46,538 nt of DNA from an uncultured Porphyromonadaceae bacterium (GTDB lineage Bacteria > Bacteroidota > Bacteroidia > Bacteroidales > Muribaculaceae): NCBI GenBank assembly GCA_947174915.1, contig CAMWKV010000002.1, forward strand, positions 1 through 46,538. The letters are read 5' to 3'. A program made the translations under genes and the position numbers. Below, piece after piece: positions 1 to 46,538 of the stretch. Under the pieces are notes generated by a model, which did no database searches, had not been told where the DNA came from, and saw only the letters and a program-made list of their open reading frames with translations. The stretch's first letter is position 1, and every line of letters begins with the position of its first letter.

Positions 1-377
1 CTAATAGGCAGCTTTATAACTATCGTATCAATCAAGAAAGTATATCCCACCAAAAATTTGACTATAAGAAAAAGTCAAGTCATCAAGTGTGGAAATTTTT
101 CGCTGAGGATGCTAAACTTAAATGGCCTGAATATGCAGAACTCGCTGCGGCAAATTTTGCTGTAGCAGACTTTTGGCTATTATATTTTGCAGCAATAGAC
201 AACTATGCAGAAGATGATGATATTAAGATTTTCGCTGAAAATGTTAAGAATCATATCGGTATTATTCGCAAGAACAAGCTTCTGTCCTTGCCAAAGATTG
301 TGATTGCCACGATGCTTGCACGAAACTTCAAATTGGGAAGTATGATAATGAGAAAAATAAACCGAGTTAGAATATAA
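1..377 (+). CDS. C-terminal fragment of a glycosyltransferase-like protein (5' end outside window)
   Basis: The frame of ORF 87..377 stays open to the window edge (…NRQLYNYRINQESISHQKFDYKKKSSHQVWKFF…). The LYNYRINxxSIS tail is typical of family 2 glycosyltransferases, and the gene sits in a glycan cluster. Confidence 0.55.
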   Translation, partial: NRQLYNYRINQESISHQKFDYKKKSSHQVWKFFAEDAKLKWPEYAELAAANFAVADFWLLYFAAIDNYAEDDDIKIFAENVKNHIGIIRKNKLLSLPKIVIATMLARNFKLGSMIMRKINRVRI

Positions 378-386
378 TCACATTAT

Positions 387-1547
387 ATGAAAAAAGTAAT
401 GTTAGTATTTGGGACTCGGCCGGAAGCCATAAAAATGGCGCCGCTTGTTAAGGAGTTCCAACGTTATTCGGACAAATTCAAGACTATCGTATGTGTCACC
501 GGGCAACATCGTCAGATGCTTGATCAAGTCCTTGAATTATTCGAGATTCAGCCCGACTACGATTTAGATATAATGAAGCAGGGGCAGGATCTCTACGATG
601 TTACAGCACGGGTACTTACCGGCATGCGAGATGTCCTGGAAAATGCGAAGCCGGATATTGTACTTGTACATGGTGACACAACAACCTCAACAGCGGCGGC
701 ACTTGCAGCATTTTATAAGCAGATTCCGGTTGGACATGTTGAGGCGGGTCTGCGCACCCATAATATATATTCCCCGTGGCCTGAAGAGATGAATCGTCAG
801 ATCACCGGTAGAATCGCTGAATATAATTTTGCTCCTACTCCATTGAGTAAAGCCAACCTTTTGGCGGAAGGGGTCTCCGAAGATAAAATCATAGTAACCG
901 GAAACACTGTTATTGACGCTCTGTATTGGGTAGTTGATAAGATTAAGAATGACAACTCTCTGAACGAAGAGCTTGCAGCTACACTTGTAGATGCCGGCTA
1001 TGATACCAATCGTCTTGCGAATGGGAAGAAGCTTGTCTTGATTACAGGACATCGTCGGGAGAATTTTGGAGATGGGTTCATTTCAATGTGTAAGGCTATT
1101 AAGAAACTCACAGAGAAATATCCGGACGTAGATTTCGTATATCCGATGCACCTGAATCCCAATGTGCGTAAGCCGATTCATGATGTCTTTGGTGAAAATC
1201 TTGAAGGACTGGACAATATGTTCTTCATTGAGCCCTTAGGGTATTTGTCGTTCGTATATCTGATGGAAAAATCCACCATTGTACTAACTGATAGCGGCGG
1301 CATTCAAGAGGAGGCTCCCGGACTTGGTAAGCCTGTACTTGTGATGCGTGATACAACTGAACGCCCGGAGGCTTTGGAGGCCGGAACAGTTAAACTTGTT
1401 GGTACAGACTATAATAAAATAATAATGACTGTCTCCGACCTGCTTGATAATCCCGGACATTACAACAGCATGTCGAAAGCCGTCAATCCTTATGGAGATG
1501 GCCTTGCCTGTTCGCGCATGGTGAAATATTTAGCGGAAAGATTATGA
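387..1547 (+). CDS. wecB: UDP-N-acetylglucosamine 2-epimerase (non-hydrolysing)
   Basis: Motifs VMLVFGTRPEAIKMAPLV, VHGDTTTS, HVEAGLRT, TGHRREN and LTDSGGIQEEAPGLGKPVLVMRDTTERPE are diagnostic for WecB/MnaA. Confidence 0.95.
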   Translation: MKKVMLVFGTRPEAIKMAPLVKEFQRYSDKFKTIVCVTGQHRQMLDQVLELFEIQPDYDLDIMKQGQDLYDVTARVLTGMRDVLENAKPDIVLVHGDTTTSTAAALAAFYKQIPVGHVEAGLRTHNIYSPWPEEMNRQITGRIAEYNFAPTPLSKANLLAEGVSEDKIIVTGNTVIDALYWVVDKIKNDNSLNEELAATLVDAGYDTNRLANGKKLVLITGHRRENFGDGFISMCKAIKKLTEKYPDVDFVYPMHLNPNVRKPIHDVFGENLEGLDNMFFIEPLGYLSFVYLMEKSTIVLTDSGGIQEEAPGLGKPVLVMRDTTERPEALEAGTVKLVGTDYNKIIMTVSDLLDNPGHYNSMSKAVNPYGDGLACSRMVKYLAERL

Positions 1548-2281
1548 TACCAAAGATTGTTCATTATATTTGGTTCGGAGGAAATCCATATTCCGATAAA
1601 ATCCAAAAATGTATTGATTCATGGCATAAATATCTCCCCGAGTATGAGTTTATGTTATGGAATGAAGATACATTCAATATCGATGAAAGTTGTGACTACG
1701 TTCGGCAGGCCTATGCAAATAAAAAATGGGCTTTCGTGTCGGACTATGTCAGGGTGTGGGCTCTCAATAAGTATGGAGGAGTGTACCTTGATACTGATGT
1801 TGAGGTAAGGAAATCGCTTGATAATTTCCTCGGTCACAACATGGTACTTGGTACTGATGAACTTGGACATCTGACTGCATTTATGGCCTCAAGTCCCAAT
1901 CAACCTTTATGGCAGGATATTCTTGAGTTATATCATTCAATGCAGTTCGTTAATCCGGACGGATCCTTTAATATGACCGTAAATAACTCATATCTTGAGA
2001 ATCGGTTGGCCGAATATGGCTATAAAATCGCGAATGAGATGCAGCACCTCGATAAGGATATCGAAGTCTATCCGGACGATTGGTTTCATGCAGCCGATCA
2101 CATGAGTGGTATTCTGAATATCACTGATAACACGCATGCTATCCACTGGCATACGCTTACCTGGTGTGATACATCGACCCATGTTAATAGATTTATCCGC
2201 GTAAAGATCCTCGGTCGGATACTTGGCAAAAAGAGGGCTAACAAACTTTTCAATAAACTTCATGAACTCATAAGAAGATGA
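1544..2281 (+). CDS. Glycosyltransferase with DXD sugar-binding motif (GT32-like / capsular polysaccharide synthesis protein)
   Basis: MIPKIVHYIWFGG…, SDYVRVWALNKYGGVYLDTDVEV (DXD motif). 4-nt overlap with the upstream gene. Confidence 0.85.
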   Translation: MIPKIVHYIWFGGNPYSDKIQKCIDSWHKYLPEYEFMLWNEDTFNIDESCDYVRQAYANKKWAFVSDYVRVWALNKYGGVYLDTDVEVRKSLDNFLGHNMVLGTDELGHLTAFMASSPNQPLWQDILELYHSMQFVNPDGSFNMTVNNSYLENRLAEYGYKIANEMQHLDKDIEVYPDDWFHAADHMSGILNITDNTHAIHWHTLTWCDTSTHVNRFIRVKILGRILGKKRANKLFNKLHELIRR

Positions 2282-3492
2282 GAGTAGTATTTGTCAATCT
2301 TCATTCATCATGGATGCTGCTGAAGAACTCCGCAGTCCTATTGTTTAAAAATTCTGCGGCACTTAAGCATAAGTATATTTTGGATAGTCTTTTGGCAAAT
2401 CCTGATATTGAGGTCGCCACAATTCTTAATGATAGAGCATTTTCAATTTATACCCATGGTGGAAAGGTTTTGCAGAAATTCCTGAATCTCTTTGCGCCTG
2501 TTGAGTATCGTTGGATTCTCAAAAAAAACGGTATCGATCGCAAGAAGATTACTCTTTTAAAGTCAGCCGATGAAATTCGGAAGAATGATATAGTCATTTA
2601 CTACAATCTTCTTACAGATAATTTCCGTGGAGCAGAATCTATTGATGCGTTTAAGGTTGTATCATTCCTTCATTTCCATGGTAGAGCTGATGACGCCCAA
2701 CGAATAAAAGATGCAGGTATTCAGGCAATCTTCAATGAAGTAGACTTGTCAAAAACATGCGACTTGTTTAAAAAGTATTATCCAATTGATTTGCCTTGGA
2801 CTATAATACCTTTCATTCCGGAAGATCGTTTCAGACCAATCATACCTTTTGCCCAGCGAAAGAATAAAGCCTTCTCAGTCGGAACTATTACCTACAAGAT
2901 TCATCAAGAGTTTATAGATGTATATGGCGATCCGTGTGATCAACCTATAAGAAAGGCTGTAAAAGACAACCCTGACTTCTTTAAAGATACTGCCGACTGT
3001 TATAGCAGTGACTATAATGAGGATGATGATGTTAAGGTAGTCTCTAAGGCGGACAATCGGATCGTAGCATTTTACAAAAAAGTCTATAACCGCCTTCACA
3101 ATGGGCGTCAAAAGAAATATTTTTCTTTTGATATGGTCCAGAAATTTAATGAGTACAAGATGCATGTAGTAGGAGAAGAGATTCTGGGTATTCCGGGAAT
3201 AGGATATGTCGAAGGAATGGCATGTGGCAGTGCTTATATTGGCTTGGACTCTCCCATGTATCGAGATCTGGGGCTTATTCCCGGAGTCCATTACATAGCA
3301 TATGATGGTACTAAAGAAGGGCTACGGTCTACAATAGAGTATTGGCAACGGCCGGAAAATCAAGCTGAGTTAGAAAAGATTGCCAATGCAGGTTATTGTT
3401 TCGTAAAGGAGAATTTTAATAAGGAAAAAGTCGTCTCTAATCTGTTGCATTCTTTACTGCAAGTTCAGCAAGAGCGTGGAGAGACCAATTGA
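2278..3492 (+). CDS. Divergent GT-B-like glycosyltransferase family protein
   Basis: C-terminal GIPGIGYVEGMACGSAYIGLDSPMYRDLG resembles a GT4-type nucleotide-sugar binding region; the N-terminal half is not recognisable. ATGA overlap with the upstream gene. Confidence 0.55.
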   Translation: MRVVFVNLHSSWMLLKNSAVLLFKNSAALKHKYILDSLLANPDIEVATILNDRAFSIYTHGGKVLQKFLNLFAPVEYRWILKKNGIDRKKITLLKSADEIRKNDIVIYYNLLTDNFRGAESIDAFKVVSFLHFHGRADDAQRIKDAGIQAIFNEVDLSKTCDLFKKYYPIDLPWTIIPFIPEDRFRPIIPFAQRKNKAFSVGTITYKIHQEFIDVYGDPCDQPIRKAVKDNPDFFKDTADCYSSDYNEDDDVKVVSKADNRIVAFYKKVYNRLHNGRQKKYFSFDMVQKFNEYKMHVVGEEILGIPGIGYVEGMACGSAYIGLDSPMYRDLGLIPGVHYIAYDGTKEGLRSTIEYWQRPENQAELEKIANAGYCFVKENFNKEKVVSNLLHSLLQVQQERGETN

Positions 3493-3549
3493 AATAGTTA
3501 TTCCGGCCAATTCTCGTTACATAGTTTATTATTATAATCCGCTACACAA

Positions 3550-4686
3550 ATGTTTGGAATCATCCCACCTTCATTTTATCATACCTTCTTCTTGTTATTG
3601 TTTGGTATATTAGTCTTTCTGGAGGTTAATAAACTTGTAGAGAATAGTAATGATCAGTTACTCTATGGCTCTAACGCTAAAAATGGATTCAACACGAGTC
3701 TATTATTATCTATATTCCTCATAATATTTTTTGGTACCAGAGACCCGAATTCTGAATATTTTGCGGATACTTTAGGTTATGCAGGCAGATATAATTCAAT
3801 AAAAGATTTTGGTGAGTCTTCTGTGTGGTATTCAATTATTAATTCTGCACATGGTGAGACAATTTGGCGTAAACTAATGCTATACTTAGCAACCTATAGA
3901 GTTGATGTATCAGTTTGGTTTACGGTCATCGCATGTCTGTATATATTACCAATCCTGATTTCTGTCAAAAGAATTTTTCCACGGCATATTTATCTTATGT
4001 GTATTTGTGCTTTCTTAAATTTTGGTTTTTATGGTGGTGCGGTCAATGGTATACGAAATGGTGCAGCGTTGTCAGTCGTCCTTTTAGCATTATCATTCGT
4101 AATCGCAGAAAAAAGAAAAATTATACCGGCACTTATATTATTTGCTATTGCAGCCGAGATACATACGTCATCCGTACTACCATCATTATGTATGTTATGT
4201 GCTGTATATCTGATTAGAAAACCCAAGTGGAGTATTCTCATATGGTTTTTGTCAATCTTTATTAGTCTGATATATGGTAACGTGATATCAATATTCTTTG
4301 CGGATTTAGGATTTGATGATCGATTGTCGTCGTATATTGATAATGCGGACATGGGGTATGTAAATGGCGTATTAACACATGTAGGCTTCCGCTGGGATTT
4401 TCTTGTCTTTAGTGCTGCACCAATCCTTTGGGGATGGTGGGTAATTAATAAAATAAGGGTACGGGATACCGCATACAATATAATATTCAATACCTATGTT
4501 TTAGCTAATAGTTTTTGGGTATTAGTTATTAGAGCCGCATTCTCAAATCGATTTGCAGCTCTGTCATGGTTCCTATATTTTTTAGTTTTATTCTATCCAC
4601 TGTTGAAGCATAATTTGTATCCTAAGCAAGGACGGACATTTGCTTTAATGCTCATAGGATTATATCTGGTTAATATTATTTTATAA
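3550..4686 (+). CDS. EpsG/Wzy-like polysaccharide polymerase, multi-pass membrane protein
   Basis: Many hydrophobic segments; GGAVNGIRNGAALSVVLLALSFV matches the EpsG-family NxxRxxxA core; glycan-cluster context. Confidence 0.7.
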   Translation: MFGIIPPSFYHTFFLLLFGILVFLEVNKLVENSNDQLLYGSNAKNGFNTSLLLSIFLIIFFGTRDPNSEYFADTLGYAGRYNSIKDFGESSVWYSIINSAHGETIWRKLMLYLATYRVDVSVWFTVIACLYILPILISVKRIFPRHIYLMCICAFLNFGFYGGAVNGIRNGAALSVVLLALSFVIAEKRKIIPALILFAIAAEIHTSSVLPSLCMLCAVYLIRKPKWSILIWFLSIFISLIYGNVISIFFADLGFDDRLSSYIDNADMGYVNGVLTHVGFRWDFLVFSAAPILWGWWVINKIRVRDTAYNIIFNTYVLANSFWVLVIRAAFSNRFAALSWFLYFLVLFYPLLKHNLYPKQGRTFALMLIGLYLVNIIL

Positions 4687-4687
4687 T

Positions 4688-5485
4688 ATGAATAAGCCTC
4701 GCATTTCAGTAATTATAGGCATATATAATTGTGCTAACACTTTATGTGAAGCTCTTGATTCGCTCGTTACACAAACTTATCAGGATTTTAAAGTAATAAT
4801 GTGTGAAGATGGATCAAGCGACAACACTATTCAGGTGGCGGAAAGTTATGTAAAACGATTCCCCGAGAAATTTGTACTCATAAGAAATGATAGTAATATG
4901 GGGCTCAATTATACCCTTAATCATTGCTTGGAGTATGTTGATACCGAGTTCGTAGCCAGAATGGATGGGGATGATATTTCTCTGCCCATTCGTTTTGAGA
5001 AAGAAATAGAATTTCTTGATGAGCATCCTGAGATTGCAATAGTCAGTACTCCGATGATTTATTTTGATAATGAGGGGGATTTTAAGATAGGTACCGGGGG
5101 CGACCGTTTCCCGTCCAAAGACGATTTTGTTAAAGGAACCCCATTCTGCCATGCTCCCTGCATGGTTAGGACCGAAGCATATAAAGCTGTCGGTGGTTAT
5201 AGCGTTGATCCTAAATTGCTCCGTGTAGAGGATTATCATCTTTGGTTCAAGATGTATGCCAAGGGGTATAGAGGATACATTCTTCCCGAGCCGCTATATA
5301 AGATGAGAGACGATAGAAATGCTGTAGCTCGTAGGAATTGGCGGAATAGGGTAAACGAATTTCATGTGCGAAGAATTGGTTATCGAATGCTGAATATACC
5401 TTTTATGAAACGTATCCATATGTTTCGACCATTGCTCATAGCACTTTTACCGACACCGTTGTATAACTATCTTCATAAGAGGTAA
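4688..5485 (+). CDS. Family 2 glycosyltransferase
   Basis: PRISVIIGIYNCANTLCEALDSLVTQTYQDFKVIMCEDGSSDNT…, ARMDGDDIS. Confidence 0.92.
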   Translation: MNKPRISVIIGIYNCANTLCEALDSLVTQTYQDFKVIMCEDGSSDNTIQVAESYVKRFPEKFVLIRNDSNMGLNYTLNHCLEYVDTEFVARMDGDDISLPIRFEKEIEFLDEHPEIAIVSTPMIYFDNEGDFKIGTGGDRFPSKDDFVKGTPFCHAPCMVRTEAYKAVGGYSVDPKLLRVEDYHLWFKMYAKGYRGYILPEPLYKMRDDRNAVARRNWRNRVNEFHVRRIGYRMLNIPFMKRIHMFRPLLIALLPTPLYNYLHKR

Positions 5486-5486
5486 T

Positions 5487-6641
5487 ATGAGCTCAGTTAA
5501 AATCATTCGCTCAGCCACTGTACCGGAATCTTTAAATACATTTTGTCGGGGACTGCTGAAGGAGTTACAAGAAGAGGATGGCTACGAGATTGTGGCGGTA
5601 AGTTCTCCGGATGTTGAACTTGAAGAACTTGCTCAAAGAGAGGGTGTAAGAACCGTAGCGGTAGCTATGGAGCGCCATATATCGCCGCTCAAGGATTTAA
5701 AGAGTCTATCGAGGCTGATCAGAGTCTTTCGTAAGGAAAAGCCTCAGATGGTTCATTCGATGACACCGAAGGCCGGGTTGTTATCTATGATGGCAGCCTG
5801 GTTTACGCGTGTGCCTGTCCGAGTGCATACATTTACCGGACTTGTATTCCCGACAGCGACCGGGCTAACACAGAAAATTTTGATGTTTACAGATCGTATA
5901 ACCTGTGCCTGTGCAACGCACATCGTTCCGGAGGGTGAGGGTGTAAAAAAAGATCTAATAAAATATAAGATCACCAAAAAGCCCTTGAAAGTGCTCGGTT
6001 ATGGTAATGTACGGGGCATCGACCTTGATCATTATAATCCGGAGCTTCCGGAAGTCAAAAATGCAGCCGCAAAAATCCGCAAAGATGACATCTGCACTTT
6101 CATCTTTGTTGGTCGTCTCGTGGGTGACAAGGGTATAAATGAACTCGTTGAAGCGTTCGTCCGACTTAATGAAGAGTTCCCGAGTACACGATTAGTTTTA
6201 GTGGGTCCTGAAGAGCGAACTTTGGATCCTTTGAAACCCGGAACACTTGCAAAAATTGCATCATGTGGAAGCATTGAAGCTGTTGGAAGTCAGAAGGACG
6301 TTCGCCCATGGTTGACAGCCGCGGATGTGTTCGTTTTTCCCAGTTACCGTGAGGGATTTCCGAATGTTGTTATTGAGGCAGGTGCGATGTGTTTACCATC
6401 TATTGTCACTGATATCAATGGCTCACGGGAAATTATTATCGAAGGCCGTAACGGCCTAATCATACCGCCTAAAGATGAGGAGCTTTTGTATCAGGCAATG
6501 AAGCGACTGCTCGTTAAGCCAGCGGAACGAACATCGATGGCTACCGAAGCCCGCCCTCTTGTCTCCTCGCGCTATGAGCAGGCATATGTGCGCCGTTGCC
6601 TTAAAGAATATTATAAAGAAATACTCAGCAATAAGAAATGA
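5487..6641 (+). CDS. Family 4 glycosyltransferase
   Basis: GT-B motifs: VHSMTPKAGLLSMMAAW, FVGRLVGDKGINELVEAF, VFPSYREGFPNVVIEAGAMCLPSIVTDINGSREII. Confidence 0.92.
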   Translation: MSSVKIIRSATVPESLNTFCRGLLKELQEEDGYEIVAVSSPDVELEELAQREGVRTVAVAMERHISPLKDLKSLSRLIRVFRKEKPQMVHSMTPKAGLLSMMAAWFTRVPVRVHTFTGLVFPTATGLTQKILMFTDRITCACATHIVPEGEGVKKDLIKYKITKKPLKVLGYGNVRGIDLDHYNPELPEVKNAAAKIRKDDICTFIFVGRLVGDKGINELVEAFVRLNEEFPSTRLVLVGPEERTLDPLKPGTLAKIASCGSIEAVGSQKDVRPWLTAADVFVFPSYREGFPNVVIEAGAMCLPSIVTDINGSREIIIEGRNGLIIPPKDEELLYQAMKRLLVKPAERTSMATEARPLVSSRYEQAYVRRCLKEYYKEILSNKK

Positions 6642-7252
6642 AACTATACCAGAGTTTCTTTAAACGAGCAATTGATATTCTTGCCTCCGGCGGTGCGTTG
6701 CTTGTCTTATCGGTTCCACTTGCAGCGGTCACAATTTGGCTTCATTACGCCAACAAAGGCGCCGGCGCATTCTTTTTTCAGGAACGTCCCGGAAAGGATG
6801 GAAAGATATTCAAGGTGGTGAAGTTCAAGACGATGACTGACGAACGTGATTCGGAAGGCAATCTGTTGCCTGATGCTGACCGTCTTACAAAGGTAGGTCG
6901 CATAGTCCGCTCGACTTCTATTGATGAGCTACCTCAGCTATGGAATGTTTTGAAAGGCGATATGTCACTTATCGGACCACGACCTCTACTTGTTCAGTAT
7001 CTTCCTCTATACTCAAAAGAGCAGGCGCGACGTCACGAAGTACGTCCCGGTATCACCGGTTGGGCGCAGTGTCACGGTCGCAATGCTATCAGTTGGCAGA
7101 AGAAATTTGAACTGGACGTGTGGTATGTCGATAACATATCTTTTCTTACAGATTGTAAAGTCATCGTTACCACTTTGAAAAAAGTGATACACCAGGAAGA
7201 TATCAACTCGGCCACTGCTGCTACAATGGAAGTATTTAATGGAAACAATTAA
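6638..7252 (+). CDS. Initiating sugar (phosphoglycosyl) transferase, PglC/WcaJ-type catalytic domain
   Basis: FKRAIDILASGGALLVLSVPLAAVTIW, FFQERPGKDGKIFKVVKFKTM, RSTSIDELPQLWNVLKGDMSLIGPRPLLVQYLPLYSKEQARRHEVRPGITGWAQ. Confidence 0.93.
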   Translation: MKLYQSFFKRAIDILASGGALLVLSVPLAAVTIWLHYANKGAGAFFFQERPGKDGKIFKVVKFKTMTDERDSEGNLLPDADRLTKVGRIVRSTSIDELPQLWNVLKGDMSLIGPRPLLVQYLPLYSKEQARRHEVRPGITGWAQCHGRNAISWQKKFELDVWYVDNISFLTDCKVIVTTLKKVIHQEDINSATAATMEVFNGNN

Positions 7253-7832
7253 TCTCTTCGGCGCTAGCGGCCACGCCAAAGTCATCATAGACATCATCGA
7301 AGCTGCCGGCAATAGCGTAGGAGTGTTGTACGATGATGCCCCTTATTGCCGGGGACTCTGCGGAAGGCCGGTTCTTAAAGCGGCAGATACCACAGTGACC
7401 GGTCCAATGATAATATCGATTGGCTCCAATCGTGTACGAAAGATGATATCCGAGCGCTATCCTCTTCCATATGTAAATGCAATACACCCCACCGCAATTA
7501 TCAGCCGAACAGCACATATAGGAGCAGGAACAGTCGTCATGCACGGTGCCACCATTCAGTCCGACTCGAGTATAGGCCGTCATTGCATCATCAATACCGG
7601 CGCCTCAGTCGACCATGAATGTCGTATAGGAGACTATGTTCACATTTCACCCCATGCCACGCTCTGTGGTAATGTTCATGTTGGCGAAGGTTCATGGATC
7701 GGAGCCGGTGCAACGGTAGTACCGGGAATAAAAATAGGCCGCTGGTGTACGATCGGAGCCGGAGCAGTCGTTATCCGAGATATTCCCGATGGAGCAACGG
7801 CTTACGGAAACCCTGCAAAAATTAAACAATAA
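7239..7832 (+). CDS. Left-handed beta-helix sugar O/N-acetyltransferase, PglD/NeuD-like
   Basis: N-terminal INLFGASGHAKVIIDIIEAAG, then hexapeptide repeats (HPTAIISRTAHIGAGTVVMHGATI…SWIGAGATVVPGIKIGRWCTIGAGAVV). Overlaps the upstream CDS. Confidence 0.9.
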   Translation: METINLFGASGHAKVIIDIIEAAGNSVGVLYDDAPYCRGLCGRPVLKAADTTVTGPMIISIGSNRVRKMISERYPLPYVNAIHPTAIISRTAHIGAGTVVMHGATIQSDSSIGRHCIINTGASVDHECRIGDYVHISPHATLCGNVHVGEGSWIGAGATVVPGIKIGRWCTIGAGAVVIRDIPDGATAYGNPAKIKQ

Positions 7833-7848
7833 ATTTTCTTAGAAAACA

Positions 7849-9111
7849 ATGAGCGAAAGAATATTGCTTTGTTTGGCGCATATGTCGGGCAAGGAGCTGG
7901 ATTTTATCAAGGAGGCCTTCGACCAGAACTGGGTAGTGCCTCTGGGTCCGAATGTGAATGGTTTTGAGGCTGATCTCGAGGCTTTTGTCAACGAGCGCGT
8001 TGTCTGCGAACCGCTCCAAAAGAAGGTCGTGGCTCTGTCTGCCGGTACTGCTGCCGTACATCTTGCTCTGATAGCTTGTGGCGTAGGATCCGGAGATGAG
8101 GTGCTTGTGCAGTCGTTCACGTTCTGCGCGTCAAGTCATCCGGTGACATATCTTGGGGCGACGCCCGTATTCGTTGACTCCGAACCGGAGTCCTGGAACA
8201 TGGATCCCGACCTTCTCGAAGAGGCCATCAAGGACCGCATCGCCAAGACCGGAAAGAAGCCCAAGGCTATTATTCCGGTTGCACTCTATGGTATGCCCTA
8301 TAAGATTGACCGTATAATGGAGATTGCGGACAGGTATGAGATCCCTGTCATTGAGGATGCAGCAGAAGGTTTCGGCTCGCGGTATAAGGGGCAAGTTCTC
8401 GGTACTTTCGGTCGCTATGGTGTGCTTTCTTTCAACGGTAACAAGATGATAACTACCTCGGGAGGCGGTGCTCTAATCTGCCCCGACGCTGAGGCTGCCC
8501 GCGAAGTGTTGTGGTACGCTACCCAGGCTCGCGAGAGTTATCCATATTACCAGCACGAAGCGATAGGCTATAACTATCGAATGTCCAACATCTGCGCCGG
8601 CATAGGTCGCGGCCAGATGACTATTCTCGACGAGCATATCGCTCATCATAAGCATGTGCAGGCTCTCTACGAGGAGTTGCTTCGTGATGTAGAAGGTATC
8701 ACCATGCACACTAATCCCGGACCCGACTACGATTCCAACTTCTGGCTCTGTACCGCTACGCTTGCGCCGGAGCTTAGAGTCAAGGGTCAGGAGAATGCCT
8801 ACAAGAAAGTGATTACCGGAGCCGTAGGTGGGGCAGCCGGTGTGACACATGCCGCTGGCTCCGCTGTTACCGATTGCCAGCCGAACGACAACGTGGAAGC
8901 TCTCCGTGTCGCCCTCGATGCTGCTAACATTGAGTCGCGTCCGTTGTGGAAACCTATGCACAAGCAGCCGGTGTATCGCCATAACCCGGCCTACGTCAAC
9001 GGCGTCAGCGAAGCTCTTTTCGCCACCGGCATCTGCCTCCCTGCCGGGCCTTATGTCACCGACGAACAAGTTCGCTACATTGTCGACACAATCAAATCCT
9101 CTCTTCTTTGA
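7849..9111 (+). CDS. DegT/DnrJ/EryC1/StrS PLP aminotransferase (PglE-like)
   Basis: ALSAGTAAVHLALIACGVGSGDEVLVQSFTFCAS, VIEDAAEGFGSRYKG, LSFNGNKMITTSGGGALI (PLP lysine). Confidence 0.93.
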   Translation: MSERILLCLAHMSGKELDFIKEAFDQNWVVPLGPNVNGFEADLEAFVNERVVCEPLQKKVVALSAGTAAVHLALIACGVGSGDEVLVQSFTFCASSHPVTYLGATPVFVDSEPESWNMDPDLLEEAIKDRIAKTGKKPKAIIPVALYGMPYKIDRIMEIADRYEIPVIEDAAEGFGSRYKGQVLGTFGRYGVLSFNGNKMITTSGGGALICPDAEAAREVLWYATQARESYPYYQHEAIGYNYRMSNICAGIGRGQMTILDEHIAHHKHVQALYEELLRDVEGITMHTNPGPDYDSNFWLCTATLAPELRVKGQENAYKKVITGAVGGAAGVTHAAGSAVTDCQPNDNVEALRVALDAANIESRPLWKPMHKQPVYRHNPAYVNGVSEALFATGICLPAGPYVTDEQVRYIVDTIKSSLL

Positions 9112-9146
9112 TTTTAGACTGAATCATAAGCAAACAGCTGATTATT

Positions 9147-9193
9147 AACAAACGAGGTGCGCCGAAGGAATTGCTTGGCGCACCTCGTTTGTT
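9147..9193 (+). terminator. Strong hairpin terminator at end of the glycan operon
   Basis: Perfect 17-bp stem AACAAACGAGGTGCGCC / GGCGCACCTCGTTTGTT with a 13-nt loop, beginning 35 nt after the aminotransferase stop. Confidence 0.85.
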
Positions 9194-9270
9194 ATGTGTT
9201 GTTATTCGTCGGACGACGTACGGAACCAAATGGCGAACCAATCAGCCTAAGTGGGACTGGGAGTCTGCGT

Positions 9271-9301
9271 TTTGCCGTTTTATGCGAATTTGCTAACTTT
9301 G
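9271..9301 (+). promoter_or_regulatory. Bacteroidetes-type sigma promoter for the beta-lactamase gene
   Basis: TTTG (9271-9274), 19-nt spacer, TAACTTTG (9294-9301; consensus TAnnTTTG), 17 nt before the ATG at 9319. Confidence 0.8.
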
Positions 9302-9318
9302 CTCAAAATCTTTTGAAA

Positions 9319-10287
9319 ATGAAATCCATCCTACTTACCATAATTGTCGCACTTGTGGCTGCTTCGCTTGCTATGGCACAGGTCGTTACCCGGAGTGAGG
9401 CAGAGCCGAATGTCTATAAGGCTGTAGACCATCGTCTGAGTACATCGAATCTTAGCCGTCTGGAGGACGATATCCGCAAATATGCAGAAGATAAAGATGC
9501 GCGTATCGGTGTGGCTGTCATTGTCAATCACACTGATACGGTGGCTTATAACGGTCAGCGCGACTTCCCTATGATGAGCGTGTTTAAATTTCCTCTGTCA
9601 CTCGCCGTAGCTCAATGGGTTGACTCTCGCGGTGCTTCGCTGAACGATTCCATAGCTGTCCGCCCTGAATTTATGAGGGCCAATACCTACAGCCCCATGT
9701 TCGACAAGTATGGCAAAAGTTCTCCGACACTCCCTGTCAGTGAACTCGTCAACTGGTCACTCGTCTATAGCGACAATAATGCCTGCGATATCTTGCTCGA
9801 TCTTATCGGTGGTACCGCTGCCGCTGATTCTTTGTTGACCTCACTTTCTGTCGGTAAGGATATTACCATAGGCGCAACGGAGGCCGAGATGGATGCCGAC
9901 CATTATCTCATTTATCTCAATCGCTCAACGCCTGTAGCCATGGCAGTTCTATTCGATCATTTCGACCGCGAATTGCGCCACCGCTCAGCGAATTTCGGGA
10001 TGATTGCCACGATGCTTGAGCAGTGCAATACCGGTACAGACCGCCTGCCAGCAGCGCTCGACAGCAACGCGACCATCGGACACAAGACCGGAACCGGATT
10101 CACCACTGCCGAAGGACGTCTCACCGCCCTCAACGACTGCGGCTATATACGCTTGCCCGACGGGACGATATATTCCATCGCCATCTTCGTGGCCGATTCC
10201 GGTTACGACATGAACAGCACGGCAAAGATGATAGCCGATATTTCGCGTATCGTTCTCTCTGCTGTGCAGTCCGGAGCGGCCGAGTAG
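9319..10287 (+). CDS. Class A beta-lactamase (subclass A2-like), secreted
   Basis: Start placed at ATG 9319 (signal peptide MKSILLTIIVALVAASLAMA), not the track's 9157. SVFKF (SxxK), SDNNACD (SDN), ATEAEMDADHYL (E166 region) and GHKTGTG (KTG) all present. Confidence 0.9.
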   Translation: MKSILLTIIVALVAASLAMAQVVTRSEAEPNVYKAVDHRLSTSNLSRLEDDIRKYAEDKDARIGVAVIVNHTDTVAYNGQRDFPMMSVFKFPLSLAVAQWVDSRGASLNDSIAVRPEFMRANTYSPMFDKYGKSSPTLPVSELVNWSLVYSDNNACDILLDLIGGTAAADSLLTSLSVGKDITIGATEAEMDADHYLIYLNRSTPVAMAVLFDHFDRELRHRSANFGMIATMLEQCNTGTDRLPAALDSNATIGHKTGTGFTTAEGRLTALNDCGYIRLPDGTIYSIAIFVADSGYDMNSTAKMIADISRIVLSAVQSGAAE

Positions 10288-10323
10288 GGTAAGACGCCGA
10301 TTTCCAATATTGGTAGCGCGGTC

Positions 10324-10890
10324 TTAGTTGCCCTGCTGGAGTGGAGTCATGTGGTAGCCGAGGGCATTGAGCTCCATAGCCATGCCGGCGAGGTAGAGCT
10401 GATGTAGAGCGGCAATGTAACAGCCTAAAGCCGCTTCCGTACCCGGTTCTACATGTTCGTGGCTCAACGTGCTGTACACACGCGATGCACATTCGGCCAC
10501 GAGCTCCGTAATCTTCTCGGCAGCTTCGCCGGCATAGCCCAGAATATCCTGCACCACCGCCTCGTCCATATTGTCGTAGCCACGACGGTCGCGGAGCTGC
10601 TCGTAGATATTTTTCTCCTTTGAGTATTTCTCCCAGTCGGTGTCCCAGTAGTATGCCATCGTCATGCCGATGAACATCATCCAACCGAGCGACACAACAG
10701 GATACTGCTGAAACTCGCGCGCTCCGTCGGGGAGATATTCGCGGGCTATCTCGCCCCAACGTTCTTCTACATCAGGACATTCGGGAACATGAGGGTCAAG
10801 AGCCTCTTTGCGCTGAAGGAATTCAGTGAGGTCCTTGCGCACCTTTTCTTCGAAATCCTTTACTATGCTTTTACTATCGTTAGTTTCCAT
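10324..10890 (-). CDS. Conserved hypothetical protein
   Basis: Long ORF, METNDSKSIVKDFEEKVRKDLTEFLQRKEALDPHVPEC…; start reassigned to the internal ATG at 10890. No recognised catalytic motif. Confidence 0.7.
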   Translation of the reverse strand: METNDSKSIVKDFEEKVRKDLTEFLQRKEALDPHVPECPDVEERWGEIAREYLPDGAREFQQYPVVSLGWMMFIGMTMAYYWDTDWEKYSKEKNIYEQLRDRRGYDNMDEAVVQDILGYAGEAAEKITELVAECASRVYSTLSHEHVEPGTEAALGCYIAALHQLYLAGMAMELNALGYHMTPLQQGN

Positions 10891-10975
10891 AAGAATATTA
10901 TTTATGATACACCAATAGAACATCCGGCATCGCCGTATGGTTTATTGTCCCGAGATGCATCTAATTATAAAAAAT

Positions 10976-11003
10976 AAAAGTAGAGTGTTGAAACTCTACT
11001 TTT
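10976..11003 (-). terminator. Terminator downstream of tRNA-Ser
   Basis: Inverted repeat AAAAGTAGAGT / ACTCTACTTTT with a 6-nt loop, immediately 3' of the tRNA on the minus strand. Confidence 0.75.
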
Positions 11004-11011
11004 ATCAGGTG

Positions 11012-11098
11012 CGGAGAGGACGAGATTCGAACTCGTGGTAGGATTGCTCCTACGTCAGTTTAGCAAACTGGTGGTTTCAGCCACTCACCCACCTCTCC
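11012..11098 (-). tRNA. tRNA-Ser (anticodon GCT)
   Basis: Minus strand GGAGAGG…CAGTTTGCTAAACTG…CGAGTTCGAATCTCG…CCTCTCC: pairing acceptor stem, anticodon GCT (+ strand 11062-11064), long class II variable arm, T-loop GTTCGAATC. Confidence 0.95.
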
Positions 11099-11111
11099 GG
11101 GTTTTGCACTG

Positions 11112-11143
11112 CAAAGTTAGCTCTTTTTGGCGGACCGGCCAAA
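11112..11143 (-). promoter_or_regulatory. Promoter of tRNA-Ser
   Basis: Minus strand TTTG (11140-11143), 20-nt spacer, TAACTTTG (11112-11119). Confidence 0.75.
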
Positions 11144-11242
11144 TTTTTGAGCAACTTTTTTGCTATGCGATGCAATTTTTTTGTTTAATACTCTTTAGGT
11201 TCGCTCGGATTATGTCAGAAAATACTCTGCAACTCGCTGATA

Positions 11243-11833
11243 TCAAACGGCCGGGACGAGTCGGAGCTCCTTGGCCATGCGACGCAGGTTCAGGATAGCG
11301 TAGCGCATGCGTCCGAGGGCAGTGTTGATGCTGACTCCGGTGAGCTCGGCAATTTCTTTGAACGACAGGTCGTTGTAGTAGCGCATGTTGAGGACTTCCT
11401 TCTGCACGTCGGGCAGGCGCTCGATGAGTGCGCGGATGTCGGCCTCGGTCTGAAGTTCGATGAGGCTGTCTTCGATATTTTTCTCTGACAGTTCACGACG
11501 GTTGAGGACATCGAGGTTGGCATCATCGGTCGATACGGCACCTTCGGCTTTCTCGGCGCGGAAGGAGTCGATAGCGAGGTTACGTGCTATACGGGTGACC
11601 CAGGCAGCAAACTTGCCCATGTCGTTGTAACGTCCTTGCTTAACGGTGGTGATTACCTTAATGAAGGTCTCCTGGAAGATATCGTCGGCAAGGTCCGAAT
11701 CACGGACTATCTGATATATGTAGTTGTAGAGCCTTGTCTTGTGACGGAGGAGCAGTCGGTCGAATGCTTCGTTGTCACCTGCGGCATAAGCGGCGATCAG
11801 TTGTTCGTCGTTAAGCTCTTTGATATTTCGCAT
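11243..11833 (-). CDS. ECF-type RNA polymerase sigma factor (sigma-70 family)
   Basis: NDEQLIAAYAAGDNEAFDRLLLRH, DSDLADDIFQETFIKVI (region 2), LPDVQKEVLNMRYYNDLSFKEIAELTGVSINTALGRMRYAILNLRR (region 4 helix-turn-helix). Confidence 0.95.
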   Translation of the reverse strand: MRNIKELNDEQLIAAYAAGDNEAFDRLLLRHKTRLYNYIYQIVRDSDLADDIFQETFIKVITTVKQGRYNDMGKFAAWVTRIARNLAIDSFRAEKAEGAVSTDDANLDVLNRRELSEKNIEDSLIELQTEADIRALIERLPDVQKEVLNMRYYNDLSFKEIAELTGVSINTALGRMRYAILNLRRMAKELRLVPAV

Positions 11834-11939
11834 TTTCTATTCTTCTTTTAAGTTAGAGTAGAGCTGTGCAATAGGCGAAATGGGGTTTTTAGTGAATTAA
11901 TATTGTTAGTTCAGTATATGCCTCGTAGGCTTTGTAATA

Positions 11940-11971
11940 CAAAGATAGTAATTATTGCGTGAATGTGCAAA
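11940..11971 (-). promoter_or_regulatory. Promoter of the ECF sigma gene
   Basis: Minus strand TTTG (11968-11971), 20-nt spacer, TATCTTTG (11940-11947). Confidence 0.7.
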
Positions 11972-12018
11972 TGTTTTCGCTCAGGATTTGCAATTTTTAA
12001 CGGGTAGATTACAATAAA

Positions 12019-12044
12019 GAGCCCCTGTACACGTACAGAGGCTC
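12019..12044 (-). terminator. Terminator of the amidase/propeller/NAGPA operon
   Basis: Minus strand GAGCCUCUGUAC…GUACAGGGGCUC stem (one G-U pair) followed by TTTATT, 30 nt after the stop of the last gene. Confidence 0.75.
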
Positions 12045-12074
12045 TCTATGGGATTGTGTATGGGGTGTCTACAA

Positions 12075-14504
12075 TCAGCGGATAGCTACGCGGAGAGTTG
12101 CTTCGCGGCCGTCGGTGCTCTCGATATGGAGGAAGTAGACGCCTGCGCTGAGGGTAGTCACGTCAATGCTGGCGGCTTCGGTGGTGGCTACTGTTGCACC
12201 GGCAGCGTTGATGAGGGTCAGACGCGATACTTCTGCGGGAGCAGAAGCATTGATGACATCGGTGGCGGGGATGGGCCATGCCTGGAAGGCGGCGTCATCG
12301 GAGGCTACGGCGCTCACACCAGCGCTGTCAGAAACGCGGGTGATGTTGTCGATGATGAAGCTGCCGTTCTGAGTGATGGGGCTTGTGGTCTGTACCAGAC
12401 GCATGCCGGTGAGAACATAGGGGAAGCCGGCCTCGAGCATGTCGAGTTTCACCGTACGGTAGTTCCAGCCGCGGAAGTCGAGTTCGCCGAGGGAGGCAAC
12501 TTTCACATCAGTACCGGAGGTAAGGAGCACCTGGAGCTCGTGGCCGTTGAAGTCACCGTTGATGTGTACGCCGAGCTCGTCGCCGTTGTTGAAGATGACA
12601 GGTTCGCCATTGTACTTCCATGTAGCTACACCTTCGCGCTGGGATGCGAACTTGTAGTTCATCTTGGATGCACCGGTGCCGAAGAGGCTTTCCTTCGAGC
12701 GTATAGAGTTGGCGCTGCCACTGATACCCTTGCTGTCGTCGGCGCTGTAGCTGAACATTGCAGTGCTTGCTTCGAAGGTCTCTACAACCTCGGCATCCTT
12801 GCCGGCGTGAGTAGCGTCGATGGCAGTGAATGTGAGGCTGACGGTATTGCCGAGGGGCAGGTTGGTGCGGTCGCGGAGCTCACCATCGAGGGTTACGGTG
12901 TAGGTTTTGCCTTCCTCGAGGTCATCGTTGAGGGCATAGATGATGTTACCGAAACCATTGGAGAGTTTGTTGTAACCGGTGTTGCGGGTATTGATAGCAA
13001 GTTCTTTGCCGTTGCTGTCAGTCACCTTGAATGTGTCGAAGATAGTCTTGCTGTCAACGGTAGCGTCGAAGCGGAATTCGAGAGTGGGCGATGCCATGTG
13101 GATCTCGCCGCCGTCGGCGGGGAAGTTGGACAGAAGTTCAAGACGGTTGCGGTCGAGAGTGGTGAACTCGAACACGAGGTCTTCATTCATGCCGGGGTGC
13201 GAGTAGTTGGCATCTGTATGCTTTGCCGACTTGGCAATGGTGATAGTGTAGTGAGTGTTGCGCTCAAGTGAGAGAGCAGGGTGGAACTCTGCCTTGCGGT
13301 ACGAATCGGAGTAGGTGAAGTAGCCTTCGAGAGCGGGGTTGATGTTGAACGCTGCTTCGAAAGCTTCAACGTCTACGTCGGTGTTGAATTCGAACTTGAG
13401 AGTCTCCGAGCAGGATACGAGCTCACCTTCTGCCGCCTTGGGGCTGTAGGCAGTAATCTCGAAGGGGAATTCGCGCTTGAGAGTAAGAGGCATATCCTGA
13501 TAGGTCACCTCGTTGGCTGTTACGGTTACGGCCTTTTCGAGAGTGTAGTAGCCGTCGTGGCCGGCGCGTACGGTGTAGTTGCCGGGAGCGACGTTGCGGA
13601 ATACGAACGCGCCGTTGTACATATTGTCGGTGGTGCGTGTCTGTACTACATTGCCCTTGTCATCGACGAGTTCGATGGGCGAACCGTTGAGAGGAGCGTT
13701 GGCGTCGCGACCGAACATGGTGAAGTTGGCGGGCTGTACGAATTCGCGGAGGTTGTGGTCGTCATATACGATACCTGCCACGTTGCCGTTCACGAAGCGG
13801 TCTTCAGTGTCGTAGTACTCCATGATAGACTTCACGAAGTGCCATGCTTCGAGCCACAGCACGTCATCATTCATCAGACGGTGTGCTTCGGGACGGTGTT
13901 CGTGCATCGAACCTTCGGAGAGAAGGCCTACAACGTAGAGTGTGCGGAGTACACCGAGGCCACCCTGCCACATATTCTGGTAGAAGTCAAGGTCACCTAC
14001 CACATATTCTTTGTCGCGGGTCCAGATGGGCAGCTTGCTCGAGTAGAGATTCTTCCACATGATTTTGCTGAGCGTCACATTACCCTCATAGCGGGGTACG
14101 CCGATCTCATTCTCGCGATAGAGCATCAGAGGGGTGTTGACGTTCTCACCTGCGTTGGAGTGGATAGAGAAGAAAAGGTCTACGCCGAGGTTATTGGCTT
14201 CGGCAGCAATGCCTGACAGCGAACGGTCGTCGTCCTCGGTATTTTTGATACGCGAGAGGTAAGGCTTTGCTCCCAGCGAGTCGAGGATGTGGTACATGTG
14301 CAGACCTTTGTAGAGGTTACTGGTTGATTCCCAGTAGCCTGCAGTGTCATTGCGTTCGAAGGGGTAGATCTGTATGGGACGGTCGTTGCCGGTGTAGCCG
14401 CCGTGACCCGGATTGATGTAGATCTTAAGGTCGCTCATTTTCTTGGCCGAAGCACCGGTGGCAACGGCAACGATAGCGAGCAGAAGTATGAATATACGTT
14501 TCAT
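12075..14504 (-). CDS. Secreted N-acetylmuramoyl-L-alanine amidase (Amidase_3) with Ig-like domains and T9SS-type C-terminal domain (paralog A)
   Basis: Signal peptide; IYINPGHGG, GYWESTSN, FFSIHSNAG (Zn-site H/E/H) and LLSEGSMHEH (catalytic Glu); carboxypeptidase-regulatory-like and two Big_5-like segments; C-terminus AWPIPATDVINA…RLTLINAAGATV…LSAGVYFLHIES…ATLRVAIR. Confidence 0.88.
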   Translation of the reverse strand: MKRIFILLLAIVAVATGASAKKMSDLKIYINPGHGGYTGNDRPIQIYPFERNDTAGYWESTSNLYKGLHMYHILDSLGAKPYLSRIKNTEDDDRSLSGIAAEANNLGVDLFFSIHSNAGENVNTPLMLYRENEIGVPRYEGNVTLSKIMWKNLYSSKLPIWTRDKEYVVGDLDFYQNMWQGGLGVLRTLYVVGLLSEGSMHEHRPEAHRLMNDDVLWLEAWHFVKSIMEYYDTEDRFVNGNVAGIVYDDHNLREFVQPANFTMFGRDANAPLNGSPIELVDDKGNVVQTRTTDNMYNGAFVFRNVAPGNYTVRAGHDGYYTLEKAVTVTANEVTYQDMPLTLKREFPFEITAYSPKAAEGELVSCSETLKFEFNTDVDVEAFEAAFNINPALEGYFTYSDSYRKAEFHPALSLERNTHYTITIAKSAKHTDANYSHPGMNEDLVFEFTTLDRNRLELLSNFPADGGEIHMASPTLEFRFDATVDSKTIFDTFKVTDSNGKELAINTRNTGYNKLSNGFGNIIYALNDDLEEGKTYTVTLDGELRDRTNLPLGNTVSLTFTAIDATHAGKDAEVVETFEASTAMFSYSADDSKGISGSANSIRSKESLFGTGASKMNYKFASQREGVATWKYNGEPVIFNNGDELGVHINGDFNGHELQVLLTSGTDVKVASLGELDFRGWNYRTVKLDMLEAGFPYVLTGMRLVQTTSPITQNGSFIIDNITRVSDSAGVSAVASDDAAFQAWPIPATDVINASAPAEVSRLTLINAAGATVATTEAASIDVTTLSAGVYFLHIESTDGREATLRVAIR

Positions 14505-15331
14505 CAGTCGTTAAGGTTGAAAATGAACATATTGCCTGTAACGTCGGCTACTACTACTGTGCCGTCGCCGGCAGCTGTGGCTTCGCCTACAAGCATATCT
14601 TCGGGTGTGAGATAAGTGATTTCGCCGGAACGGGTATCTACGGCCACGAGACGGGAGTCAAGGACCACATAGCCGTCATCGTGTGTGATGATGGCAACGA
14701 TAGTGTGCTCGCCGGCCCAGGTGGGGTTGTCGCCCTTGCGGAGCAGACGACGTGCGTTGGAGCCGTCGGCATCAGCGATGAAGACGCCCTTGAAGGGCTC
14801 GCTGAAAAGCAGTTGCTTATTGTCGGCCGAGAGAGAGGCCCAGAGATAGGAATGACTGTCGGCGATGGGATTGACGCTGACATCCTTGCCGTCGAGGCTC
14901 ACGCGGATAGTATTGTAGTCATCCACGGCATAGTTGCCGCCGCGGAAGGCTGCCATGTCCACCTTGTCGCGGCTCATGGGGCTCACCTTGTGCATGTTGC
15001 GGGTGTCGAAGGAGTAGGAACGTACGTCGCGGTAGAGCAGATTGTCCTTCATCTCGGCTGTGCGGTAATATACCGTACGGCTGTCGGTGGTGAACACAGG
15101 GTTGAAACCGGCAGCTGCACCGGCATCGATGAGCGATGTCTCGCCGGTGGCCATGTTCATAGCCTTGAGGCCATCATGTGTGTCGGTAGAGTAGAGCAGG
15201 GTGGTGCCATCGGGACTGAGGACGGGGTGATGTGCTCCTGCGGGGAGATTGAGCGGCTTTAATGGCAATTCACCATAGGCCCCTATTGCGAGACCTATGG
15301 TGAGTGCCGCTGCCAATAAGCGGTGTTTCAT
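14504..15331 (-). CDS. Secreted TolB/WD40-like beta-propeller protein (paralog A)
   Basis: Repeated HPVLSPDGTTLLYSTDTHDGLKAM, FNPVFTTDSRTVYYRT, YLWASLSADNKQLLFSE, GDNPTWAGEHTIVAI blades; signal peptide. 1-nt overlap with the amidase gene. Confidence 0.78.
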   Translation of the reverse strand: MKHRLLAAALTIGLAIGAYGELPLKPLNLPAGAHHPVLSPDGTTLLYSTDTHDGLKAMNMATGETSLIDAGAAAGFNPVFTTDSRTVYYRTAEMKDNLLYRDVRSYSFDTRNMHKVSPMSRDKVDMAAFRGGNYAVDDYNTIRVSLDGKDVSVNPIADSHSYLWASLSADNKQLLFSEPFKGVFIADADGSNARRLLRKGDNPTWAGEHTIVAIITHDDGYVVLDSRLVAVDTRSGEITYLTPEDMLVGEATAAGDGTVVVADVTGNMFIFNLND

Positions 15332-15357
15332 TGTGATTGGCTATTGTTTACAGATAA

Positions 15358-17745
15358 TTAGCGATTGATGACGATGCGACGGGCTGAGCGACCCTGTGCA
15401 GTGTTGACGAGAGCGATGTAGTGACCTTCGCCAATGCCACCGAGGTAGAGGGCATTGCCCTTGGTAGTTGCTACGGTGCGGCCCTGGAGATCAACGAGGG
15501 CTACAGATTCAATCATGCAGTCGGCGTTGGCAACAACATAGTCGGGAGTTACCTTAACGGTAAGGCCGCCTACTTCTACGTTCTCTACGCCGGCGCTACC
15601 CTTGAGGTATACGCGGTCAACACCGATAGTACCGGTAGAGCTCTGGAGAGCTGCGTTCTGTACTACCTTGACGCCACGGAAGGTGTAAGGTGCATCGCCT
15701 TCGAGTTCTACCATGGGTACGTCGAATGTACGCCAGCCGATGAAGTTGAGGTCGGCTACATGGACGAATTTCTCGGCAGTCTCGGAGCTGAAGAGGAAGT
15801 AGAGACCGTTCTCGGAGAGATCGCCGTTGATATGCACGGTGATGATGTCGGCGGTAGTCACAGTAGTGGGATTCTCCTCGGAGGTGTTCCAGAGGATTTC
15901 GCCGCCTTCATTGTCCTCGAAGGTATAGGTGAAGTTGACAGCCTTGCTGAAGAGTGCAGTCTTGGAGTCGGTGGCAAGTTTCTGCGATTTCACCTTGGCG
16001 GACTGCTCCTCGTTGTAGGCGAATACGGCGTGGTTGTCAATTTCGCTGATGAGGCCGCCTTCTTTCTCAGTACCGGCGTCGCAAGCCTTGAAGGTCACGT
16101 CAACGGGTTCCTTGATGGTCAGACCGTCGTTGTCGGCGAGTTCACCGTCGAGGTGGATGGTGTAGGACTTACCGGGTACGAGCTCGTTGGTGAAGGGTAC
16201 GCGGAAGTAGCCATAGGAAAGGCTGGCCTTCGAGGTGGTCATGCTGCGGGTGTTGAAGAGTACGGTGTTGCCGTCTTCATCCTTGCAGGAGATCTGCTGG
16301 GGCAGCTTGTTGAAGTTGGGGCGCTTGTCGAAGCGGAACTCTACTGCAGCGTTCTTGTAGTGTACGCTCTCACCTGCCTTGGGCGACTGACCGATGATAT
16401 CCATGAAGTTGCGGTCGGTGGTGAGGAAGCTGAACACGAGGGGCTCGGCAAGGTTCATATTGCCGGGGTGAGCGGCTGCGGTGGAGAGGGTTACGGTGTA
16501 CTTGGTGCTGATGTTGTAGGGCTCCGAGGGAGTGAATACCATACGGTAGTTGAGATCTTCCCAGGTGATGGTACCCTTCACGGCAGGCTCGATGGAGAAT
16601 GCAGCGGCGGTAGCCTCAGTATCCATATCCCAGTTGAAGTCGAATACGATGGGAGCGTTGCAGAGCACGCCTTCATCGCCTTCGTTCCATACGGGAGAGT
16701 AGGCGAGTACCTCGGGGGCGGTAGAACGAACTTTGTTCAGCTTGAAGTTGGCATAAGTTACACGGTCGGCTTCAACTACTACGGTAGCCTCGTCGTCATA
16801 GTGTGTGTCAACTTTGGTCTTGACTGTGTAGGTGCCGGGCTGGAGGTTTTTGAAACCGTAAACACCGTTGACGTGGATGGGGTCGGTAGTATATGTATCA
16901 AGAAGTTTGCCGTCAGCATCATAGAGTTCTACCGTGGCATTCTGGATGGTAGCGTAGGTGTCATCGCCGAACATCATATAAGTGCCGGGACGGGGGCTGC
17001 GACTGTCGTTAAGACGGCCGAAGATGTGGCCTACAGTTTCTCCGGGCTGATTGAAGTATTCGTCGATAGTGCGGCGGAAGTGATATGCTTCGAGCCAGCA
17101 GAAATCTTTGCTCATCAGACGGTAAGCCTCGGGAATGTAGTCGTGGAAGGAGCCCTCAGAGAGCATACCTGTCACGGTGAGTCCACGGAGTACGCCGAGA
17201 CCGGAGGTACCCCAGCTCTTATAGAAGTCCCAGTCACCACGGCAGTTAGTGGCAGTGCTGGTCCAGTAAGTTACCTCATTCTCAAGCAGGTGCTTGTTCA
17301 GAATTCCAGCTACCACCTTATCCTCAGGCTTCACGGGATCATTATCATAGCCGCGGTAAAGCATAAGAGGGAAGTTGCGGCGGGCTGTAGTACCAGTTGC
17401 ATTCGAGTGGATGGAAAAGAATATATCAGCCTGATACTTGTTGGCAAGCGAGCTGATGGTGCTAAGACCCAGGTCGTCAGCAGTAGTGTTGGTTACGCGC
17501 GACATCTCTACGCTGTAGCCGTCGGCTAACAGTATATCGCGCAGCGCAAGACCTTTCTCAAGGTTAGAATTAGACTCCCAGTAACCTTCAGGATCGCCCT
17601 GCTTGTAAGGTTCGATTACCACATTACGGTCATCTGAGTCGTGACCGCCGTGACCGGGGTTGATGTAGACCTTAATACCATTGCCGGCCGATGCGCCGAG
17701 GATACCGGCACATGCCATCATCAATAATAAAGATTGCTTTTTCAT
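15358..17745 (-). CDS. Secreted N-acetylmuramoyl-L-alanine amidase (Amidase_3) with Ig-like domains and T9SS-type C-terminus (paralog B)
   Basis: VYINPGHGGHDSDDRN, GYWESNSNLEKGL, FFSIHSNATG, MLSEGSFHDY; same architecture as 12075..14504; C-terminus VALVDLQGRTVATTKGNALYLGGIGEGHYIALVNTAQGRSARRIVINR. Confidence 0.88.
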   Translation of the reverse strand: MKKQSLLLMMACAGILGASAGNGIKVYINPGHGGHDSDDRNVVIEPYKQGDPEGYWESNSNLEKGLALRDILLADGYSVEMSRVTNTTADDLGLSTISSLANKYQADIFFSIHSNATGTTARRNFPLMLYRGYDNDPVKPEDKVVAGILNKHLLENEVTYWTSTATNCRGDWDFYKSWGTSGLGVLRGLTVTGMLSEGSFHDYIPEAYRLMSKDFCWLEAYHFRRTIDEYFNQPGETVGHIFGRLNDSRSPRPGTYMMFGDDTYATIQNATVELYDADGKLLDTYTTDPIHVNGVYGFKNLQPGTYTVKTKVDTHYDDEATVVVEADRVTYANFKLNKVRSTAPEVLAYSPVWNEGDEGVLCNAPIVFDFNWDMDTEATAAAFSIEPAVKGTITWEDLNYRMVFTPSEPYNISTKYTVTLSTAAAHPGNMNLAEPLVFSFLTTDRNFMDIIGQSPKAGESVHYKNAAVEFRFDKRPNFNKLPQQISCKDEDGNTVLFNTRSMTTSKASLSYGYFRVPFTNELVPGKSYTIHLDGELADNDGLTIKEPVDVTFKACDAGTEKEGGLISEIDNHAVFAYNEEQSAKVKSQKLATDSKTALFSKAVNFTYTFEDNEGGEILWNTSEENPTTVTTADIITVHINGDLSENGLYFLFSSETAEKFVHVADLNFIGWRTFDVPMVELEGDAPYTFRGVKVVQNAALQSSTGTIGVDRVYLKGSAGVENVEVGGLTVKVTPDYVVANADCMIESVALVDLQGRTVATTKGNALYLGGIGEGHYIALVNTAQGRSARRIVINR

Positions 17746-17758
17746 GGGTTATGCCGGA

Positions 17759-18652
17759 TTATTTGTTGAGTTTTACAGTCATTTGATACATGCGACCGTC
17801 GATAGTGTTGTACACTACTTTCTGCGCAGCTACAGACGCTGCGGGATTCATGGTCATGCTCTCGGGAGTTGTGAGGTCCTGACGTTGCTTGCCGTCGAGG
17901 CTTACGAGGACAATCTGGGAGGAGCTGTACTGGTGACCGTCGTCGGTGGAGTTCTGGGCTACGATGTAGTCGTTGCCGTACCACTGGGGATTCTCGAAGT
18001 TGCCGGGAGTAGCGAGGACGTTGCCGTTGAGGTCGGTGATAACGATGCCCTTGCCGGCAGCGAAGAACATTACTTTCTGACCATCGGGCGAGAAGGATTC
18101 CCACAGATAGCCGGCTTCGGAAGCAACGGGGCTGTAGGCGCGCTCTACGCCATTGGTAGTAATATATAAGGTAGAACCTTCGGTGCGCACAGCCTTGGCT
18201 GCGGACTTGCCGATGGAGCGACGCTTGCCGTCGATGGCGGTGTTCATGGCAGTGCCGTCGATGTAGGGACGTTCGATGAAGCGTGCGGGGGCGGTGAGGT
18301 TGGCGTTGGCACCGGCTCCGATGTCATACTTGCGGAGCTGACGCATGATCAGGCCGTTGTCATTCACCTTCTGGGCAATGTACACTACGGTGTTGCCGGC
18401 GAACTGAGCACCGTAGCCGGCACCGGCTTCGTCGCAGATGAGACTGGACTCACCGACGTTGAAGTCGTACATGCGGAGATTCGAGAAGTCGGAAGCCGAG
18501 TAGAGCAGCTTGGTACCGTCGGCGCTGAGGATGGGATTGTACAGCTCGCCGCGTACGTCCTGCAAGAGGGCTTCGGGGGCCGATACAGTGGCTATCTGTG
18601 CTTGTGCACCTATAGCGATGGCGATACCGGCCAGTGCAAGAAATCGTTTCAT
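17759..18652 (-). CDS. Secreted TolB/WD40-like beta-propeller protein (paralog B)
   Basis: YNPILSADGTKLLYSASDFSNLRMYD, YGAQFAGNTVVYIAQ, YLWESFSPDGQKVMFFAAG, FENPQWYGNDYIVAQNSTDDGH; parallels the 14504..15331 protein blade for blade. Confidence 0.78.
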   Translation of the reverse strand: MKRFLALAGIAIAIGAQAQIATVSAPEALLQDVRGELYNPILSADGTKLLYSASDFSNLRMYDFNVGESSLICDEAGAGYGAQFAGNTVVYIAQKVNDNGLIMRQLRKYDIGAGANANLTAPARFIERPYIDGTAMNTAIDGKRRSIGKSAAKAVRTEGSTLYITTNGVERAYSPVASEAGYLWESFSPDGQKVMFFAAGKGIVITDLNGNVLATPGNFENPQWYGNDYIVAQNSTDDGHQYSSSQIVLVSLDGKQRQDLTTPESMTMNPAASVAAQKVVYNTIDGRMYQMTVKLNK

Positions 18653-18685
18653 ATTATAGTAAGGTTTATTAGTTTGCTATGGGTA

Positions 18686-21223
18686 TCAGCGTACAATGAG
18701 TACGGAAGCCGACTGACCGGCAGCCGATACAGTGCGGATGATGTATGTTCCGGCAGTAGCGGGAGCCTTGACGGTAGCTTCGGCGCCGGAGCATGCGGTG
18801 CTCGACAGAAGTGCGCCTGCTGTGCTGAGGATATCTACAGTTTTGAGGGCGGTGCCGCATACAGTCACGTCGCCGCCGGCTGCTACGGGGTTGGGGCTTA
18901 CGAGCACTCGAGCGCCGTCGGCTGCCACGGATTCTACACCGGAGTAGTTGGTGTACTTACCCCAGATGCGCGAGATGTTGATGGTGTGGTCACCCTTGTT
19001 GGCAGCATCTGTGGTGGTGTAGAAGCGGAGGTAGTTGAGGCTTACGGGATAGGTGGCGAGGTCGTCGCGACCGAAGATGCCGTCGAGCGGGAGACTGATG
19101 GCATGCTTGGTGCCGGCAGCGAAGCTATCGCCGGTAGCGGGCTCTACGAATACCTCATTAGCTTTGGTCACCATGTTGGAGCGCATATCTGCGGAAACCT
19201 TTGCCATGGGAGCGGAGGCGGTGAACTCAATGCAGATTTCATCGGGCAGCGAGTAGAATGTAGATACACCGGTGAGCTGGATGTAGGGATTACGGGGCGA
19301 GCCGTAGGTGAAACCGATGGCGTTGCCGTCAAAGGTGACGTTGGTGATACCGCTGGCACCCTTGGCGCTCCAGTCAGCGAGACCGGTCATGTCGAGTTCG
19401 GGAGCATTGCTCTCTTCTACAGTTACTTCAGCGCTGTCGGAGAAGTTGCCGATGGTACCGGTGAGCACTGCTGTACCTTCTGCAAGGGCGGTAAGGGTAC
19501 CGTTGGCGTCAACAGCGATGACATCGGGATTGTCGACAGTCCATACTACAGAAGCGGGGTCGTAGTTGAACACCTTCGAGCCGATAGTGGCGGAAATTTC
19601 GATGGGGTAAGAACGATGCATGTCGAGGTGAATCTTCTTCATGCGAAGGCCGAGTTCGGCGTTCATCACTTTGATGTTAGTTGTCGCGGTCACATCACCC
19701 ACAGTAGCTGTGATGACGCCTTCGTAGGCTTCACCGGCAGCAGTGAGGGTGTTGCCTGTGCAAGTACCGGCCTCGGCAGGACAGCTCAGGGTGTAGTCGC
19801 GGTAGTCGTAGCTTATCACGCTGCCATAGCGGTTGTAGGCAATTACTTTGGGCGAGATGGTAGCGTAGACGGGAGTCTCCACCAGGCGCTCATCGAAGGC
19901 GAGCGATGCTACAGTGTTGTAGTACTCGGCATCTTCGGGAGCGATGGAGTAGACGAGCCAGCCATTGGCTACGGCACGGGGCTTGTCCTCGGTAGTCTTG
20001 TTCTCGATACGACCGTTGATCATCATCTCGGCACTGCCGCCGGCATCGAAGTTGGCCATATAGGAGCAGCCGAGGGAGCGTGCAAATTCACACATCACAT
20101 TGGTGCCACAGCCTGCCGAACGACCATACTCGGGATCGGTACTCTTGTCGATTACTACGATATAGACAGTCTTGCCGTCGGCAGAGCAGCCGTAGCCGGT
20201 ACGCGAGTACACCTGGCTGTTGTATGTCTCATTGGTATTATGTGCGGTGAGTTCACCGGCGCGCATCACAAGTGCATTGGGGCCTACAGCCTGCTCAACG
20301 AGAGGAGTTACTTCGTTCTCGCTGCCGGGATTGTAAGTCCAGGTGTATTTGAGGGTGACGATATCGCCGGGCTGGAGAGCTGCAATCTGCTCGCGGTTGG
20401 CGCCACGGCCCACGAGAGCGAGGTCGTGATTGCCAAGAGTGCCTTTGCCGGCATCTTTGCGTACTTCTACTACTTTGAAGTTGATGTCGCGGCCGCTGTT
20501 CCATGCCTCGCCTTCGACGAAGTCAAGAATTACCTCGGTAGCATCGCCGCCGTTGTCCTTATAGTACTTGCCACCGGTCACGACGATGGGGAGGAACTGG
20601 GTGTTAGCACCGTAGAAGCTGTTGTACATCGACAGCTCATCGTCGTGGATACCCTTGTTGCACTGGTGCACGGTCATGGTGCCGATGCGGTCGGAAGTAA
20701 CGGTGATATCAGAGGTACAGTAGTCGATATATGCGGTCTTGTCATAGCTCAGAGCTACTACGCCCGAACGCATTGTGCCGCCGTCCCACTTGTCGCGGTG
20801 CTGGTTGGATTCTACCACCATCTTGCCATTACGGATTGAAGCGTTGCGTGCAATACCGGTGTATGTATTCTCCTCGGGCTGCGTGCCTACTACCCAGAAG
20901 TTGGCATTAGCACCGCCCACGGCACGATGGCTCTCATACGACTGGCGGTTGCCGGCTGTTACAAGACTCTCGGTGCCACGTGAATTCTCGTTGGCAGTAG
21001 TGGTCTCAATGCGGTTGTAGGGGTTGGTGAGATCAACGGTAAGGACGTTGATATTCAGAGGATAAGCGGGGAGGCGATAGCGTGTGTGACGGATACCGGG
21101 ACCAATCTGTCGGTCGGTCTTAATCTCTACTTCATAGTCTTTGCCTACCAGATTGACAGTTTCGGCCATCGAGGGCAGAACAGTGGCTCCGGATAGGGTT
21201 AAAAGGAGTAAAAGTTTATTCAT
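18686..21223 (-). CDS. Phosphodiester glycosidase (NAGPA/DUF2233) with Ig-like (Big_2) domain and T9SS-type C-terminus
   Basis: AVGGANANFWVVG, RSGVVALSYD, FLPIVVTGG, AVGPNALVMRAGELTAHN…QVYSRTGYGCSADGKTVYIVVIDKS…FARSLGCSYMANFDAGGSAEMMINGRIENKT…RAVANGWLVY (the NFDAGGSxxMxxNG motif is typical of NAGPA). Big_2-like DNPDVIAVDANGTLTALAEGTAVLTGTIG. C-terminus VSPNPVAAGGDVTV…VDILSTAGALL…AGTYIIRTVSAAGQSASVLIVR. Confidence 0.88.
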   Translation of the reverse strand: MNKLLLLLTLSGATVLPSMAETVNLVGKDYEVEIKTDRQIGPGIRHTRYRLPAYPLNINVLTVDLTNPYNRIETTTANENSRGTESLVTAGNRQSYESHRAVGGANANFWVVGTQPEENTYTGIARNASIRNGKMVVESNQHRDKWDGGTMRSGVVALSYDKTAYIDYCTSDITVTSDRIGTMTVHQCNKGIHDDELSMYNSFYGANTQFLPIVVTGGKYYKDNGGDATEVILDFVEGEAWNSGRDINFKVVEVRKDAGKGTLGNHDLALVGRGANREQIAALQPGDIVTLKYTWTYNPGSENEVTPLVEQAVGPNALVMRAGELTAHNTNETYNSQVYSRTGYGCSADGKTVYIVVIDKSTDPEYGRSAGCGTNVMCEFARSLGCSYMANFDAGGSAEMMINGRIENKTTEDKPRAVANGWLVYSIAPEDAEYYNTVASLAFDERLVETPVYATISPKVIAYNRYGSVISYDYRDYTLSCPAEAGTCTGNTLTAAGEAYEGVITATVGDVTATTNIKVMNAELGLRMKKIHLDMHRSYPIEISATIGSKVFNYDPASVVWTVDNPDVIAVDANGTLTALAEGTAVLTGTIGNFSDSAEVTVEESNAPELDMTGLADWSAKGASGITNVTFDGNAIGFTYGSPRNPYIQLTGVSTFYSLPDEICIEFTASAPMAKVSADMRSNMVTKANEVFVEPATGDSFAAGTKHAISLPLDGIFGRDDLATYPVSLNYLRFYTTTDAANKGDHTINISRIWGKYTNYSGVESVAADGARVLVSPNPVAAGGDVTVCGTALKTVDILSTAGALLSSTACSGAEATVKAPATAGTYIIRTVSAAGQSASVLIVR

Positions 21224-21304
21224 CAGTAACTTATAGTATTGTTTATAGATTCAAGGATGGTTTAGTAAATAGTTGTTATCATAGCTCGGTATGATTCTTA
21301 TAGG

Positions 21305-21312
21305 CAAAGGTA
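21305..21312 (-). promoter_or_regulatory. -7 element upstream of the five-gene NAGPA/amidase operon
   Basis: Minus strand TACCTTTG (TAnnTTTG consensus); no good -33 TTTG at canonical spacing. Confidence 0.45.
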
Positions 21313-21460
21313 CACTAAAAATCTGCATCATTCATCTAAAAATCTGTTAAAAAGCGCCAACACGATTTAATTTTTGCTCACAGAGATTGAGCTATCCCGG
21401 TTTCTTTTGTAAAGTTAGCAATAATTTTGCGGAAAAACACCGTATTGCAGGATTTTTAAC

Positions 21461-21468
21461 TATATTTG
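21461..21468 (+). promoter_or_regulatory. -7 element upstream of the MscS gene
   Basis: TATATTTG (TAnnTTTG), 54 nt before the start at 21523; -33 element not clear. Confidence 0.4.
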
Positions 21469-21522
21469 CACACGATGCCGACTTCGGCTCGACTGTAACA
21501 TTCATCGACCCTGAATCAAGAT

Positions 21523-23190
21523 ATGAGAAAACAGCCTCTTTATCTGATACTTCTGCTGATTATTTTGAGCGTGCCCACGGCCGACGCACAACTCTTCAAA
21601 CGTGCCGAGCAGTTCCTTCACACAGCCTTTAGCGATGCCGGACAAGTATCGGCCGACGAAGCCATACCCGATTCATTACGCAGTGCTGGTGCTCCCATCT
21701 TGCTCGACGGCGACACAATTCTTACACTATTCGCCGGCCGTGGAGCTTACACACCGGCTCAAAGAGCGATACTCATCAACAGCAACCTGGCAGACTTGAC
21801 TCGCCGAAACGACCTTAACACCGACTCTATAAAGGTCCTTGACTATGCCGAGCATTCCGACATCGTATGTGGCACACAGATCATCATGGCCGTCACAGAC
21901 GACGATGCACTGACCGCAGGAGAGTCCCGTCGCACCCTCGCTACACGATATGCTACCAACATCTGCACACGTATAGACACGGCCCGACACGACCACAATT
22001 TCTTCCAAATCCTCAAGCGTATAGCTCTGTTCATCATCGTTGTGGTCGTCCAGTGGCTCCTCATCAAACTCACCAACTACCTCTTCCGCAAGCTCCGACG
22101 CTACATCGTCCGCATCAAGCACCAGCGCTTCAAACCCATCAACATACGCGACTATGAACTGCTCAACACCAAGAGCATCCTTCGCATAGTTCTCTTGGGG
22201 GCAAACCTCCTGCGATGGTTCGTACTTCTCATACAGCTCGCCATCACTATACCCATCATCTTCTCCATCTTCCCTCAGACAGAGAACCTTGCCCTTACGA
22301 TATTCATGTATATCATCGAGCCCGTCAAGATGGTATTACATTCCGTACTCGACTATATCCCGAACCTCTTCGTCATCCTCGTGATATGGTACTGCATCAA
22401 GTACATTATCAAGGGCTTGCGCTACATATCCCGTGAGATAGAGACCGAAAAACTCAAAATCAACGGCTTCTACCCCGACTGGGCACGGCCCACATTCAGC
22501 ATTGTCCGCTTCCTCCTCTACGCTTTCATGATAGCCATGATATACCCCTACCTGCCCGGCTCGAATTCCGGCGTATTCCAGGGTATATCAGTATTCGTCG
22601 GCCTTATCATATCACTCGGCTCCAGCACAGTAATAGGCAATATCATAGCCGGACTGGTCATCACCTACATGCGACCATTCAAACTCGGTGACCGCATCAA
22701 ACTCAACGACACCACCGGCAATGTCATCGAGAAAACACCCTTCGTGACACGTATCAAAACACCGAAGAACGAAATCGTCACCATCCCGAACTCGTTCATA
22801 ATGTCGTCGCACACAATCAACTACAGTGCCTCGGCTCGCCAATACGGCCTCATCATACACACCACCGTCACCATCGGCTACGATGCCCCATGGCGACAAG
22901 TGCATCAGCTCCTCATCAATGCCGCCCGCATGACCACCGGAGTCCTTGCCGACCCCAAGCCCTTCGTCCTCGAAACCGATCTACAGGACTACTACCCCTG
23001 CTACCAGATCAATGCATATATCAAAGACGCCGACAAATACGGCGATATAATGTCCGACCTGCACCGCAACATTCAGGACGTCTTCAACGAAGCCGGCGTG
23101 GAAATCATGTCGCCGCACTACATCGCCACCCGCGACGGCTCCCCGTCCACCATCCCCACCGATCCAATGCGTGATTGTGTGGAGAAATAA
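21523..23190 (+). CDS. MscS-family mechanosensitive ion channel
   Basis: GISVFVGLIISLGSSTVIGNIIAGLVITYMRPFKLGDRIKLNDTTGNVIEKTPFVTRIKTPKNEIVTIPNSFIMSSHTINYS; N-terminal signal sequence and several TM segments. Confidence 0.93.
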   Translation: MRKQPLYLILLLIILSVPTADAQLFKRAEQFLHTAFSDAGQVSADEAIPDSLRSAGAPILLDGDTILTLFAGRGAYTPAQRAILINSNLADLTRRNDLNTDSIKVLDYAEHSDIVCGTQIIMAVTDDDALTAGESRRTLATRYATNICTRIDTARHDHNFFQILKRIALFIIVVVVQWLLIKLTNYLFRKLRRYIVRIKHQRFKPINIRDYELLNTKSILRIVLLGANLLRWFVLLIQLAITIPIIFSIFPQTENLALTIFMYIIEPVKMVLHSVLDYIPNLFVILVIWYCIKYIIKGLRYISREIETEKLKINGFYPDWARPTFSIVRFLLYAFMIAMIYPYLPGSNSGVFQGISVFVGLIISLGSSTVIGNIIAGLVITYMRPFKLGDRIKLNDTTGNVIEKTPFVTRIKTPKNEIVTIPNSFIMSSHTINYSASARQYGLIIHTTVTIGYDAPWRQVHQLLINAARMTTGVLADPKPFVLETDLQDYYPCYQINAYIKDADKYGDIMSDLHRNIQDVFNEAGVEIMSPHYIATRDGSPSTIPTDPMRDCVEK

Positions 23191-23223
23191 CAACTTGATA
23201 GATTGAAAATAAAATATAAATCA

Positions 23224-23255
23224 AGAGGCCGATTCGGGGTGCTGACTCGGCCTCT
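23224..23255. terminator. Probable bidirectional terminator between convergent MscS and M16 genes
   Basis: Perfect 9-bp stem AGAGGCCGA / TCGGCCTCT with an AT-rich left flank (T-rich on the minus strand). Confidence 0.7.
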
Positions 23256-23284
23256 GTATATAAGGGATATTGTGTAAGGGCTAC

Positions 23285-26080
23285 TTACTCGGCTTGCATG
23301 ATGATGGAGGATTTGTGTGCGGGCAGGACGGTGTCGCGGACAAAGGCGGCGACGGTCTCGGGGCTCAGGGCTTCCACGGCGGCTCGGTAGGTGTTGTGCA
23401 TGTCCATGCCGTCGCGTTCGTAGGATTTGATTACCTTCAGCCAGTAGGCATTGTCTGTGGCACTTTCATCGAAACTCTTCAGTAGGAATTCCTTGATTCC
23501 GGCCACTTCTTCCGCGCTGATTACTGTAGCATCGGCCATCTCTTTGATGGTGGCATTGACGATGTCGAGGGTTGCCTGCTCATAGCCCGGTTGTACTTTG
23601 ATATTGGTGGGCATGAGGAGGCTGGGACCACCCGTAGCACTCAGGCCCGGATTGATGCCGGCATGTGTACGGATAGAGTAGGTCCAGCCGCGGCTCTCGC
23701 GCAGGTCGGCGAGAAGTCGGTTGCGCAGGAGTTGGCCGAAGACAGCGGCGTTGAGGATGTTGTCCAGCGTGTAGGCTGCGGGGCCGCTATAGAAGTTGTA
23801 CACGAAACCCTGGGGATTCTCCATTTGACGCGAGAAGAGCAGTTGGAAATCGTAGGGAGTGAAGTCGTAGCCGAAATCGATGGCGCTTTCCTTGCGACCG
23901 GCGCCCGGGAGGCTCGCGATGTACTGCTCAAGACAGTTGGTGAGGCTGTCGGTATTGAAGTCACCCACTACCATGAAGGTGAAGTCGGACATGTCGCCAT
24001 AGCGGTCCTTATACACTTCGAAGGCTCTACCCATGCTTATATTATCCACATCCTCGGCCTTCATTCGGGCGGCAAGGGGATGGTGGTTGTAGATAGCGTG
24101 GTGGATGGAGTCGCCGAAGGCCTGCGAGGGATTGTATTTCTTGTGCGATACGCTGTTGCGCTGATTGTCAATGAAGGTACGGAAGGCGACGCTGTCGGGT
24201 TCGAAGGCAGTGGCGCGGAGGTACAGCAGCCCGAAAGCCATGTCCATATCGTCGGCGGTTGTAGCGGCTTCGATACCTTCTTCGTTATTGCCTACGGAGG
24301 CACTTACTTTCACATTGTGACCCGTGGTGATGCGGCGTATATCGGCAGCGGTATGACCGCCATGTTTCATCTCACCCATGAGCTCGTTGACTACCCGGAG
24401 GGTAGCCACATCGTCGTTGCGGTAGTTGAGCGACAGACCGCCGGGGCTATAGCCGCGTATGTACACCTGGCCGGGCTTGTAGTCTGTGTGTTTGGCTATT
24501 ACCTTGATGCCGTTAGAAAGGGTGTAGACCTTGGCGTCGAAGAGCGCGAGGCTGTCGGTGGCAACGATAGAGCCTCGCACAGGGAGGGTTTCGAAGAGCT
24601 TGTCGGCCGATTTAAGCATAGGCGAGTAAGGCTCGTACTGACGGGCGAAAGCGGTGTCGACGGCAGCACGAAGCAATGCCTCGTCTTCGCTGTCTGTGAG
24701 TTCATTCTTGGGGCGATAGTGCAGAATCACAGCTCCGCGGCCACGTGGGTAGAGAAGGCTCTCGATGTATCCTTTGATGTCCTCAGGTGTAATGGTCTCA
24801 GCTGTAGCAACGACACTGTCGCGGACGGCAGCAGCACTGATTTGCTGACCTCCGTCGAGATAGTGACGGACAGCCTGCTTGGCCAGTACGGTGTTTGACG
24901 GGTTGGCGTGCGTGCGAAGGTGTTCGTCGGCACCGTTGACGAGATTCTCGCGGGCTCGCACCACTTCGTCCTCGCCTATGCCATGTTGGATGACGCGCAC
25001 CAGTTCACCGTACCATGCCTTGACGGCATCGGCAGCGCGACCGGCCTTGACAGGCCCGCGCATGGTGAAGGCTTGTTCACCGCCGGCCATGAAATACTTG
25101 GTCTTGCCCAGGGCGAGCGATAGATGAGGGCAGTCGTCGGAGGCTTCGAGTACTTCAAAACGGTCCACGAGGATGTTGCCTGTCATTTCGGAGAGAGCGT
25201 GGGTGCGGAAGGAGTCGTCGGACGACACTCGCCAGTAGAGCTGAAGCATCTCCGAGCCCTGCTCGGGATCCGACTCGACAGCGCATATCAGACTGTCGGC
25301 GACGGGTACGACGGGGCGATGTGATTTCTGCGATAGGGCCGAGCGCTTGGCGGGAATAGCGCCGAAGAGTTTCTTTATCTCTATCTCGGTGCTGTCGAGG
25401 TCGATGTCGCCTACGATGATAACAGCCTGATTGACGGGTACATTCCAGCGATCGTAGAAGCGGCGTAGTACCTCGGGTTTGAAGTTTTCCACCACTTCCA
25501 TCTTGCCTATGGGCATGCGCTCCCCGTAGGCCGAGCCGCCGTAGAGTTTAGCGGAGGCACGCTCGAGCATACGATTAGTCGCCGACGAGCGCTGACGGGC
25601 CTCGCTGACGATGACACCACGTTCGGCGTCAATGTCTTCCGGACGCAGCAGGATGCCGCACGACCAGTCGCGGAGGATGAGCATGCACGAATCGATCGAG
25701 CCCTGGCGCACTGTCGGTGCTTTGCATATATTGTAGACAATCTCGTCGGTCGATGTGTAGGCGTTGAGATGTGCACCGAATTTCACACCTATGCTTTCAA
25801 GATAGGTAATGAGTGAATTGCCGGGGAAATGTTCAGTGCCGTTGAAACACATGTGCTCCAGAAAGTGGGCCAGACCGCGCTGGTCGTCATCCTCGAAGGC
25901 CGAACCCACGCTCTGTGCCAGGAAGTAGTCGGCTGTACCGCGAGGGTTTTCGTTGTGTTGCAGATAGTAAGTCATGCCGTTGTCGAGGACGCCGGTTCGT
26001 ACTGCCGGATCAAGATCGGCGGCAAGTGCAGCAAACGTCGTGCCAAAGGCTATGGCAGTTGCAGTTAGTAATCTTTTCAT
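23285..26080 (-). CDS. Secreted M16-family (pitrilysin/insulinase-like) zinc metalloprotease
   Basis: Signal peptide; LAHFLEHMCFNGT (HxxEH), downstream Glu in GVIVSEARQRS; two-lobed ~930-aa M16 architecture. Confidence 0.93.
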   Translation of the reverse strand: MKRLLTATAIAFGTTFAALAADLDPAVRTGVLDNGMTYYLQHNENPRGTADYFLAQSVGSAFEDDDQRGLAHFLEHMCFNGTEHFPGNSLITYLESIGVKFGAHLNAYTSTDEIVYNICKAPTVRQGSIDSCMLILRDWSCGILLRPEDIDAERGVIVSEARQRSSATNRMLERASAKLYGGSAYGERMPIGKMEVVENFKPEVLRRFYDRWNVPVNQAVIIVGDIDLDSTEIEIKKLFGAIPAKRSALSQKSHRPVVPVADSLICAVESDPEQGSEMLQLYWRVSSDDSFRTHALSEMTGNILVDRFEVLEASDDCPHLSLALGKTKYFMAGGEQAFTMRGPVKAGRAADAVKAWYGELVRVIQHGIGEDEVVRARENLVNGADEHLRTHANPSNTVLAKQAVRHYLDGGQQISAAAVRDSVVATAETITPEDIKGYIESLLYPRGRGAVILHYRPKNELTDSEDEALLRAAVDTAFARQYEPYSPMLKSADKLFETLPVRGSIVATDSLALFDAKVYTLSNGIKVIAKHTDYKPGQVYIRGYSPGGLSLNYRNDDVATLRVVNELMGEMKHGGHTAADIRRITTGHNVKVSASVGNNEEGIEAATTADDMDMAFGLLYLRATAFEPDSVAFRTFIDNQRNSVSHKKYNPSQAFGDSIHHAIYNHHPLAARMKAEDVDNISMGRAFEVYKDRYGDMSDFTFMVVGDFNTDSLTNCLEQYIASLPGAGRKESAIDFGYDFTPYDFQLLFSRQMENPQGFVYNFYSGPAAYTLDNILNAAVFGQLLRNRLLADLRESRGWTYSIRTHAGINPGLSATGGPSLLMPTNIKVQPGYEQATLDIVNATIKEMADATVISAEEVAGIKEFLLKSFDESATDNAYWLKVIKSYERDGMDMHNTYRAAVEALSPETVAAFVRDTVLPAHKSSIIMQAE

Positions 26081-26122
26081 CAGTGATTTATGATGTCAGT
26101 TATATTAATGCTATGAGAGATG

Positions 26123-27655
26123 TCAGAAAGAGAAGACAGCAGATGCTTCAAACCCGTTGCCATTGCTGTCGCCGGCGCATACGGGAAGCACTCCGCTCAG
26201 TCGCAGACCTATCGTGCGTCCGTGCGGGAGCAGGCGGTCGATGCCGGCTCGCGCGGTGTAGAGCGCCCGCGAGTGGGTGAGGTAAGCATAGTCGGCTCGA
26301 AGCATATCGGTGAAATAACCGTCGGCTCCGGCGAGGCCTGTGAGCGAACACTTGGCAGGAGATACCATGTCGGCAGCTCCTTTGAGGCTGAGTAACCACT
26401 CCCCCGCGCACTGCCATACCCATGTGGCTTCTATACCGTAACTGATAGCGTCGGCGCGCATGCGTCGGTCGACGGGCGCGGAGATGTAGCAGTCGAGGCG
26501 GTGACTGAAGTCAATATGACCTCCGAGGTCGAGGCGGTGACGAGTACCCTGCGAACGCCACAGACCGCTAAGGCCGGTGTGCCACGAGCGCATGAAGTAG
26601 CTTGCGATAGAGGCAATCTCGGGGTACACCTGACCGACGGGATCGCCGAAGATGTTGTCGAAACCCGTACGGCGCGAGCGACCCCATGTAAGGCTCACAA
26701 TGATGTTGTCCGTGCGCCAGCCGGCTTGCACTGTCCAGTCAGTGTGAGCTGCGCGGTTGACGGGAAGGCGGTTGAGGTCGTTGAGCTGCTTGTCGAAGGT
26801 GAATCGGTGGTACGATGCCATACCGAAAACGCCCTCGGTAGCAGGATAGAGCGAAATGTCTGCGCCATAGCGCCAGCCCGAGTAGTTCGAGGATAGTCCC
26901 GTCCCGGCAAAACGCTTGTAGTCAGTGCCAAGTCCTGTGAGGTGGTACACCTTACCGGCGCCGAGTTCGCTGACGAATTTGATTGAATTGCTCTGGCTGT
27001 ATTTGAGGGCATCAAGACCGAGAGCCAGAGAGTAGCTCCCAAACTTTCGACCGAAGGCGCCCGCAAGATTAAGGCGTCCCACGCTGTTTTTCGGGCGCGG
27101 ATCCACCTGGCGCCAGTCCTGCACGGCGGTATAGTCAATAGAGGCACCATAGAGCCAACCGGCGCCGAAGCCGGAGGCATACGAACCGCCGAAGGAGTAC
27201 ACTTCCCGACTCATGTCGCCGCCGATTTCGTCGGCGGTAAAGTAGGGGTAGAGTATGCTTGCGTCAGTGGTCTCACTTGCCTGCACATCATAGACCTTGC
27301 CATTATGGTACTCGGCATGTCCGGTGATTGCAGCATTGCCGGTGAGAATATATGTGCTCGCTTCAAAGAAGCCGTAGCCTGTGCCGTGTCCGGAGGCTGA
27401 GGAGGGGGCGGTGTCGTAGTGCACACGCCGATAACCGGCGGCAATGTCGGTGTTCGACACGGTGTGGCGTAGCGGCGACAGAGCAGGATTGGCAAGCGTC
27501 GCACCGGCGATGGCGGTGTAGGCCGTGTCGAAGGCGATAGCACGCACTACGCCGGACTTCGCATCCGGAGCTCCCGAGGTGATGTTCTTCGGTGCACCGT
27601 GAGCGCCAAGAGTAATGGTGGCGGCGATACCGAGTGCCGTGACTATTCGTTTCAT
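26123..27655 (-). CDS. DUF6850-like outer-membrane beta-barrel protein
   Basis: Signal peptide; alternating amphipathic strand pattern rich in aromatic/Gly residues ending in NGFEASAVFSF (C-terminal aromatic). ATGA overlap with the DUF4876 gene. Confidence 0.65.
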   Translation of the reverse strand: MKRIVTALGIAATITLGAHGAPKNITSGAPDAKSGVVRAIAFDTAYTAIAGATLANPALSPLRHTVSNTDIAAGYRRVHYDTAPSSASGHGTGYGFFEASTYILTGNAAITGHAEYHNGKVYDVQASETTDASILYPYFTADEIGGDMSREVYSFGGSYASGFGAGWLYGASIDYTAVQDWRQVDPRPKNSVGRLNLAGAFGRKFGSYSLALGLDALKYSQSNSIKFVSELGAGKVYHLTGLGTDYKRFAGTGLSSNYSGWRYGADISLYPATEGVFGMASYHRFTFDKQLNDLNRLPVNRAAHTDWTVQAGWRTDNIIVSLTWGRSRRTGFDNIFGDPVGQVYPEIASIASYFMRSWHTGLSGLWRSQGTRHRLDLGGHIDFSHRLDCYISAPVDRRMRADAISYGIEATWVWQCAGEWLLSLKGAADMVSPAKCSLTGLAGADGYFTDMLRADYAYLTHSRALYTARAGIDRLLPHGRTIGLRLSGVLPVCAGDSNGNGFEASAVFSF

Positions 27656-28932
27656 TGTTCAGCAGGAGTTATTCCGTCGATTGTTACTGTGGAGGCGGTG
27701 GCACCGCTGATATCGGTGACGCTTTTCTGTAGTTCGATTTCAGAGGGGACTACGAAGGGGTTGAAGTCATCGCCGGAGTTGTTGGTGTCGGCGAGAACGA
27801 TTCTGTCACCGTCTTTGGCCAGAAACTTGCGGCGTACGGAGTGGAAGTAGCGTGTCTTGTCGTTGTTGATGGTACCGCAGTAGGTGTAGCCGGAGTCAAG
27901 ACTCGGGTCTGTCACATTCCACTGGTAGTTGCTTTCGATCGAAAGATTCACTACATCCACCACCATGTCGTTGGGCAGCCAATAGCCGCGCTTGGTCATG
28001 GGAAATGCTCCGGCGACAGTGATATTCTCATAGTCTACAGTATAATAGTGCGCTGCCATGAAAGCGTCCTTACCTTCGGGTATGCGTGCGAGGCCATAGG
28101 CCTTGAATCCGCGGTCGTGGAGCTGCCATATAGTCTGTGTGTAGCAGTACCATTTGTCAAGGTTCGGCACAGCAGGATTGTCTATGTCGGTGTACATAGG
28201 GCTGGTGCTCACGTCGTACCATTCAAAGTCGGCATGGCTCAGATCAAGCGAATTGGGGTTGATGGTGCGGTGATCGATGGCAATGTCGGCGATGAGGAGA
28301 GACTCGCCCGGCGCCACGGGATAGTTCTTGCCGCTGCCGGGGATGGCGTAGAGCGCATCCACACTTACTGCGCTGTTGATGATGTTTGGCTCGTAGTTGA
28401 ATTTCTCAGTGGTAAGAAAGAGCGACTCGAATATCACCAGTCCGTCGGCGTATATCACATGGTCTGTGTTGTTATAGAGCTTGAAATACTGGTCGCCGTT
28501 GTAGCTATTACCGCTCGTCTGTAGCGTGCCGGTGAAGAATATCTCGCTGATTATGAGGTCGTCGGTCTCTACAGTAGCATAGGCAGGCAGTGATACCGTA
28601 GTAGGTGCGCTGATGGTGACGGACGATACAGAAGCATGGATGGCTACCTCAGGAGCGCCGTCGAGCGTGGCTGTGCCATCGTAGCGGATGGTGTACAGGC
28701 CGGGGCTGACAGATACTGTAGCGGCGTAGCTGCCGTTGCGGGTGATGTCGATAGTGTTGCCCGTAGAAAGATTAGTGATGTGGAACGTCGAACTCTCAGC
28801 AGCATGTCCGCTGAATTGCTCAGGAAGTTCTACAACTATTTTGATGTCTACGGAGCTTGCCGCCGGCACATCATCGGAGCACGACAGCAGTGGCAGTGTG
28901 AAAAGGAGTATGAGAAGTCGGATATATTTCAT
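27652..28932 (-). CDS. DUF4876-like lipoprotein
   Basis: LLILLFTLPLLSCSDD lipobox; LIISEIFFTGTLQTSGNSYNGDQYFKLYNNTDHVIYADGLVIFES (lamin-tail-like motif). ATGA overlaps on both sides. Confidence 0.75.
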   Translation of the reverse strand: MKYIRLLILLFTLPLLSCSDDVPAASSVDIKIVVELPEQFSGHAAESSTFHITNLSTGNTIDITRNGSYAATVSVSPGLYTIRYDGTATLDGAPEVAIHASVSSVTISAPTTVSLPAYATVETDDLIISEIFFTGTLQTSGNSYNGDQYFKLYNNTDHVIYADGLVIFESLFLTTEKFNYEPNIINSAVSVDALYAIPGSGKNYPVAPGESLLIADIAIDHRTINPNSLDLSHADFEWYDVSTSPMYTDIDNPAVPNLDKWYCYTQTIWQLHDRGFKAYGLARIPEGKDAFMAAHYYTVDYENITVAGAFPMTKRGYWLPNDMVVDVVNLSIESNYQWNVTDPSLDSGYTYCGTINNDKTRYFHSVRRKFLAKDGDRIVLADTNNSGDDFNPFVVPSEIELQKSVTDISGATASTVTIDGITPAEQ

Positions 28933-31706
28933 CAGAGTGTGAAGTTTAGTTCCATGCCGAAATATGCCTCAGAGTTGCGGCGCACTTTCAGGCCATTGGA
29001 AGTATAGTCGGGAAGATAGTCAATAATACGGTTGACGAATGCCGATACGCGAAGCCATCGACCTATTGTCTTGGTAGCTTTCAGGTTAACGTAGAGTGCT
29101 GTCGGGATTGTATAGGTGTCGAAGAGCCCGGGGTTGTAATACTTCAAGAGGTACTTGAGCATGGGATCGTTCGCGGCGGCATCGTCGTAGGGATGGAGCT
29201 GTCCGTCCTCCGAACTCAGATAAGCTGTAGGCCGGCCGTCCTCGGTGAGGCGACGGGTCTTGACGTACCACATACACTGTAGCGTGGTGGTGAATACCAG
29301 TCCGAGACGCGGCAACTGAGTGTCGAACATGAAGTTGGTGTTGAACTGCGTATTTATGCGGCCGTCGGCGGTGTCGTAGAGTCCCACATAGTGATCCGAT
29401 ACCGATACGCCGTCCACAACATCGGTAACAGGTTCGAATAGCATCATCGAGTTGGAGTATCGCGTTCTGAACCATGCACCGGTGACGGTCAGCGCCGTTG
29501 CTACCGGTTTCCAGCGTGCTGTGTTGAGTGTGAATTCGATACCTTTCTTGTCAATGGTCGAGCCATTCTCGGCGCGGCGGAAGGAACGCAGGATGGAGGT
29601 GTCGCGGTACGGCAGACTTTCAAGCGAGGGAGGACCGGTCAGGCTGCCGGGGGCAATGCCGGATGGGTCATAGAGGCGATAGTCGTAGTTGCCGTAGATG
29701 GTAGAGTAGCGGAATCCGTCGCCCATGTGTTCCTGAAAGTAGGTTACCGACAGTTTGTTAGCACCCACCTGGGCTCCGAAACGCAGCTCCCATTTCTGAT
29801 TGCGTGCCGGACGCAGTGCGTAGTTGGTGGCATCGTTGATGTAGGTGCGGATGTTGACGCGCGAATTCTCTGTCGGATTGGCGGTATCGTAGTAGTTGAG
29901 CTGGAGTATGTCCAGGAAGGCCTCTTGCGGGAAAAGGTAGTCCGCAGTGGGCATACGGGTATTCAGACCGTAGCCGCCGGCTATCTGAAGCTCGGCCTGG
30001 CGTGAGCCGAGGTCGAAAGCCGGGAAGCGCCACACGGCGTTGACACGAGGGTCGAGGTAGGGGCGGCCGGAGATGTAGTAGCGTTTGTCAAGTCCGGCCA
30101 GGGCCGTGAGGTGAACACCTGCCTGTACCTCAAGTGTATTGGCTCCAATTGGTGCGGTGAGAGCATCCTCGAAGAAAGCACCGGCAACATTGAGTGCCGG
30201 TATGTCGCTGAACGCACGCGGACGCGATGTCCACGAGCCGCTCAGAGGTTTGTCAAGGTCGTACACCTGGCCGCGACCGTAGTTCTTACTCAGCGTCCAG
30301 TCGGCGCCCAGTTTGTAGTGCTGACGCGCACCCTGCCACGATGGTATGGCGCCGGAGAGGCGCACCTTGCCGTAGATGCTTACGGGCTTGCCCTCTGCCA
30401 GGTAGTCAGCTATGTATTCGCCGAGGATGTAGTGTCCGTCGTGTACACCGGCGGTAGTAGTCGACGGGGCTACGGTGGCGCGCATAGGCGCTACTTGCAG
30501 GTGGCGCTCAAGGCGGTCGTCGGCGTACGATGCCGAGAAATTGACATCAAGATTCTCAAGCCACGACAGTTTCTCAAAGTTGAGACTCAGCCCAGATGTG
30601 AAGGATGTCTCCTTGTGGTCGGACTTGTACTCGTCGATTTTCGTGAGCGAGAGGTCGGGGTCAACTTTAGATTTGTCGATGGTGGCGGTGAAATCTCCGG
30701 CAATGTTCCAGTCGATGTTCACGTCGCTTGTGCGCCAGTGTAGCGAAGAACGCACGGAGGCTGTAATGCGTTGGAAATTCTCGAGATTGTCGCGAGGATC
30801 TATCTTGCTGTCGAACCACCCTATATCGAAATTGAGCGTGTTCGTCTTGCTCGGGCCCACGAGTATGCCTTTGCCGGCGTATAACAGTTTGCTGAATCCG
30901 TCCGCTTTGAATCGTGCAGTCCATGGCGTAGCGCTGCGGCGCCGCTTGATGTTCACCATGCCGCTGGACAGATTGCCGTACTCCGCCGATGGGATGCCGC
31001 GGACGATTTCTACGCTCTCTATGTTGTCTGTCGATAGCGAACGCATATCCACGCCTCGATTCAGCGATGTGCGGCCATTGGCGGCTGTGGTGCCGATAGA
31101 CTGCATGTTGGCGTCGGTACTTATCGGCGCGCCGTCGACGTTGAATAGTGTGCCGAGCGAGGATATATCATAGTCGGGATTGTCGGACGACAGTGTGCCT
31201 GTGGCTGAGAGGTTGCCTGTCTCTCGCAGTTTGATGGTGTTGACGCCGCCCATATTCGGGTTCTGCGAGATATTGCCGGGCATGAGTTCGAGCAGGTCGG
31301 TGAAACTCGATGGCTGGAGGTGCTGCATGGCGGCACGGTCGATACGTGAGGCACTTGTCGGTCCCTGCGACTCCTGAGCGGTCACGACCACTTCGCTCAG
31401 CACATTCTCAGCCGATTGCATCCGTATGATGAGATTCATATCCTTCGAGCCTACGGCGATAGCCTGTTCGTAAGGCTTGAAACCCACATAGGATGCCTTG
31501 ATGATATAGTCGCCCGGACGAAGATCGAGGGTGAATACACCGTCGAGGTCGGTCTGTGTGCCTATATTAAGTGGTGATATTGCGATGGCGCATGCCGGCA
31601 GAGGACTGTCGTCGCTCATGTCAAGTACGACACCGGTTATTACCGTCGCATAACTTGCGATGGTCGCCAAAAGGTAGGATAATGATAGTAATAGCCGTCT
31701 TTTCAT
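28932..31706 (-). CDS. TonB-dependent receptor with N-terminal carboxypeptidase-regulatory-like domain
   Basis: Start reassigned to ATG 31706 (MKRRLLLSLSYLLATIASYA). GVVLDMSDDSPLPACAIAISPLNIGTQTDLDGVFTLDLRPGDYIIKASYVGFKPYEQ, plug region with SVEIVRGIPSAEYGNLSSGMVNI, C-terminal barrel ending YFGMELNFTL. Confidence 0.94.
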   Translation of the reverse strand: MKRRLLLSLSYLLATIASYATVITGVVLDMSDDSPLPACAIAISPLNIGTQTDLDGVFTLDLRPGDYIIKASYVGFKPYEQAIAVGSKDMNLIIRMQSAENVLSEVVVTAQESQGPTSASRIDRAAMQHLQPSSFTDLLELMPGNISQNPNMGGVNTIKLRETGNLSATGTLSSDNPDYDISSLGTLFNVDGAPISTDANMQSIGTTAANGRTSLNRGVDMRSLSTDNIESVEIVRGIPSAEYGNLSSGMVNIKRRRSATPWTARFKADGFSKLLYAGKGILVGPSKTNTLNFDIGWFDSKIDPRDNLENFQRITASVRSSLHWRTSDVNIDWNIAGDFTATIDKSKVDPDLSLTKIDEYKSDHKETSFTSGLSLNFEKLSWLENLDVNFSASYADDRLERHLQVAPMRATVAPSTTTAGVHDGHYILGEYIADYLAEGKPVSIYGKVRLSGAIPSWQGARQHYKLGADWTLSKNYGRGQVYDLDKPLSGSWTSRPRAFSDIPALNVAGAFFEDALTAPIGANTLEVQAGVHLTALAGLDKRYYISGRPYLDPRVNAVWRFPAFDLGSRQAELQIAGGYGLNTRMPTADYLFPQEAFLDILQLNYYDTANPTENSRVNIRTYINDATNYALRPARNQKWELRFGAQVGANKLSVTYFQEHMGDGFRYSTIYGNYDYRLYDPSGIAPGSLTGPPSLESLPYRDTSILRSFRRAENGSTIDKKGIEFTLNTARWKPVATALTVTGAWFRTRYSNSMMLFEPVTDVVDGVSVSDHYVGLYDTADGRINTQFNTNFMFDTQLPRLGLVFTTTLQCMWYVKTRRLTEDGRPTAYLSSEDGQLHPYDDAAANDPMLKYLLKYYNPGLFDTYTIPTALYVNLKATKTIGRWLRVSAFVNRIIDYLPDYTSNGLKVRRNSEAYFGMELNFTL

Positions 31707-31718
31707 GATTGTAGACCG

Positions 31719-31726
31719 CAAATTTA
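31719..31726 (-). promoter_or_regulatory. -7 element of the TonB receptor operon
   Basis: Minus strand TAAATTTG 12 nt upstream of the ATG; -33 is only a partial match. Confidence 0.4.
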
Positions 31727-31785
31727 CGAAATAATTTGGCGTCAAGCAATACTCACGATTAAGTATTTGTGTCACGCTTGCACTG

Positions 31786-32586
31786 TCACGCCTGCACTGT
31801 CAGGCCGAGGGTGAGGACGCTGATAGATGCCGGCCTGGCGCCGCTGAGGCTGATAGCGTGCGCACATTCGAACATGCTCGCACCCGTGGTGAACACATCA
31901 TCGACGATAGCGACGTTGAGTCCGTCCAGTTCTTGCGGATGATTCACACGGATACTACTCTGGAGGTTGCGGCGTCGTTCGCTGCCGCTCATGTGTGTCT
32001 GCGACGTGTGCCGGCGCACAGCTTCGAGGTTGTCACCTACCGGGATGCCGAGCTCCTCCGACAGTCCGTCGGCGATATAGTCGGCCTGGTTGAACGTGCG
32101 CGACAGCCACTTGCGCCAGTGCATGGGCATAGGCAGCAGCACATCTATATCCTTCAGTTCTACACCACCATCCGGGATACGCCTCGGAGCATCGGCAAGC
32201 ATCTCCAGGGCGAAGTAGCGAGCCATACGACGCGCCAGCTCGGGTTGCTCGTGGTACTTCGCACGACGTATGATTTCGGCTGCCGGGGACGAGGGATTAT
32301 AGTAGTACCAGGAAGCCAAAAAACCCGGCGGGGCAATGGCATTGTTGACAGCCTCGGCAAGTCGTCGCGATGAGTGCGGCACGAGCCACAGATAAGTACG
32401 CGGCAAGGTAGCAAGACACCTCAGACATACTTGTCGCTCGCCATGTTTCAGTGATTCGCCGCATACAATACACCCGTTGCCGATAATTGACAGTACTTGC
32501 TCGTCGAATATCTGCAGGATGTCGCGCATCAGACCACGGATACCATGATATATCCCTCCGCTCGACGATGAAGTATTGCGGGACAT
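31786..32586 (-). CDS. ComF-family phosphoribosyltransferase-like protein
   Basis: GNGCIVCGESLKHGERQVCLRCL (zinc finger), FNQADYIADGLSEELG…RRHTSQTHMSGSERRRNLQSSI…LDGLNVAIVDDVFTTGASMFECAHAI (PRPP-binding loop). Confidence 0.92.
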   Translation of the reverse strand: MSRNTSSSSGGIYHGIRGLMRDILQIFDEQVLSIIGNGCIVCGESLKHGERQVCLRCLATLPRTYLWLVPHSSRRLAEAVNNAIAPPGFLASWYYYNPSSPAAEIIRRAKYHEQPELARRMARYFALEMLADAPRRIPDGGVELKDIDVLLPMPMHWRKWLSRTFNQADYIADGLSEELGIPVGDNLEAVRRHTSQTHMSGSERRRNLQSSIRVNHPQELDGLNVAIVDDVFTTGASMFECAHAISLSGARPASISVLTLGLTVQA

Positions 32587-32656
32587 AGCTCGGCAAGGGC
32601 TCGCTTGATGATTGAAATCAGAATCTTTGGCGGGGTTTAAAGCCTCAGCTTTCTAC

Positions 32657-33304
32657 TCAGAGCATCTGTAATATGTCACTGAGTGAGAGCCCGACGAAAT
32701 TGTCAATGAGTGCATCGGCACGCCCTTCGAGCGACTCGCGCGAATTGGTGGTGGCAAGAGCCACGACGCGTGCTCCGGCGGCCTTACCGGCTTCTATGCC
32801 GGCGAAGGAATCCTCGAAAACGATGCAGTCCTCAGGTGCCACGCCGATTGCTTCGGCACCCTTGAGGTAGGGTTCGGGATGCGGCTTGGAGTGTGTCACG
32901 CACGAGTCCGTGATAAGCGCTGCGAAACGGCTCATGAAGTCCGAATTGGAGCGGCCTATGCGCTCCATTTTGTCATCGCCGCTGGAGGTGACGATGGCAG
33001 CCGGCACATTTGCGGCGGCAAGACTGTCCAGAAAATCCATCACGCCCTCAAAGACAGGGTAGTCCATCGATTCTTCGGATTCTCGCAATAGTTCTACAAC
33101 CTTCGGCTGTACCTCCGGGTCGGGAAAGTATGTACTCAAGATGCGAGGCAGAGTGTTGCCTTTGATAGCATGCGCGAAATTATCGACGCCGGTAGGATAG
33201 ATGCGATCGATATCATTCCAGATGCGGGTGTATATAGTTTCGGTGTCAAGCAGTACACCATCGAGGTCGAAAAGTATTCCTTTGGGGATGAATTGTGTGC
33301 TCAT
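32657..33304 (-). CDS. HAD-superfamily hydrolase (beta-phosphoglucomutase-like)
   Basis: Start reassigned to ATG 33304. GILFDLDGVLLDTETIY, AIVTSSGDDKM, KPHPEPYLKGAEAIGVAPEDCIVFEDSFAGIEAGKAAGARVVAL. Confidence 0.93.
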   Translation of the reverse strand: MSTQFIPKGILFDLDGVLLDTETIYTRIWNDIDRIYPTGVDNFAHAIKGNTLPRILSTYFPDPEVQPKVVELLRESEESMDYPVFEGVMDFLDSLAAANVPAAIVTSSGDDKMERIGRSNSDFMSRFAALITDSCVTHSKPHPEPYLKGAEAIGVAPEDCIVFEDSFAGIEAGKAAGARVVALATTNSRESLEGRADALIDNFVGLSLSDILQML

Positions 33305-34068
33305 TTCTCGAGTTCTTTCCAAGTGAATGCGGCAGAGATAGCTCGCTTGTCGGGGGCCGCCACCATCTCGCACATGTCAGTCATGGTACCGTCCTCCCTG
33401 CGGCGGCGAAGCTCTATTTCCTCGTCATAGTAGCACTCATGATGGAAAATGATGTCGAATCGGGAGGGAAAGTAACGGTCGTAGTGCTCCAGCGACCACT
33501 GATTCATCAGCACCTCGATGTACCGCACGGTGTTGACGTGGCGGTTGAAGTCAAGGTCGCAGTATTTGAAGCGATAGAAGGATGTCTCACAGTCGCCCTC
33601 GAGTGCCTTCATTTGTGGCGTGGGGGCTATGGGGCATTCCAGCGGCGCAGTGGGGAAGAGGGACATGTCGAATTTCGACAACGGTGCCATGCGGCGTGTA
33701 GCGTAGTCGATGGCAACCCATACTGTGCGGGCGTAGCCGAGCACCTCGCCGCCGGGAGCCGTGATGGCGAAGTTGCGCAGACTGAAGAATTTGTTCGTTG
33801 ATTCAATCCACGTAGTGAGGCAGTAGTGTTCATTGATGCGCGGGAAGCGGCTCATCTCCAGCGTCAGACGGCTCAGAACCCAGCCGATGTTGTGCTTTAT
33901 CAGCGCGTCGTAGCCTATGCCAAGTTCGTTGGCATGTCTGGTGGCCGACTCTATCACTCGCTCCACCATGAGGGTGAGCGGCATTATGCCCTGAGCATTG
34001 CTCTCACCGGCGGTGAGGATATAGTCGCGGCTATGTTCGGTGTGTATGTCTGTTGCTGTGTGTGTCAT
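33301..34068 (-). CDS. Acyl-ACP thioesterase
   Basis: Double hot-dog pattern: NIGWVLSRLTLEMSRFPRINEHYCLTTWIESTNKFFSLRNFAI, and CDLDFNRHVNTVRYIEVLMNQW (DxNxHxN motif). 4-nt overlap with the HAD gene. Confidence 0.88.
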   Translation of the reverse strand: MTHTATDIHTEHSRDYILTAGESNAQGIMPLTLMVERVIESATRHANELGIGYDALIKHNIGWVLSRLTLEMSRFPRINEHYCLTTWIESTNKFFSLRNFAITAPGGEVLGYARTVWVAIDYATRRMAPLSKFDMSLFPTAPLECPIAPTPQMKALEGDCETSFYRFKYCDLDFNRHVNTVRYIEVLMNQWSLEHYDRYFPSRFDIIFHHECYYDEEIELRRRREDGTMTDMCEMVAAPDKRAISAAFTWKELEK

Positions 34069-34086
34069 GTTAGTGCAACGCGCCTC

Positions 34087-34839
34087 TTATTTGAAAAGTT
34101 CCTGCGCTCGTGTCAGTCGTTCGGTCGTGCCTATATCGGCCCAGCGGAATGGAGGCTCAGGCGTATAGCGGCGTATAGCGCATCCGCGCCGGCAGTTATC
34201 CAGGTAGAAATCCATGATACCGAAGGGATGCAGTCGCTCGCCGCAGTAGCTGTTGATTGCGGCCATCGTGTGGCGGTAGATGCAGTGCAGCCCGTCGAAA
34301 GCTGCCGGAGTGTAGTCTGCCGGATTGATACCGTCCGGACGTACGGCACCGGTGGCGGTATTCGTCCAACCACGCAGCATACGCTCGTCGTCGAAGAGCA
34401 ACATTCGCCCTGTACGGCGAGCGATGTCGGCGAAGATTGCGGCGTCCACGCCCTCGGCGCAGGCGCAGAGCCCGGCTATGGATATGTCGGTGAGGATGTC
34501 GGCGTTGTGCACCACCACCGGCTCGTCCTCGGCAAGACAATCGTCGAAGAGTCCGTCGCGGTATATCTTGGCGATGGCACCGCCGGTGTCGAGCAGCTCG
34601 TCGCTCTCGTCGCTCACGATGATGCGTGCGCCGCAGGGATGTGTGGCAAGCCAGTCCTTCACCTGGTCGGCGAAGTGGTGGACATTCACCACGATGGAAT
34701 CAGCTCCGGCAGCGACGAGCCGACGAAGCACGAAGCCCAGCGCCGTGTCTTGCCCCACAGGAGCAAGCGCCTTGGGGTGACTGTCGGTGAAGGGCTTGAG
34801 GCGGCTACCTATGCCGGCAGCGAAGACTATAGCTTTCAT
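34087..34839 (-). CDS. Sugar-1-phosphate nucleotidyltransferase, MurU-like
   Basis: Start at ATG 34839: MKAIVFAAGIGSRLKPFTDSHPKALAPVG (NTP_transferase signature). ATGA overlap with the AmgK-RapZ gene. Confidence 0.85.
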   Translation of the reverse strand: MKAIVFAAGIGSRLKPFTDSHPKALAPVGQDTALGFVLRRLVAAGADSIVVNVHHFADQVKDWLATHPCGARIIVSDESDELLDTGGAIAKIYRDGLFDDCLAEDEPVVVHNADILTDISIAGLCACAEGVDAAIFADIARRTGRMLLFDDERMLRGWTNTATGAVRPDGINPADYTPAAFDGLHCIYRHTMAAINSYCGERLHPFGIMDFYLDNCRRGCAIRRYTPEPPFRWADIGTTERLTRAQELFK

Positions 34840-36302
34840 TGCTGTGTCTCGGTAGTTTCCTCTCCTTCCGTCTCTATTCTCGGCTTGAAGGTCTGCTCGA
34901 TATCCTGCTCGCGATGTACGAGTTCTACGGTCACGTTGAATTTCTTCGATATGTGTTCTGCCGTATGCTGTGCGCAGTACACCGAGCGGTGCTGACCGCC
35001 GGTACAGCCGTAGCATATCATCAGATTGGTGAATCCGCGCTCGATGTATCGCTTCACCGACGCATCCACGAGGGCGTAGCAGTGGTCGAGGAAGTCCAAT
35101 ACCTCGCCGTCTTCTTCGAGGAACTGTATCACATTGCTGTCCAGTCCGGTGAAGGGTTTGTAGCGTTCGTACTTACCGGGATTGTTGATGGCACGGCAGT
35201 CGAAGACGAAACCGCCGCCGTTGCCCGACGCATCGTTGGGGATACCTTTTTTATAGGCGAAACTGAGCACGCGCACGGTCAGTTGTTTCTTGTTGAGCAG
35301 GTCGGAGAACTGTTTCATTTCCACCAGGTTGTTCAGCAGTTCATTGAGGTACGGGTATTCGTGGTATGGCTCACGGAGGAGAGCCTTGAGGTTGGCGATA
35401 GCGTAGGGTACACTCTGCATGAAGTGGGGCTTCTTCTCGAAGTAGCCGCGGAAGCCGTAGGCACCGAGTACCTGCAGCGTGCGGAAGAGCACGAAGTGAC
35501 GCAGGCGCGAGATGAACTCCGCCTCTTCCACATGCACATATTTGTTGACGGCGTCGAGGTATTCCATGAGCAACTCTCTGCGCAGGCCATCAGGGATATT
35601 GGCCTTGGCCTGCCACAGAAATGAGGCCACATCATAATAGAAGGGACCTCGCCGTCCTCCCTGGAAGTCGATGAACCACGGCTCGCCGTCGCATATCATC
35701 ACATTGCGGCTCTGGAAGTCGCGGTACATGAATGTGTCAGACGAACTTTCCATCAGCACCTTCGCCATTTTCTGGAAGTCATCTTCGAGACGGTCCTCAA
35801 GGAATTCCAGCCCGGTAGCCTTCAGGAAGCAGTACTTGAAGTAGTTCAAGTCCCACATGATAGTACGTTCGTCGAATTCCGTAGCAGGATAGCACTTGGA
35901 GAAGTCCATACCGCGGGCGCCGGCGAACTGTATGTCCGGCAGCCTGCGGATTGTCTTCGTGAGCAGCTCCTTCTCCTCGGTAGAAAACAGTCGCGTCAGT
36001 CGCCCCTTCTCAATTTCCTTGAAGAGGATGGTGTCACCGAGGTCCGTCTGCAGGTAGGCCATCCGGTCGTCGCTGACAGCCACTACGGTAGGGACGGGAA
36101 GGCCCTGCTCCTTGAAGTGACGCGCCATGTAGACGAAGGCGTCATTCTCTTCGCGCGAGGTGCCCAGGACACCAATGAGGCTTCCGGCTTCCGGCGATGT
36201 CAGACGGTAGTAGCGGCGGTTAGAGCCCGACAGGGGCATTTCGGTGACAGTCGCCGGCTCGTGGCCGGTGACTTCGGTATAGAGGCGAGCGAGTGTCTTC
36301 AT
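34836..36302 (-). CDS. Fusion of AmgK-like sugar kinase (APH fold) and RapZ C-terminal domain
   Basis: N-terminal kinase YRDFQSRNVMICDGEPWFIDFQGGRRGPFYYDVASF; C-terminal VRVLSFAYKKGIPNDASGNGGGFVFDCRAINNPGKYERYKPFTGLD…VKRYIERGFTNLMICYGCTGGQHRSVYCAQHTAEHI (RapZ GCTGGxHRSV motif). Confidence 0.9.
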   Translation of the reverse strand: MKTLARLYTEVTGHEPATVTEMPLSGSNRRYYRLTSPEAGSLIGVLGTSREENDAFVYMARHFKEQGLPVPTVVAVSDDRMAYLQTDLGDTILFKEIEKGRLTRLFSTEEKELLTKTIRRLPDIQFAGARGMDFSKCYPATEFDERTIMWDLNYFKYCFLKATGLEFLEDRLEDDFQKMAKVLMESSSDTFMYRDFQSRNVMICDGEPWFIDFQGGRRGPFYYDVASFLWQAKANIPDGLRRELLMEYLDAVNKYVHVEEAEFISRLRHFVLFRTLQVLGAYGFRGYFEKKPHFMQSVPYAIANLKALLREPYHEYPYLNELLNNLVEMKQFSDLLNKKQLTVRVLSFAYKKGIPNDASGNGGGFVFDCRAINNPGKYERYKPFTGLDSNVIQFLEEDGEVLDFLDHCYALVDASVKRYIERGFTNLMICYGCTGGQHRSVYCAQHTAEHISKKFNVTVELVHREQDIEQTFKPRIETEGEETTETQQ

Positions 36303-36303
36303 G

Positions 36304-38493
36304 TCAGTTTCCCAGATCTGAGAGGAATTTGATGCGCACCAGACGTATTTCTTCCTCGGTGAAGTCGGGAGTTAGCTCGCGATATGCTTCGTTGAGGTCG
36401 CCTGTGTCGCTGTTACGGAAGTGGTCTACGATATCAACCTGGTCGTCGGGGTCGATGAACTCGTTGATAAAGTAGGAAATATCTATACGGGTACCGTCGT
36501 GCACGATGTTCTCTATTTCGTCCAGGAGCTGGTCGAAGTCGAGGTTGTTGGCGATGGCTATCTCGTTGAGGTCAATCTTGCGGTCGATGGCCTGCACGAT
36601 GGCGATTTTGCGCTTGGATTTGTTGGCTACCGTGCGCACACGGAAGTCTTCGGGACGTTCAATCTCGTTCTCCTCCACATAGGTCTTGATCACGTCGATG
36701 AACTCCTGGCCATAGCGCTTTGCTTTGCCCATACCCACGCCGGGTATATTGGCGAGTTCTTCAAGGGTGATAGGATATGTGGTGGCCATCGCATCCAGTG
36801 ACGGATCCTGGAAGATGATGTACGATGGCAGCTTCAGACGCGTTGCTACCTTGCGTCGCAGCGATGTGAGGATGGAGTAGAGCTCGGGGTCGGCAGCGCC
36901 ACCGCCGTTGCCCTTGGGCAGCATCTCTTCGTCGATACCGTCTTCGTTGAAGTCGGCGTCCTCCACTATCTTGAACGACACGGGGTTCTTGAGATATTTC
37001 TTACCGGCGGCTGTGACGCGGAGTATGCCATAATTTTCGATTCCGCGCTCTATGAATCCGGCGATAATAGCCTGTTGGATAACAGTATTGATATATTTGG
37101 GGCTGAGGCCTTCGGTGCATCCGAAGACTTCGAGGTCGTTGTGCTGGTAGAGACGCACATCAGGGGTGGCTCGGCCCACCATTACATCAACGACATAGTC
37201 GGTTTTGAACTTTTCTTTTAGGGCAACAATGGTTTCCAAGGCTGCCAAAAGATCATCTTTAGCTTCCACGCTTTTCTTAGGGTTGAAACAGTTGTCGCAG
37301 TTACCACAGTTGTCTTGCGCGTAAGATTCGCCGAAGTAGTGTAGCAGAGTCTTGCGTCGGCATAGGCTCGACTCGGCGTAGGCTGCCGTTTCTGCCAGCA
37401 GTTGACGTCCTATCTCCTGCTCGTTGATGGGCTTGCCCTGGATGAATTTCTCCATCTTCTGCAAGTCTTTGCGCGAGTAGAAGGTGAGGCATATTCCTTC
37501 GCCGCCGTCACGTCCGGCACGTCCTGTCTCCTGATAGTATCCTTCAAGCGACTTGGGCATGTCGTAGTGTATCACGAACCGCACGTCGGGCTTGTCGATA
37601 CCCATGCCGAAGGCTATGGTGGCAACGATGACGTCCACCTGCTCCAGCAGGAAGGCGTCCTGATTGGCCGAACGTGTGGCCGGATCCATACCGGCGTGAT
37701 AGGGGAGGGCGCGTATGTTGTTCACTCGCAGCAGCTCGGCAAGCTCCTCCACTTTCTTGCGGGAGAGGCAGTAGATGATGCCGGACTTGCCGGAGTGCTG
37801 CTTGATGAAGCGGATGATATCGCGGTCGGTATTGTTAGTCTTGGGGCGTATCTCGTAGTAGAGATTATGGCGGTTGAACGATGACTTGTACACTGCCGCA
37901 TCCGTCATGGCCAGATTCTTCTGGATATCGTGCTGTACCTTGGTGGTCGCCGTGGCTGTGAGGGCTATCACGGGACGCTGGCCTATCTCATTGATGATAG
38001 GCCGTATACGACGGTATTCAGGACGGAAGTCATGGCCCCACTCGGAGATGCAGTGGGCTTCGTCGACGGCGTAGAACGATATGGTAACTGATTTCAGAAA
38101 TTCAATGTTTTCTTCTTTCGTCAGTGATTCCGGAGCTACATACAGAAGTTTGGTGTTGCCTGAGGCGACGTCCGACTTTACAGCGTCGATGGCGCTCTTG
38201 GTCAGAGATGAGTTCAGGAAGTGTGCTATGCTGTCTTTCTCTGAGAAATGACGCATAGCGTCCACCTGGTTCTTCATCAGTGCTATCAGCGGTGATATGA
38301 TGATGGCCGTGCCGGGCGACATGAGCGCCGGCAACTGATAGCACAGCGACTTGCCACCACCCGTGGGCATGATGACAAAGGTGTCGCGCCCTTCGAGGAG
38401 GCTTGAGATAATAGCTTCCTGATTGCCCTTGAATTGGTCGAATCCAAAGTGCATCTTCAGCGCGGCATGGAGGTTCATCGTGTCCGTGGTCAT
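36304..38493 (-). CDS. recQ: ATP-dependent DNA helicase RecQ
   Basis: VIMPTGGGKSLCYQLPAL, VDEAHCISEWGHDFRPEY, GRAGRDGGEG, zinc-binding C…CGNCDNC, RQC/HRDC regions. Start reassigned to ATG 38493. Confidence 0.95.
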   Translation of the reverse strand: MTTDTMNLHAALKMHFGFDQFKGNQEAIISSLLEGRDTFVIMPTGGGKSLCYQLPALMSPGTAIIISPLIALMKNQVDAMRHFSEKDSIAHFLNSSLTKSAIDAVKSDVASGNTKLLYVAPESLTKEENIEFLKSVTISFYAVDEAHCISEWGHDFRPEYRRIRPIINEIGQRPVIALTATATTKVQHDIQKNLAMTDAAVYKSSFNRHNLYYEIRPKTNNTDRDIIRFIKQHSGKSGIIYCLSRKKVEELAELLRVNNIRALPYHAGMDPATRSANQDAFLLEQVDVIVATIAFGMGIDKPDVRFVIHYDMPKSLEGYYQETGRAGRDGGEGICLTFYSRKDLQKMEKFIQGKPINEQEIGRQLLAETAAYAESSLCRRKTLLHYFGESYAQDNCGNCDNCFNPKKSVEAKDDLLAALETIVALKEKFKTDYVVDVMVGRATPDVRLYQHNDLEVFGCTEGLSPKYINTVIQQAIIAGFIERGIENYGILRVTAAGKKYLKNPVSFKIVEDADFNEDGIDEEMLPKGNGGGAADPELYSILTSLRRKVATRLKLPSYIIFQDPSLDAMATTYPITLEELANIPGVGMGKAKRYGQEFIDVIKTYVEENEIERPEDFRVRTVANKSKRKIAIVQAIDRKIDLNEIAIANNLDFDQLLDEIENIVHDGTRIDISYFINEFIDPDDQVDIVDHFRNSDTGDLNEAYRELTPDFTEEEIRLVRIKFLSDLGN

Positions 38494-38539
38494 GGTGGGG
38501 AGTTGTTTTATGGTGTAAGTAACTTCGGATAGGCGTCGC

Positions 38540-39835
38540 TTACACGGCATCGGCGTCGAAGTGCGCCTCTTCCAGTTGTTCGCGACAGAATTGAGGAGTG
38601 ACAACGAATTTCTTCGTCTTATTAGAGGGGATGGTGTACATCGGGTTCATCATGATGGTCTCTACGATGGAACGCAGGCCGCGGGCACCCACCTTGTATT
38701 CTATAGCTTTGTCCACTATATAGTCCAGGGCTTCGGGCTCGAACTCCAGTTTCACGCCGTCCATAGCCAGCAGCTTGGTGTACTGGCGGATGATGGCGTT
38801 CTTCGGCTCGGTCAGAATTTTGCGCAGGGCATCGCGGTCGAGCGGCAACAGGTGTGTCAGGATGGGCAGTCGGCCGATAATCTCGGGGATGAGACCGAAT
38901 GTGCGCAGATCCTGGGGCGCTACGTGGCGCATGAGATTGTCACGCTCCACACGGCGTCCGTTATTGCTCGTGGCAAAACCTACGAAGCTGCTGTTGAGAC
39001 GGTGTGCGATAGCCTGTTCGATACCTTCGAAAGCACCGCCGCAGATGAAGAGGATATCCTTCGTGTCCACAGCTATCATGGGCTGCTCGGGATGCTTGCG
39101 GCCGCCTTGCGGTGGCACGTTCACTACGGCACCTTCAAGGAGCTTGAGCAGTCCCTGCTGTACGCCTTCGCCGCCGACATCACGGGTGATGGACGGGTTG
39201 TCACCTTTGCGGGCAATCTTGTCGATTTCGTCGATGAATACGATGCCGCGTTCGGCACGTTTCACATCATAGTCGGCAGCCTGAAGCAGGCGAGTCAGGA
39301 GGCTCTCGATATCCTCGCCCACGTAGCCGGCCTGTGTGAGGACGGTGGCGTCGACGATGGTGAATGGTACGTCGAGGAGCTTGGCTATAGTACGCGCAAT
39401 GAGCGTCTTGCCCGTGCCGGTCGGGCCTACCATGATGATGTTACTCTTCTCGATTTCTACGCCGTCGGCGTCCTTGGGCTGGTCGAGGCGTTTGTAGTGG
39501 TTGTACACCGCTACGGAGAGGTATTTCTTGGCTTGCTCCTGACCTACGATATACTCGTCCAGGAATGCCTTGATTTCCTCCGGAGTGGGTATCTTCTTGA
39601 GCTTCTCGGGCTCGCCGTGTGAGTGTCCGCCAGCGTGGTGCTTGGCGCGGGCACGTCGGGCGGCTCCCATAGAGTCATCGTCCTCTTCGATCATGCCCAG
39701 CATGCTCGCTGCTCTTTCGATGCAGTCGATGCAGATGCCGGCATTCTCGGCGGGCGAGGGGAGTACGGTAGCTCCCTGCGATTCTGTGCGGCCACAGAAA
39801 CTGCAGTGGAGCTCGTCAATTTTTTTCTTAGACAT
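38540..39835 (-). CDS. clpX: ATP-dependent Clp protease ATP-binding subunit ClpX
   Basis: CSFCGRTESQ…CIDCIE zinc finger, NIIMVGPTGTGKTLIARTIA, IVFIDEIDKIARKGDNPSITRDVGGEGVQQGLLKLLEG. Confidence 0.98.
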   Translation of the reverse strand: MSKKKIDELHCSFCGRTESQGATVLPSPAENAGICIDCIERAASMLGMIEEDDDSMGAARRARAKHHAGGHSHGEPEKLKKIPTPEEIKAFLDEYIVGQEQAKKYLSVAVYNHYKRLDQPKDADGVEIEKSNIIMVGPTGTGKTLIARTIAKLLDVPFTIVDATVLTQAGYVGEDIESLLTRLLQAADYDVKRAERGIVFIDEIDKIARKGDNPSITRDVGGEGVQQGLLKLLEGAVVNVPPQGGRKHPEQPMIAVDTKDILFICGGAFEGIEQAIAHRLNSSFVGFATSNNGRRVERDNLMRHVAPQDLRTFGLIPEIIGRLPILTHLLPLDRDALRKILTEPKNAIIRQYTKLLAMDGVKLEFEPEALDYIVDKAIEYKVGARGLRSIVETIMMNPMYTIPSNKTKKFVVTPQFCREQLEEAHFDADAV

Positions 39836-39863
39836 TATAATTGTACCTATTGGGGGATACGGT

Positions 39864-40559
39864 TCATTTCTTCGCTTTCACAAGCACGCGGTCGATCATG
39901 CCGTAGTCGAGGGCTTCCTGACTTGTCATCCAGTAGTCGCGGTCGGAGTCACGTTCGACTTTCTCGAAGGGCTGGCCGGAGTGGTCGGCGATGATATGAT
40001 AGAGCTCGGCTTTGAGTTTCTTGATTTCGCGCGCGGTGATTTCGATGTCGGATGCCTGGCCCTGGGCACCACCCATGGGCTGGTGTATCATCACGCGGGA
40101 GTGACGCAGTGCGAAGCGCTTGCCTTTCTCACCGCTCACCAGGAGTACGGCGGCCATAGAGGCGGCCATGCCGGTACAGAGGGTGGCAACGTCGGAGGTG
40201 ACGTATTGCATGGTGTCGTATATGCCAAGACCGGCATAAACAGAACCACCGGGCGAGTTGATATAGATAGAGATGTCCTTGCCGGGCTCGGTGGAGTCCA
40301 GGTAGAGGAGCTGCGCCTGTATCACATTGGCGGTGTAGTCGTTCACCTCGGTGCCGAGGAATATGACGCGATCCATCATCAGACGCGAGAATACGTCCAT
40401 CTGAGCCACATTGAGCTGACGCTCTTCAATAATAGTGGGATTGATATATGAGGCTACGGGCGCTGCAGCTGCCGATACGGCCGATGCATACTGGTCGAAA
40501 GCAAGACCGTTGATGCCCATATGCCTTGTGGCGTAGTTTCTGAAATCTTTGTCTGTCAT
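39864..40559 (-). CDS. clpP: ATP-dependent Clp protease proteolytic subunit ClpP
   Basis: RVIFLGTEV, ISIYINSPGGSVYAGLGIYDTMQ, GMAASMAAVLL (Ser), RHSRVMIHQPMGGAQGQASDIEI (His), catalytic Asp in ERDSDRDYWM. Confidence 0.98.
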   Translation of the reverse strand: MTDKDFRNYATRHMGINGLAFDQYASAVSAAAAPVASYINPTIIEERQLNVAQMDVFSRLMMDRVIFLGTEVNDYTANVIQAQLLYLDSTEPGKDISIYINSPGGSVYAGLGIYDTMQYVTSDVATLCTGMAASMAAVLLVSGEKGKRFALRHSRVMIHQPMGGAQGQASDIEITAREIKKLKAELYHIIADHSGQPFEKVERDSDRDYWMTSQEALDYGMIDRVLVKAKK

Positions 40560-40607
40560 TTGTGTTTATCATTAGGCGGAGGGAGAGAGCCCGCCGCAGG
40601 TTTATTG

Positions 40608-40639
40608 CAAAGGTAATAATTATTTTCGTAATATGCAAA
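40608..40639 (-). promoter_or_regulatory. Promoter of clpP-clpX(-recQ)
   Basis: Minus strand TTTG (40636-40639), 20-nt spacer, TACCTTTG (40608-40615). Confidence 0.7.
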
Positions 40640-40653
40640 AAAATAGCCTGCCG

Positions 40654-41652
40654 TTACTTGCCTTTGCGTATAGCCACCTCTTCGGCGACATTACGGCCTC
40701 GGCGAAGTAGTATCTTGCTCACATACGCGCGGATGAATCCCACCCCGTAGCCTCCGAGTTGGATAGCGGCGGCGGGCATGGCCAGGGCCGCTATGCGCAC
40801 CGAGTGTGTCTGCACCAGTGCACCGGCGAAGATGGCTGCGAAATAAAGCCCGAGCGGCAGTAGCCACCACGGCGACACGAAGCTGGCGAGCAGTATACTC
40901 AATGCGCAACCTATGACGAACAGTGCCGGAAGGGTGTGGACGAGTTTGAGCGAGTCGGGGTAGAGTAGTTTGAGGGTGATGCGCGACATGCCGAAGACGT
41001 AGACCTGACGCAGAAATTTGCGAAAGTCCACGCGGCGCTTGTGCCATACGGCGGCATCGCGCAGCAGAGCTATGGAGAAACCGGCCTGTCGTATGCGGGT
41101 GCTCATGTCGATGTCCTCGGAGAACATCTCGCGGAAGCCGCCTACGCGCTCATAGACCTCGCGGCTGTAACCCATATTGAAGGTTCTGGGCACAAATTTT
41201 TCGAGCTGTATACGGCCGCCGCGTATGCCTCCCGTGGTGAGGAAGGCTGTCATGGCGTAGTTGATGGCTTTCTGGGTGTCGGTAAATGATTCGTGCGCAG
41301 CATCCGGACCGCCGTAGCAGTCGGTGGCGAGCTCGGCCTTTACGGTGGCGAAGTACGCAGGCGGTATCACACAGTCGGAATCAAAGAACACGAAGTAGCT
41401 GCCACGGGCATGCTCCATACCATAGTTGCGGGCTATCGAACGACCTTCGTTGTCCTTGTAGAAATAACGTGCGTTGAGCCCGCGGGTGGCAAAATCCTCG
41501 ACGATGTCGCTACATGGGTCGGTTGAACCGTCTTCCACCACCACGAGCTCGAAGTCTTTGTCGGTCTGTGCAAGGAGGCTCTCGCAGAGATCGGTGATTT
41601 CGTCACGCCTGTTGTATACGGGGACTATTACAGAGAAACGAGGGGCGCCCAT
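40654..41652 (-). CDS. Family 2 glycosyltransferase with C-terminal membrane segments
   Basis: PRFSVIVPVYNRRDEITDLCESLLAQTDKDFELVVVEDGSTDPC, FFDSDCVIP; hydrophobic C-terminal segments. Confidence 0.93.
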   Translation of the reverse strand: MGAPRFSVIVPVYNRRDEITDLCESLLAQTDKDFELVVVEDGSTDPCSDIVEDFATRGLNARYFYKDNEGRSIARNYGMEHARGSYFVFFDSDCVIPPAYFATVKAELATDCYGGPDAAHESFTDTQKAINYAMTAFLTTGGIRGGRIQLEKFVPRTFNMGYSREVYERVGGFREMFSEDIDMSTRIRQAGFSIALLRDAAVWHKRRVDFRKFLRQVYVFGMSRITLKLLYPDSLKLVHTLPALFVIGCALSILLASFVSPWWLLPLGLYFAAIFAGALVQTHSVRIAALAMPAAAIQLGGYGVGFIRAYVSKILLRRGRNVAEEVAIRKGK

Positions 41653-42776
41653 CAGCTCATGCGGGATTTGTAGTCATCGTACGTATAGCGGCGTAGGGTC
41701 TCTACGCTGCCGTCGCTGTGCCGTAGTACTATATCGGGATGACTGATGCCGTTGAACATCGTTGTCTTCACGGTAGTATAGTGGTTCATGTCTTTGAGCG
41801 TAATCCTGTCGCCGGCTTTGAGGGGACGGGCGAAGAAATAGTCGCCTTTGAAGTCGCCGGAGAGGCACGAGTTGCCACCGAGGCGCCAGCAGTTGCCGTC
41901 GGAATCCTCTTTCGCCACGCTCTCGGCGACAGCGGGGAGGTAGGGCATCTCAAGGGTATCGGGCATGTGGCAGGCGAAACTTACATCGAGTATCGCCGTG
42001 GGTACTCCGCCGTCCTCGACGGTATCGACTACGGAGGCCACGAGATCGCCCGTCTGCCAAGCGAAGGCACTCCCGGGTTCGAGGATGACCTGAAGATTCG
42101 GATGGCGTTCGCGAAAACCGAGTATCACCTCCACGAGCCTGTCGGTGTCGTAGTCGGCACGGGTCATCAAGTGACCACCACCCATGTTGACCCACTTAAG
42201 GGCGGGCAGATAGTGGCCGAAGTCTTTCTCGAATTTTTCAAGCACCACGGCGAGGTCGTCGGGTCCGGACTCACACAGGCAGTGGAAGTGCAGACCTTCT
42301 ACATAGGGCGGGAGCTCGGCGGGCATGTGGGCGAGGTCGACCCCGAGACGCGAACCGGGCAAAGCGGGATTGTAGAGGTCGGTGTCTACCACGGAGACTT
42401 TCGGATTTACGCGCAGACCTACCGACACACCGGCCTCGGCTGCGCGGCGTCCGTAGCGCTCGAGTTGGCTGAGGGAGTTGAAGGTGATGTGTGTGCTGCC
42501 GGCGATGAACTCTTCTATGGTAGCATCAGTATAGGCCGGAGAGTAGGAGTGGATATGACCGCCCAGGAATTCGCGCCCGAGGCGGAGCTCGTTGACGGAG
42601 CTGGCGGTGCAGTCGCGGCAGTATTCGGCAATGATGGGGAAGGTGCGCCACAGGGCATTAGCCTTGAAAGCCATGATGATGGTGGCGCCGCTGCGACGCG
42701 CTACGTCGGTGATGAGCTCGAGGTTGGCACGGAGGCGATCTTCGTACACTATATAATAAGGTGTGGGCAGTGTCAT
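41652..42776 (-). CDS. nspC: Carboxynorspermidine decarboxylase
   Basis: PLP fold III: TPYYIVYEDRLRANLELI, MAFKANALW, LRVNPKVSVVDTDLYNPALPGSRLGV, EGLHFHCLCESG, WVNMGGGHLMTRADYD, ILEPGSAFAWQTG. Confidence 0.92.
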   Translation of the reverse strand: MTLPTPYYIVYEDRLRANLELITDVARRSGATIIMAFKANALWRTFPIIAEYCRDCTASSVNELRLGREFLGGHIHSYSPAYTDATIEEFIAGSTHITFNSLSQLERYGRRAAEAGVSVGLRVNPKVSVVDTDLYNPALPGSRLGVDLAHMPAELPPYVEGLHFHCLCESGPDDLAVVLEKFEKDFGHYLPALKWVNMGGGHLMTRADYDTDRLVEVILGFRERHPNLQVILEPGSAFAWQTGDLVASVVDTVEDGGVPTAILDVSFACHMPDTLEMPYLPAVAESVAKEDSDGNCWRLGGNSCLSGDFKGDYFFARPLKAGDRITLKDMNHYTTVKTTMFNGISHPDIVLRHSDGSVETLRRYTYDDYKSRMS

Positions 42777-42786
42777 ATGTTCCCTG

Positions 42787-45234
42787 TTATGAATTGAGGA
42801 TGATGAACTTGGCGTATTTCAGGAGTAGGGTGCGGCTGTTGCCGTCGGTGAAGCGGACTACTATTCGATGGTCTGCGGCACGGTCGTCGATGTTGGTGAT
42901 AGTGCCGCGGCCGTGGGTGTTGTGCTCTATGTCCATGCCAACACTCAGTTCGGAGGAGGCATGGATGGTATATGTGGCACCGTTGGCGGCCTTCGGAACA
43001 GCATGTGTATGTGTGCTGCCGCCTATCACCTGGCGTGGTATCGGCGGCACAATGGGTGCGGTATGCACTTTTTTCTTGGGCTCGTAGTCGCAATACATCT
43101 CGGGCTCGCCGCTATGTCGCCTTGAGTTGCCGTAAGAGCTTGTGGATGAGCCGCCGTAAGAACCGGAATTGCCGTAAGCGTTTGTCCGCGAACCGCCATA
43201 GGAACCGTAGTTGCTGCGTCGCGAACTGCCGTAGGAGTCCCACGAGTTTTTGCGCATCACGGTACCACCGACGGCATGGAGGTATTTCATGTCGATATCC
43301 ATGATGAAACGCGAGGGTATGGTGTTGAGTCGTTGGCCGTTGTGCATGCGGAAAGATGCGTATGACAAGCCGCAGAACTGCTTGGCTCGCGTGATGGCGA
43401 CGTACATCAGGCGTCGTTCTTCCTCTACATCGGCGGGGCTGCGGAGGCTGCGTTCGGAGGGGATGAACTGGTCTTCAACGCCCACGAGGAATACGGCTTC
43501 GAATTCGAGACCTTTCGCGGCATGGATAGTCATCATCGTCACGCTCGATTCGGGATTGTCTTCGTCCACTACCTCTGTGTCCGTGAGGAGCGAAATTTCG
43601 GCAAGGAAGGCTCCCATACCGGAGTCTTCGGGCGATGTAGCTTCATCGCAGAAAGACTGTACTCCGGCGATGAGTTCCTGCAGGTTCTCGAGTTTGGAGA
43701 TGAATTCGGGTGTGTTGTCGGAGCGGTACATATCCATCAATCCGGTGGTGGTCATGACGTATTCGGCAAGCACATCCGCCGGAGTATCGTTGGCGCAACG
43801 GGTGGCGAAGTCCGTTATCATAGCGGTGAAGGCATCCGTGCGTGCGCGTGTACCTTTATTCAGCTTCACGCCGTAGCGATCGGGGTCCTGCAGTACGGTG
43901 TATATGCTCGTTCCTGCGTCGATGGCAGCGTCGCGCAGTTTACCTACTGTGGTATCTCCGATGCCGCGTTTGGGTTCGTTGATGATGCGTTCGAGTGCGC
44001 TGTCATCGTCAGGATTGACGCACAGACGGAAGTAGGCGATGGCATCCTTCACTTCTTTGCGCTGGTAGAAGGACAGGCCGCCGTAGACGCGGTAGGGGAT
44101 ATTGCGACTGCGGAAGGCCTCCTCGAGTTCGCGGCTCTGAGCATTGGTGCGGTATAAGATGGCGATGTCGGAATAGTGGACTCCGAGGCGGCGGCGTATC
44201 TGCACAAGGCGGTTGGCTACACCCTCGGCTTCGGCCTTGGCGTCGGCATACGAGCATAGTTCTATAGGGTCACCCTCGGCACGGTTGCTGAATACTTCCT
44301 TGGGTATCTGATTCTTATTGGCTGCGATGAGGCTGCCGGCGGCGTTGAGGATAGTGCGCGTGGAGCGGTAGTTCTCCTCAAGTTTGAATATCCGCAGATT
44401 CGGGAAGGTCTGATTCATCTCGAGGATGTTCCGGATATTGGCGCCGCGGAAAGAGTAGATGCTCTGAGCATCATCACCCACTACACACACGCGACCGTCC
44501 GGCGCGCAGAGCAGGCTGATGATAAGATGCTGGGCACGGTTGGTGTCCTGGTACTCATCTACCAACACATAGTCGAAGTACTGTCGGTAGTGCTCAAGCA
44601 GGTCGGGGTTCTCTTTTAATAATGTGTAGGTGTTGAACAGTAGATCGTCGAAGTCCATGGCTCCGGCCACGCGGCAGCGGTCGCAGTAGATACGGTATAT
44701 GTCAGGCATACGCTCGGTGTGTGTGTAGCGGTTGCCCTTTGCGATATCACTGTCGGCGGCATAGGCCTCGGGAGAGAGGAGTGCATTCTTGGCATTCGAT
44801 ATCTCTGTCTGCACCTTGCCGGGGCTGTAGGCCTTATCGTCGAGCTGCAACTGTCGTATGATGGTCTTGACGAGACTCTTGGAGTCGGAGGCATCGTAGA
44901 TGGTGAAGTTACTCTTGTAGCCTATGCGGTCGGCGTGGCGGCGCAGGATACGAGAGAATACGCTGTGGAAGGTACCCATCCACAGAGCGGATGCCACATC
45001 GGCACCGGCCAGGGCACTGATGCGTTCCTGCATCTCCCGCGCAGCCTTGTTGGTGAAGGTGAGGGCGAGGATGTTCCACGGCTTGAGGCCGAGGTCGAGC
45101 AGGTATGCTATCTTGTAGGTTATGACGCGCGTCTTGCCCGAGCCGGCGCCGGCTATGACAAGTTCGGGACCGTCGCAGTACTCCACGGCGGCGCGCTGCG
45201 GGCCGTTGAGGGCATTGAGGAGGGCGTCAGTCAT
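42787..45234 (-). CDS. UvrD/PcrA-family ATP-dependent DNA helicase with SYG-rich C-terminal linker
   Basis: LNGPQRAAVEYCDGPELVIAGAGSGKTRVITYKIAYLL, DYVLVDEYQDTNRAQ, VVGDDAQSIYSFRGANIRNI, TMMTIHAAKGLEFEAVFLVGVED. Confidence 0.95.
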   Translation of the reverse strand: MTDALLNALNGPQRAAVEYCDGPELVIAGAGSGKTRVITYKIAYLLDLGLKPWNILALTFTNKAAREMQERISALAGADVASALWMGTFHSVFSRILRRHADRIGYKSNFTIYDASDSKSLVKTIIRQLQLDDKAYSPGKVQTEISNAKNALLSPEAYAADSDIAKGNRYTHTERMPDIYRIYCDRCRVAGAMDFDDLLFNTYTLLKENPDLLEHYRQYFDYVLVDEYQDTNRAQHLIISLLCAPDGRVCVVGDDAQSIYSFRGANIRNILEMNQTFPNLRIFKLEENYRSTRTILNAAGSLIAANKNQIPKEVFSNRAEGDPIELCSYADAKAEAEGVANRLVQIRRRLGVHYSDIAILYRTNAQSRELEEAFRSRNIPYRVYGGLSFYQRKEVKDAIAYFRLCVNPDDDSALERIINEPKRGIGDTTVGKLRDAAIDAGTSIYTVLQDPDRYGVKLNKGTRARTDAFTAMITDFATRCANDTPADVLAEYVMTTTGLMDMYRSDNTPEFISKLENLQELIAGVQSFCDEATSPEDSGMGAFLAEISLLTDTEVVDEDNPESSVTMMTIHAAKGLEFEAVFLVGVEDQFIPSERSLRSPADVEEERRLMYVAITRAKQFCGLSYASFRMHNGQRLNTIPSRFIMDIDMKYLHAVGGTVMRKNSWDSYGSSRRSNYGSYGGSRTNAYGNSGSYGGSSTSSYGNSRRHSGEPEMYCDYEPKKKVHTAPIVPPIPRQVIGGSTHTHAVPKAANGATYTIHASSELSVGMDIEHNTHGRGTITNIDDRAADHRIVVRFTDGNSRTLLLKYAKFIILNS

Positions 45235-45410
45235 CAGCGGAACTGGTTGATGGAGGGCATGTATTCGAAGCCGGCGGCGGCAAGTGTCGCCGTGAGGCTG
45301 TCGCGGTCTATGTCTTCGGCGCGGCAGAGTTCGTCGAGCGACGGATAGTCATCGCGGAGTTTGGTATTGACGTAGCTTAGAAGTATGAAGGGGTCAGAGG
45401 GGAGTGCCAT
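45234..45410 (-). CDS. Small DUF4250-like protein (58 aa)
   Basis: Not in the supplied ORF track. Manual translation: MALPSDPFILLSYVNTKLRDDYPSLDELCRAEDIDRDSLTATLAAAGFEYMPSINQFR*. Overlaps the UvrD start by 1 nt; xLPxDPxxLLSxVNxKLRD…NQF pattern matches DUF4250. Confidence 0.85.
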   Translation of the reverse strand: MALPSDPFILLSYVNTKLRDDYPSLDELCRAEDIDRDSLTATLAAAGFEYMPSINQFR

Positions 45411-45443
45411 GACAGTAGAGGGGATTGTAGTGTGGTGAATGGC

Positions 45444-46388
45444 TCAGGAGAGGCGTTTGGTACGGCGGGCGCGCAGCTTGTCGATGTTATCGCCTACATA
45501 GAGGCCGCCGATGATGAGTGCGATGCCGATGTATCCGACTGTAGTCACGTGTTCGTCGAGCACAAGGGCGGAGATGACCAGAGTAACGATGGTCTGGAAG
45601 TACATGTAATTGTTGGCCTTGACGGGACCTATCTGCTTGATGGATACGGACCAGAGGAGGAAGGCGATGGCCGATGCTCCAAGACCGAGAAATAGGAGGT
45701 TGCCGTAGACTGCCGGCAGGTGAATGGCTTCGGCGAAGGGTACGGCATTGTGCTCGAAGAACAGGCAGGGAATGGAGGTTATCAGACCGTAGAAGAAAGT
45801 CTTGCGGGTGATGAACCACACGTCGTAATTGGCATTGAGGCTGCGCAGAAGAAGCGAATAGAAGGTCCAGCAGAGGGCTGCCGCAAGTGAGAGCATGTCG
45901 CCGAGCGGCCGCACCTCCAGCGACGTGCTGCTGTTGAGGACCACGCACACAACGCCAACGATGGCTATGCAGGAGCCTATCCAGATACCTCGGCCGAGTT
46001 TCTCGGTCTTGTACACCAGGCCCGCGAAAATGGCGGTGAACAGCGGCGACAGTGATGTGAGCAGTGATACGTTGGTGGCAAGGGTGTACTCCAGGGCGGT
46101 ATTCTCGGCGATGAAGTAGAGCGAGCCGGAGGAGATACCGCACAACAGGAACAAGCCTTCGTCGCGCCAGTTGGACGCGAAGAAACGTTTGTGACAGATG
46201 GCGAGCATCACGGCATAAGCCAGAAGGAATCGGTAAAAGAAAATATGAACAGGGCCTAAACCGTTTTCTATCAATACTTTTGATGAAACGAAGGAGTAGC
46301 CCCACATGCATACGGATAGCAATGCCGCCACGTGGCCTAACAGTTGGCCGCCTCGAGGGGTCTGGGTTGTCTTGGCTTGAAAATGCAT
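45444..46388 (-). CDS. EamA/DMT-family transporter
   Basis: About ten hydrophobic helices, LLSVCMWGYSFVSSKVLIENGLGPVHIFFYRFLLAY, VALIIGGLYVGDN-like C-terminus (LIIGGLYVGDNI). Confidence 0.9.
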   Translation of the reverse strand: MHFQAKTTQTPRGGQLLGHVAALLSVCMWGYSFVSSKVLIENGLGPVHIFFYRFLLAYAVMLAICHKRFFASNWRDEGLFLLCGISSGSLYFIAENTALEYTLATNVSLLTSLSPLFTAIFAGLVYKTEKLGRGIWIGSCIAIVGVVCVVLNSSTSLEVRPLGDMLSLAAALCWTFYSLLLRSLNANYDVWFITRKTFFYGLITSIPCLFFEHNAVPFAEAIHLPAVYGNLLFLGLGASAIAFLLWSVSIKQIGPVKANNYMYFQTIVTLVISALVLDEHVTTVGYIGIALIIGGLYVGDNIDKLRARRTKRLS

Positions 46389-46409
46389 ACTTCAGCAGTT
46401 TGATACTAC

Positions 46410-46442
46410 AAAAGTACTGATTTTTTTTGACATGGTACAAAA
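46410..46442 (-). promoter_or_regulatory. Promoter of the EamA / DUF4250 / helicase gene string
   Basis: Minus strand TTTG (46439-46442), 21-nt spacer, TACTTTTG (46410-46417). Confidence 0.65.
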
Positions 46443-46529
46443 CAATTCACACTTTCAGCCGTTTCTAATTGAAAATATCTCCTTGCGGACAACACAACAT
46501 TTCGACTAACATAAAAGAAAAATACGACT

Positions 46530-46538
46530 ATGAAACTC
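46530..46538 (+). CDS. Possible start of a divergent CDS truncated by the window edge
   Basis: ATGAAACTC at the very end, after an AT-rich intergenic region. Confidence 0.3.

Follow-up and report, generated by a model that had tools for sequence, protein, structure and literature searches.

Which gut bacteria dismantle the walls of other bacteria, and how they do so, is an open question. A window of 46,538 nucleotides (the whole stretch of DNA that was analysed) from an uncultured member of the Muribaculaceae contains five genes for predicted secreted proteins. We consider it probable that these genes form an exported peptidoglycan-dismantling module that feeds the scavenging of murein sugars, and the module names likely genes for such a task. 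The gene set, its conservation, a gene fusion, the sorting domains, the intact catalytic residues and the neighbouring genes on which this reading is based were all computed.

All five open reading frames lie on the minus strand between positions 12075 and 21223, in the order given in a preliminary description of this DNA, which had not said which strand: NAGPA (phosphodiester glycosidase), propeller B, amidase B, propeller A and amidase A. Gaps between successive genes, recomputed from the coordinates, came to 33, 13, 26 and -1 nt, matching those reported earlier, and the remaining structural claims—an N-terminal signal sequence on every product, a TAnnTTTG element before the first gene and a terminator after the last—also held on re-examination. 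The signal sequences were judged by eye, from hydrophobic N-termini and signal-peptide-like cleavage motifs. The TAnnTTTG element, TACCTTTG (21305-21312, minus strand), is of the Bacteroidota -7 type and sits 82 nt upstream of the NAGPA start; its candidate role as a promoter draws its one support from this position, and the motif occurs in the window at chance level (19 found vs 15.9 expected). The terminator-like hairpin (12014-12049, minus strand), downstream of amidase A, has a 17-bp stem that is 88% complementary, a 2-nt loop and a T-rich stretch after it; an automatic terminator scan overlooked it, probably because the loop is only 2 nt long. Directly downstream of the operon lies a gene for a sigma-70-family (ECF-like) factor (11243-11833, minus strand), with its own TAnnTTTG at 11940-11947.

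Amidase B (15358-17745, minus strand) matched the Amidase_3 profile PF01520 at 53 bits (cut-off 27) and carries CarboxypepD_reg/SdrD-like, two Big_5 and beta-sandwich domains, followed by a C-terminus resembling those sorted by the type IX secretion system (T9SS). Its paralogue, amidase A (12075-14504, minus strand), scored 26.9 bits against PF01520 with hmmscan and 29.9 bits in a search of the genome, matching over the N-terminal half only, and contains Big_5 (65.8 bits) and a T9SS sorting domain. These Ig-like, CarboxypepD_reg-like and sorting domains had gone unmentioned in the preliminary description, which had correctly reported that both amidases keep their zinc-site and catalytic residues: the zinc ligands H32, E57 and H113 and the catalytic E197 (amidase B numbering) are invariant in 64/64 aligned relatives, and the first three of the four align with Cwp6. 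Both enzymes are predicted to cleave the MurNAc-L-Ala bond.

Each amidase is preceded by a gene for a TolB-like PD40 beta-propeller—propeller B at 17759-18652 and its paralogue, propeller A, at 14504-15331, both on the minus strand—with PD40 scores of 20.1 bits (below the cut-off) and 23.3 bits, respectively. BLASTP aligned the amidases at 35% identity and the propellers at 30% identity, which makes the second propeller-amidase pair an old tandem duplicate, a point that the preliminary description had missed. We rejected the idea that either propeller is TolB itself, as they scored 24.9 and 26.6 bits against TIGR02800, where 343 are required. Propeller B has a signal-peptide-like N-terminus, and neither a T9SS tail nor a lipobox cysteine was seen in it; among 55 relatives of the propellers, none matched the sorting profile TIGR04183.

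The propellers, which make up half of the repeated unit, had been left without an explanation in the earlier interpretation. The same genome has four further amidases of the operon type outside this contig, and in every case the gene immediately upstream encodes a propeller; a propeller profile search of the genome returned six strong matches, which were exactly the amidase-paired genes, one to one, together with one weak match. Outside the six paired amidases, a profile search found three further Amidase_3 genes, which could serve the cell’s own wall. We scanned 85,488 genomes, one per species, with the amidase alone as query and recovered 79 loci, in which 101 of the 102 amidases had a propeller directly upstream (73) or fused to them (28); in the sole exception, the locus is cut by the end of a contig. 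The fused form is found in the Paludibacteraceae, where propeller and amidase make up one protein with the propeller N-terminal. One-to-one pairing and fusion are strong evidence that propeller and amidase are physical partners. The separate propellers have no sorting domain and the fused propeller is part of the same exported-type polypeptide; propellers may act in the periplasm or may leave with the amidase, serving in the latter case as a guide to the substrate or in the former as a periplasmic chaperone or an inhibitor that protects the cell’s own wall. Foldseek with a model of the fused protein added no information on the propeller, because Ig-like arrays swamped the list of matches.

A same-strand NAGPA gene lies -4 to 116 nt upstream of 53 of the approximately 72 units that do not stand behind another unit, where we estimate that chance would place about 0.2 (from approximately five NAGPA genes per 1,900 or so genes). 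The loci carry the labels Muribaculaceae, Barnesiella, Dysgonomonadaceae, Paludibacter and Paludibacteraceae; in loci from Prolixibacteraceae and Marinilabiliaceae a GHL10 gene comes between NAGPA and the propeller-amidase unit, and loci labelled Caldithrix and Caldisericaceae have the propeller-amidase pair without NAGPA, the Caldisericaceae locus also including GHL10. Most of the 79 loci come from metagenome assemblies, and because related loci share ancestry, the counts do not represent independent events; selection is nonetheless suggested by the fusion, by the GHL10 gene inserted in some loci and by flanks that differ from locus to locus. Absence of the neighbourhood beyond close relatives had been named beforehand as the result that would count against a functional unit, and its recurrence across the 79 loci instead speaks for one.

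Where do these proteins act? An indication comes from the C-termini. Amidase A scored 38.6 bits against TIGR04183 (curated cut-off 23) and so has a clear type A sorting domain, while the last 100 residues of amidase B and NAGPA, at 19.6 and 20.7 bits, fell below the cut-off; with signal peptides judged by eye, amidase A is the one clear candidate for T9SS type A cargo. Among relatives, TIGR04183 was found at an E-value of 0.05 in 34/49 amidases and 30/48 NAGPAs, counted on C-termini only and replacing whole-protein counts, because the best-scoring whole-protein stretch of amidase B is its CarboxypepD_reg region. The genome encodes the T9SS sortase PorU (NF033707, 829.8 bits, cut-off 420). Enrichment of the secretion system was dropped as evidence, with the sortase present in 179/198 genomes of the order vs 29/31 genomes with the module; near-universal in the order, it permits export without being evidence of enrichment. 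Two PorU-like sortase genes (829.8 and 417.8 bits) are adjacent on contig C15 of the genome (1381-9281), and genomes of the order commonly have a second copy.

Members of the Paludibacteraceae often have a different ending: in loci L082, L094, L096, L097 and others, NAGPA and the fused amidase both end in a short tail of the pattern NGxLxIxxxGxxYxxxGxxxK where the T9SS domain would otherwise be. Tail types agree in 59/65 NAGPA-amidase pairs (43 sorting-domain-like and 16 short); in each of the other six one tail was unclassified, and no pair mixes the two types. The short tail is possibly an alternative sorting signal, a suggestion confounded by shared ancestry. Export of the operon’s proteins out of the cell, as proposed in the preliminary description, gains support from sorting domains that had not been noticed there, and we treat it as predicted from sequence.

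These findings bear on one rival explanation, under which the proteins would remain periplasmic and work on the cell’s own peptidoglycan during division or turnover. The TolB-like propeller would then regulate them in space, in a manner similar to the connection of Tol-Pal with DigH in E. coli. The weak resemblance of the propellers to TolB and their want of sorting tails would suit such a role, as would the discovery of DigH as a suppressor of E. coli tol-pal defects (PMC12288456). We nevertheless judge this account improbable, given the T9SS tails on NAGPA, the amidases and one GHL10 copy (the one tested for this), the availability of the three other Amidase_3 genes for housekeeping and the uptake and kinase genes among the neighbours described below. 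The amidase family is also patchy, unlike a division gene, occurring in 62/198 species of its own family and in 6/198 of an order-wide sample, both figures being possible undercounts, as few first-look candidates were scored per genome.

The genes around the module suggest what it works on. Clustering of the flanking genes revealed two recurring arrangements. The first, GHL10 - secreted protein - NAGPA - propeller::amidase, is mostly from Paludibacteraceae, with an unfused form in Dysgonomonadaceae and Paludibacter. The second, from Muribaculaceae and Barnesiella, reads (NAGPA) - propeller - amidase - kinase - large Golvesin_C/fn3 protein - GT2 - DUF4922 - SpoIID - AmpG-like - NamZ, the full row being present in few loci and partial rows in others. 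Of the module loci, 25 have a GHL10 gene, 18 a MurNAc-kinase relative, 13 SpoIID, six an AmpG-like gene and five NamZ. Pfam confirmed GHL10, SpoIID, NamZ_N and DUF4922. The kinase is weak in Pfam, yet matches two PDB entries strongly, 8oqk (386 bits) and 8ow7 (385 bits); according to PMC10465942, 8ow7 is the Tannerella forsythia MurNAc kinase K1058 with MurNAc. The AmpG-like permease had no Pfam match at an E-value of 0.001 and a weak match to muropeptide transporters of known structure. For the neighbouring GHL10, the best PDB match was Cwp19 (265 bits), a GHL10 protein that is a peptidoglycan lytic transglycosylase (PMC6016235), and a SpoIID homologue cuts denuded glycan (PMC6635528). These conserved neighbours point to peptidoglycan as the target, in agreement with the preliminary description.

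In the window itself, no murein-sugar kinase, permease or NamZ gene lies beside the operon; kinase and permease genes were seen beside the module in relatives. Neither of the genome’s two NamZ genes lies in the window; one belongs to a conserved block elsewhere. Contig C68 carries the large protein, GT2, DUF4922, SpoIID and NamZ as such a block. Nor does a SusC/SusD pair adjoin the operon in the window; a SusD-like gene adjoins the module in locus L086. Elsewhere in the genome, on contig C32 (L118, 129-10684), a GHL10 gene lies near SusC/SusD-like genes (by eye), a possible peptidoglycan utilisation locus.

This company also weighs on a second rival, that the operon is built for attack and not for feeding: an antibacterial weapon against Gram-positive neighbours, in which NAGPA would strip the teichoic acid armour and the amidases lyse the cell, with the propeller as an immunity protein for the own wall. 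In its favour are the surface export signals on the amidases and NAGPA, the one dedicated propeller without a sorting tail per amidase, and the existence of proteins, predicted to act in inter-bacterial conflict, that combine NAGPA, TelC and NlpC/P60 domains (PMC12419801). However, the neighbours are catabolic—the MurNAc-kinase relative, AmpG, NamZ, GHL10 and the epimerase-like enzyme described below—fusion of propeller to amidase in the Paludibacteraceae would be odd for a simple immunity protein, and no polymorphic toxin features were seen. We rate a weapon as improbable. The earlier interpretation stands in part: a conserved unit, peptidoglycan and export are supported, and context favours scavenging over attack, although both could hold.

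NAGPA is the first gene of the operon (18686-21223, minus strand). Its product matches PF09992 at 56 bits (cut-off 25) and has Ig-like domains, including Big_2; towards the C-terminus come a beta-sandwich and a tail that weakly resembles T9SS type A. A structure model (pLDDT 91) found 3ohg, 6ozd and the vertebrate uncovering enzymes in Foldseek, with target TM-scores of 0.54-0.67 for 3ohg and the uncovering enzymes, and residues N106, R341, D359, D393 and G395-S397 are conserved and align with the uncovering enzyme. To our knowledge, no natural substrate has been established for any bacterial member of the family. The vertebrate enzyme acts on GlcNAc-P-mannose, a phosphodiester at C6 of the mannose, and takes off the GlcNAc (PMC12024695). 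In wall teichoic acids, a phosphodiester likewise connects the polymer to MurNAc, at its C6-OH, and TagO starts the linkage unit from GlcNAc-phosphate (PMC7831098). Because the two bonds are chemically parallel, the linkage unit is the most economical substrate to propose, and by this analogy NAGPA probably removes a phosphodiester-linked glycan such as wall teichoic acid.

Of the genome’s five NAGPA genes, three adjoin three different sets of peptidoglycan enzymes, and the two of these outside the operon support the link to peptidoglycan. Contig C114 carries an SGNH esterase, GHL10 and a NAGPA paralogue in a row; NAGPA-GHL10 adjacency as a general feature of the genus was rejected, this copy being alone in the sample. 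Contig C25 (L020, 3183-9503) carries a NAGPA paralogue, a transglutaminase, an NlpC/P60 protein (best PDB match dipeptidyl-peptidase VI, 157 bits) and an epimerase-like enolase-superfamily enzyme, whose matches include L-Ala-D/L-Glu epimerases and which is probably one itself; the row is likely to be a murein-peptide degradation operon. Such neighbours, and the adjacency of NAGPA to the amidase unit in several families, weigh against the proposal that NAGPA acts within the same wall-degrading set on something other than teichoic-acid linkage units, such as capsular or O-glycan phosphodiesters. That proposal concerns the NAGPA step alone, is compatible with the rest of our explanation and deserves serious weight, though we lean against it. 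In its favour, NAGPA domains occur in many bacteria, including Gram-negative and thermophile control genomes, the family’s lack of an established bacterial substrate leaves room for it, and NAGPAs of the window’s class have DAGGSA where others have DGGGSS.

For the scavenging module as a whole, we infer the following substrates, order and site of action and role for the propellers. NAGPA and the two amidases would be made with signal peptides and be taken across the outer membrane by the type IX secretion system. Once outside, NAGPA would hydrolyse a sugar-1-phosphodiester, most likely the GlcNAc-1-P-6-MurNAc bond that anchors wall teichoic acid and polymers like it in peptidoglycan, or else another phosphodiester-linked wall glycan. 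The amidases would next remove stem peptides from MurNAc, leaving peptide-free (denuded) glycan strands; denuded glycan produced by amidases is the substrate of SpoIID and DigH-type enzymes (PMC6635528, PMC12288456). These strands would be cut to murein sugars by GHL10, SpoIID and NamZ, whose genes adjoin the module in relatives and are found at other sites in the present genome. AmpG-like transport and kinases of the MurK type would bring the sugars into metabolism. The propeller would be a dedicated amidase-binding partner that guides the enzyme to its substrate or holds it safe in the periplasm before export. A stronger version, that secreted Bacteroidales NAGPA proteins cut GlcNAc-1-P-6-MurNAc and so free whole teichoic acids and related polymers from foreign peptidoglycan, teamed with a propeller-guided amidase, is put forward tentatively, as a conjecture that we would sooner expect to fail than to hold. 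If it held, neither the enzyme activity nor the pathway by which cell walls are scavenged in the gut would have been recognised before.

Among the closest known systems is MurNAc scavenging in Tannerella forsythia (MurT-MurK-MurQ, K1058, NamZ1/2 and AmpG), also of the Bacteroidales, with which the module would share murein sugars as end product; module clusters of relatives contain a close relative of the MurNAc kinases together with NamZ and AmpG-like genes. It differs in that the first steps here are proposed to occur outside the cell by means of T9SS enzymes, and the passages of PMC10465942 consulted make no mention of a NAGPA-propeller-amidase unit. Cwp19 of Clostridioides difficile is a glycan-cutting GHL10 enzyme like the neighbouring one, and DigH of E. 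coli degrades denuded glycans, but both act on the own wall, whereas in the module loci a GHL10 gene accompanies those for amidase and NAGPA. The vertebrate uncovering enzyme and Bacteroides ovatus BACOVA_00430 (3ohg) share NAGPA’s fold and its N, R, D and DxGGS residues, and GlcNAc-1-P-6-sugar cleavage has its chemical parallel in the teichoic-acid linkage unit; the operon’s protein, of predicted function, differs by additional Ig-like domains, a sandwich domain and a tail of T9SS-like type. The Bacillota NAGPA-TelC-NlpC/P60 proteins likewise combine NAGPA with wall-acting enzymes and beta-propellers, but as single large proteins, where the operon has separate genes for T9SS-type cargo in a catabolic setting. 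TolB of Tol-Pal is a PD40 beta-propeller with weak profile similarity to those of the operon, which differ in reaching some 25 of 343 bits and in being encoded beside, or fused to, amidases.

No description of the five-gene set was found in the open-access literature on NAGPA, DUF2233, T9SS amidases and Muribaculaceae amidases, and it is probably an unrecognised wall-scavenging system. The module represents a conserved T9SS-linked amidase system in Bacteroidales of the gut and rumen, associated with genes for MurNAc uptake. It suggests a substrate on which bacterial NAGPA enzymes can be tested, and it pairs propeller and amidase so closely that the two have become fused in some loci. If our reading is true, it would link removal of wall polymers, supply of muropeptides and host immune signalling.

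Other genes in the window deserve brief mention. A polysaccharide biosynthesis cluster (387-9111, plus strand) encodes a UDP-GlcNAc 2-epimerase (wecB), a sugar-phosphate transferase, a LegC-like aminotransferase and apparent glycosyltransferases. Next to it lies a class A beta-lactamase-like gene (9157-10287, plus strand), scoring 208 bits for class A (cut-off 200) and 261.7 bits for subclass A2 (cut-off 320). At 23285-31775, on the minus strand, an M16 peptidase, a DUF6850 protein, a lipoprotein-like protein and a TonB-dependent receptor-like protein are encoded in a row.
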